Positions 1 through 44,848 of a DNA stretch of 44,848 bases are shown here, in pieces. The translations under genes and the position numbers were made by a program. Source of the DNA: Bacteroidota bacterium (lineage in GTDB: Bacteria > Bacteroidota > Bacteroidia > Chitinophagales > Saprospiraceae); contig JAHEAQ010000034.1 in assembly GCA_024642705.1 (NCBI GenBank), positions 1 to 44,848 on the forward strand, given 5' to 3'. The notes beneath the pieces are model-generated. The model had not been told where the DNA came from, ran no database searches, and saw only the letters and a list, made by a program, of their open reading frames with translations. How positions within the stretch are numbered: the stretch's first letter is position 1; the number at the start of each line of letters is the position of its first letter.

Positions 1-750
1 TGTGTAGTAGAATCAGAAGATTTATGCATGGAAGTGGCTGAAAGAGTTGAAAAACTATGCTTACAATTTGGAATAACATATATTTTTAAAGCTTCCTTTA
101 GAAAAGCGAATCGAAGTAGGTCTGATTCTTTTTCAGGAATAGGGGATTTGGAAGGATTAGAAATTATAAAAAAAGTAGGTAATAAAAGAAATTTGCCAGT
201 TACCACAGATATTCATAAGGATGAAGAAGCAGAATTGGCAGCAAAATATGTTGATGTTCTTCAAATTCCAGCATTTTTATGTAGACAGACTTCTTTGCTT
301 GAATCAGCAGCTGTGACAGGAAAAATTGTAAATATAAAGAAGGGACAATTTTTGAGCCATAATGCCATGCAACATGCTATGGAAAAAATTTACAACAAGG
401 GTAATAAAAATGTTATAATAACAGAAAGAGGAAATACTTTTGGATATCAAGATCTAATCGTTGATTTCATGGGCGTTAAAGAAATGCAATCGTTTTGTAA
501 TGCTGTTGTTGTAGATTGTACACACTCTTTACAAAAACCGAATCAAAGCTCAGGAGTAACTGGAGGAAAGCCAGAATTTATAGAAACAATGGCCAAATGT
601 GCCATAGCTTCAGGTGCAAATGGAATTTTCATTGAAACTCATCCCAATCCTAAATTAGCATTATCTGATGGCGCCAATATGTTGTCATTAGACAAGATGG
701 AACCACTTTTAGAAAAATTAGTAAGACTAAGAAAAGCTTTAAATGATTAA
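1..750 (+). CDS. kdsA: 3-deoxy-8-phosphooctulonate synthase (Kdo-8-P synthase), 5' end outside window
   Basis: Condenses phosphoenolpyruvate with arabinose-5-phosphate to give Kdo-8-phosphate for the LPS inner core; cytoplasmic. The frame is open from base 1 and the first visible codons read CVVESEDLCM, which matches the region about 20-25 residues into known KdsA proteins, so the true start lies upstream and the Met at position 28 is internal. Family signatures visible: KASFRKANRS, TTDIHKDEEA, QIPAFLCRQT, the TERGNTFGY loop, a CTHS segment and IETHPNP. The first in-window residue is Cys where the metal-independent E. coli enzyme has Asn, and His (CTHS), Glu (IETHP) and Asp (LSDGAN) follow, so all four ligands of the metal-dependent class are present. 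The stop overlaps the next gene by 8 bases, implying translational coupling. Confidence 0.96.
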   Translation, partial: CVVESEDLCMEVAERVEKLCLQFGITYIFKASFRKANRSRSDSFSGIGDLEGLEIIKKVGNKRNLPVTTDIHKDEEAELAAKYVDVLQIPAFLCRQTSLLESAAVTGKIVNIKKGQFLSHNAMQHAMEKIYNKGNKNVIITERGNTFGYQDLIVDFMGVKEMQSFCNAVVVDCTHSLQKPNQSSGVTGGKPEFIETMAKCAIASGANGIFIETHPNPKLALSDGANMLSLDKMEPLLEKLVRLRKALND

Positions 751-2299
751 TCAAATAGAGATTAAAATACTTCCTGAAGACTTGGAAAACCAAGCTAAGA
801 TAGAAAGCATTGTAATATCAAAAGTTAAGGTTTCAAAAGATAGAATTAAATCCATTAAGCTGGTCAGAAGATCAATTGATGCAAGAGGTCAGGGTGTTAA
901 GTTTGTTTTGAGGTATGATGTTTTTATTGATGAGTTTCCTCAAGAAGAAGAACCTGTAAGCAATAAATGGCATTCAATAGAATCCAAAAAACATGCATTA
1001 ATCATCGGGGCGGGACCTGCAGGTTATTTTGCTGCATTGGAATTAATAGAATTGGGGATAAAGCCAATTGTTTTAGACCGTGGAAAAGATGTGCAAGCAA
1101 GAAGAAGGGACTTGCGTGCTATCCAACAAATGCATATTGTCAATCCTGATTCTAATTATTGTTTTGGCGAAGGAGGAGCAGGAACTTATTCCGATGGAAA
1201 GCTATATACGCGGTCTTTGAAAAGGGGAAATTATTTGAAAGTTTTAAAAATTTTAGTGGAACATGGTGCAGATTCCGAAATATTGATAGATGCTCATCCA
1301 CATATTGGCTCGAATAAATTACCTAATATTGTAACTGCCATAAGAGAAACGATAGAAAAATCTGGTGGGGAAGTCCATTTTGGTACTAAAATAGAGGATT
1401 TCATTATTGAAAATAAAACCATCAAAGGGGCAATAGCAAACAATGGAAAAATTTATCACGCTGATTCAATTATTTTGGCAACTGGACATTCAGCAAGAGA
1501 TATTTACCATTTATTGCACAAAAAAGGTATAACAATAGAAGCAAAAGACTTTGCAATTGGAGTTAGAATTGAGCATCCCCAATCTTTAATTGATGAGATT
1601 CAATATGGCCAAAAGCAAAGACATGAAAATCTACCAGCTTCCAGTTATAGACTTGCATGCCAAATTAACAATAAAGGCGTATTTTCATTTTGTATGTGTC
1701 CAGGAGGGCTTATAGTTCCAGCTGCAACATCTCCTGGAGAATTGGTAGTAAATGGAATGTCACTTTCAAGAAGAGATTCTCCATTTTCCAATTCTGGTTT
1801 TGTTACAGCTGTAGATCATAAAGATTATTATATTAAGGATCAAAAGAACATTTTTGCAGGTTTGGATTTTCAGGAAAAACTAGAGCAAAAGTTTTTTAAT
1901 TTTGGAGATGGTTCACAAAAAGCACCTGCCCAGAAAATGACTGATTTTGTAAATAAAAAAATTTCAAGTAATCTGAATTCAACTTCGTACATTCCTGGAA
2001 TTTATAGTGCACCGTTGCACGATTTATTGCCAATTCATATTTATGATCGCCTTGCTGGTGCAATGATAGAATTTAAGAAAAAACTAAAGGGATATTATAC
2101 TGAAGAAGCCAATTTAATAGGACTAGAATCAAGAACAAGCTCGCCAATAAGAATTCCTAGAAATGAAGATACTTTTATGCATGAAGAAATAAGTGGTTTA
2201 TTTCCATGTGGTGAGGGAGCAGGGTACGCCGGCGGAATTCTTTCAGCAGCAATGGATGGTCAAAATGTGGCAAAAAAACTTTATAAATATTACCAATAA
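743..2299 (+). CDS. FAD-dependent oxidoreductase (COG2509-type uncharacterised dehydrogenase)
   Basis: A 518-residue cytoplasmic flavoprotein of the NAD(P)/FAD-dependent family usually annotated as uncharacterised FAD-dependent dehydrogenase. The first ~80 residues form a small N-terminal domain. The dinucleotide-binding GAGPAG motif is at residues 89-94, followed by the E/D-type ribose-binding end of the second strand (IVLDRGK). A GEGGAGTYSDGK segment near residue 147, the CPGG segment near 320 and a C-terminal GEGAGYAGG motif are typical of the family. Substrate is unknown. The start overlaps the kdsA stop by 8 bases, so the two are probably co-translated, but a functional link to Kdo synthesis is not shown. 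Confidence 0.9.
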   Translation: MINQIEIKILPEDLENQAKIESIVISKVKVSKDRIKSIKLVRRSIDARGQGVKFVLRYDVFIDEFPQEEEPVSNKWHSIESKKHALIIGAGPAGYFAALELIELGIKPIVLDRGKDVQARRRDLRAIQQMHIVNPDSNYCFGEGGAGTYSDGKLYTRSLKRGNYLKVLKILVEHGADSEILIDAHPHIGSNKLPNIVTAIRETIEKSGGEVHFGTKIEDFIIENKTIKGAIANNGKIYHADSIILATGHSARDIYHLLHKKGITIEAKDFAIGVRIEHPQSLIDEIQYGQKQRHENLPASSYRLACQINNKGVFSFCMCPGGLIVPAATSPGELVVNGMSLSRRDSPFSNSGFVTAVDHKDYYIKDQKNIFAGLDFQEKLEQKFFNFGDGSQKAPAQKMTDFVNKKISSNLNSTSYIPGIYSAPLHDLLPIHIYDRLAGAMIEFKKKLKGYYTEEANLIGLESRTSSPIRIPRNEDTFMHEEISGLFPCGEGAGYAGGILSAAMDGQNVAKKLYKYYQ

Positions 2300-2422
2300 A
2301 TTGCTTTATTTGTGCTCTTAATTTCAGTGTTCATTATATTCATTCTTAAGAATCATAATTTATGTATTATCAGAAAGGAATGAGCATGCTAACAATTAAT
2401 ATCATTCGGTTAAAATTAAACA

Positions 2423-2839
2423 ATGAAAGAAGTAATAGATTTAATAGGAAGAATTTTTCTATCCTTAATATTTTTCTTTGAAGCATATGATTCCATGGTG
2501 TTTTTTAAGCAAACCAAGGAAACTATGACCGTTTATGGAATTACTTGGAATCAAGATCTATTATTATACACCACGATTGTCGTTTTAATTCTAGGTGCAA
2601 TCTTGGTTCTTATTGGTTATTATGCCAATCTCGGGGCATTTTTATTGCTTGCATATTGGATTCCAGTAACCTTCATCGTTTTCTCCTTTTGGAACGATGC
2701 TCCAGAAATCAGGAGATTACAATCCATAATGTTTATGAAGAACATAGCTATTGTTGGTGGTTTATTATTATTAGTTGTGAATGGAGCTGGCAAGTACAGT
2801 GTAAGGCGATTAATTTATAGTCTTAATTTGCCAAAATAA
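2423..2839 (+). CDS. DoxX family membrane protein
   Basis: A 138-residue integral membrane protein with four predicted hydrophobic segments (roughly residues 5-22, 44-66, 68-88 and 105-122). The N-terminal pattern, with GRIFLSLIFFFEAYDS in the first helix, and the four-helix layout fit the DoxX/DoxD-like family. Family members have been linked to thiosulfate:quinone oxidoreduction or to redox and stress roles, but no catalytic residue can be assigned here. A 123-base gap separates it from the FAD gene; I see no strong promoter or terminator in it. It is convergent with the potassium channel gene, whose stop lies 3 bases away. Confidence 0.75.
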   Translation: MKEVIDLIGRIFLSLIFFFEAYDSMVFFKQTKETMTVYGITWNQDLLLYTTIVVLILGAILVLIGYYANLGAFLLLAYWIPVTFIVFSFWNDAPEIRRLQSIMFMKNIAIVGGLLLLVVNGAGKYSVRRLIYSLNLPK

Positions 2840-2841
2840 AT

Positions 2842-3675
2842 TTAGTTGTGAATATCAGAGCCACAAAACTTACAATAAATAGCATCATCATCGTGTCCCT
2901 CTTTTGAGCAATTTCTGCATGATTGAGTATTTGTTCTAGTTTTTCTAGATTTTGACATTTCCGACGTTACAATTCCTGTTGGCACTGCAATTACTGCATA
3001 GCCTAAGATCATGACAATTGAAGAAACAAATTGACCAAAATGGGTAATTGGCGAAATATCTCCGTAACCAACGGTCGTAAGAGTAACGATTGCCCAATAA
3101 ATTCCTCTCGGAATGGAATCAAAACCATCATTTATACCACCCTCAATCAAATACATTAATGCTCCTACCATCGTAACTATCAATAGTATGGCAAAAAGAA
3201 AAACGACTATTTTTCTCCTTGAATGTCTTAATGCATTGGTTATTGCCTCAGAATCTTTGACAAAACTAACCATTTTAAAAACTCTAAATATTCTGAGTAA
3301 TCGTAGACTTCTTAGTATTAAAAAGGATTGTGCCCCTACAAAAAAGAAAGACAAATAGGAAGGAAGGATAGAAAGCAAATCAATTATTCCAAAAAAAGAA
3401 GTAACATATTTAATTGGTTTTAATGTAGAATAAAACCTTAATGCATATTCAATACTAAAAAAAATAGTAAATATCCATTCCAAAATGGTAAATAGGTTCC
3501 CATATCTAGCAGCGTAGGATGGAACAGATTCAAGGATTACTGTTAAGACACTTGTAACTATAAAAAGAAACAAAGCAATATCAAAAAATTTTCCTAAAGG
3601 AGTATCAGCTTCAAATATTATTTCATGAATTTTAAATTTGATATCTTTTTTGGAAACTTCTTTTGATTTTGCCAT
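2842..3675 (-). CDS. voltage-gated potassium channel (Kv-type) with C-terminal zinc ribbon
   Basis: A 277-residue inner-membrane ion channel subunit, expected to assemble as a tetramer. Six membrane segments are visible: S1 about 31-50, S2 62-82, S3 91-110, an arginine-bearing S4 voltage sensor (SLRLLRIFRVFK, 123-134), S5 156-178 and S6 214-236. The pore helix carries the selectivity filter TLTTVGYGD, with TVGYG at 201-205, so potassium selectivity is well supported. After S6 the tail has Cys253-x2-Cys256 and Cys268-x2-Cys271, a zinc ribbon of the double-C2 type, instead of the RCK/TrkA-N domain common in prokaryotic K+ channels. Monocistronic by position; the upstream region (3676-3859) is AT-rich with no clear promoter match. 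Confidence 0.92.
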   Translation of the reverse strand: MAKSKEVSKKDIKFKIHEIIFEADTPLGKFFDIALFLFIVTSVLTVILESVPSYAARYGNLFTILEWIFTIFFSIEYALRFYSTLKPIKYVTSFFGIIDLLSILPSYLSFFFVGAQSFLILRSLRLLRIFRVFKMVSFVKDSEAITNALRHSRRKIVVFLFAILLIVTMVGALMYLIEGGINDGFDSIPRGIYWAIVTLTTVGYGDISPITHFGQFVSSIVMILGYAVIAVPTGIVTSEMSKSRKTRTNTQSCRNCSKEGHDDDAIYCKFCGSDIHN

Positions 3676-3859
3676 TTATGGTTGAAAGTTTGATCTTTTT
3701 GGTCTCCTCTGCTTGAAGAAATTTATTAAATGTATGAATTTAATCACTTAAAATTTAACTAAAATATTCAAAATACTTAATATTATTCAATCACTTATTA
3801 AAAAAATTAATGAGTATTATAATAAAAATATCAAGATACTTTTTATAAATCCATTACTT

Positions 3860-4927
3860 TTATTGGTTAAATTTTTTAATTATTTGCCCAAAAGATTCAA
3901 TTAATTTCATCCCTTCATCAGAAAAATTCTTTGCCTTTTCATTTTTTGATAAATACATTACAGCGTAGATAAAATTGTCTGCCATGATCTCATCGGGATG
4001 AATTATATAATTGGTATTGTCTTTAATGGATTGAAAAAAAGAAGGAATTTTTTCAAATGGAATAGTAGATTTACCTTTTTCATTTACAACAAGATTTAAA
4101 ACATTATCCTCTCCTGGAACCAATTCATAAAGTTGAAATTCTAAATATTCGAAAAAAGATGGATGATCTGGAGTGAAATGGTCTCGATTCGCACTAATTA
4201 AAGGGTAGGCATAAACTGTTTTACCTTCCGTATTTTTTAAAGGGATATAATAATCTGTCGTGCCATCAGGATTCAATAGTTTTCTTTTTCCCAATTGTTC
4301 GGGTAAGACTATAATTCCATTGACTTCTTGGAACCCAATTAAATTATAAATCTCATCTCTTGTTTTTTTATGTAATCTTGAAAAAACATGAAAATATTCA
4401 TGCAACATAACTTCTAAAAACGATTTTTCGCTGAAATTTTCCAATTCATTAGCTGGAATAATTATTTTGTTTTCTCTGGTGTAGTAAACGGAACCGCCAT
4501 AGTGATTGCCCTTTGTTTTGATGAGTTGAACATCATTTTCAAGCAAATTTGGATTGATCGAAAATAACATAGTTTTAATGCTTTCAAATACAAGTTTTAG
4601 ATTTTCGATATCATTTTCTGTAAAACTTTCAACGTCAGAGCTCAAAAAATCTTTGTAATCCCTAATTGCAGCATCTCGGTTACTCGAAAGGGAGGCATTT
4701 TTCATCTGGATTTCCATCTCAGTAAAGGTTACCCTTTCGAAAAAATGATCTATTTCATCTGTAATAATTGCTGTTGATGCTTGAATGCTGTCTAAAAAAT
4801 AAATTTTTGATTTTTTTCCGAATTCTAAAGAAGTAGTATCTATTGAAGATTTTCTAACATCTTGAGTTTTACAATTGGATAAAGAACAGATCCCAAAAAA
4901 CAAAACAAAAAAAAGAATATTTTTCAT
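3860..4927 (-). CDS. lipoprotein with HExxH zincin-like motif, function unknown
   Basis: A 355-residue protein with a lipoprotein signal (hydrophobic stretch then SLSNC, lipid-modified Cys19), so it should be exported and membrane-anchored. It contains HEYFH at residues 176-180, an HExxH zinc-binding/catalytic pattern preceded by a hydrophobic helix (FLEVML). A C-terminal HPDEIMADNF segment carries Glu313, which I propose as the third zinc ligand of a gluzincin-like site. I cannot place it in a named peptidase family, and activity is inference. It lies 22 bases downstream of ggt on the same strand, so the two are probably co-transcribed, giving two exported lipoproteins that could act on extracytoplasmic peptides. 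Confidence 0.8.
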   Translation of the reverse strand: MKNILFFVLFFGICSLSNCKTQDVRKSSIDTTSLEFGKKSKIYFLDSIQASTAIITDEIDHFFERVTFTEMEIQMKNASLSSNRDAAIRDYKDFLSSDVESFTENDIENLKLVFESIKTMLFSINPNLLENDVQLIKTKGNHYGGSVYYTRENKIIIPANELENFSEKSFLEVMLHEYFHVFSRLHKKTRDEIYNLIGFQEVNGIIVLPEQLGKRKLLNPDGTTDYYIPLKNTEGKTVYAYPLISANRDHFTPDHPSFFEYLEFQLYELVPGEDNVLNLVVNEKGKSTIPFEKIPSFFQSIKDNTNYIIHPDEIMADNFIYAVMYLSKNEKAKNFSDEGMKLIESFGQIIKKFNQ

Positions 4928-4949
4928 ATCAAAGTTTTAATATTAATTT

Positions 4950-6662
4950 TTAATACCCACTTGCATGGTCGTCACCTCTTGGGTCAGCAGACCCTTCAAG
5001 GCTTCCATCTGCTCTTACTAAAATTGCTTCTACTCGGCCGATTCTCCCTCTTGCTTTTATTTCATGACCCATGGATGTTAATTCGTTTATCAATTCATCA
5101 CTAAATGCATTTTCTTCTGTCATTATAAAATCTGGCAACCATTGGTGGTGAAATCTTGAAGCTTCTACAGCTTCTGTTGCATTCATATCAAATTCAATCA
5201 CATTTAATACCACTTGAAGAACAGAGGTTATTATGGTCGATCCACCAGGTGTTCCAACAACCATAAATAATTTTCCATTTTTATCAATTATTGCGGGAGT
5301 CATTGAACTTAACATCCTTTTTTCTGGCTCAATTTTATTAGCTTCGGCACCTATTAATCCAAACATGTTCGGCGTACCAGGTTTCGCGCTGAAGTCATCC
5401 ATTTCATTATTTAGAAAAATTCCGGTTCCACTTACAATAACTTTGGAACCAAATCCACCATTTAAAGTGGTGGTTATTGAAACGGCATTTCCTTCAGCAT
5501 CAACAATTGAGAAATGAGTGGTTTGATCGCTTTCTTTGAATGTTCCATGCCCAATAAATTCACTTTTTGATGCCTTATTAGGATCGAAATCCTTCATTCG
5601 CTCCCTACAATACAAAGAATCTTTTAATTCTGCCAAAGGAACAGGGTAGAAATCCATATCTCCAAGGTGGGTAGCTCGATCAGCATAAGCCCTTCTTTCT
5701 ACTTCAGTAATTAAGTGAACTGCTTCTTTTGAATGGAATCCCATACCCTTCAAATCATAATCTTCTAGCATTTCCATCATTTGAACCAATAGAATACCTC
5801 CACTTGAAGATGGTGGCATGGAATAAATCTTGTAATCTTTATAATTTCCATATACAGGCTCTCTCCATGTAGAATGATATTTATTCAAATCTTCCAATGT
5901 TATTATTCCATTTCCACGTTGCATTTCTGAAACAATGGAGTCTGCAACCCATCCACCATAAAATCCTTCTCTTCCATAATCACGGATTGCTTCATATACT
6001 TTTGCTAGATCTTCTTGAATAAGATTTTCTCCCGTTGACCAATTTTTAGAAATTGTAAATTGATTTTGCGTTGTATTGGCTTTTACAAAATCATCTTTTG
6101 AAGAATTTAAACTGCTTGCTTGACTTTCCGTTAATTTAAAACCGTTTCTAGCCATATCTATAGATGGCTGGACAAGTGCTTTCCAGTCTTTTAATTTACT
6201 AAATTTATTGAACGCTTCAACCATGCCGTCAACGCTTCCTGGAACACCAACCGCAAGATGTCCCAACTGACTAAGGGATAAGTCCGCATTGCCTGTTGAA
6301 TCCAAATACATGTCTGCAGTTGCAGCAATTGGAGCTTTCTCCCTATAGTCTAAAGTGAAAACTTTGCCATCATTCTGACGATATACCATGAATCCACCAC
6401 CGCCTATATTCCCAGCAACAGGGTAACAAACATCTAATGCAAATTGAACTGCAATAGCAGCATCAATCGCATTTCCTCCTTTTTCGAGAATAGATTTTCC
6501 CACTTCAGATGCCATATAATGAGCACTGGCGACAATAGCTTTGTCAGCCAAAAGTGATTTATTTAAATTATATACCTGGCTATCGTCTACTTTGGTATTA
6601 GTTTTGCAAGAAAAAATAGTTACAAATACTAATGCAAAAAGGAATAAATTAATGGTTTTCAT
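4950..6662 (-). CDS. ggt: gamma-glutamyltranspeptidase, lipoprotein form
   Basis: Cleaves the gamma-glutamyl bond of glutathione and related compounds and transfers or hydrolyses the glutamyl group, outside the cytoplasm. At 570 residues it has normal length. The precursor cleaves itself before the catalytic threonine, here Thr381 in DQTTHFS, giving large and small subunits. The substrate-carboxylate arginine is Arg107 in DYREKAP; the PGGS loop is at 472-475, and SSMTPA and the GGGGF segment at 87-91 are also present. The N-terminus ends in TIFSC, a lipobox with Cys19, so it is predicted to be a lipoprotein, unlike the soluble periplasmic E. coli enzyme. It is first in a probable two-gene unit with the HExxH lipoprotein. 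Confidence 0.95.
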   Translation of the reverse strand: MKTINLFLFALVFVTIFSCKTNTKVDDSQVYNLNKSLLADKAIVASAHYMASEVGKSILEKGGNAIDAAIAVQFALDVCYPVAGNIGGGGFMVYRQNDGKVFTLDYREKAPIAATADMYLDSTGNADLSLSQLGHLAVGVPGSVDGMVEAFNKFSKLKDWKALVQPSIDMARNGFKLTESQASSLNSSKDDFVKANTTQNQFTISKNWSTGENLIQEDLAKVYEAIRDYGREGFYGGWVADSIVSEMQRGNGIITLEDLNKYHSTWREPVYGNYKDYKIYSMPPSSSGGILLVQMMEMLEDYDLKGMGFHSKEAVHLITEVERRAYADRATHLGDMDFYPVPLAELKDSLYCRERMKDFDPNKASKSEFIGHGTFKESDQTTHFSIVDAEGNAVSITTTLNGGFGSKVIVSGTGIFLNNEMDDFSAKPGTPNMFGLIGAEANKIEPEKRMLSSMTPAIIDKNGKLFMVVGTPGGSTIITSVLQVVLNVIEFDMNATEAVEASRFHHQWLPDFIMTEENAFSDELINELTSMGHEIKARGRIGRVEAILVRADGSLEGSADPRGDDHASGY

Positions 6663-6833
6663 TTTATTATAAATATTTTAAGAAATACAAAATTGAAGGG
6701 ATAAAAGTAATAAAGAATTATCTGTTTAATTGAAAGGAAATTTAAAATCCTAAAAAAGTTTAGAAATCATAATTTATTGTACTTTAAAGCGTTTTGTCAT
6801 TACAAAGGAAAACTAATATCTATATACCTAATA

Positions 6834-7934
6834 ATGAGGAGAATCCCACATTTTTTATTGCTATTTTTATTTTTTTCAAGTGCTTTACAAGCCCAAAAAT
6901 TTGTAAATGAGTTTTTGAATATTGGCGCTGGAGCAAGAGCTCATGGGATGTCTGAAGCTGTAATTGCAAGTGGAAATGATGGGACTTCTGGTTTCTGGAA
7001 TCCTGCAGGAATGTCAGGTTTGCAATCATCATTACAAGTTAACGCTATGCATGCTGAATGGTTTGCTGGTATTGCTAATTACGATTACATATCTGCTGTT
7101 AAAAGATTCAATGAAGAAAAAAAATCATTTGGAGGTATCTCTATAATTCGATTTGGAGTAGACAACATACCTTACACTTTGAATTTAATTGGTCCAGATG
7201 GAAGTGTGAATTATGACAATGTGACTTCTTTTTCGGCTATTGATTATGCAATTTTTCTTTCGTATAGCCAACAAATTATTAATGAAAAAATTAGCGTTGG
7301 AGGGAATATTAAAATAATTAATAGAAATGTTGGAAAGTTTGGCAATGCTTATGGATTTGGGGCAGATATAGGCGCCCTTTACAAAGAGAAAAGATTCACT
7401 TTTGCACTCATGGCAAAAGATATTACTACCACTTATAATACATGGTCCTTTAATTACACTGAAGAAGAGAAAAATGTTTTTGCTTCAACTGGAAATGAAA
7501 TACCAATTTCTTCAACTGAAATTAGCTTGCCTAGTATCATTATCGGAGCTGCATTTCACAATCCTACCAGTATTGAACTTGGTAAATATCAGTATACCAT
7601 TGAAACAAACATAAAATTTACATCGGACAGCAGAATTTCTGGACTAGGAAATAAAAATATAAACATAGACCCATCAATTGGACTAGAAGTCGGATATTCG
7701 AATTTGGTTTTTATTAGAGGAGGGTTTGGTGATGTCGAAAATAAACTGAATGCTTTTAATGCTTCTAGAACACTATCTATCCAACCGAATGTAGGATTGG
7801 GACTTAATCTAGGAAGAATAGGAGTAGATTATGCACTTACGAATATTGGTTCCCTAGGAAATGAAAATAGTGCATTGTATTCACATATATTTTCTCTAAG
7901 ATTAAATTTTGATCCTATTAAAAATAAAGAATAA
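6834..7934 (+). CDS. PorV/PorQ family outer membrane protein (type IX secretion related)
   Basis: A 366-residue outer membrane beta-barrel of the PorV/PorQ (UPF0164) family. The signal peptide (MRRIPHFLLLFLFFSSALQA) is followed directly by the family hallmark: FLNIGAGARAHGMSEA, then FWNPAGMSGL near residue 60. A TTG-initiated extension from 6777 is possible in frame, but it would place 19 residues ahead of a good signal peptide, so I start at the ATG at 6834. Established members (PorV, PorQ, LptO) shuttle or attach T9SS cargo. This one is a paralogue of uncertain role, and the window holds at least one clear T9SS cargo (13442-18943). Its stop abuts the convergent LON-domain gene with no gap. 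Confidence 0.85.
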   Translation: MRRIPHFLLLFLFFSSALQAQKFVNEFLNIGAGARAHGMSEAVIASGNDGTSGFWNPAGMSGLQSSLQVNAMHAEWFAGIANYDYISAVKRFNEEKKSFGGISIIRFGVDNIPYTLNLIGPDGSVNYDNVTSFSAIDYAIFLSYSQQIINEKISVGGNIKIINRNVGKFGNAYGFGADIGALYKEKRFTFALMAKDITTTYNTWSFNYTEEEKNVFASTGNEIPISSTEISLPSIIIGAAFHNPTSIELGKYQYTIETNIKFTSDSRISGLGNKNINIDPSIGLEVGYSNLVFIRGGFGDVENKLNAFNASRTLSIQPNVGLGLNLGRIGVDYALTNIGSLGNENSALYSHIFSLRLNFDPIKNKE

Positions 7935-8573
7935 TTAAAGGTTTGGAGGGATCATATTTCTAAAATGCCCATTCATTTGTATTTTTTTTTCTAATGCATT
8001 CATTTCTCTTAAAACTGGAATAATAGTTTCAAGATGTTTTATAATAAAATCTTGACGATTAGTCTCTTTTGCAATACATAATAAATTTAATTCATCAACT
8101 ATAGAGAGCCCAATAAAATGCCCTATTTTATAACTGTTAAATGCAAATATATCAGTTGGTAAGGGTTTGTGTAATTTCAAATATTGATATAAATTATTTA
8201 ATAAATCTAAAATTATTTTGTTCTTTTCAAAATCAATTTCTTGATCTATATCTAGAAATGTTATATCGGCTCCTGAGTAAAGTCTGCCGGTCATTCGAGG
8301 AATAAAATTATCAACTTTGAATATTCTTTTACCCTGAATTCGAATGTCAAGTTTACCATCAGCATATTTTTGAACTATTTCCAAAAGGGCAACTTCTGTT
8401 CCCCAAGTTAATTCTTTTTTTTCAATATAAGTTGGAAGTCCAAAAGTAAGATTGTTTGCCTCTGATTCAATAATTAATTGTTTATATCTTGGTTCGAAAA
8501 TATGTAAATTGACTATTTCATCTGGGAAAACAACCATTTGTAAAGGAAAAATTGGAATGATTGCATTTTTCAT
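7935..8573 (-). CDS. LON N-terminal (substrate-binding) domain protein
   Basis: A 212-residue cytoplasmic protein that is essentially a stand-alone Lon N-terminal domain. The opening IPIFPLQMVVFPDE and LHIFEPRYKQLI are the signature of this fold, and GTEVALLEI fits its beta barrel. There is no AAA+ or protease domain, so it cannot be a Lon protease. Family proteins are widespread and mostly uncharacterised; substrate binding or an adaptor role is inferred. It lies 6 bases downstream of pepT on the same strand, so it is probably co-transcribed with it, which loosely fits peptide/protein turnover. Confidence 0.88.
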   Translation of the reverse strand: MKNAIIPIFPLQMVVFPDEIVNLHIFEPRYKQLIIESEANNLTFGLPTYIEKKELTWGTEVALLEIVQKYADGKLDIRIQGKRIFKVDNFIPRMTGRLYSGADITFLDIDQEIDFEKNKIILDLLNNLYQYLKLHKPLPTDIFAFNSYKIGHFIGLSIVDELNLLCIAKETNRQDFIIKHLETIIPVLREMNALEKKIQMNGHFRNMIPPNL

Positions 8574-8579
8574 ATTTTA

Positions 8580-9818
8580 TTAAATAGTATTTAGTTCACA
8601 AATGTTCAATATGGTATCAACCGATTTTTCCATATCCTGAACAGAAACCCACTCTAACTTAGAATGGATGGCTTGTTCCCCAGCAAATATATTCGGGCAA
8701 GGCAAACCTTTATATGTTAAAACGGCTCCATCCGTTCCACCCCTTATTTTTTTGATAACAGGTTCAATCCCACTTTTTCTGCATGCCCGAACAGCCAGAT
8801 CGAAAATATGAGGATGTTTTTCCAATATATCTTTCATATTTCGGTATTGCTCTTTTTGAATGATTTCGTAGGTTGAGTTTGGATAGGATTCTAGGATTTT
8901 TTCTGTAGTCTTTTTTATCAAATCACCATATTCTGCTAATTTATTGGTTTCAAAATCTCTCAATATAAAACTGACCGATGCTTTACCTAAATCACCTTCT
9001 ATTTTTGTAGGATGAATAAATCCATCCTCAATTCCTGCTTTTTCCGGGCACAATTTGTCTTTGGGCAAAGCTGAAACTATTTCTGCTGCAATTTTAATAG
9101 CATTTTCCATATGGTCTTTTGCATAACCGGGATGTGCGGATCTTCCATTTATATTCAATACTAAACCATCAGCTGAAAAATTTTCAGCATTTAATTCTCC
9201 AATATCTCCACCATCTAAAGTATACCCAAATTCTGCGGGTAGTTTTTTTACATCCAAATGCAAAACACCTTTCCCTACTTCTTCGTCTGGAGTAAATAGA
9301 ATATAAACATCGCCATGAGGTATGGAATCATTATTTATGAGTTGATATGCAGCATCCATAATAATGGCAACGCCGGATTTGTCATCTGATCCTAACAAAG
9401 TCAATCCGCTAGCAGTAATCAAATCATGCCCTATTTTTGTTTTTAAATTTGGATGATCTTTTGGATTTAAAGAAATTTTTTGATCATCTGGAAATTTTAA
9501 AATTTCACCTTGATAATTCGATCTTAAAATTGGTTTTACATTTGTTCCAGAACAATCAGGCGCTGTATCCACATGTGCACAGAAAAAAATAGAAGGAACA
9601 TCATTGTTGACATTAGAATTTATTTTCGCAATTAGATAATTGAATTCGTCAATTTTAGTTTCTGCAATTCCCATTGCAATTAGTTCTTCCTTAAGTTTTT
9701 GAGTAAGATCTTTTTGCTTTTCTGTAGATGGGTAACTTTGCGAATATGGATCTGATTGGGTGTCAATTTTTACATATTCTAAAAATCTTTCTTTCACTGT
9801 ATAATTTAGTTTTTCCAT
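8580..9818 (-). CDS. pepT: peptidase T (tripeptide aminopeptidase, M20 family)
   Basis: A cytoplasmic zinc enzyme removing the N-terminal residue from tripeptides. At 412 residues it matches the usual length. The co-catalytic metal site is complete by alignment with Salmonella PepT: His82 and Asp84 in AHVDTAPD, Asp145 in GSDDKSG, the catalytic/ligand pair Glu179-Glu180 in TPDEEVGKG, and Asp202 in LDGGDIGE. The C-terminal His ligand should be in the AGEQAIHSKLEWV segment. The bridging dimerisation domain is seen as GRSAHPGYAKD. It is the first gene of a likely pair with the LON-domain gene. A short palindrome (9829-9845) lies just upstream of its start. Confidence 0.96.
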   Translation of the reverse strand: MEKLNYTVKERFLEYVKIDTQSDPYSQSYPSTEKQKDLTQKLKEELIAMGIAETKIDEFNYLIAKINSNVNNDVPSIFFCAHVDTAPDCSGTNVKPILRSNYQGEILKFPDDQKISLNPKDHPNLKTKIGHDLITASGLTLLGSDDKSGVAIIMDAAYQLINNDSIPHGDVYILFTPDEEVGKGVLHLDVKKLPAEFGYTLDGGDIGELNAENFSADGLVLNINGRSAHPGYAKDHMENAIKIAAEIVSALPKDKLCPEKAGIEDGFIHPTKIEGDLGKASVSFILRDFETNKLAEYGDLIKKTTEKILESYPNSTYEIIQKEQYRNMKDILEKHPHIFDLAVRACRKSGIEPVIKKIRGGTDGAVLTYKGLPCPNIFAGEQAIHSKLEWVSVQDMEKSVDTILNICELNTI

Positions 9819-9953
9819 TATTCTCTATTTGAATTAAGAATTCAAGATACGGTTTTCATTTTGAATATTTAGCCATTTATTAGGAAGCAATGGAATCTAA
9901 TACTATCTTCATTTTTTAAATTTATGCTTCTTATTTTTCAATCAAATTGATTT

Positions 9954-11246
9954 ATGCGTGTTAATATACCCGAAACTGGTCAAAAAAGGATTGTGATTGT
10001 AGGCGGGGGGTTTGGTGGTTTAACTTTGGCAAGAAAATTATCCAAAAGTGATTTTCAAGTCATTTTAATTGATAAACAAAATCACCATCAATTCCAACCT
10101 CTGTTTTATCAGGTTGCAATGGCAGGTTTGGAGCCAAGTTCGATATCTTTTCCCTTCAGAAAGGCTTTTCAAAATCATCCAAATATCTATTTTCGAATTG
10201 CTGAAATTTTAAAAGTAGATTCAGAAAATAATAAAATTGTCACCAGTTTAGGAATTATCAATTATGATTTTCTTGTGTTGGCTTATGGTGCAAAGACTAA
10301 TTTTTTTGGCAATGAAAAAATTGAAGAAAAAGCTTTTTCAATGAAGTCCACGGGCGCAGCATTGGATTTAAGAAATACGATGCTTTCAGATTATGAGCAA
10401 GCTTTGATAGAGAGTGATTTTGATGAGAGACAATGGTATATTGATATTGTCATTGTAGGTGGCGGGGCTACAGGTGTAGAAATTGCAGGTGCCTTAGCTG
10501 AAATGCGAAAATATATTTTGCCAAAAGATTACAAAGAACTAAATGCGAAGGAAGTTGATATTTATCTAATACAAGGTGGAAACCAATTGTTGCAAGGGAT
10601 GGACCCTAAAAGCGGTGATACTGCTGAGCAATATCTGATAGAAAGAGGTGTTATCGTTAAGAAAAATTCTAGAGTTGTAGATTACGATGGTGAATATGTT
10701 ATTACTCAAAGTGGAGAAAAAATAAAAGCTGGAAAGCTAATTTGGGCTGCAGGAATCACTTGCAATAGATTAGAAGGAATAACTGAACTTTCTTACAATA
10801 AGGCCAATAGACTTTTGGTGGACAAATTCAATAGAGTCGAAAATTATGAAAATATTTATGCCATTGGGGATATGGCTGCAATGATTTCAGATGAATTTCC
10901 TCTTGGGCATCCTCAAGTGGCTCAGCCAGCCATTCAACAGGCAAAAAATCTTGCTAGAAATTTCAAAAAATTGAATAATAAAGAGGATTGGAAACCTTTC
11001 AAATATAAAGATCTTGGCACAATGGCAACAATAGGCAGAAACAAAGCTGTTGCTGAAATTGGCAGATTTAAAATCAAAGGTTTTTTTGCATGGTTGATCT
11101 GGTTGTTCATCCATCTTTATGCTTTAATTGGAGTAAGGAACAAATTAATCGTATTTATTAATTGGATATGGAATTACTTCACATACGACCAATCTTTAAG
11201 ATTAATCATTAATCCAAAATCTACATCAAATAGGAGAAAAAAATAG
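9954..11246 (+). CDS. ndh: type II NADH dehydrogenase / NAD(P)/FAD-dependent oxidoreductase
   Basis: A 430-residue peripheral membrane flavoprotein that passes electrons from NADH to the quinone pool without pumping protons. The N-terminal FAD site is GGGFGGL at 17-23 and the second nucleotide site is VGGGATGVE near 166-174; IYAIGDMA near 300 is the second FAD motif. The HHQFQPLFYQVA segment and the C-terminal amphipathic/hydrophobic helices (WLIWLFIHLYALIG and following) are characteristic of NDH-2 proteins and mediate membrane association. It would feed quinol to the ACIII complex encoded downstream in this window; that link is pathway logic, not operon evidence. Single gene, divergent from pepT. 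Confidence 0.88.
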   Translation: MRVNIPETGQKRIVIVGGGFGGLTLARKLSKSDFQVILIDKQNHHQFQPLFYQVAMAGLEPSSISFPFRKAFQNHPNIYFRIAEILKVDSENNKIVTSLGIINYDFLVLAYGAKTNFFGNEKIEEKAFSMKSTGAALDLRNTMLSDYEQALIESDFDERQWYIDIVIVGGGATGVEIAGALAEMRKYILPKDYKELNAKEVDIYLIQGGNQLLQGMDPKSGDTAEQYLIERGVIVKKNSRVVDYDGEYVITQSGEKIKAGKLIWAAGITCNRLEGITELSYNKANRLLVDKFNRVENYENIYAIGDMAAMISDEFPLGHPQVAQPAIQQAKNLARNFKKLNNKEDWKPFKYKDLGTMATIGRNKAVAEIGRFKIKGFFAWLIWLFIHLYALIGVRNKLIVFINWIWNYFTYDQSLRLIINPKSTSNRRKK

Positions 11247-11345
11247 GCAAGCTTATAATTTCTATATAATCTACGGATAACCCAATGAAAATAATATGGA
11301 GGGGTGGCAGTTTTGAAAGTATTCATGAAATTATCAAAAAATCAT

Positions 11346-11389
11346 AAAAAAAGGGTAGAATATTGAGAAAGAGGTCTCAAATCCTACCC
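11346..11389 (-). terminator. rho-independent terminator of sppA
   Basis: A hairpin with arms 11353-11367 and about 11374-11389 (GGGTAG pairing with CTACCC, extended by TTGAGA/TCTCAA with one bulge and one wobble). Read on the minus strand it is followed immediately by seven T residues (complement of 11346-11352). It is oriented to stop transcription coming from sppA, about 120 bases after its stop codon. There is no T tract on the plus side, so it does not look like a terminator for ndh. Confidence 0.8.
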
Positions 11390-11510
11390 ATTAACACACC
11401 ATGAAAAACTTTATCTTGAACTAGATTTCTCTAGTATTCTTCAAACTAATAATCAAAGGTTAAAATTATTAATTAAAAATACAATTATTAATCGAAAAAT
11501 TTCACATTTT

Positions 11511-13238
11511 TTACTGTTTTGTGACAATTGAATGTAAAGGTATGTCCATTCTTGGTGTTGGATTTTCCATAAGTTTCTGAATTTCAACACTTTTTGAATT
11601 TAACAATTCTAGTGGATAGCTATGCGAAATTGACAATTGACTTATGCTTTCAGATATTAATTCTGAAGTGAAATTTTTACTTTGTTTTGGATATGTTTCA
11701 ATGGAATATTTCTCCAAATGACTGTTTTTTGCAATCAAATTAAGCGCATCTTCAAGACTACCTAATTCGTCAACTAATCCAACATCTTTTGCATCCTTAC
11801 CTGACCAAATCCTTCCTTGAGCTATTGTATGTATAGAGTCTTTTCCAATCGATCGACCCTTCGAAACTCTATCCAGAAATAAGTCGTATAATTTTTCTGT
11901 TTCTGATTTTAAGTTTTGTTGCTCCTTTTCACTTATTGCAAAAAGTGCATTATATCCTAAAGCATTTCTTGAACTGGACACTGAATCAACTTCAATTTCT
12001 AATTTTTCATTTAGCAGTTTGTTAAAAGTAGGTAGCATGATGTAAACGCCTATAGAACCAGTTAATGAGTTGTCTGAAGCAATGATTGTATCACAAGCCA
12101 CAGCCATATAATAAGCTCCTGATGCAGCCATTGAGCCAAAAGATGCGTATACTTTTTTGCCTGCTTTTTTCATCAGACTAATTTCTCTGTGCAGCAAATC
12201 TGAAGCATAACCATTTCCGCCAGGAGAATCAAAACGAATAACGACAGATTTTATATCTTCATCTTTTCGAATATCTTGGAATATTTTTGCATATTTTTCC
12301 TGACCAATTGTTCCACTTTCGGAATTTCCCCAAACAATTTCTCCTTCTGCAAATACCAAGGCTATTTTATTTTTTTCTTTTTTGTTTTCTCTATTCGTAT
12401 AGGATTTAAAAGGAACCAAATCGCTTTTGTTGAATATTTTTTGCAGTTCTTCTTCGAACTCATCATAAAATAAAAGACGGTCAACAATTCTATTTTTAAG
12501 CATGTAATCTGCATCATAGCTGATATGATCACTAATTATTTGCTCTACATTAGATGAATCAATATTTCTATTTTTTGAAATTTTTGTGGTCAATATTTCA
12601 TGCAATTGAGAAAGATAGGCTCTTAATTGAAATTTATTCTCTTGACTAAAGTGATCAAGTCTATAAGGCTCGGTACTTCCCTTGTACTTGCCTGCATAAT
12701 AAACATTAATATCCACACCAAATTTTTCAAGAATATTATTAAAGAATGGTGCATACATTCCATATCCTTTTAAATCTACGCCACCATTTGGATTTAAATA
12801 TATTGAATCAGAAATGGTGCTTAATAAATAAGAGTTTTGATTGTAGTAATAAGAATATGCGATTATTTTTTTACCACTCATTTTGAATACTTCCAAATAA
12901 TTCATAATTTCAATTACCAAATCTTGAGAAATATCTGGGTTTTGAATGTCAAGGAAAATTCCAGAAATGCTTTTATCATTGGCAGCAGCAATTAATTTAT
13001 TCCTAATTTCCCACATGGAAATACTGCTTTTACTAAAATTGAAATTCTCAACATTAAAAGAATTAATACTGTAATCTAAAACCAAACCATCTAAAGGAAT
13101 GTGAAGAATGCCTTGTTGATTTGCTTTTTCTTTATTGCTGTAAATGGCTATTACAACTATTGCAAATGTTACAATACTAAAGAATGCGAGAAGTGTTCCA
13201 AAACACGAAGCCAATGTCTGCTTTATAAATGATCTCAT
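11511..13238 (-). CDS. sppA: signal peptide peptidase SppA, 67K type
   Basis: A membrane-anchored serine protease that degrades cleaved signal peptides after secretion. I choose the ATG at 13238 (MRSFIKQTLASCF), six codons inside the longest frame, because SppA proteins of this phylum start just before the single N-terminal membrane helix (here about residues 10-34). This gives 575 residues with two tandem S49 domains, as in E. coli SppA. In the N-terminal half, AGKYKGSTEPYR (residues 182-193) carries the catalytic lysine (184 or 186). In the C-terminal half, GSMAASGAYY holds the nucleophile Ser373, and FDSPGGNG precedes it. Ends with a clear terminator at 11346-11389. It is divergent from the giant secreted protein gene. 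Confidence 0.95.
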   Translation of the reverse strand: MRSFIKQTLASCFGTLLAFFSIVTFAIVVIAIYSNKEKANQQGILHIPLDGLVLDYSINSFNVENFNFSKSSISMWEIRNKLIAAANDKSISGIFLDIQNPDISQDLVIEIMNYLEVFKMSGKKIIAYSYYYNQNSYLLSTISDSIYLNPNGGVDLKGYGMYAPFFNNILEKFGVDINVYYAGKYKGSTEPYRLDHFSQENKFQLRAYLSQLHEILTTKISKNRNIDSSNVEQIISDHISYDADYMLKNRIVDRLLFYDEFEEELQKIFNKSDLVPFKSYTNRENKKEKNKIALVFAEGEIVWGNSESGTIGQEKYAKIFQDIRKDEDIKSVVIRFDSPGGNGYASDLLHREISLMKKAGKKVYASFGSMAASGAYYMAVACDTIIASDNSLTGSIGVYIMLPTFNKLLNEKLEIEVDSVSSSRNALGYNALFAISEKEQQNLKSETEKLYDLFLDRVSKGRSIGKDSIHTIAQGRIWSGKDAKDVGLVDELGSLEDALNLIAKNSHLEKYSIETYPKQSKNFTSELISESISQLSISHSYPLELLNSKSVEIQKLMENPTPRMDIPLHSIVTKQ

Positions 13239-13351
13239 ATACTGCAATAGTAACAAGCATTTTCAATAAATAAAAATTCATTAGATAAACGTAGCAATTT
13301 TAAAGATAATAAACGTTAATTATGGAGCTTGACAATTAGAATTTAATAGTG

Positions 13352-13383
13352 ATTGTAAATTAATTATTTTATAAATTTACAAT
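13352..13383. promoter_or_regulatory. perfect 10-bp inverted repeat in the sppA/adhesin divergent region
   Basis: ATTGTAAATT (13352-13361) is repeated inverted as AATTTACAAT (13374-13383) with a 12-base spacer. The half-sites are 22 bases apart centre to centre, about two helical turns, as expected for a dimeric DNA-binding protein. It lies 114 bases from the sppA start and 59 bases from the giant gene start, so it could act on either. The regulator is unknown. The arms are AT-rich, which lowers its weight. Confidence 0.4.
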
Positions 13384-13441
13384 TATTGATATCTTTTTGG
13401 CTTAATCAAATGATATTGAATAAATAGTGAGAATTTAAAAT

Positions 13442-16400
13442 GTGAAGGCAATAAACCGGTTATATACAATTGTATTTTTATTTATATGCAGTGCGGCGTC
13501 AGGTCAACTGAAAATTACTGATGCAACAACAGCACCATACAGCCCAGAAAATTTAATTTCAAATGTTTTTTTAGGAAGCGGTGTAGAGATATTGAGTATT
13601 CAATTAGATGGGGATAAAACCGCTGTAGGATATTTTGATGGGGGACTAGGAAACATTGGATTGGAAAGAGGGATTGTGCTGTCTACAGGCTATGCGAGTG
13701 CACTCGATGATCCCAATTTACAAATCGATGATGACGGCCAATTTACATCTGGAATAACCGTAAGTGATGTAGACCTTGCAAATTTAGCTTCTTCAGATTT
13801 GGAGGATATTATCAAATATACAATTCAATTTATTCCAACTTCAGATACTTTGAGATTCAAATACGTCTTTGCTTCTGAAGAATATCCAAATTTTGTATGT
13901 AAAGATTTTAATGATGTTTTTGGATTTTTCATTTCAGGTCCTAATCCATCAGGAGGAAATTATGTTGCTAGAAATATAGCTTTGGTGCCAGATCCAATGG
14001 ATCCTACAGGATTGACTTTTACAAATGTTTCGGTTGCAATAAATAATGTACATTCAGGTGTGGAAAATTGTACTTCAGGTTTTCCTATGTATTATAATAC
14101 AAATCCAATTGGTACCAATAACTTATCCTTGAATGGATACCTGGATATTTTCACAGCCGAGGCTGTCGTTATACCATGTGAAACCTATACGATCAAATTA
14201 GTGATTGGCGATGTTGGAGATGATATTTATAATTCTGCTGTTTTTCTTGAAGCAAAAAGTTTTGGGACAGGTTCGTTGAATGTCTCCATTAATACTTTGA
14301 GTGTAGATGGAAGTATTGCAGAAGGATGCGGTTCAGGTTCCCTATTATTTGAGCTTCCCGAAAATGTAAGCCAAGATTATATAATCGATTTTAATTTGTT
14401 AAACCTAGGAAATAGTGCTATTCCTGGAGTTGATTATGAAGATTTTCCAAATCCTCTTATTATACCTGCAGGGAGCAAAAGCCTAACGATACCACTGAAT
14501 GCCATTGATGATGGATTATTAGAAGGCAATGAATCCATTACTTTTGAAATTCAAGTAGATGCTTGCAATAAAAAGCAATTTGAAATATTGGTAAAAGACG
14601 ATGAGCTTTTTCAACCTATTCTACCCAACGATACTTTAATTTGTGAAGGCGAAAATCTTACCATTAAATCTTCCTTGGATCCTGGTTTTATTTTACCTGA
14701 TCCGCCTTTTTTCGCAAATGATCAAAGTATGGACATCATACCTGAAGGGACTGCAATTTATTCAGATATTACTGTTTCTGGCGTCGTCCCATTGATTTTA
14801 ACACCATCTCTAATTGAAAGTGTTTGCATCACAGGTTTGGAGCACAGGACTTTGATTGATCTAGATATTTTCCTAATAGCACCTGGGGGACAATTTTTAG
14901 AATTGTCAACAGACAATGGATTTAAAATTAACAATGAGAGTGATATAGATCGTTTTGAAAATACATGTTTCACCACAACAGCGGTTCAAAATATCAATAT
15001 GGGAAATAGCGAAATTGGTCCTATTGACATTGGAAACCCTACATATACTGGAAATTTTCTCCCTGAAGGAGTATGGTCCGATTTGTGGGAAGGTGAAAAT
15101 CCATCTAATGGGGTCTGGCGATTATTGGTAATGGATGATTTTACAGGTTTTACCGGCACTTTAGAAGGTTGGTCCATCACTTTTAGGTCATTTTACAATC
15201 TTACTTATGAATGGACAGCAAGTACTGGAAACGTTTCATGTGTGGATTGTAAAGATATTGAAGTAAATCCAGAAGAAACAACAGATTATACCTTAAAAAT
15301 AATAGATTCTTATGGATGCGAAAGGAGTGAAACAATAACCGTTGCAGTTGCACCAAAAGTTGAAAAACCAATTGCAAATTGTAATAATTCAACGCAGAAT
15401 ACTTTATCTTTTGAGTGGAATAATATTTCCGATATTGAAAGTTTTGAAGTTAGGATAAATGGAAGCAATTGGATAAATGTAGGGTTGAATTTAAATTATG
15501 AATTTGATAATCTTAACAATGACACAGAATATATTTTAGAAGTCCAAGCAAAAGGAGAAAATTGCAATTCTGCATCAAGTGCAATTATTTGCAAAACTTT
15601 ACCTTGTCAAGCTCCGGAAATTATAATTAATAATATAGTCGGAACAACTTGTCCTGCCAGCAGTGATGGTCAGATAATTATTTCCGCTACTGGTTTGTTC
15701 CCACCTTTTGAATTTAAAATCGAAAATGAGGCCAATTTCAATGGCATATTTGAAAATTTAAATCAAGGATCCTATACTTTGTTCGTAAAAGATGCCCAGA
15801 ATTGTAGAACTAGTCAAATTGTCGATGTTCCTGGTGTTGAGCCATTCGCATTCGATCCTAGTTTTGAATTACAGAATCCTTGTGACCTTGAAAGTAATAT
15901 TACAGGAAGGTTGGTAGTAACTGGAGGGACAGCTCCATATAACTTTTCCTGGGATAATGGCAGCACTGCATCAGAATTAACAAACTTATCACCAGGATCT
16001 TATGAATTGACTGTAACAGATTTTAATTCTTGTACCTCAAATGCTTTTTTAAACATTCCTCAATTTCAAAGTTTTGATTTTGATTTAATTTTAATTCCTC
16101 CTACTTGTAATGGTGGCAATGATGGGAAAGCAATATTTAATTTACTAAGCGGCGCAGAACCAATAGAAATATTATGGTCAGATAATTCAATAGATATAGA
16201 AATGGCTAATCTGGCAGCTGGGGATTATCAAGTTATGGCTACAGATTCTTTAGGATGTCAATTAACTAAACAATTTTCAATTGATTCAACAGAGGATCTT
16301 ATAGTTTCGAATTTATTCACAGATATAAGTTGTATTGGTCAAAACGATGGAAAAGCGGAGTCTTCCATATTATCTGGAAAAGGGCCGTTTACATTTATTT

Positions 16401-18943
16401 GGGATGATGTGGAATCAAGTGATTCTTTGATAAATAACCTTGGGCCTGGTAACCATACTCTTATTGTTCGAGACGCTAAAGGTTGCGAAAAAAACTTTGA
16501 TTTTGATATTAAAGAAAATATTGGAATTGGTTTTGAAGTTGTGAAAATGGACGTTCTATGCTCAGGGACTTCTCAAGGAAGATTAAATATAACTGCAAGC
16601 AGTCAAAATGGTGATGTAAATATTAATTGGAACGATGGTGGTATTGGATTCGAAAGAATTAATTTGCCTTCCGGTATCTACTGTTTCAATCTTTCAGATG
16701 GAACTGCATGTCAAGTCGATTCCTGCATCACAATTGCACAACCTGGCTTTTTGGAAATTAATGAAACCTTAAACAAGCCATCGTGCAATGGCGGTGTCGA
16801 TGGATCTATTAATTTACAAATTTCTGGAGGAACGGAACCCTATCAGTACACCTGGAATGGCCCTATTTCCAATATTCCAAACTCTTCCTTCATTTCTGAA
16901 TTAGTTTCAGGAACTTATGGTATTACCATATCTGATGCCAACAATTGCCAATTGGTTAAGGCTTTGGTTCTGGAGGAAAATAATCTAATTAATATTGAAA
17001 CTATCGTAACAAATGTTTCTTGTTATGGCGAAAATACAGGAGCAATTACTGTGATTACAACTGGGGGCCAAGGTGATTTTGTTTACAATTGGACAGGACC
17101 TGATAATTTTAATGCAACTACGAGCTCAATAAATAACCTTAAAGCAGGAATGTATGATCTTGAATTTAAGGATTCTGTTGGGTGTGAGAATGTATATAAT
17201 TTTATTGTAACTCAACCAAATAACGCACTAATTGCAAATATTTCCGATTTTGATTCCATTTGTTTTGCATCTGCAAATGGAAAATTAAGTGTGAATCCTA
17301 GTGGAGGCACTATTCCTTTGGATATAAAATGGAACAATGGAATTTCCTCAAAAGATAATTTTGGATTGAGTCCAGGGCAATATAGCGTAACAATTACAGA
17401 TTCGAGATCTTGCGAAGTGGTGGAAACATCTCAAGTTGTTGAGAAAGAACAAATAACGATAGAAGTTGACAGATCTCCATCTACTTGCTTTGGAATTGAA
17501 GATGCAACTGCACAAATTAAAAATGTAAAGTACGGATCTCAATTGGCAAATGAAAATGATTTTAATTATTTATGGAACACTTCTCCAGTCCAGATTGGCC
17601 TAAATGCTAAAGACTTGAAAGGAGGAAGTTCATATTCTGTGATTGCAACCGATGAAAATGGGTGTACTGGAATGTCTACATTTACCATTTCAAGCCCAGA
17701 CCCAGTAAGTGCAGAAGTTTCCAATTTTTCTAATGTGAACTGTTTTGGAGAGAATGATGGATCCATTGAAATTATTGGGACAGGTGGGAATGGAAATTAT
17801 AATTATGCTTGGGATGCCAGTGCTAATTCTCAAATTGGGGCTATCGCCAATAATCTTAAGAAAGGAAATTATGCAGTTACCATAACAGATGTTAACAATT
17901 GCTCTGGAGTGAAAAATTTCACAATTGACGAACCTCAGCCCATCTATATGGATTTTAGGATCATTGATGTAAGTTGCTTTGGTGATTTTTCAGGAAAAGC
18001 TGAAGCTATAGTAGAAGGAGGCGTCGGGCCATATCGTTATCTTTGGACCAATGGGGCACAAACTAAATCTATAGAAAATGTTCCTTCAGATCAATACAAT
18101 ATAACTATCACAGATTCGAACGGTTGCATCTATTTAGATTCCACAAAAGTAAATGAACCAGAGAGTCCTTTAATGATTGATGCTTCCGTAGAAGATGTCA
18201 TTTGTTATAATGGGAGAAATGGTAAAATAATAATTGATGCTTTCGGAGGATCTGGTTTTTATCAATACAGCACTGATGGTAAAGAATTTTCTTCTTCAAA
18301 AACAATTTCCAGCCTTCAATCGGGATATTATTCAGTTATTGTAAGAGATTTTAAAGGGTGCCAAGATACGTTGGAAGAAATCGAAGTTAAAGAACCAAGC
18401 GAGATAGTCGTCGATTTGGGCAATGATAAAATTATTCCTTTTGGCGCATCAACAGTTCTAAATGCAAAAATTTATAATGCAGTAGGTGACATAACATTCA
18501 AATGGAATTCAAATAATCTTGATTTATTGAGTTGCACAAATTGCTTAAGTCCTACCTTTGATGGACAAAGGGAATCTAATTTTGAGTTTATAGTATTTGA
18601 TAGTAACGGTTGCCGCGGAACTGATTTGATTTCAATTAGACTTGAAAACTTCAGCCCATTTTTTGTACCAACTGCTTTTACGCCTAACAATGATGGAGAA
18701 AATGACATTCTTTTGCTTTTTGGCGTAGGAATTAAAAAAGTTAGAAAATTTAGCATTTATGATAAATGGGGTGCATTAGTATATGAAAATGAAGATTTCG
18801 ATGTGAATTTAGAAGATGTGGGGTGGGATGGTATATTCAGAGGCGAACAAGCACAATCCAATTTGTATTTTTGGTTTGCCGAAGTGGAATTTGCAAATGG
18901 ATTTATTGAAACATTTAATGGAAATACAACTTTAATTAGATGA
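13442..18943 (+). CDS. giant T9SS type B secreted protein with choice-anchor L, P domain and SprB-type repeats
   Basis: A 1833-residue exported surface protein starting at GTG; an ATG two bases upstream is followed at once by a stop. Domains in order: signal peptide (1 to about 21, ending SAASGQ); a choice-anchored protein L domain (about 22-280, with FASEEYPNF and DVFGFFISGP); a Calx-beta-like segment (about 281-385); a proprotein convertase P domain (about 425-585, LIDLDIFLIAPGG and GWSITF); a PKD-like piece; a fibronectin III-like domain (about 640-720); about twelve SprB-type repeats (about 725-1660), most opening with a Cys and a GxNDG-like motif and closing with xYxVxxxDxxxC; and a type B C-terminal sorting domain from about 1742 (VPTAFTPNNDGEND). 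The architecture predicts a T9SS-exported adhesin like SprB. Its own 4-base overlap with a PorP/SprF gene supports this. Confidence 0.93.
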   Translation: MKAINRLYTIVFLFICSAASGQLKITDATTAPYSPENLISNVFLGSGVEILSIQLDGDKTAVGYFDGGLGNIGLERGIVLSTGYASALDDPNLQIDDDGQFTSGITVSDVDLANLASSDLEDIIKYTIQFIPTSDTLRFKYVFASEEYPNFVCKDFNDVFGFFISGPNPSGGNYVARNIALVPDPMDPTGLTFTNVSVAINNVHSGVENCTSGFPMYYNTNPIGTNNLSLNGYLDIFTAEAVVIPCETYTIKLVIGDVGDDIYNSAVFLEAKSFGTGSLNVSINTLSVDGSIAEGCGSGSLLFELPENVSQDYIIDFNLLNLGNSAIPGVDYEDFPNPLIIPAGSKSLTIPLNAIDDGLLEGNESITFEIQVDACNKKQFEILVKDDELFQPILPNDTLICEGENLTIKSSLDPGFILPDPPFFANDQSMDIIPEGTAIYSDITVSGVVPLILTPSLIESVCITGLEHRTLIDLDIFLIAPGGQFLELSTDNGFKINNESDIDRFENTCFTTTAVQNINMGNSEIGPIDIGNPTYTGNFLPEGVWSDLWEGENPSNGVWRLLVMDDFTGFTGTLEGWSITFRSFYNLTYEWTASTGNVSCVDCKDIEVNPEETTDYTLKIIDSYGCERSETITVAVAPKVEKPIANCNNSTQNTLSFEWNNISDIESFEVRINGSNWINVGLNLNYEFDNLNNDTEYILEVQAKGENCNSASSAIICKTLPCQAPEIIINNIVGTTCPASSDGQIIISATGLFPPFEFKIENEANFNGIFENLNQGSYTLFVKDAQNCRTSQIVDVPGVEPFAFDPSFELQNPCDLESNITGRLVVTGGTAPYNFSWDNGSTASELTNLSPGSYELTVTDFNSCTSNAFLNIPQFQSFDFDLILIPPTCNGGNDGKAIFNLLSGAEPIEILWSDNSIDIEMANLAAGDYQVMATDSLGCQLTKQFSIDSTEDLIVSNLFTDISCIGQNDGKAESSILSGKGPFTFIWDDVESSDSLINNLGPGNHTLIVRDAKGCEKNFDFDIKENIGIGFEVVKMDVLCSGTSQGRLNITASSQNGDVNINWNDGGIGFERINLPSGIYCFNLSDGTACQVDSCITIAQPGFLEINETLNKPSCNGGVDGSINLQISGGTEPYQYTWNGPISNIPNSSFISELVSGTYGITISDANNCQLVKALVLEENNLINIETIVTNVSCYGENTGAITVITTGGQGDFVYNWTGPDNFNATTSSINNLKAGMYDLEFKDSVGCENVYNFIVTQPNNALIANISDFDSICFASANGKLSVNPSGGTIPLDIKWNNGISSKDNFGLSPGQYSVTITDSRSCEVVETSQVVEKEQITIEVDRSPSTCFGIEDATAQIKNVKYGSQLANENDFNYLWNTSPVQIGLNAKDLKGGSSYSVIATDENGCTGMSTFTISSPDPVSAEVSNFSNVNCFGENDGSIEIIGTGGNGNYNYAWDASANSQIGAIANNLKKGNYAVTITDVNNCSGVKNFTIDEPQPIYMDFRIIDVSCFGDFSGKAEAIVEGGVGPYRYLWTNGAQTKSIENVPSDQYNITITDSNGCIYLDSTKVNEPESPLMIDASVEDVICYNGRNGKIIIDAFGGSGFYQYSTDGKEFSSSKTISSLQSGYYSVIVRDFKGCQDTLEEIEVKEPSEIVVDLGNDKIIPFGASTVLNAKIYNAVGDITFKWNSNNLDLLSCTNCLSPTFDGQRESNFEFIVFDSNGCRGTDLISIRLENFSPFFVPTAFTPNNDGENDILLLFGVGIKKVRKFSIYDKWGALVYENEDFDVNLEDVGWDGIFRGEQAQSNLYFWFAEVEFANGFIETFNGNTTLIR

Positions 18944-20016
18944 GGAAAATAAAACTACATTTCTTTTGCATAAGCTTTTTGCTTGTTATTCAATCGATAA
19001 ATGGACAAGATGCAATTTTCTCTGATTTATTGAGCAACAAAATTTTATTGAACCCTGCACTAGCTCCTACATTAAATGGTCCAATAGCTTTTCAATTGAA
19101 TTATCGGGAACAAGGAGCGAGTATTTCTGACGGTTTGCCAATAAGAACTTTCCTTGCTGATGCAAATTTGAATTTCAAATCTTTAGGTACAGATAAAATG
19201 AGTGTTGGATTTTCTTTTATGAACGATATTGGAGGTTTGGGGCATATAAATAGCAAAATTGGACAAATTAATTTTGCCTATTTAAAAAAGATATCTGGAA
19301 AATATAGCAAGATAGGGGAGCATTTTCTTTCTTTTGGCACACAATTAGGAGCTGGGCAGCGGACGGTTAGTTGGGATAGATTTTGGTTTGGAAATCAATT
19401 CAACAGAGAATATGGATATGTAGATAAGACCATTTCAAGTGGAGAAGAAAGCGTAGAAAGTAATGAAACTGGAATATCTTCTGTTTTTGCAGATATTAAT
19501 TCAGGTTTATTATGGTATGCGAATTATTCCTCTAAGTTTTCTGCAAGAGCAGGAATCTCTTTATATCATTTAAATACTCCTAACATTTCTTTTCTCAAAA
19601 ATAAAGAGGATAATTTGAAAATGAGAACCAATTTTCATGCTGGATTTAACCTTGAAATTTCCAAAGAAGTCAATATAAATCCTATTATTATTTTTATGAC
19701 CCAAGGGAAATCGAATCAAATGATTTTTGGGTCCAAAATAGGAATCAGCAACCAGGATTTTTCCGAAGCTGCCATGAATATTGGACTTTTTTCAAGGATG
19801 GTTTCAAATAATGAAAATTTTGGAATGGAGGCAATAATTATCACCTTGAATATTGATTATAATAATTTAAAATTTGGATTAGGTTATGATATAACAACTT
19901 CTTCTTTATCTAAATATAATAACAGCAGAGGCGCTTGGGAATTCTTTTTTGCTTCTTTTTTGGTCCCTGAACAAAAAAATAAAACCAAAAGCAAGGAAAA
20001 GATTTTTAAATTTTGA
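18940..20016 (+). CDS. PorP/SprF family type IX secretion outer membrane protein
   Basis: A 358-residue outer membrane protein with a signal peptide ending near INGQ and the family opening DAIFSDLLSNKILLNPALAP. In Flavobacterium johnsoniae, SprF, encoded directly after sprB, is needed for SprB to reach the surface. PorP/SprF proteins are thought to be dedicated partners of type B C-terminal domain cargo. Here the start overlaps the stop of the giant protein by 4 bases (ATGA), so the pair is almost certainly co-translated and this protein should serve that cargo. Many alternating hydrophobic strands are consistent with a beta barrel. The end is convergent with the deoxynucleoside kinase gene, 34 bases apart. 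Confidence 0.92.
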   Translation: MRKIKLHFFCISFLLVIQSINGQDAIFSDLLSNKILLNPALAPTLNGPIAFQLNYREQGASISDGLPIRTFLADANLNFKSLGTDKMSVGFSFMNDIGGLGHINSKIGQINFAYLKKISGKYSKIGEHFLSFGTQLGAGQRTVSWDRFWFGNQFNREYGYVDKTISSGEESVESNETGISSVFADINSGLLWYANYSSKFSARAGISLYHLNTPNISFLKNKEDNLKMRTNFHAGFNLEISKEVNINPIIIFMTQGKSNQMIFGSKIGISNQDFSEAAMNIGLFSRMVSNNENFGMEAIIITLNIDYNNLKFGLGYDITTSSLSKYNNSRGAWEFFFASFLVPEQKNKTKSKEKIFKF

Positions 20017-20050
20017 ATCTGAAATTAATTCTAAATAAAATAGATTTCAA

Positions 20051-20701
20051 TTAAACAATCAATGAAATTCGGTGCACTCCTGGGTTATATTTTTTCTTTA
20101 ATAAAAATTTAATGTGCTCATAGTGTTTATGATTTTCAACAAAATCTATTTCATTGAGATCAATAATTAACACTGGAAAGGTTAGAATATTTCTGAAGTA
20201 TTCAAAATAAGAGTTTTGAATTTTCATCAAATAATTATTAGAAATATTTTTTTCATATTCTCTTCCTCTTTTTGCAATGTTTTTTTGGAGAATATTTACA
20301 TCTCTGTGAAAATAGACAAGAAGATCAGGATTTGGAAAAGAATTATTTAAGGTGTTAAATAGTTTTTGGAAGATTCTATATTCTTCTTCTGCTAGGTTTT
20401 TTCTCGCAAACAACAATGTTTTGACAAAGGTATAGTCAGCAAGTATAAAGTCTTGAAACATATCTTTATGGAGCAAGTGTTTTTGTAATTGTTTCATCCT
20501 TTCTGTCATAAAGAACAATTCAACTGTCAATGCAAATCTCTCCATGTCCTCATAGAAAAAAGGCAAAAAAGGATTATTGTCAAATTGTTCTAAAATAAGA
20601 CCACAATTATATTCTTCATAAATCTTTTTGCAAAACGAAGTCTTCCCAGACCCAATATTTCCTTCTATAGTTATGTAATTGTATGGGAATATTTCTGGCA
20701 T
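20051..20701 (-). CDS. deoxynucleoside kinase (dAK/dGK family)
   Basis: A 216-residue cytoplasmic kinase phosphorylating deoxynucleosides for salvage. The P-loop GNIGSGKTSF begins at residue 14. A VELFFMTERMKQLQKH helix, ADYTFVKTLLFARKNL (the DR-like substrate region, here DY), and the arginine-rich lid FHRDVNILQKNIAKRGREYE (part of about residues 128-147) fit the deoxynucleoside kinase fold. Substrate preference among dA, dG and dC cannot be told from sequence. Its start codon shares one base with the folK stop (TAATG), so the two are translationally coupled; this folK-kinase pairing is common in Bacteroidota. Confidence 0.9.
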   Translation of the reverse strand: MPEIFPYNYITIEGNIGSGKTSFCKKIYEEYNCGLILEQFDNNPFLPFFYEDMERFALTVELFFMTERMKQLQKHLLHKDMFQDFILADYTFVKTLLFARKNLAEEEYRIFQKLFNTLNNSFPNPDLLVYFHRDVNILQKNIAKRGREYEKNISNNYLMKIQNSYFEYFRNILTFPVLIIDLNEIDFVENHKHYEHIKFLLKKKYNPGVHRISLIV

Positions 20702-21183
20702 TATAATGTTTCAGTTAACAATTTGTTTTCTTGAATTAAAAGATAAAGATCACGTACTGACCTGCACAATATTGGATGTTGCCAATCAGGAATTATTTCA
20801 ACTAAAGGTTGCAAGACAAAATTTCTTTCGTGCATTCTTGGATGAGGAATAATTAAATTTTCAGAATCTATTATTGATTCTTCGTAAAATATAATGTCAA
20901 TATCTATTGTTCTCGGGCCCCATTTAAAAGTACGAATTCGACCTAATATCCATTCGATATCAATAATTTTTTGAATTATTTGACTTGGAGTCAAAATGGT
21001 AGAAACTTCTACTGCTTGATTTAGAAAATTATTTTGTTCAATATATCCCCAGGGTTCAGTTTCATAAATGCTTGAGATTTTATTAATGACACCAATATGG
21101 TTTACAATTAGTTCAACTGCTGATTGAAGATAATCATTTCTATTTCCCTCGTTTGAGCCTATATGGAGAACAACTTTGTGCAT
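20701..21183 (-). CDS. folK: 2-amino-4-hydroxy-6-hydroxymethyldihydropteridine diphosphokinase
   Basis: Transfers pyrophosphate from ATP to 6-hydroxymethyl-7,8-dihydropterin, a step in folate synthesis; cytoplasmic. The 160-residue length is standard. The protein opens with HIGSNEGNR, and SSIYETEPWGY and the signature WGPRTIDIDIIFYE are present, including the paired Asp residues that bind magnesium, then IPHPRMHERNFVLQPL. Upstream gene of a coupled pair with the deoxynucleoside kinase. Folate supply ties in functionally with thyA further along the window, though they are not in one operon. Confidence 0.96.
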   Translation of the reverse strand: MHKVVLHIGSNEGNRNDYLQSAVELIVNHIGVINKISSIYETEPWGYIEQNNFLNQAVEVSTILTPSQIIQKIIDIEWILGRIRTFKWGPRTIDIDIIFYEESIIDSENLIIPHPRMHERNFVLQPLVEIIPDWQHPILCRSVRDLYLLIQENKLLTETL

Positions 21184-21298
21184 AAATTACTGATTATCTT
21201 AACAACTGAAACCAATTGAAGTTTCAAAATTAACATATTTAGTATTTTCTAATATTATATATGCGAAAAAGATTTGAAATCATTTGAGAATTAACTAA

Positions 21299-21325
21299 AA
21301 GAGCCAGAATCTCTTCCAGCTCTTA
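21299..21325 (-). terminator. possible weak terminator after the symporter gene
   Basis: AAGAGC and GCTCTT form a 6-bp stem around a loop of about 14 bases; on the minus strand it is followed by a short T-rich run (TTTTAGTTAATT). It sits about 40 bases past the stop of the symporter gene and would separate it from folK. The stem is short and the T tract is broken, so this is tentative. Confidence 0.35.
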
Positions 21326-21340
21326 TATGTTAATTAAATT

Positions 21341-21370
21341 TTTTAATACTTTTTAATACTTTTTAATTTA
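21341..21370. repeat. short tandem decamer repeat at a gene end
   Basis: The decamer TTTTAATACT occurs twice in tandem (21341-21360) followed by a degenerate third copy (TTTTAATTTA) that covers the stop codon of the symporter gene at 21363-21365. Probably slippage in AT-rich DNA; no function is evident. Confidence 0.6.
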
Positions 21371-22976
21371 CTGCTTTTATTGCTTCAAGATATCTGTTTA
21401 ATTCTTTTTTCACAATTGGGAAAAGGAAGAAAAGACCAACCATATTTGGAAATATCATTGCAAAAATCATTGCATCAGAGAAAGCCCAAATGGAAGACAT
21501 ATTAGCCGATGCACCAATGATGACAAATATTAAAAACAACAATTTATAAGTCAAATCAACAATTTTTCCTCTTCCAAATAAAAATTTCCAAGATTGCAAA
21601 CCATAATATGACCAAGATATCATTGTTGATACTGCAAAAAGGAAGACTGCAACAGTTAAGAAAACATTTGAATATGGTATGTATTTTGCAAAAGCTTGAG
21701 AAGTTATTCCTGCGCCTTCATAAGCAACGCCATCAATCATGACAGAACCACCACCAAGTCCATCACCTCCATAAGTAAATACTCCACTAGTGTTAAAAAT
21801 TATAATAACCAATGCTGTCATTGTGCAAATAACTACTGTATCGATAAAAGGCTCTAACAATGCTACTAACCCTTCAGATGCAGAATATTTAGTCTTTACA
21901 GCAGAGTGCGCTATTGACGCTGAACCTGCACCTGCTTCATTAGAAAAAGCAGCTCTTTTAAATCCAACAAGCAACACGCCAATAAAGCCCCCAACTCCAA
22001 TTGCTCTTGGGTTAAATGCTTCATTGAAAATCTGACTCATTGCATCATCAATTAAAGTGAAGTTGCTTAATATGATATAAATACAAGCAGCGATATACAT
22101 TAATGCCATAAAGGGAACCACTTTTTCAGTTACTGAAGCAATTCTTTTAATTCCTCCGATAATGATTATACCTACCAATATTGCAATTACAACCCCAATG
22201 AAAAAACCTGCGCTTGCGCTTTGCAGTCCCATAATATCTTTTAATACTATGGTTGCTTGGTTAGATTGAGCTGCATTTCCACCTCCAAATGATCCACCAA
22301 TACAAAAAATAGCAAAAATCACAGCTGCAATTTTACCTAAAGTTGCAAATCCTTTTTGTTTAAGACCTTTTGAAATATAATACATTGGACCTCCATAAAC
22401 GGTACCATCTGGTCCAATATCTCGATATTGAACGCCTAAAGTACACTCAACGAATTTTGTCGACATTCCAAGTAAACCACAAATGATCATCCAAAATGTC
22501 GCTCCAGGACCTCCCAAAGCTATTGCTAAAGCAACACCTGCTATGTTCCCGTTCCCCACTGTTCCTGAAACTGCTGTGGCCAATGCTTGAAAATGGGATA
22601 CTTCACCATGGTCACTTTCGTCTTTGATAGTATCCACAATATCTCCATCAACAACATTTACATTTCTCGGCTCACTTGGACCATGTTCGTCTATTTCATC
22701 GTATATTCCTCTAACAACTCTTATAGCAGTAGGAAATTTCAAGATGTTGACGAAATTGAAGTATATTGTAAAAAATAATGCGCTCAAAACCAGCAAAATT
22801 AAAACAAATGGAGTCCCAAATATTTCAAAAAATATAACCGTCGAGAAAAAGTCAGAAATTGGCTGAAAAGCTTTGTCAATTCTTTCATCAATTCCAACAC
22901 TTTCTTGACTGAATGCCAAAAAAGGAATCAGAAAAGAAGCAATTAATAAGGTAAGTTTTTTTGTAAGATTTTCCAT
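21363..22976 (-). CDS. alanine/glycine:sodium symporter (AGCS family)
   Basis: A 537-residue inner-membrane transporter with about eleven membrane segments that imports alanine or glycine with sodium. Family motifs: SHFQALATAVSGTVGNGNIA in the first third (about residues 125-144), GGPMYYISKGL near 196, GFKRAAFSNEAGAGSASIAH near 338 and LLEPFIDTVVICT near 372. A hydrophilic acidic stretch of about 35 residues (about 92-125) separates the first conserved helix from the core. The first ~22 residues look like a signal sequence, as in many Bacteroidota members. Substrate is inferred from the family. Transcribed alone and divergent from thyA. Confidence 0.94.
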   Translation of the reverse strand: MENLTKKLTLLIASFLIPFLAFSQESVGIDERIDKAFQPISDFFSTVIFFEIFGTPFVLILLVLSALFFTIYFNFVNILKFPTAIRVVRGIYDEIDEHGPSEPRNVNVVDGDIVDTIKDESDHGEVSHFQALATAVSGTVGNGNIAGVALAIALGGPGATFWMIICGLLGMSTKFVECTLGVQYRDIGPDGTVYGGPMYYISKGLKQKGFATLGKIAAVIFAIFCIGGSFGGGNAAQSNQATIVLKDIMGLQSASAGFFIGVVIAILVGIIIIGGIKRIASVTEKVVPFMALMYIAACIYIILSNFTLIDDAMSQIFNEAFNPRAIGVGGFIGVLLVGFKRAAFSNEAGAGSASIAHSAVKTKYSASEGLVALLEPFIDTVVICTMTALVIIIFNTSGVFTYGGDGLGGGSVMIDGVAYEGAGITSQAFAKYIPYSNVFLTVAVFLFAVSTMISWSYYGLQSWKFLFGRGKIVDLTYKLLFLIFVIIGASANMSSIWAFSDAMIFAMIFPNMVGLFFLFPIVKKELNRYLEAIKAVN

Positions 22977-23286
22977 TCATTTTTATTTAGTTGGCTTGAA
23001 GGTATTTACATTTTTAGAATTAAAAAAAATTATTTTTAGGATTATTGTTTAATAACGGTACAGAATTATAACTTAATTACATTGTATATCAATGCTTTAT
23101 TAGTAGGAATTTTATATTAAAATTTTCAGATTTTATCAAAAATTGAATGATTTCTCTTTAAAAAAATTCAAATTCACTGGATGATTTTAAATATATATTA
23201 AATTTTTTCATATTTACATATTCTGATATTCTAAGATATTATTAAATTTGTTTTCATTATTAGAATTGGATACCAACTTTACCTAA
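22977..23286. other. divergent AT-rich intergenic region between symporter and thyA
   Basis: This 310-base gene-free stretch must hold both promoters. A TTTG (23247-23250) followed 20 bases later by TACCAACTTT resembles a poor Bacteroidota promoter for thyA and would leave almost no leader before the ATG at 23287. A 17-base palindrome made only of A and T lies at 23108-23124. I see no RNA gene, short ORF or other structure that I would defend. Confidence 0.4.
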
Positions 23287-24081
23287 ATGCAGCAGTACCA
23301 TAATTTATTAAAACACATTCTAGAAAATGGCGTTCAGAAATCGGATCGGACAGGCACAGGTACATTGAGTTGTTTCGGTTATCAAATGAGGTTTAATTTG
23401 GAAGATGGGTTTCCAATGCTTACTACCAAAAAATTACATTTCAAATCTGTAGTTCATGAGTTACTATGGTTTTTAAAGGGCGATACTAATATTAAGTACT
23501 TACAGGATAATGGAGTAAAAATTTGGAATGAATGGGCTGATGAAAATGGAGATCTTGGGCCTGTTTATGGCAAACAATGGCGAAGTTGGACAAAGCCAAA
23601 TGGCGAGTCCATCGATCAGATTTCCAAAATTATTTACCTTTTAAAAAATAACCCTGATTCTAGAAGGATAATTGTAAATGCATGGAATGTAGGAGAATTA
23701 GAGGATATGGCATTAACACCTTGTCATTGTCTTTTTCAATTTTATGTGGCAGACGGTAAATTGTCTTGTTTGCTTTATCAAAGATCGGCAGATACTTTTT
23801 TAGGTGTGCCATTTAATATTGCTTCCTATGCATTATTAACTATGATGGTTGCACAAGTTTGTAATCTTCAATTAGGAGAGTTTGTCCATAGTTTTGGAGA
23901 TGTTCATTTGTACAACAACCATATTGAACAAGCTCAGCTTCAATTGACTAGAAAACCAAAGAAATTACCAACTTTAACAATAAATAAGGAAGTGAAATCT
24001 ATTTTTGATTTCAAATATGAAGATTTTGAATTATCAAACTATGAACCATTTCCTCATATTAAAGCAATTGTTTCTGTATAA
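23287..24081 (+). CDS. thyA: thymidylate synthase
   Basis: Methylates dUMP to dTMP using methylenetetrahydrofolate; cytoplasmic dimer. At 264 residues it has the same length as the E. coli enzyme and aligns without gaps at the key sites: Arg21 ([10 protein letters not shown]), the nucleophile Cys146 in [31 protein letters not shown], and the HLYNNHIEQ region. The residue after His147 is Cys148, which is common outside enterobacteria. No dihydrofolate reductase gene follows; the next gene starts the respiratory operon 162 bases downstream, behind its own promoter candidate. Confidence 0.98.
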
Positions 24082-24160
24082 AAATTTACATTGTTATTTA
24101 GAAAATATCTAAATAATATGAATTGTTTGCGATTTAGTACCATTTAATAATCACTAATTC

Positions 24161-24168
24161 TATTTTTG
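24161..24168 (+). promoter_or_regulatory. candidate -7 element of the ACIII/oxidase operon promoter
   Basis: TATTTTTG matches the Bacteroidota -7 consensus TAnnTTTG and is followed by CG, close to the Flavobacterium form TAnnTTTGC. It is 75 bases upstream of the actA ATG, in the only gap of useful size before the operon. A matching TTG-type -33 element at normal spacing is not obvious (only TTTA near 24133), so the call rests on the -7 box and position. Confidence 0.5.
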
Positions 24169-24243
24169 CGCTCAAGTTTCTAAATAGAAATTGAAAAAGA
24201 AATATAATTTATAGATTCAAAATATAAAGGCCAAATTAATATT

Positions 24244-25647
24244 ATGCGTAATATATTGAAAATCAACTTTTTACTTGCCTTTGTCATGTTGTTCATTCAA
24301 TTTTCGTCCTTAGCACAGGTTTCTGCTGATGAAGGAAAGGAATTGTTTAAGAACTACTGCGCAGCCTGTCATGCGAAATCAATGCGAGTAAATGCTACTG
24401 GTCCAGCATTAGTTAATGCAGAAGCAAATTGGGCTGAATATGATAGAGCTGACTTGTATGCTTGGATAAGAAATTCTCAAGCAGAGATTAATGACACAAA
24501 ACATCCAAGAGCTGTGGAATTGTGGAATACCTACAAACCCACAATTATGACTTCATTCCCAAATCTTACGGATGATAATATTGAATCTATATTAGCTTAC
24601 ATACAAGTTGCCGCAAATCCGGTTGCTGTAGCAGGTGAAAATATAAGCGGTCCTGTTGTAGTTGAAAAGAAATCTAATACGATTTACTATGTTCTTGCTT
24701 TAGCACTCGCATTTTTAGCATTCATACTAACAAGAATTATCAATAATCTTAATGTAATTGCTGCGAAAAGTGATAATCCTGATGCAATTGTAAATCGAAA
24801 ATCAATTATTGAAACTTTAACTTCTAAAGGTTTAATCAGTTTTGTAGTTTTTCTTTTAGTTGTTATAGGCGGTTATAAATCAGTAAATACTGCTGTAAAT
24901 CTTGGAAGACAACAAGGTTATTCACCAGAACAACCTATAAAATTTTCTCATGAAACCCACGCTGGTATTAATGGTATTGATTGCCAATACTGCCACGATG
25001 GGGCAAGAAGATCTAAACATTCTGTAATTCCTGCAGCTAACACATGCATGAATTGCCATTCTGCCATAAAAGTAGGTTCTGAATATGGCACTGCTGAATT
25101 GTCCAAAATTTATGCTTCTATCGGTTTCAATCCAACAACTGGAACCTATATTGAAAATTATGAAGATATGTCAGAAAGTGACATTGAAAATATTTTTACA
25201 AAATGGATTGGCGACAATTATTTAGAAGTAAAAGGTATAGCAGAGTTGGATAAAGATGGGAATAAATTGGTTTCCGAACAATGGAAAGGCATCAAAGAAT
25301 CACTTACTAGTGATGTGAAACCTAAAATTCAAGGTCCAATTGAATGGATTAGAATCCATAATCTTCCAGATCATGTTTATTTTAATCATGCACAACACGT
25401 AACTGTTGGAAAAGTTGCTTGCCAACAATGCCATGGCACAGTGGAAGCAATGAAAGTTCTCGAACAATATTCCCCACTTTCTATGGGTTGGTGTATTAAT
25501 TGTCACAGACAAACTGAAGTTAAGTTTGCGGGTAATGAATATTATGAGGCTTATGAAGGTTATCACAAAGAATTGAACAGCGGTGAAAGATCAAAAGTGA
25601 CAGTTGAAGATATCGGAGGACTTGAATGTCAAAAATGCCATTATTAA
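24244..25647 (+). CDS. actA: ACIII cytochrome c subunit ActA with extra N-terminal monoheme domain
   Basis: Multiheme periplasmic subunit of alternative complex III (quinol:cytochrome c oxidoreductase). A signal peptide (1 to about 24, SSLAQ) is followed by a class I cytochrome c domain with CAACH at 39-43 and a probable axial Met102 (IMTSFPNL). Two hydrophobic helices (about 146-164 and 197-213) come next, then a cytochrome c3-like domain with five CxxCH motifs: CQYCH (247-251), CMNCH (268-272), CQQCH, CINCH and a terminal CQKCH. That gives six heme sites in one 467-residue chain, one more than the pentaheme ActA described for Rhodothermus. First gene of a 12-gene operon; 43 bases separate it from actB. 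Confidence 0.93.
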   Translation: MRNILKINFLLAFVMLFIQFSSLAQVSADEGKELFKNYCAACHAKSMRVNATGPALVNAEANWAEYDRADLYAWIRNSQAEINDTKHPRAVELWNTYKPTIMTSFPNLTDDNIESILAYIQVAANPVAVAGENISGPVVVEKKSNTIYYVLALALAFLAFILTRIINNLNVIAAKSDNPDAIVNRKSIIETLTSKGLISFVVFLLVVIGGYKSVNTAVNLGRQQGYSPEQPIKFSHETHAGINGIDCQYCHDGARRSKHSVIPAANTCMNCHSAIKVGSEYGTAELSKIYASIGFNPTTGTYIENYEDMSESDIENIFTKWIGDNYLEVKGIAELDKDGNKLVSEQWKGIKESLTSDVKPKIQGPIEWIRIHNLPDHVYFNHAQHVTVGKVACQQCHGTVEAMKVLEQYSPLSMGWCINCHRQTEVKFAGNEYYEAYEGYHKELNSGERSKVTVEDIGGLECQKCHY

Positions 25648-25690
25648 TAATAGAATAACTGAGTTACACTCACAATAAATTAAAAGCTAA

Positions 25691-28600
25691 ATGAAGCAAG
25701 AAAATCAGGGAATATGGATTGGAGAAAAGGACCTTACTAGAGATCCTGAATTCATAAAATCTGCCTCGCAAGAATTTGCTGAAGAAAATATACTTGAAAA
25801 ACTAGGCGAAAAAAACGTTTCAAGTAATCTTGAAAGTACAAGAAGAGATTTCCTTAAATATTTAGGATTTGGACTAGGCGCAGCAACTTTAGCTGCAAGC
25901 TGCGAAATTCCAATTAAGAAGGCAATACCTTATGTCATCAAACCCGATGAAATTGTACCTGGAATTGCTAATTATTATGCAAGCAGTTATGTTAAAGGTG
26001 GCGATTATTGTTCAATATTGGTAAAGACTCGAGAAGGAAGACCTATCAAAATTGAAGGGAATAGCTTATCATCAATAAATAAGGGAGGAACATCTGCAAG
26101 AGCCCAAGCAATGGTTTTGGAATTGTATGATCTAAATAGACAACAAGATCCGTCCATTAAAGGTGAAAAAGTTAGCTGGAATGATCTTGATGCAGCCGTT
26201 AAATCAAAATTAGCAGCTTCAACAAACATAAGGATTTTAACAAATACTGTGCTCAGCCCAAGTGCAAAAGCTTCCATGGGTGAGTTTATAGAGAAGTATC
26301 CAAATACTCAGGTTGTTGTGTATGATCCAGTTTCTAGCTCTGCTCTTCTTGATGCAAATGAACAGACATTTGGACAAAGAGTAATTCCAAATTATAGGTT
26401 TGATATGGCTGACGTTATCGTTAGTTTTAATGCTGATTTTTTAGGAACTTGGATTTCTCCAGTAGAGTATGCAACTCAATACGCTGCTAAAAGAAAAATA
26501 AATGATGTTTCAAATCCTAAAATGTCAAGACATATTCAGGTAGAAAGCCATATGTCTTTAACAGGATCAAACGCAGACAATAGAATTTTAGTCCGTCCGT
26601 CGGAACAAGGTGCAGCAATTGTTGCTTTATATAATGCCATTACTGGAGGAAATATCCAAAGCCCGTCTTTGAATGATAAAGCTAAAGCAGCATTAAATAA
26701 AGTTGCTTCTGAATTGAAAGCGGCAAAAGGTAAATCTTTAGTTCTATGCGGTACCAACAATTTAGCTGAACAAATAATTGTAAATGCAATAAATAATGAA
26801 CTTGGAAATATTGGCTCAACTGTAGATTTCAAAAATGCTTCATTGCAAAGACAAGGAAGTGATAAAGATTTGTCACAACTACTTGCTGATATGAATGGTG
26901 GTAAAGTTGATGTTTTAATTATTAACCAGGCAAATCCAGTATATGATACTGCTTTTTCTTCTGAATTTGCAGCTGCAGTATCAAAAGTGCCTACTTCAAT
27001 AGCACTTTCATATGATCATAATGAAACATCAATGCTTTGCGAGTATGTAGCACCTGTAAACCATATTTTAGAAAGTTGGGGTGATGCTGAACCTAAAAAA
27101 GGAATTATTTCAACTATTCAACCAACTATTGCTCCTTTATTTAGAACAAGACAAGCAGAGGCTAGTCTATTAGTATGGGCTGAATCAGTTAATTATGATA
27201 GCAATGCCGATCAACCTTATATGGATTTTGTGCAATCCAATTGGGAAAAAACAATTTACCAAAAACAGAGTAGATTTTTAAGCTTTAACGCATTTAGAGA
27301 TAATTTACTCCATGATGGAGTAATGTCAATTGAAGATAATAGCGATGCAGTTTCTTTTAGTGGAGATGTATCAAGTGCTGCGGCTTCGGTTACAAAACCT
27401 GGTTCAGGTGATATTGAAATTTCGTTTTTCGAAACTGTTAATTTAGGAAATGGTCAATTTACCAGCAATCCTTGGTTAATGGAAATGCCTGATCCGGTTT
27501 CAAGATGCGCATGGGGTAATTATTTAGCTGTACCAGTTGGATTTGATGGAGTTAGAAAAATGGTTGGCTTAAATAACTTGAAAGATGGTGACATGGTAGA
27601 AGTTACCATAGGAGATAATTCTGTTAAAGTGCCAGTAATTCAGCAATTTGGTCAAATGCCAGGAACAGTTGGTTTGGCTTTAGGTTATGGAAGAACTGCC
27701 GCTGGAAAGTGTGGAACTGGGGTAGGAGTAAATGTGAATAATTGTATTTCTTTGAATGGCACTTATCCTAATTATTTTGCTACATCCGCTACTGTTTCTA
27801 ATAAAATTGGAAAAGAAGATCATTTTTCTTGCGTGCAATACCACCATACTATGGGGGTGACTGCTGAAGACAAGAAAACTGGAGAAATGATTAATGCAGA
27901 TGAAGCTGCACTAGTATTTTTTAACTATGGATTAGTTGATCAAGGTTATCAAGGAGCATTAACGGATAGATCAATCATTTACAATTCACATGTAAATGAA
28001 TTAACTGAAAAATTAGAAAAACTTCACCACAAAAGAGAAGAAGCTCAAGATTTGAATGACAAGCAAATTTATGCTGGTTATGATGAGCTCTATGATAGAG
28101 GACACCATTGGGGTATGCATGTAGATCTTAACGCTTGTATAGGATGTGGTGCATGCACAGTTGCTTGTATGGCTGAAAATAATGTACCAGTTGTTGGAAA
28201 GAAAGAAGTTACACGTCACCATGAAATGACCTGGTTAAGGATTGATAGATATTTTTATGGAAATCTTGAAAATCCAAATACTGTTTATCAACCGATGATG
28301 TGCCAACATTGTGACAATGCACCATGCGAAAACGTATGTCCAGTAAATGCTACGAATCACAGCTCAGAAGGTTTGAACCAAATGGCTTATAATAGATGTG
28401 TTGGTACTAGATATTGTGCAAACAATTGTCCTTTCAAAGTAAGAAGGTTCAACTGGTATGATTACACTACAGCAGATATTTTCCCAGCAAACCAAGTAAG
28501 TTTGAATGGTGAAGATGAGCCTTTTGGAGCTAATAATTTAACAAGAATGGTTCTTAATCCTGATGTAACTGTAAGATCAAGAGGTGTTATTGAAAAATGT

Positions 28601-28867
28601 TCATTTTGTGTTCAAAGAATTCAAGAAGGTAAGTTGACAGCTAAAAAGGAGGGTAGAAGATTGGTTGATAGTGATGTAAAAACTGCTTGTCAAACATCAT
28701 GTCCTACTGGAGCCATTGTTTTTGGAGATATGAATAATAAAAAAGGAGAATTGAACAAGAAGTTAGAATCTCCATTGAATTATATAGTTTTAGAAGAAGT
28801 TAATGTTAGATCCTCAGTTAATTACACCATGAAGGTGCATAACAGAGATAAATCTTTTGACGCATAA
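25691..28867 (+). CDS. actB: ACIII iron-sulfur subunit ActB (Tat-exported, molybdopterin-oxidoreductase-like)
   Basis: A 1058-residue periplasmic subunit carrying the Fe-S wire of alternative complex III. A twin-arginine motif sits inside the chain (STRRDFLKYLGF, Arg51-Arg52) after a ~50-residue leader, the variant Tat arrangement known for this protein. Residues about 75-790 resemble molybdopterin oxidoreductases but lack a recognisable Mo-ligand residue, as in other ActB proteins, so no molybdenum cofactor is expected. The C-terminal part is a four-cluster ferredoxin domain: CIGCGACTVAC from Cys816, CQHCDNAPCENVC, CVGTRYCANNC, and CSFC plus CQTSC near 1000. Fifteen Cys fit three 4Fe-4S and one 3Fe-4S cluster. 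Twelve bases separate it from actC. Confidence 0.95.
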   Translation: MKQENQGIWIGEKDLTRDPEFIKSASQEFAEENILEKLGEKNVSSNLESTRRDFLKYLGFGLGAATLAASCEIPIKKAIPYVIKPDEIVPGIANYYASSYVKGGDYCSILVKTREGRPIKIEGNSLSSINKGGTSARAQAMVLELYDLNRQQDPSIKGEKVSWNDLDAAVKSKLAASTNIRILTNTVLSPSAKASMGEFIEKYPNTQVVVYDPVSSSALLDANEQTFGQRVIPNYRFDMADVIVSFNADFLGTWISPVEYATQYAAKRKINDVSNPKMSRHIQVESHMSLTGSNADNRILVRPSEQGAAIVALYNAITGGNIQSPSLNDKAKAALNKVASELKAAKGKSLVLCGTNNLAEQIIVNAINNELGNIGSTVDFKNASLQRQGSDKDLSQLLADMNGGKVDVLIINQANPVYDTAFSSEFAAAVSKVPTSIALSYDHNETSMLCEYVAPVNHILESWGDAEPKKGIISTIQPTIAPLFRTRQAEASLLVWAESVNYDSNADQPYMDFVQSNWEKTIYQKQSRFLSFNAFRDNLLHDGVMSIEDNSDAVSFSGDVSSAAASVTKPGSGDIEISFFETVNLGNGQFTSNPWLMEMPDPVSRCAWGNYLAVPVGFDGVRKMVGLNNLKDGDMVEVTIGDNSVKVPVIQQFGQMPGTVGLALGYGRTAAGKCGTGVGVNVNNCISLNGTYPNYFATSATVSNKIGKEDHFSCVQYHHTMGVTAEDKKTGEMINADEAALVFFNYGLVDQGYQGALTDRSIIYNSHVNELTEKLEKLHHKREEAQDLNDKQIYAGYDELYDRGHHWGMHVDLNACIGCGACTVACMAENNVPVVGKKEVTRHHEMTWLRIDRYFYGNLENPNTVYQPMMCQHCDNAPCENVCPVNATNHSSEGLNQMAYNRCVGTRYCANNCPFKVRRFNWYDYTTADIFPANQVSLNGEDEPFGANNLTRMVLNPDVTVRSRGVIEKCSFCVQRIQEGKLTAKKEGRRLVDSDVKTACQTSCPTGAIVFGDMNNKKGELNKKLESPLNYIVLEEVNVRSSVNYTMKVHNRDKSFDA

Positions 28868-28879
28868 TAATATAAACTT

Positions 28880-30664
28880 ATGAGTGCAGTTGTTTCACCA
28901 ATAAGGGAGCCATTAATAACAGGTCATAAATCGTACCACGATATTACCGAAGATTTAGTGTCTCCAACAGAAAAGACACCAGGCAGAGCTTGGGTTTTAG
29001 CATTTCTAACCGCTGTGAGTGTGCTAGCCTTCGGGTTATTTTGCATTACTTGGACCATATGGCATGGAATAGGTACATGGAATCTTAACAGAACCATTGG
29101 TTGGGGTTGGGATATTACCAATTTTGTTTGGTGGATAGGGATAGGACATGCTGGAACATTAATATCTGCTATTTTGCTATTATTCAGACAAAAGTGGAGA
29201 ACTGGTGTAAACCGTGCAGCTGAAGCAATGACTATTTTTGCTGTATTATGTGCCGCTCTATTTCCTGGAATTCACGTAGGTAGAGTATGGGTAGTTTTTT
29301 ACTTCTTTCCATATCCAAACACAAGAGGACCAATTTGGCCAAATTTTGATTCTCCATTACTATGGGATTTATTTGCAATCAGTACATATTTTACAGTATC
29401 CCTTTTATTTTGGTATACTGGATTAGTTCCTGATTTTGCAACAGTAAGAGATAGAGCTAAAGGTTTTAGGAAAAAAGTTTACAATACATTGTCTTTTGGA
29501 TGGACAGGATCAGCAAAACATTGGCAAAGATGGGAATCATTATCCCTTATTCTTGCAGGAATTGCAACTCCTTTGGTTCTTTCAGTTCATACTATTGTAA
29601 GTTTTGACTTTGCAACTTCAGTTATACCTGGATGGCATACTACAATTTTCCCGCCTTACTTTGTAGCAGGTGCGATTTTTTCTGGTTTTGCCATGGTACT
29701 GACGTTGATGATTATAACCAGAAAAGTCCTTAATTTACAAGACTATATAACTATAGAACATATTGAATCTATGAACAAGGTAATTCTTGTGACTGGAACA
29801 ATAGTTGGAGTGGCTTATTTGACTGAATTATTTATTGCTTGGTATTCTCAATATCCATATGAGCAATTCGCTTTTTTCAATAGGGCTTTAGGACCTTATT
29901 GGTGGGCTTATTTTGGAATGATGTTCTGTAACGTGGTTTCACCACAATTCTTTTGGGTTAAGAAATTTAGAAGAAATATAACACTTACATTTTTCCTATC
30001 TATTGTTGTGAATATCGGAATGTGGTTTGAAAGATTTGTAATTATAGGAACTACTTTAGCAAGAGATTATCTGCCATCTTCGTGGAGTTTTTATATTCCA
30101 ACATGGGTAGAAATTGGAATATTTATCGGGACTCTTGGATTGTTTTTCACATTGTATTTGATATTTGTAAGAGTAGCACCAGTGGTTGCAATTGCGGAGA
30201 TAAAAAGTATATTGAAATCTGCTGGTGATCAATATGTTGGACCAAATGCTAAACATCATGATCATGGTCATGGTGAATCAGAATCTCATCAGCATGAAAC
30301 AGAAGTTGTTGAAACTGTTGTTGAGCCAGTTGAAGATCATAAAACTGAAAAAAGTGGTAAAACTTCAAATACTTATGTACCTGTTTCAAGGAACACTTCT
30401 TCAGAAAAGGACGATTTAAAAAAGATAGAAGGAATTGGGCCAAAAATTGAACAGGCTTTAAATAATGCTGGAATTCAAACATGGTACGATCTTTCTCAAA
30501 GAACCGCAAGCGAAATTAAAGATATATTAAATGCTGCAGGAAATAATTTTTCTCAGCATGATCCTGGGACCTGGGCTAAGCAAGCAAAATTGGCATCAGA
30601 AGGAAATTGGGAAGCTTTAAAAGCGTACCAAGATAAATTAGATGGTGGTAAAGAAGTTATATAA
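28880..30664 (+). CDS. actC: ACIII membrane subunit ActC (NrfD/PsrC-like) fused to a helix-hairpin-helix module
   Basis: Polytopic inner-membrane subunit of ACIII, NrfD/PsrC family, with about ten membrane helices over residues 35-450 and expected to help form the quinol site or a proton path. Family features include TITWTIWHGIGTWNLNR-like text near residue 50 and GIHVGRVWVVFYFFPYPN near 135. Unusually, the chain continues to 594 residues. A His/Glu-rich linker (about 457-475, with HHDHGHGES) and a Ser/Thr-rich stretch lead to a helix-hairpin-helix module from about 511 (DDLKKIEGIGPKIEQAL) ending in a conserved-looking QAKLASEGNWEALKAYQDKL tail. Frame and codon use are continuous through the junction, so this is a true fusion. 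Eighteen-base gap to actD. Confidence 0.92.
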   Translation: MSAVVSPIREPLITGHKSYHDITEDLVSPTEKTPGRAWVLAFLTAVSVLAFGLFCITWTIWHGIGTWNLNRTIGWGWDITNFVWWIGIGHAGTLISAILLLFRQKWRTGVNRAAEAMTIFAVLCAALFPGIHVGRVWVVFYFFPYPNTRGPIWPNFDSPLLWDLFAISTYFTVSLLFWYTGLVPDFATVRDRAKGFRKKVYNTLSFGWTGSAKHWQRWESLSLILAGIATPLVLSVHTIVSFDFATSVIPGWHTTIFPPYFVAGAIFSGFAMVLTLMIITRKVLNLQDYITIEHIESMNKVILVTGTIVGVAYLTELFIAWYSQYPYEQFAFFNRALGPYWWAYFGMMFCNVVSPQFFWVKKFRRNITLTFFLSIVVNIGMWFERFVIIGTTLARDYLPSSWSFYIPTWVEIGIFIGTLGLFFTLYLIFVRVAPVVAIAEIKSILKSAGDQYVGPNAKHHDHGHGESESHQHETEVVETVVEPVEDHKTEKSGKTSNTYVPVSRNTSSEKDDLKKIEGIGPKIEQALNNAGIQTWYDLSQRTASEIKDILNAAGNNFSQHDPGTWAKQAKLASEGNWEALKAYQDKLDGGKEVI

Positions 30665-30681
30665 CATTAGAATTTATTAAA

Positions 30682-31203
30682 ATGAGCGATAAAAATAAAT
30701 CAATAGTTTACGGCTTATACAATGATGAGACTGAGCTTTTGTCAGCTGTAAAAGCTGCAAATAGTGCGCATTTGACTATTATGGATGTATTTACTCCTTT
30801 TCCAATTCATGGTCTTGATCCTTTACTAGGATTGCAAGAATCTAGGTTGCATATTGGAGGTTTTATATATGGATTACTCGGAACATTAACAGCTTTTCTT
30901 GGTATGACGTGGATATTCACAAAAGATTGGCCGCAAATTTATGGAGGAAAACCTCATTGGGCAGTACCTGCTTTCATTCCAATTACTTTCGAGTTAACTG
31001 TATTGTTTGCATCTATAGGAATGGTTGTTACTTTCTATATCATAAATGGATTGGGACCTGGAGTTGTAAACCCATGTATTGATCCTCGAATCACAGATGA
31101 TAAATTTTGCTTGGCATTTGATGCACACGAAGTTGATCCAATTCAAGCTGAAAATTTATTGCGAAGCACTGGTGCAGCAGAAATTAATTCTAAAACTCTA
31201 TAA
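30682..31203 (+). CDS. actD: ACIII membrane subunit ActD (DUF3341)
   Basis: A 173-residue ACIII subunit with a cytoplasmic N-terminal domain and two membrane helices (about 57-75 and 98-120). The opening YGLYNDETELLSAVKAAN and DVFTPFPIHGLD are the DUF3341/ActD signature; this part faces the cytoplasm. The C-terminal tail ends with a short Cys-containing acidic segment (CIDPRITDDKFC). Lies between actC and actE, 20 bases from the latter, as in all ACIII operons that I know. Confidence 0.93.
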   Translation: MSDKNKSIVYGLYNDETELLSAVKAANSAHLTIMDVFTPFPIHGLDPLLGLQESRLHIGGFIYGLLGTLTAFLGMTWIFTKDWPQIYGGKPHWAVPAFIPITFELTVLFASIGMVVTFYIINGLGPGVVNPCIDPRITDDKFCLAFDAHEVDPIQAENLLRSTGAAEINSKTL

Positions 31204-31223
31204 ACTGTCTGAAAGCAATAGAA

Positions 31224-32045
31224 ATGAAGGAAATAAAGAAAATATATTTGGTTGTGCTGATTGCATTTACTTTAATTGCATTCAATGCTTGTCAACAGCC
31301 AGGTGGAAATAAAACAGGAAGCGAATATATGCCAGATATGGCACATTCGATAGCTTTCGAGGCAAATACGTATGCCTATTATTATAATAATACTTGGGGA
31401 TCAAAACAGGAATACCATGACATGGCAATGCCAAGAGCTGGAGTTCCTGGTACCATTGCTAGAGGCGAAGCAGGTGGTAAAGTTTCTTTGGATTCCGAAA
31501 ATTCTATTTTAGTTCCTGAAAATGGATCTGTGCCATATTATTATGGAAATACTGATGAAGAAAGAATTAGAGCTACAAATGAGATTATCAAGAATCCTTT
31601 ATTAATTACGGATAAAGGATTAGAAGTAGGTAAAGAATTATATACTATATATTGCGGTATTTGTCATGGAGAAAAAGGCGACGGAGCAGGCTATCTTGTA
31701 AGAGATGATGGTGGCAAATATCCAGTTCAACCAGCTAATTTTTTACTAGAAGAATTTGTCGCCTCAAATAACGGAAGGTATTACCATGCAATTGAATATG
31801 GTAAGAACTTAATGGGAAATTATAAAGATAAACTTTCGTACAATGAAAGATGGGAGGTTATTCATTATATACGTTCACTTCAAGCTAAAGAATTGAAATT
31901 GAAATACAATCAATATGAAAACACATTGAATAATTTTGATGAGCCTGCAGGTGATATGAGTGTGAAGGAAGATGATACGATGAGTGAAAATCACGAAGGG
32001 AACCATGAATCAGATAATCATGAAATAGATGGTGAAAGCCATTAA
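31224..32045 (+). CDS. actE: ACIII monoheme cytochrome c lipoprotein ActE
   Basis: A periplasm-facing lipoprotein carrying one c-type heme. The signal ends at the lipobox AFNACQQPG, Cys23. The heme site CGICH is at 144-148, followed by GEKGDGAGYLV as in ActE proteins; an axial Met is likely in GKNLMGNY near 195. The last ~25 residues are rich in His and acidic residues (SENHEGNHESDNHEIDGESH), beyond the cytochrome fold. In known ACIII this subunit lies near the exit of the electron path towards the oxidase. The next gene starts 28 bases downstream. Confidence 0.94.
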   Translation: MKEIKKIYLVVLIAFTLIAFNACQQPGGNKTGSEYMPDMAHSIAFEANTYAYYYNNTWGSKQEYHDMAMPRAGVPGTIARGEAGGKVSLDSENSILVPENGSVPYYYGNTDEERIRATNEIIKNPLLITDKGLEVGKELYTIYCGICHGEKGDGAGYLVRDDGGKYPVQPANFLLEEFVASNNGRYYHAIEYGKNLMGNYKDKLSYNERWEVIHYIRSLQAKELKLKYNQYENTLNNFDEPAGDMSVKEDDTMSENHEGNHESDNHEIDGESH

Positions 32046-32072
32046 TGTTACTAATAGAATAAGATAGATACA

Positions 32073-33317
32073 ATGAACGATTATACATTTCCAAGTAAAG
32101 TTAGAACATTCCTCTTAGGAGGTATTGGATTAGGTTTTCTATGTCTTGCTTTGACATTTTTTATGGATGGATTGGACCATCATCCTCGATTTTGGTCAAA
32201 TTTTTTACATAATTCAGTATTTTTTACTGGTATATCTTTAATGGCCACTTTTTTTATTGCTGTTTGTATTACTGCTTGGGCAGGATGGTACACAGTATTT
32301 AAAAGAGTTTGGGAAGCATTTTCACAATTTTTAATGGTAGGATTGGTTCTTATGTTAATTGTAGGAATTGGTATTTATGCTAATTGGCACCATTTATACC
32401 ATTGGGCAGCTGAAGGAATCACAGACACTGCAAGTGAAAATTTTGACTCTATTTTAGCAGGCAAATCGGGATTTTTGAATCCAACATGGTATGTTATTAT
32501 TGGAAGTATTATCGTATTAGTTTGGATTTTCTTTGCATACAAATTACGGTCGTTATCTTTAGCAGAAGATGAATTCGGAGGAAATGATAATTTCAGCCAT
32601 CATAGATCAATGAGAAAATGGGCGGCAGGCTTTCTTCCAATTGTTGGATTTTCAAGTGCAGCCATGATTTGGTTATGGGTTATGTCAATCGATTCACATT
32701 GGTATAGTACATTGTATGCATGGTATTGCGCAGCAAGTTGGTTTGTAGCAATGATTGCTTTAACAATATTGGTAATGATATATTTGAAAAGCCAAGGATA
32801 TTTTGCAAATGTAAGTAATGATCATTTTCATGATTTAGGAAAATTTATGTTTGCCTTTAGTATATTTTGGACTTATCTATGGTTTTCTCAATATATGCTT
32901 ATTTGGTATGCAAATGTTGGTGAAGAAACTGTTTATTTCAAAACAAGAATTGACCATTATCCAGTTTTATTTTATGGTAATTTGATATTGAATTTTGTAA
33001 TGCCGTTTTTAGTATTAATGAGAAATGACACGAAAAGAAAATTTGGAACTTTAATATTTGTATCTATTGTAGTTTTCTTTGGTCATTGGTGGGATTATTT
33101 CTTGATGATAAAACCTGGAGTTTTAGAAAGTGCAACACATGGTCATGGCATTGGTGAATATACCGTTGGTTATACATTACCTGGTTTGTTAGAGATTGGA
33201 ACGATGTTAGGATTCTTAAGTTTATTTTTATTTGTATTCTTTACAATTCTTTCTAGGAAATCATTGTTGGCGAAAAACGATCCATATTTGGCGGAAAGTT
33301 TACATCACCATGTTTAA
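32073..33317 (+). CDS. actF: ACIII membrane subunit ActF (NrfD-like)
   Basis: A 414-residue polytopic inner-membrane protein, the second NrfD-like subunit of ACIII and a distant paralogue of ActC, with about ten hydrophobic segments. Typical text includes FMDGLDHHPRFWSNFLHNS near residue 30, a conserved MSIDSHWYSTLYAWY segment near 205 and GHWWDYFLMIKPG near 335. It ends in LAESLHHHV. No fused domain is present here, in contrast to ActC. It is 25 bases from coxB, which links ACIII and the oxidase in one transcript. Confidence 0.94.
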   Translation: MNDYTFPSKVRTFLLGGIGLGFLCLALTFFMDGLDHHPRFWSNFLHNSVFFTGISLMATFFIAVCITAWAGWYTVFKRVWEAFSQFLMVGLVLMLIVGIGIYANWHHLYHWAAEGITDTASENFDSILAGKSGFLNPTWYVIIGSIIVLVWIFFAYKLRSLSLAEDEFGGNDNFSHHRSMRKWAAGFLPIVGFSSAAMIWLWVMSIDSHWYSTLYAWYCAASWFVAMIALTILVMIYLKSQGYFANVSNDHFHDLGKFMFAFSIFWTYLWFSQYMLIWYANVGEETVYFKTRIDHYPVLFYGNLILNFVMPFLVLMRNDTKRKFGTLIFVSIVVFFGHWWDYFLMIKPGVLESATHGHGIGEYTVGYTLPGLLEIGTMLGFLSLFLFVFFTILSRKSLLAKNDPYLAESLHHHV

Positions 33318-33341
33318 TAAAAAAATTGAAAAAATAAATAA

Positions 33342-34838
33342 ATGACTGCGTTAGTAATTTTTTTAATTGTTCTACTACTTTTTGTAATCTTAGTCCAACT
33401 AGGTAAAGTAAATGAACTGTCTGCGAAGATTAGAGGTGAAGAAGATGCTGAGCAACAAAATAACAATAAGACCGCAGTTTGGTTGGTTATTTTCATGGTT
33501 GCATTTTTAGTGTTTTGTGTAGCTTCATCAATTTATTACAAAAATGTAATGTTAGGGTATGGACCTTTGGTTTCAGCATCCGAACATGGAGGTAAGTTGG
33601 ATTCTTTATTCAATGTTACTTTATTTTTCACAGGAATTGTATTTATAATTACTCAGGTTCTTTTGTTCTGGTATTCTTATAAATTTAGATCTTCAAAAGG
33701 TAGAGTAGGTCAATTCATTTCTCACAATAACACATTAGAGTACGTTTGGACTGCTATTCCTGCTTTAGTTATGACATTTTTAGTGGTTAAAGGATTAATA
33801 GTTTGGAATGATGTGATGCCAGATGTGGATCCTAGTGAAGAAGTTATTGAAATTGAAGCAACAGGTTACCAATTTGCATGGGATATTAGATATCCTGGAG
33901 CAGATGGTAAATTAGGCACAAAAAACTATAAGTTAATAAATCCTGGATCTAATCCTTTAGGAATGGATTTTACAGATGAAAAAACACATGATGATTTTAT
34001 TGCTGATAAAATAGTTTTGCCTGTGGGGAAAAAAGTACGAGTTAGAATAACCGCAAAAGATGTATTGCATAATTTCTATTTACCTCATTTCAGAGTAAAA
34101 ATGGATGCAATACCGGGTTTACCTACTTATTTTATTTTTACTCCTACCACAACTACAGCAGAATTTAAAGAAAATTTACGAGAATACCCTGAATGGAATG
34201 AATTACAAGATCCAAATGATCCTGAACTTGGCTCAAAGTGGGAAAATTTCGAATTTGAATTGGCTTGTGCGGAATTATGCGGTATAGGACATTATAGTAT
34301 GAGAAAGATTGTTGAAATTGTTTCTCCAGAAGAATACGAAATTTGGGCAGCTGCTCAAACTGCATATTATACTGGAATTAGAAATACCGAAAATGATCCC
34401 AACCTAGGAAAACTCTTTAACAGTGACATTATCAGTCGTGCAAAAGAATTTTCAACCAACATTGAAGCTGCATTAAATGCTGAAAATGCTGAGGATAAAA
34501 TAGTAAGGCTTAACTATATTCAATTTAAAACAGGTTCTTCTGAATTGACTGAAGATTCAAAATATGAATTGAATAATATAATAAAATTGTTGAACGATAA
34601 GTCTGCAATCTCCGCGGAAATTGGTGGACATACTGATAATATTGGCGATGCCGCTGTGAATTTATCCATATCAAAAGATAGAGCTAGCGTAGTTAGAGAT
34701 TACTTAATTTCTAATGGTGTAGCAGAAGCAAGATTAGTAGCAATTGGGTACGGTCAAACTCAGCCTACAGATTCAAATGATACCGAAGAAGGTCGCCAAA
34801 ATAATAGAAGAACAGAATTTAAAATTATTTCTCAATAG
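33342..34838 (+). CDS. coxB: cytochrome c oxidase subunit II fused to a C-terminal OmpA peptidoglycan-binding domain
   Basis: Subunit II accepts electrons at the dinuclear CuA site on the periplasmic side. Four N-terminal hydrophobic helices are seen (about 2-20, 46-66, 88-112, 133-152), two more than classical subunit II. The CuA ligands are complete: His243 (VLHNFYLPHF), Cys309, Glu311 (backbone), Cys313, His317 and Met320 (CAELCGIGHYSM). There is no CxxCH, so no fused cytochrome c. After residue ~385 the chain continues as a full OmpA-family domain to residue 498: NYIQFKTGSSELTEDS, GGHTDNIGD, NLSISKDRASVV, and the terminal GRQNNRRTEFKI, including the Asp and Arg positions that bind diaminopimelate in OmpA. 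The reading frame is unbroken. Fifteen bases to coxA. Confidence 0.95.
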   Translation: MTALVIFLIVLLLFVILVQLGKVNELSAKIRGEEDAEQQNNNKTAVWLVIFMVAFLVFCVASSIYYKNVMLGYGPLVSASEHGGKLDSLFNVTLFFTGIVFIITQVLLFWYSYKFRSSKGRVGQFISHNNTLEYVWTAIPALVMTFLVVKGLIVWNDVMPDVDPSEEVIEIEATGYQFAWDIRYPGADGKLGTKNYKLINPGSNPLGMDFTDEKTHDDFIADKIVLPVGKKVRVRITAKDVLHNFYLPHFRVKMDAIPGLPTYFIFTPTTTTAEFKENLREYPEWNELQDPNDPELGSKWENFEFELACAELCGIGHYSMRKIVEIVSPEEYEIWAAAQTAYYTGIRNTENDPNLGKLFNSDIISRAKEFSTNIEAALNAENAEDKIVRLNYIQFKTGSSELTEDSKYELNNIIKLLNDKSAISAEIGGHTDNIGDAAVNLSISKDRASVVRDYLISNGVAEARLVAIGYGQTQPTDSNDTEEGRQNNRRTEFKIISQ

Positions 34839-34852
34839 CTAAATATATACTA

Positions 34853-36709
34853 ATGGCTAATGATGTATTAACATATAACGACGATACCTTAATTAAGGAA
34901 CAAGGATTTGAAGATCATTTTCATGATCATCATGATGGTGATAAGTATCAGTCTAACTTTGTTACCCATTACATATTCAGCATGGATCATAAGATTATTG
35001 CTAGACAATTCCTAATAACAGGAATGTTTTGGGCTTTGATTGGTGCTGCTATGTCAATTATTTTTAGAATGCAACTGGGTTTCCCTGAGGAAAGTTTAAC
35101 TTGGATAAAACCATTGCTTGGCAAATGGATTACAGTTAATGCTGAAACTGGTGTTGGAACTTTAATGCCAGAATTTTATTATGCGTTGGTTACCATGCAT
35201 GGTACAATTATCGTTTTCTTTGTACTTACTGCAGGGTTGAGTGGTACGTTCAGTAATTTACTTATTCCTTTGCAATTAGGAGCTAGAGATATGGCATCAC
35301 CATTTCTTAACATGTTAAGTTATTGGTTCTTTTTTCTAGCTAGTGTAATTATGTTTTATTCATTGTTTTTAAGTACTGGTCCATTTTCAGGTGGTTGGAC
35401 AGCATATCCACCTTTAAGTGCATTGCCTCAGGCTTCCACAGGGTCGGGTACTGGTATGACTTTATGGTTGATGAGTTTGACATTTTTTGTAGTTTCTGTT
35501 TTATTGGGAGGGATCAACTATATTACCACAGTTCTAAATTTAAGAACTAAGGGAATGAGTTTATGGAGAATGCCTTTGACAATTTGGGCATTTTTTGTGA
35601 CTGCGATATTGGGTTTATTATCTTTTCCAGTATTAGTATCAGGATTCTTTATGCTTATCTGTGATAGATCTTTGGGAACAAGTTTCTTCTTAAGTGAAAT
35701 ATTTATAGAAGGTGCTGCCTTACCAAACGTTGGAGGAAGTCCTATTCTATACCAACACTTATTTTGGTTTCTAGGACATCCTGAAGTTTACATTATTATA
35801 TTACCTGCAATGGGCATTGTTTCGGAAGTACTTTCAGTGCATGCAAGGAAACCAATATTTGGATATAAAGCTATGGTATTTTCAATCTTAGCGATTGGAT
35901 TCCTTTCATTTATAGTTTGGGCACACCATATGTTTATGTCAGGGGTTAATCCTTTTATTTCTAATTTCTTTGTGGTATTCACATTAATTATTGCAGTTCC
36001 ATCTGCGGTGAAAGTATTCAACTGGATAACCACCTTATATGGTGGAAATATTAGGCTAAATACACCAATGTTATATGCAATAGGGTTTGTATCCATGTTT
36101 ATTTCAGGAGGACTTACAGGGATTTTCTTAGGTAATTCAGCCATTGATATTCAAATGCATGATACTTATTTCGTTGTTGCTCACTTTCATATTGTTATGG
36201 GTGTTGCTGCGTTCTTTGGTATGTTTGCTGGAATTTACCATTGGTTTCCAAAAATGTTTGGCAAATTCATGAATGAAACTTTGGGAAAAATACATTTCTG
36301 GATCACAATGATAGGTGCTTATGCTGTATTTTGGCCAATGCATTATATTGGAATGGCAGGAGTTCCTAGAAGATATTATAGTTTTAACAATTTTAATTCC
36401 TTTGATGATTTTCAATTGTTAAATCAATTTATAACAGTTGCAGCAATTATTGTTTTCGCTGCTCAAGTTTTATTTGTAATCAATTTTTTCTATAGTATTT
36501 GGTGGGGAAAGAAAATGAAAGATAAAAATCCTTGGAAAGCAAATACATTAGAATGGACTACCCCAATTAATACCGGACACGGAAACTGGGAAGGAAAACT
36601 TCCTGTAGTTCATAGATGGGCTTATGATTATGGTAAAGATGGTAAAGATTATATTCCTCAGCACATTCCTTTAACAGAGGAGGAAAAAGCTGCAGAAGGT
36701 TCACATTAA
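34853..36709 (+). CDS. coxA: cytochrome c oxidase subunit I (A1-type heme-copper oxidase)
   Basis: Catalytic, proton-pumping subunit with twelve core helices, 618 residues. Ligands are all present: low-spin heme His116 (VTMHGTI) and His446; heme a3 His444 (HFH of VVAHFHIVMG); CuB His309 with the cross-link Tyr313 in GHPEVY, and His358-His359 in WAHHMF. The Glu311 of GHPEVY places it in the A1 group with a D-channel. The N-terminus has a His/Asp-rich stretch (EDHFHDHHDGD, about 21-31) on the cytoplasmic side, before the first helix. It is 23 bases from ctaB. Confidence 0.98.
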   Translation: MANDVLTYNDDTLIKEQGFEDHFHDHHDGDKYQSNFVTHYIFSMDHKIIARQFLITGMFWALIGAAMSIIFRMQLGFPEESLTWIKPLLGKWITVNAETGVGTLMPEFYYALVTMHGTIIVFFVLTAGLSGTFSNLLIPLQLGARDMASPFLNMLSYWFFFLASVIMFYSLFLSTGPFSGGWTAYPPLSALPQASTGSGTGMTLWLMSLTFFVVSVLLGGINYITTVLNLRTKGMSLWRMPLTIWAFFVTAILGLLSFPVLVSGFFMLICDRSLGTSFFLSEIFIEGAALPNVGGSPILYQHLFWFLGHPEVYIIILPAMGIVSEVLSVHARKPIFGYKAMVFSILAIGFLSFIVWAHHMFMSGVNPFISNFFVVFTLIIAVPSAVKVFNWITTLYGGNIRLNTPMLYAIGFVSMFISGGLTGIFLGNSAIDIQMHDTYFVVAHFHIVMGVAAFFGMFAGIYHWFPKMFGKFMNETLGKIHFWITMIGAYAVFWPMHYIGMAGVPRRYYSFNNFNSFDDFQLLNQFITVAAIIVFAAQVLFVINFFYSIWWGKKMKDKNPWKANTLEWTTPINTGHGNWEGKLPVVHRWAYDYGKDGKDYIPQHIPLTEEEKAAEGSH

Positions 36710-36732
36710 TATTTAATTTTATTTGACTTTTT

Positions 36733-37626
36733 ATGTATAACGACAGAACATATCCAGCTTTAAGTCTGAAAGACAAAATAGCAGATTATGGTTTGCTTAT
36801 AAAGTTTAAGCTAAGCTTGACAGTTGTTTTTTCTGCGGTTATGTCATATTTAATTGTTGGTGGATCAAATGTGAATTTTATTGGAACATTAGCGTTGTTT
36901 ATTGGAGGGATGTTGGTAACCGGAGCTGCAAATGCATTGAATCAAGTTCTTGAAAAAGACTATGATGGTTTGATGGAAAGAACTAAAAATAGGCCAGTAG
37001 TAACTGGAAGAATGTCACCTTCTGAAGCTGTTTTAGCAGCTGGTTTGATGTGCCTTGTTGGAATTACAATTTTGGGTACATTCAATGCATTAACTGCTTT
37101 TTTGGGAATGCTTTCTTTGGTGTTGTATTCTTTTTTATATACGCCATTGAAAAGATTTTCATCTGTTGCTATTCTTATTGGTACTTTACCTGGAGCATTG
37201 CCAGTTCTAATTGGTGCGGTTGCAATTCAAGGAAGTATTAGTTCATTGGCAATTGTGTTATTCATTATACAAGTATTATGGCAGCTGCCACATTTTTTTG
37301 CTATTGGGTGGTTAGGATTTGACGATTACCAAAAAGCAGGATACAAAATGCTTCCAGTGAAAGATCAAAAATTAGATCCTAAAATTGGATTATTGTCGTT
37401 TTTTACTGCATTACCATTAATATTGATTGGTTTTGCTCCATTGATGATTAGCGGAATTAATTTAATTGCATGTGTTCTTGTTGGTTTGACTGGTATTGTA
37501 TATTCGGCTTTTGCTTGGAAATTTTATATTAATGCAGATAGAGCTTCTGCTTTAAAATTAATGTTTTGCTCATTCTTTTATTTACCAATTATATTATTCA
37601 GTTACTATATTGGTTCTATAACTTAA
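36733..37626 (+). CDS. ctaB: protoheme IX farnesyltransferase (heme O synthase)
   Basis: Inner-membrane UbiA-family prenyltransferase that adds a farnesyl group to heme b to make heme O, precursor of heme a for the oxidase encoded around it. 297 residues, about nine helices. The prenyl-diphosphate-binding motif NALNQVLEKDYDGLMERT (from about residue 72) carries the Asp pair, followed by KNRPVVTGRMS; the second loop motif LGFDDYQKAGYKMLPV is near 194. Located between subunit I and the first subunit III, 4 bases from the latter. The next enzyme, heme A synthase (ctaA), is not in the window. Confidence 0.96.
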   Translation: MYNDRTYPALSLKDKIADYGLLIKFKLSLTVVFSAVMSYLIVGGSNVNFIGTLALFIGGMLVTGAANALNQVLEKDYDGLMERTKNRPVVTGRMSPSEAVLAAGLMCLVGITILGTFNALTAFLGMLSLVLYSFLYTPLKRFSSVAILIGTLPGALPVLIGAVAIQGSISSLAIVLFIIQVLWQLPHFFAIGWLGFDDYQKAGYKMLPVKDQKLDPKIGLLSFFTALPLILIGFAPLMISGINLIACVLVGLTGIVYSAFAWKFYINADRASALKLMFCSFFYLPIILFSYYIGSIT

Positions 37627-37630
37627 ATAA

Positions 37631-38206
37631 ATGGATGCAAGTTTAAAAAACAATTACGGAAATAAAATAAATCCCCAGCTTTTTGGCCTTTGGATTGCTA
37701 TGGGTAGCATCATTATGATGTTCGGTGCATTTACAAGTGCCTATATAGTGCGTCAAGCTGCTGGAAATTGGCTTGAATTTAGACTTCCAGATTTGTTTAT
37801 TTTTAGTACAGTTATTATACTTATCAGTAGCATAACTTTACAGGTTTCTTATAATGCATTTAAACAAAAGAAAGAATTACTTTATAAATTAGGTCTTTTA
37901 ATTAGTTTTTTATTAGGACTTACATTTTTAATTTTACAATATAAAGCTTGGACTGAATTATTTGGAATAGGTGTGGATATGAAGGTAAATCCTTCAAGTT
38001 CATTTCTATATGTTATTACTGCAGTACATGCATTACACATAATAGGTGGAATTGCAGCTCTTATGGTTGCTATTACACACGCATTTACGTTGCCATTTTT
38101 CTATTCAAAGCAGAGAAAAATGAGGTTTCAATTGGTACTTCATTACTGGCATTTCGTGGATTTATTATGGGTGTATTTGTTTTTATTTTTATTATTGACT
38201 CGATAA
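37631..38206 (+). CDS. coxC: cytochrome c oxidase subunit III, short form
   Basis: A 191-residue, five-helix subunit III of the heme-copper oxidase. Features: FGLWIAMGSIIMMFGAFTSAY near residue 18 and the C-terminal LHYWHFVDLLWVYLFLFLL, which is the family hallmark with the conserved His and Asp. It lacks the first two helices of the mitochondrial type, as is usual for bacterial short forms. It follows ctaB by 4 bases and precedes a second, longer subunit III gene by 21 bases. Confidence 0.92.
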   Translation: MDASLKNNYGNKINPQLFGLWIAMGSIIMMFGAFTSAYIVRQAAGNWLEFRLPDLFIFSTVIILISSITLQVSYNAFKQKKELLYKLGLLISFLLGLTFLILQYKAWTELFGIGVDMKVNPSSSFLYVITAVHALHIIGGIAALMVAITHAFTLPFFYSKQRKMRFQLVLHYWHFVDLLWVYLFLFLLLTR

Positions 38207-38227
38207 TTAACTATTTAGACTATAGAT

Positions 38228-39238
38228 ATGGCAACAGAAACAGTCGTTCATCACGATATAGAAAATGATAGCAAAGAATGGGATGGTGGAAAATCACCTT
38301 TCAAAATCAGTTATGGCAAACTGATGATGTGGTATTTCTTATTATCAGATGCTTTTACTTTTTCAGGATTTCTTATTGCATATGGTGCATTAAGATTTAG
38401 TATGCCTACTTGGCCTGTTCCTGACTTTGTTTTTAAAACAGCACCATTTAATAATTTGGGTTTTGGCCATGGAGTTAACATGCCTTTAATTTTTGTTACT
38501 TTCATGTCATTTCTTTTAATTATAAGTTCCGTTACGATGGTTCGAGCAGTTCAAGAAGGTCACAGAGAGAATCGAAAAGGAGTTGTATTTTGGATGATTC
38601 TTACCATTTTTGGTGGTCTTGGATTTCTTGGTTGTCAAGCTTGGGAATGGACGAATTTAATCGGAACAGAACATATGACAATGACTGTTGATCCATTTGG
38701 TACGCATTCTGAGGCTGGAGCTTATTTGAACGAAGATGGTTCTGTTTCTGATGAAACTTTCCAAGCTGGATCTCCGTACATTTTACACAAAGTAGCAAAC
38801 AATCATGGAAATGAAGATCATTCAGCATCTGGACATGAAGAAAATGCTTCAGAAGAACATAGTGCAGAAGGCCATGGAGAAGAACATGGTTTCACACCAG
38901 CACATACTGAACCAGGAGATTATGCTGGATATACCATTTCAGATAGAGGATATATCCAAAGGAAATACGTAGTTTCTGAAGGGCAGTATGAGGGACAGAT
39001 CAAAACTTCAGCTTTTGGACCAAAAGCATTCGGTGCATTATTCTTTTTTATTACTGGATTTCACGGTTTTCACGTATTCTCAGGGGTTTTATTTTTATTA
39101 ATCATAATGTTAAACGCGGCAAGTGGTGTGTATGTTAATAGAAAAAATGGTTATGAAATGGTGGAGAAAATTGGGTTGTATTGGCACTTTGTAGATTTAG
39201 TATGGGTGTTTGTATTTTTAGTATTTTATTTATTGTAA
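38228..39238 (+). CDS. cytochrome c oxidase subunit III, long form with His-rich insertion
   Basis: A second subunit III, 336 residues. The family ends are conserved: LMMWYFLLSDAFTFSGFLIAYG near residue 33 and a terminal GLYWHFVDLVWVFVFLVFYLL. Between the third and fourth helices there is a hydrophilic insertion of about 100 residues (about 155-260), with a His/Glu-rich core at about 192-228 (motifs such as HGNEDHS and EGHGEEHG), whereas the 191-residue paralogue just upstream has none. Two adjacent subunit III genes are common in this phylum; whether both enter the complex is unknown. The next gene is 23 bases away. Confidence 0.92.
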   Translation: MATETVVHHDIENDSKEWDGGKSPFKISYGKLMMWYFLLSDAFTFSGFLIAYGALRFSMPTWPVPDFVFKTAPFNNLGFGHGVNMPLIFVTFMSFLLIISSVTMVRAVQEGHRENRKGVVFWMILTIFGGLGFLGCQAWEWTNLIGTEHMTMTVDPFGTHSEAGAYLNEDGSVSDETFQAGSPYILHKVANNHGNEDHSASGHEENASEEHSAEGHGEEHGFTPAHTEPGDYAGYTISDRGYIQRKYVVSEGQYEGQIKTSAFGPKAFGALFFFITGFHGFHVFSGVLFLLIIMLNAASGVYVNRKNGYEMVEKIGLYWHFVDLVWVFVFLVFYLL

Positions 39239-39261
39239 AAGATTAAATTCAGAAATATATT

Positions 39262-39687
39262 ATGGGACATTTGAGTTACGAAGATTCGAAAAAAGCAGTT
39301 TTCAGAGGTTTATTTCTTTTGGGAGCAGTTACCTTAGTAGAAGTATTATTTTCATTGTTCGGCAAAGGACACATTATTAGTGGAGTACATGAATATAAAG
39401 CTGTTGTAATAATAGTTTCACTTTTAATATTAATTCTTTCAGTTTATAAAGCATATTTTATCATCTATGAGTTTATGCATATGAGATATGAAATGCCTGC
39501 GTTGTCAAAAACTGTGCTTTTACCAATGGTACTTTTAGTTTGGGCAATAATAGCTTTTTTCTATGAAGGAAATGATTGGAATAAAAGAAGGACTTTGATA
39601 GAAAATAAAAATAATGAGTCCGTTGAAAAGACTAAACCTCAAATTGGGATGGATGTTAAAATTCTAAAAGAAGAAGATTTTCAATAA
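39262..39687 (+). CDS. cytochrome c oxidase subunit IV family protein
   Basis: A 141-residue small oxidase subunit with three membrane helices (about 13-31, 44-67, 82-101) and a charged C-terminal tail. The HMRYEMPAL segment between the second and third helix and the position directly after subunit III match the bacterial subunit IV family. Probably stabilises the oxidase. Last gene of the operon; the terminator starts 8 bases after its stop codon. Confidence 0.88.
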   Translation: MGHLSYEDSKKAVFRGLFLLGAVTLVEVLFSLFGKGHIISGVHEYKAVVIIVSLLILILSVYKAYFIIYEFMHMRYEMPALSKTVLLPMVLLVWAIIAFFYEGNDWNKRRTLIENKNNESVEKTKPQIGMDVKILKEEDFQ

Positions 39688-39694
39688 AATATAT

Positions 39695-39723
39695 AAAGGC
39701 CATTCAAAAAGATGGCCTTTTTT
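39695..39723 (+). terminator. strong rho-independent terminator ending the respiratory operon
   Basis: AAAGGCCAT pairs perfectly with ATGGCCTTT around an 8-base loop, followed on the plus strand by a T run (39718-39723). It begins 8 bases after the stop of the subunit IV gene and closes the actA-subunit IV operon. The AT-rich flank also gives a T run on the minus strand, but no minus-strand gene lies near enough to use it. Confidence 0.9.
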
Positions 39724-39745
39724 GATTATGTTAAAACTTTTATGA

Positions 39746-40291
39746 ATGAAATCAATTAGAATAATAGCAGTACTTTTTTTGCTTATTATTTTCCCCCTAA
39801 TAAGCTATTTGTACATTCGTTCCGGATATTTTTATAGATTAAATGCCTTAAAATCTTTAGAACCTAAAACAGAGATTTCTAAATTTGATTATTCAAGTTT
39901 TAGTGAAAATGAACAATTCAATTTGAGTAATATTAAAGGGCATTTAACTTTATTGTATAATCTTGAGAATGAAAATGCAATAGGTATGATTACTCCAATG
40001 TTTCAAGAATATTCGCATAGGTCTGAATTTCAAATGTTTGGTTTTGGCATGGATTCTACAAAAATTTCTAAATATCTAGAAAATAAAATTATTCCAAATA
40101 AGCAATGGAACATTGTCAAGGAACAATATAGATGGGATAAAGAAGTCACACTAATCGATACTTCCGGGATGGTAAGGAATTATTATAATTTTGATAGCAA
40201 TGACTTTAAACTACTCGGTCAACATATTCCAATTGTAATGCCGCGAGTTAAAGAACAAGATATTATGATGAAAGGTCAAAAAAATAATTAG
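39746..40291 (+). CDS. SCO-like thioredoxin-fold membrane protein lacking cysteines
   Basis: A 181-residue protein with an N-terminal membrane anchor (about 5-25) and a periplasmic domain. Its place after the oxidase genes and before DUF420 is where SCO copper chaperones usually lie in Bacteroidota. The segment EVTLIDTSGMVRNYYNFDS near residue 135 matches the late SCO strand (LIDKEGxIRxYYxG). Yet the protein has no Cys at all, so the CxxxC copper/thiol site is missing; the strand that should carry it reads HLTLLYNLENENAIG. I infer a degenerate SCO homologue with a structural or non-copper role. It abuts the next gene exactly and probably forms a two-gene unit with it, after the operon terminator. 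Confidence 0.7.
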   Translation: MKSIRIIAVLFLLIIFPLISYLYIRSGYFYRLNALKSLEPKTEISKFDYSSFSENEQFNLSNIKGHLTLLYNLENENAIGMITPMFQEYSHRSEFQMFGFGMDSTKISKYLENKIIPNKQWNIVKEQYRWDKEVTLIDTSGMVRNYYNFDSNDFKLLGQHIPIVMPRVKEQDIMMKGQKNN

Positions 40292-40822
40292 ATGAAAGGT
40301 CCTAATTTCGCTTTAGCAAAGAAACTAAATATAGCAGCATACATTATATCAATTTTAGTCTTATTGCTTGTTTTGATGATGAGGCGAATTAAAATTGATA
40401 CAAATATTGATTTTGGCTTTTTACCAGCATTACACAGCTCATTGAATGCTCTTACTGCTATTTTATTACTTTTCGCTCTTTATTTTATTAAAAGCAAGAA
40501 TATAATAATGCATCGTAAATTGATGTTTTCTGCCATGATAGCGTCATGTTTATTTTTATTATCTTATGTTACTTATCATCTCACTACACCAGAGACCAAT
40601 TATTGTGCAGAAGGAAATATTAGAATTCTTTATTTTATTTTATTGATTTCCCACGTCATTTTAGCTGCGGTTATTTTTCCTTTTATACTTTTTACTTTTA
40701 TTAAAGGATTTACCAACCAAGTTGAGAAGCATAAGAAAATGGCTAGATGGGTATATCCTTTTTGGCTTTATGTGGCGATCACGGGGCCTATTTTATATTT
40801 GATGTTAAGACCTTGCTATTGA
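40292..40822 (+). CDS. DUF420 (YozB/CtaM-type) membrane protein
   Basis: A 176-residue membrane protein with about five helices and conserved histidines: ALHSSLNALTA (about 50), MHRKLM (about 70), TYHLTTPE (about 91) and ISHVILAAVIFP (about 114). These fit DUF420, the family of Bacillus YozB and Staphylococcus CtaM; CtaM is required to mature an aa3-type quinol oxidase. Here it lies just after an aa3-type oxidase operon, so a role in heme A or copper centre assembly is a sound inference. It starts on the base after the SCO-like gene ends, so the two should be coupled. It is convergent with the CPMC protein gene. Confidence 0.88.
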   Translation: MKGPNFALAKKLNIAAYIISILVLLLVLMMRRIKIDTNIDFGFLPALHSSLNALTAILLLFALYFIKSKNIIMHRKLMFSAMIASCLFLLSYVTYHLTTPETNYCAEGNIRILYFILLISHVILAAVIFPFILFTFIKGFTNQVEKHKKMARWVYPFWLYVAITGPILYLMLRPCY

Positions 40823-40869
40823 ATGCAAATTCAAATTCAGAGTGGAATACTGAATAAAAATTAAAAAGA

Positions 40870-41127
40870 TTAAATCAAATCATCTTCCTCAAAATCCTGT
40901 TTTTTTCGGTTTTTATACCATATAAATCCTAATGAGGCTACTAATAGATAGGGAATGCTAAGAATGTATAATATTCCTGTATTAAGTCCTTTACCTGCAG
41001 AGCCGCCGTGCTGCAAATTAGACTCTGCAGTCATTCTGCACATTGGACATTGTGCATTCATTTCTGGAATATTCATGAATATTACAAGAATGAAAACCAA
41101 AATGAAAATTGAAATTATATTTTTCAT
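40870..41127 (-). CDS. small exported membrane protein with CPMC motif
   Basis: An 85-residue protein with a signal peptide (about 1-25, ending MNAQ), then Cys27-Pro-Met-Cys30, a hydrophilic MTAESNLQHGGSAGKGLN stretch, one membrane helix (about 49-68) and a charged cytoplasmic tail. CPMC next to the cleavage site could bind copper or act as a redox pair on the periplasmic side. I recall similar short proteins beside ACIII/oxidase loci of other Bacteroidota, but no characterised function. Its place, convergent to the DUF420 gene and close to the oxidase operon, fits an accessory role. No ribosome-binding site stands out. Confidence 0.8.
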   Translation of the reverse strand: MKNIISIFILVFILVIFMNIPEMNAQCPMCRMTAESNLQHGGSAGKGLNTGILYILSIPYLLVASLGFIWYKNRKKQDFEEDDLI

Positions 41128-41189
41128 TATGCAAAGATAACGATTGATTTTGAAGGTGTAAAGAATATTTAAAATATATCTCTTTAAAA

Positions 41190-41295
41190 TTAAAAAGATC
41201 GCTTCAACTTTTTGAAGCGATCTGGTTATTTAACATAAACTTCTACAATTTATTTTTAGCCCAATAAAATGAACTAAAAAATTATGTTTATAACC
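41190..41295 (-). ncRNA. candidate structured RNA ending in an orphan terminator
   Basis: On the minus strand, GGTTAT/ATAACC and ATGTT/AACAT arms (41282-41295 with 41224-41238, one bulge) form a stem over a 43-base loop. Immediately after comes a perfect 12-bp hairpin (41223-41212 with 41207-41196, loop of 4) followed by TTTTTAATTTT. That is an intrinsic terminator with no protein gene upstream of it on that strand. Either a small RNA ends here, or it is an attenuator in the leader of the CPMC protein gene, whose start is 69 bases further on. No promoter for it was recognised. Confidence 0.4.
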
Positions 41296-41673
41296 GAAAC
41301 CCAAAGAAAAACCTCTATTTTTTTATATGGTGCATTTCAATTGTTGTTAAATTCTTTGATATTTCTAATCCAACGATCTATTCATTTATAATTTTGCTTT
41401 TGAAACAACATAAAGAACTTCTTAAACTTATGCTTAATTCTTATAAATTCTTCAATTGCATTTTCATAACTATAACTATTAATAAGACGTTTTTTATTTT
41501 GGAAAGTTTTGTTAATAGATGTTAATCTTTGTTAAAGTAAAATTAATTGAGCAAGACTTGTCCTAAGCTAACTAAAGAAATTATTTAAATTCTATTAATT
41601 TCTTCAAAATGCGATATTTTATTTTAAATAAATTCTAAAGAAGCAATAAGATAAATATTGGAATGTTATTTGT

Positions 41674-41799
41674 TGTATCCAACCTATGTGATTTTGAATC
41701 AAATTCTCAAAAATCGTGATTATACTATTTTGAAAAATGTCATATATGGCACATTGCACCTTTAAATAAATTTTTATCACGACATTTTGGTAGGATACA
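41674..41799. repeat. nested inverted repeats upstream of the metalloprotease gene
   Basis: TGTATCC (41674-41680) pairs with GGATACA (41793-41799), and inside it TCGTGAT (41714-41720) pairs with ATCACGA (41776-41782). An alternative pair AAAATGTC (41734-41741) with GACATTTT (41781-41788) overlaps the second. Between them, TGTCATATATGGCA is self-complementary if G-U pairs are allowed. Could be operator sites or a folded leader. Confidence 0.4.
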
Positions 41800-41878
41800 C
41801 CTGAAAATTGTGTCTTTATTGTGGAATATGTGGTCTCAAAAAAATATTAATATTTTAATTAGTTCATGCTTCAAAAAT

Positions 41879-41886
41879 TATTTTTG
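41879..41886 (+). promoter_or_regulatory. candidate -7 element before the metalloprotease gene
   Basis: TATTTTTG matches TAnnTTTG and ends 29 bases before the ATG at 41916. The expected TTTG at about -33 is replaced by a T-rich stretch without a G (around 41851-41860), so support is partial. Confidence 0.4.
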
Positions 41887-41915
41887 AAATGTGAAGAAAC
41901 AAACATTTAGGTGCA

Positions 41916-44848
41916 ATGAAAATTAGTCTTACATTAAGTTTACTCTTATTATCTTTAATTGTTATAGCGCAAAATAAAAAGCCAGAAGATATCTTCAAGA
42001 AATATCAATCCTTAAGTATTAATTCTGGCAATTTATTCGAAAAGGCTAAACAAATTAATAGAGGGCCAATTTTAATGCAAATCGCTGATTGGGAAATGAC
42101 CCTTGAAAATTCTGATATTATTTCGCCAAATTATAGATCCGTAGATCAAGATGGTCGCATACTTAATAAAGTAGAAAATCTCCCAATTCCCATGAATGGT
42201 TATACTACAAATGGTGGTCGAGTTGCAATTACGATTGGCGACGGATTTATATACGGATTTATCGAAGAAGATAGAGATTTATATTATATTGAACCTCTTC
42301 GATATTATGATAACACAATCAATTTGGATGAGTTTATCATTTATAACACTAAAGATATTCTTCCAGCCGCAGCTAAAACATGTGGCTATACCAGTGATTT
42401 ACAAAAATTTAATGAAAATATAGAAAATAATAGTCAGTCCAGAAATGGATTATGCCATGTAGTGCAATATGCTGTTTGCAACGATTGGTCCATAGTTAAT
42501 GGATATGGCGGTGCTGCAGGAGCAGAAAGTCGTGCAATTGGAATCATGAATGATGTGAATGTAAATTATCAGAGCGCATTCGCTGACGAAATTAGATTCG
42601 TCATTTCTGGACAATATAATGTGACATGCTCTTCATGCAATCCTTCGCAATGGACAAGTACTACAAATATTAGCACTTTGCTAACTAATTTCACAAATTG
42701 GTCAATTAACAATTTAGCTAGTGCTCCTATATCCATCCCTCATGACGATGCTTCGTTGTGGAGTAGGCGTGATTTTGATGGTAGTACAGTTGGCTTGGCA
42801 TGGGTTGGAACAGTGTGCAATAGCTACAAATATAATGTGCTCCAAGATATAAATGACACGGGATTCCAACTTCGGGTTCTAACAGCACATGAAATTGGGC
42901 ATAATTTGAATGCCGGTCATGATTCTAGTTCAGGTAATATTATGGCTCCAAGCATTAACAGTACATCAACTTGGTCTTCATTGAGTATTTCAACAATTAA
43001 TTCTTTTGTTAATAATGCCAATTGTTTTTCACAATGCTCAGGAGTAGCGTCAGTAGTTAATTTTGCTAATAATTCTAGTACAGTTAACGAAACGCCAACA
43101 AACAATAATTTGAATCCATGTCTAGAAAATTATTCTGATATAACCATTCCCATTGTCATTAATTATGCTCCTAGTGCTAATATTACTGCTGGAGTATCCA
43201 TTGATAACTCTAGTACGAGTACCAATAATTACGATTATCAACTTTTGACAAACTCAGTAACATTCACCCCCGGAGGAGCAACGACTCAGTTTGTAACCGT
43301 TAGAGTAATAGATGATAAGATTGAAGAAAACGACGAAACAATTAAGCTAAATTTGTCAATTCTTAGTGGCAATGCAACCATTGGAAGTTTTAGTCAGCAT
43401 ACTATCAGTAATTTAAAAACAGGAGACGAGGTTTCTTTAACTTGTTGCTCAGGAACTGATGTTTTTTATGGACAAACGGGTACTTATTATTCAATGACAG
43501 GAATTTTTGGAGGTAACTACACTGATGGACGAACAAGAGTATTACTTACAGCAAGTGAACTATACAATTATGGAATGAGCCCTGGCTTAATAAATGGATT
43601 AGATATTTATGTAGCTGTTAAAAATAGTACAGGCCCATTTCAAAATTTCAAAGTTGGTTATGCCCAAGTTAGCGCGACTAATCTTGATGGGGCCCCATTT
43701 TATAATACTACGGAAATTTTTTCAGGAAATATATCCACTGTAAATGATAGTTGGAATAACATCACTTTTGATACACCTTTTACTTGGAATGGAGTATCAT
43801 CCATTTATTTAAATTTCTGTTTCGACAACAGTTCATTAGTGGGGGAAGACCTTATAGTAGGATATGAAACAGGAACTGTGAATAAGGAGTATATCGGCTT
43901 TGTTAGACAAAATAATACGAACGGATGTACGATGTCATTTACTAGTTATTCAAGGTATTTGGATTTCAGTCCAATAGTGATGTTAAGATCTGACGGAGGC
44001 GCTGTAGTATCAACTACTACTAATAGTATTTCTAATGGAAGAATAAGAGCTGGTGAAACTGCTCATCTGTATGGTAATGATAGAAAACTAATAGCATCTA
44101 TAAAAAATCTTGGGACTACTGACATGAATTGTATAAATGCTATGATTGTAACATCGGGAAATGGTAAATCAAGTTTGCAGTTTGGAGGATTTGATCATTC
44201 AAATAAATCTTTTCATATCAATGCAGATAACTCTGCAGTTTATGAATTGACAATGTATTTTACACAAGCTGAATTGGCAATCTGGGGTAGTCAGAAACTT
44301 ACTTTAAATGTCATTAAATCTTCTGTTCCGATTGCGTCTTCCACTCAATTTAACAGTGATATTATATTTAGTGATACTTCAAATGAAAATGTTGGAAATG
44401 GAAATAATATTGCATATAAAGTCTTAGTCAATGGTCCAGCATATTTTGCGCTTACCAATGGATTCAAATGCGAAATTAAAAATGACTACTTAGATTCTGA
44501 CATGTTTATTGCAGAACTTGGCAGCGGTATATTAATAAGAAATATTTCCGGAGATCAGTACCTAATAAAAGTAAATAGTTCAGGTTTGTTAACATCAACG
44601 TTAAGCAATAATGCTTCATCGAAATTTAAATTGATGAATGGTGATGTTTATTTTAATTCATCGACAAGAGGGGCCATATTTAAAAGATCCTCTAATACTT
44701 ATACATTGGTTAATGTGGATAATAACGGAGTTGTAAAAACTACCAATACATCGTCCTTATCTAATAAAAGTATGAATTTTGATTCTGGAAATTTCTTGCT
44801 ATTTGAAAATGGTGCGGGCCTTGTATTCAAAAATGGACAAAATGAATG
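41916..44848 (+). CDS. secreted reprolysin-like zinc metalloprotease, 3' end outside window
   Basis: An open frame of 977 complete codons that runs off the window. The signal peptide is about 1-18 (LSLIVIAQ). Residues about 20-190 are a poorly conserved region, likely a propeptide. The catalytic domain (about 195-370) contains the metzincin site HEIGHNLNAGHD, with zinc ligands His325, His329, His335 and catalytic Glu326, and the Met-turn NIMAP (Met343). LWSRRDFDGSTVGLAWVG upstream is typical of M12B/ADAM-like proteases. A Calx-beta domain follows (about 375-490, with VTVRVIDDKIEENDE), then a beta-sandwich domain of a type frequent in secreted Bacteroidota proteins (about 505-685, TRVLLTASELYNYGM). 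A T9SS C-terminal domain is expected beyond the window. No frameshift was found. Confidence 0.9.
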   Translation, partial: MKISLTLSLLLLSLIVIAQNKKPEDIFKKYQSLSINSGNLFEKAKQINRGPILMQIADWEMTLENSDIISPNYRSVDQDGRILNKVENLPIPMNGYTTNGGRVAITIGDGFIYGFIEEDRDLYYIEPLRYYDNTINLDEFIIYNTKDILPAAAKTCGYTSDLQKFNENIENNSQSRNGLCHVVQYAVCNDWSIVNGYGGAAGAESRAIGIMNDVNVNYQSAFADEIRFVISGQYNVTCSSCNPSQWTSTTNISTLLTNFTNWSINNLASAPISIPHDDASLWSRRDFDGSTVGLAWVGTVCNSYKYNVLQDINDTGFQLRVLTAHEIGHNLNAGHDSSSGNIMAPSINSTSTWSSLSISTINSFVNNANCFSQCSGVASVVNFANNSSTVNETPTNNNLNPCLENYSDITIPIVINYAPSANITAGVSIDNSSTSTNNYDYQLLTNSVTFTPGGATTQFVTVRVIDDKIEENDETIKLNLSILSGNATIGSFSQHTISNLKTGDEVSLTCCSGTDVFYGQTGTYYSMTGIFGGNYTDGRTRVLLTASELYNYGMSPGLINGLDIYVAVKNSTGPFQNFKVGYAQVSATNLDGAPFYNTTEIFSGNISTVNDSWNNITFDTPFTWNGVSSIYLNFCFDNSSLVGEDLIVGYETGTVNKEYIGFVRQNNTNGCTMSFTSYSRYLDFSPIVMLRSDGGAVVSTTTNSISNGRIRAGETAHLYGNDRKLIASIKNLGTTDMNCINAMIVTSGNGKSSLQFGGFDHSNKSFHINADNSAVYELTMYFTQAELAIWGSQKLTLNVIKSSVPIASSTQFNSDIIFSDTSNENVGNGNNIAYKVLVNGPAYFALTNGFKCEIKNDYLDSDMFIAELGSGILIRNISGDQYLIKVNSSGLLTSTLSNNASSKFKLMNGDVYFNSSTRGAIFKRSSNTYTLVNVDNNGVVKTTNTSSLSNKSMNFDSGNFLLFENGAGLVFKNGQNE

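Follow-up and report, generated by a model that had tools for sequence, protein, structure and literature searches.

Can a subunit of a cytochrome c oxidase hold a respiratory complex in place at the cell wall? In the usual picture, the respiratory complexes of bacteria diffuse freely in the inner membrane. The question is raised by coxB in a Bacteroidota genome (contig JAHEAQ010000034.1; the whole stretch of 44,848 nt analysed is called here the window), in which an oxidase subunit II is continued by an OmpA-type domain. The reading we prefer, to which we assign a probability of about 0.77, is that the ACIII-oxidase supercomplex would be tethered non-covalently to peptidoglycan through this domain, like MotB and the stator.

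The coxB frame was uninterrupted from ATG to stop over 498 codons (Table 1), and Pfam placed COX2_TM at residues 77-149, COX2 at 171-260 and OmpA at 395-489, with both COX2-type cut-offs passed. The original prediction that a CuA subunit II and a complete OmpA domain share one frame was borne out, as the Pfam domains, the CuA ligands and the three motifs of the tail (HTDNIGD, NLSISKDRAS and RRTEFKI) were all present, which is far beyond chance. The ligands H243, C309, C313, H317 and M320 were unchanged in 157/157 aligned CoxB, and position 311 was variable (E in 117, K in 30 and Q in 10). The cut-off of the NCBIfam equivalog TIGR02866 was missed (128.4 bits vs 147.7), probably because of an unusual stretch before C309, and residues 264-307 were left unmatched in the PDB alignments; we kept the CoxB assignment since both Pfam cut-offs were reached and all the CuA ligands were present. 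The gene was the only PF00116 match in the genome and is encoded next to subunit I, an arrangement kept in relatives. Frames of the same architecture were also present at nine further loci (genome_contigs), and the nearest named full-length homologues were those of Portibacter marinus (75% over residues 1-498) and P. lacus (72% over 19-498), a genus placed by NCBI taxonomy in Haliscomenobacteraceae.

Table 1. Coordinates of coxB, of its parts and of the neighbouring genes in the window, with the ActE-OmpA genes of family f85 in the last row
Feature	Position	Strand	Basis
actA: six CxxCH, of which one lies near the N-terminus	24244..25647	+	motif count
actB	25691..28867	+	synteny with relatives
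actC: NrfD family, C-terminal helix-hairpin-helix-like tail	28880..30664	+	Pfam
actD (PF11821)	30682..31203	+	Pfam
actE: monohaem cytochrome c, lipoprotein-like signal, without OmpA here	31224..32045	+	Pfam, motifs; OmpA-bearing homologues in relatives
actF	32073..33317	+	synteny
coxB: subunit II of cytochrome c oxidase, OmpA domain at the C-terminus, 498 aa	33342..34838	+	frame, Pfam, full-length homologues
N-terminal membrane part of CoxB: four hydrophobic helices (about 1-28, 41-71, 85-113, 131-159)	33342..33818	+	hydropathy, COX2_TM
CuA domain, residues about 171-335: H243, C309, E311, C313, H317, M320	33852..34346	+	Pfam, alignment
Linker, residues 336-385, predicted helix 360-378	34347..34496	+	AlphaFold, alignment
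OmpA domain, residues 386-498; D432, N440, R447 match the diaminopimelate-binding triad	34497..34835	+	Pfam, alignment, structure comparison
coxA: oxidase subunit I	34853..36709	+	synteny
ctaB, two coxC-like genes, one coxD-like gene; end of operon	36733..39687	+	synteny
ActE-TSP3-OmpA of f85, within act-cox operon	L393:4393-5439 and L394:9137-10180		Pfam

For the membrane part, the AlphaFold model gave helices at 2-30, 33-70, 77-114 and 130-158, with low confidence in this region. As the number of helices is even, both ends of CoxB would lie in the periplasm if the CuA domain is outside. Two of the hydrophobic helices (33342-33550) precede the two canonical ones, and this extra pair seems general in the order and the class, since many of the listed relatives align from residue 1-8.

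The OmpA domain was detected well above its threshold (PF00691, E 1e-21, 77.6 bits vs a gathering cut-off of 27.2). The diaminopimelate (DAP) triad D432, N440 and R447, which has the same spacing as in PorE, was kept in 68 of the 72 aligned CoxB tails and in 19/19 tails of ActE, the second carrier described below; the alignment of the peptidoglycan-binding Asp and Arg thus agreed with the original prediction. The fold of the domain also agrees with that of DAP-bound OmpA domains. We measured the linker as the distance from W335 to G398, which is 63 residues here, 60-66 in 68/72 family tails (full range 50-73), 63 in f4 and longer, 76-88, in f8, f18 and f19. Since this length is near-constant over a large sequence divergence, it suggests that the reach to the wall matters. 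By the standard dimensions of 1.5 Å per residue in a helix and about 3.4 Å per residue in an extended chain, the part before the OmpA domain should be able to span roughly 12 nm, enough to approach the sacculus above the CuA domain. The structure prediction proposed as a check of reach helped in part: the AlphaFold model of the whole CoxB (mean pLDDT 63) was reliable only from about residue 361, which covers the tail, but its CuA half was poor, and the reach is for this reason an estimate.

The tails were not uniform. Of 13 pairs for which both dN/dS values were computable, 12 showed faster change in the OmpA part than in the CuA part. In genus g4, three CoxB-OmpA tails (L170, L171, L174) are without the DAP-binding Asp, with the Arg kept and the domain retained, and these may serve as a natural negative control for binding. 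In genus g27 (L131, L173, L331), CoxB has 483 aa and a tail resembling a decayed OmpA domain; the triad was lost in the two that were aligned and Pfam no longer detected OmpA in L131. Long tails without OmpA were present in L120, L121 and their relatives (g37, g42, g457, g469; CoxB of 462-503 aa), and no further Pfam match, as a substitute domain, was found in the two tails scanned (L120 and L121).

The act-cox operon spans 24244-39687, with coxB between actF and coxA, and its order is kept in relatives. The names actA, actB and actF are our assignments from operon order, coxA was named from its sequence, and the names ctaB, coxC-like and coxD-like are likewise those we take to be correct. ActC, about 470 aa long in many relatives, carries at residues about 511-572 a helix-hairpin-helix/DUF4332-like tail that is under the Pfam cut-offs; in genomes G475 and G445 this stretch has matches at the end of ActC and at that of ActD. 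Upstream in the window (13442-20016) there is a gene whose 1833-aa product has SprB repeats and a type IX secretion signal (CHU_C); a PorP/SprF gene comes next. It had been suggested that the fusion may matter for gliding and T9SS machinery; we found co-occurrence alone, i.e. GldM encoded in the genome and the SprB-repeat and PorP/SprF genes within the window, and nothing that ties these to the oxidase.

To place the fusion taxonomically we considered family f1 and genus g1, the groups holding this genome. We infer f1 to be the GTDB Saprospiraceae, since most other full-length CoxB matches are Saprospiraceae MAGs. Among 248 f1 genomes, G117 and G248 included, OmpA was on CoxB in 161, on ActE in 19 and on neither in 33, and was decayed in 3, for a total of 216 classed genomes; the other 32 were unclassed (22 without CoxB found, 10 partial or ambiguous). 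The arrangement had been called uncommon, and with 161/248 genomes it is not so locally. In a sample of the order (298 genomes, 87 of f1), 84 f1 CoxB were readable, 72 with OmpA, 10 without and 2 decayed, after G256 and G270 (no clear CoxB match) and G278 (CoxB incomplete) had been dropped. The mapping of COX2+OmpA that had been proposed therefore gave the architecture across f1 and in at least 7 of the 211 order genomes from other families (G183, G053, G019, G024, G037, G073, G118). Among the matches listed for the class sample (395 genomes) and for the phylum sample (296 genomes), none outside f1 covers both domains, although weak cases may lie beyond the listed ones. The furthest-reaching non-f1 row among those listed extends to 402, reading through two stops, and one set of 44 rows from outside f1 contained no OmpA hit on CoxB.

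Some loci departed from these classes. G1017 has two full-length CoxB-OmpA genes (C52, C33), each with ActE upstream. G965, G1031 and G1080, i.e. all three sampled g470 genomes, had no CoxB match that was clear (all E above 1e-30), perhaps through loss of the aa3 branch. On the act/cox frames of the fetched operons with neither form, some of which end at contig ends, no OmpA encoded separately beside a short CoxB was found. The OmpA matches L015-L080 were rejected as ACIII fusions, since no act gene was found in their loci (five have a CoxC1-like hit).

The second carrier was first seen in G192, in which CoxB is without OmpA and the domain is on the ActE of the same operon. A search with this ActE gave the ActE-OmpA architecture in g23, g485, g465, g447, g483, g430, g428 and g440; operon reading confirmed these genera and added g42, for a total of 19 genomes. 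None of the 19 has OmpA on CoxB (18 CoxB readable, one a C-terminal fragment). In the other direction, 160/161 CoxB-OmpA genomes gave an ActE match, 103 in the main count and 57 in a renewed search (G997 has none), with OmpA on ActE in 0. An alignment row that ends early is insufficient to call ActE free of OmpA, because the ActE row of G1008 ends at 288 and its frame continues into OmpA. The longer frames were consequently inspected themselves, the one exception being that of G1010 (344 residues), and the frame of G1063 is incomplete; the 58 CoxB-OmpA genomes still without an ActE match and 14 with long ActE frames were re-searched and 30 loci read, none with ActE-OmpA, and the remaining ActE calls rest on alignment rows and frame lengths. 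An intact CoxB-OmpA was absent, and ActE readable, in 53 genomes, of which 19 carry OmpA on ActE (Fisher p 2e-13, kinship ignored). An independent-pairs test found at most one informative pair and was hence powerless. Because of these two limits, we considered the exclusivity of CoxB and ActE a strong pattern rather than a proven rule.

ActE ends were otherwise diverse. In family f85 (same class, two genomes, G475 and G445), ActE ends in OmpA, preceded by a stretch of thrombospondin type 3 that scores 24.7 bits in one and 21.6 in the other, below the Pfam cut-off of 25 in each case, and CoxB is without OmpA. Some ActE of L400-L410 and L420 (e.g. G1079, G986, G1033, G967, G963, G1030) end in long His/Asp/Gly-rich or Lys-rich tails instead of OmpA.

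We then considered the origin of the domain in two trees. The CoxB-core tree had 138 f1 rows (83 CoxB-OmpA, 34 neither, 18 ActE-OmpA, 3 decayed), unevenly drawn since exceptions were fetched on purpose, and its root was not inferred; on it, the CoxB-OmpA label requires 17 changes and the ActE-OmpA label 4, the latter instead of 6 once two outgroup rows (wrong frames, branch length 10) had been excluded. Forcing all ActE carriers together was rejected (p-AU 1.5e-9, quick tree). The OmpA-domain tree was built on 113 columns, with many forks without resolution, and left out the long-branched domains of this genome (L249, L250, L252, L254, L256) and the fused genome_contigs loci. In it, 82/85 f1 CoxB domains formed one branch (support 97) with no ActE domain inside; the tails of f8, f18 and f19 grouped in another OmpA branch (support 100), and the f4 tails had a third to themselves. 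Six ActE domains (g485, g447, g23) adjoin the f1 CoxB branch (support 81), and the other 13 were scattered or poorly placed.

These placements suggest, though not firmly, that OmpA was gained separately on CoxB and on ActE. For the six adjoining ActE domains, common descent with the CoxB domain is possible, given this adjacency on 113 columns. Relocation of the CoxB domain to ActE, considered for G192, is disfavoured because ActE domains fall outside the branch of 82/85 CoxB domains; we prefer a separate gain, which is unproven. In the simplest account, for which the trees are suggestive, f1 acquired the domain early on CoxB and lost it many times, CoxB acquired it on other occasions outside f1, and ActE did so in separate events. 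One deep f1 branch (g474) has no OmpA domain, which makes the early date of the first gain tentative.

The mechanism we propose draws on the intact fusion, the triad, the fold, the near-constant linker, the operon context and the alternation of the two subunits. CoxB would be an ordinary CuA subunit II that carries a putative peptidoglycan-binding domain on a linker of near-fixed length. The domain would clasp the diaminopimelate of the sacculus stem peptides reversibly, without a covalent bond, and the ACIII-aa3 supercomplex would stay in the inner membrane, tethered to the wall from the inner-membrane side. That ACIII and oxidase form one supercomplex in this organism is suggested by operon context. 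Since a similar domain sits on ActE in other lineages, the supercomplex, not CoxB, would be the placed unit, and the selected trait would be its tethering, probably not a property of CoxB. Candidate benefits are a restricted diffusion of an abundant complex, a periplasmic electron-transfer face kept at a set distance, and a link between inner membrane and wall. Such a tether is dispensable, not essential, since neither form is present in 33/216 classed genomes and the domain is decayed in 3. The original prediction that the oxidase, and through it ACIII, is held at the wall appears well supported by triad, fold, linker and the ActE alternative, as far as sequence and predicted structure can speak.

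Other explanations had to be weighed against this tether. That the fusion is an artefact of assembly or annotation is practically out of the question: 149 family genomes have one listed alignment across both domains, with an internal stop in G955 alone, and the architecture shared by 72/84 aligned same-family genomes speaks against the missed stop or frameshift between residues 340 and 385 that had been named as a possible objection. We regard as very improbable that the tail is a neutral, decaying passenger of a chance fusion. The 17 changes of state on 138 rows, the genus with a decayed domain, the one without the Asp and the faster change of the tail would all fit such a passenger, but dN/dS is 0.03-0.23, triad and linker length are each kept in 68/72 tails, and the CoxB tails in other families and the ActE tails look separately gained.

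Some OmpA-like domains bind proteins and not the wall, and the domain could be a protein-protein contact that docks ACIII, the oxidase or a neighbouring envelope complex, with no binding of peptidoglycan. That one supercomplex carries it now on one subunit, now on another, and that it is retained in the three tails without Asp, would suit docking, which however needs no exact DAP triad, and this is kept in nearly all CoxB and all ActE tails; the F. johnsoniae oxidase, moreover, is presumably without an OmpA domain. ACIII and oxidase were co-isolated from F. johnsoniae and R. marinus, according to the accessible part of PMC8552683, which also counts against docking, and we consider this explanation improbable. 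A less remote, still rather unlikely view is that the tether is real and serves envelope cohesion, with an abundant complex as the link between inner membrane and wall and no gain for respiration. It overlaps the tethering that we prefer and differs in the benefit alone, and the present evidence fits both: the anatomy is the same, either subunit would do as carrier, and the absence in 33 genomes would fit if other proteins with OmpA domains (19 matches in this genome) could stand in. Most OmpA-domain proteins are, however, anchored in the outer membrane, and it is not obvious that they could replace a link from the inner membrane.

Returning to the tethered supercomplex, we consider it fairly probable that wall-anchored respiratory supercomplexes occur in several Bacteroidota lineages, with OmpA gained repeatedly and alternatively on CoxB or ActE, as a selected, mappable trait that is lost and regained. 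If true, a tether in 180/216 classed family genomes would mean that the fixing of respiration in space is a trait that genetics can separate. The alternation of two subunits is a natural experiment that would indicate the supercomplex, rather than a single subunit, as the placed unit, and deletion of the tail could reveal the purpose of an immobile respiratory chain. The COX2+OmpA combination is presumably visible in automatic domain databases; in a literature search, with most subscription journals outside its scope, no report emerged of an OmpA or peptidoglycan-binding domain joined to a subunit of ACIII or of an oxidase.

Among the machines of the inner membrane, OmpA anchors are familiar from MotB/PomB. 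MotB, PomB and MotS are anchors of ion-channel stators, whereas the carrier here is a CuA-bearing oxidase subunit, which is not known to need an anchor for generating force; with its COX2_TM membrane part and act/cox neighbours CoxB is not a MotB-like stator, and it may work like one. In caa3 oxidases, subunit II likewise has an extra C-terminal domain, a cytochrome c; in CoxB the extra domain is OmpA, and since no CxxCH haem c motif is present anywhere in the protein, the tail is not a caa3 cytochrome c and CoxB does not belong to that type. Photosystem I is a bioenergetic complex of which a core subunit, PsaB, is extended by an OmpA-type domain in what we take to be Gloeobacter (PDB 7f4v; E 4.7e-13, chain residues 758-864). 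That system is photosynthetic and from another phylum, whereas CoxB/ActE is respiratory with two alternative carrier subunits, and we know of no OmpA-like domain on a second photosystem I subunit. No discussion of the PsaB extension was found in the literature search, including the accessible part of PMC6946739. The ACIII-aa3 supercomplex reported for Flavobacterium johnsoniae has the same kinds of Act subunits as here, and its ActA is described with six haems, as ActA here has six CxxCH; in the accessible part of that paper (PMC8552683) peptidoglycan is not mentioned and OmpA is the name of a promoter. A related OmpA domain is that of the T9SS protein PorE (6top, E 1.8e-12), whose crystal contained a bound stem peptide (PMC7192894, as far as accessible); unlike CoxB, PorE has no oxidase part and is a lipoprotein associated with the outer membrane. 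Both the domains and the anchoring principle are known, and here they would come together on a respiratory supercomplex, alternating between two of its subunits.
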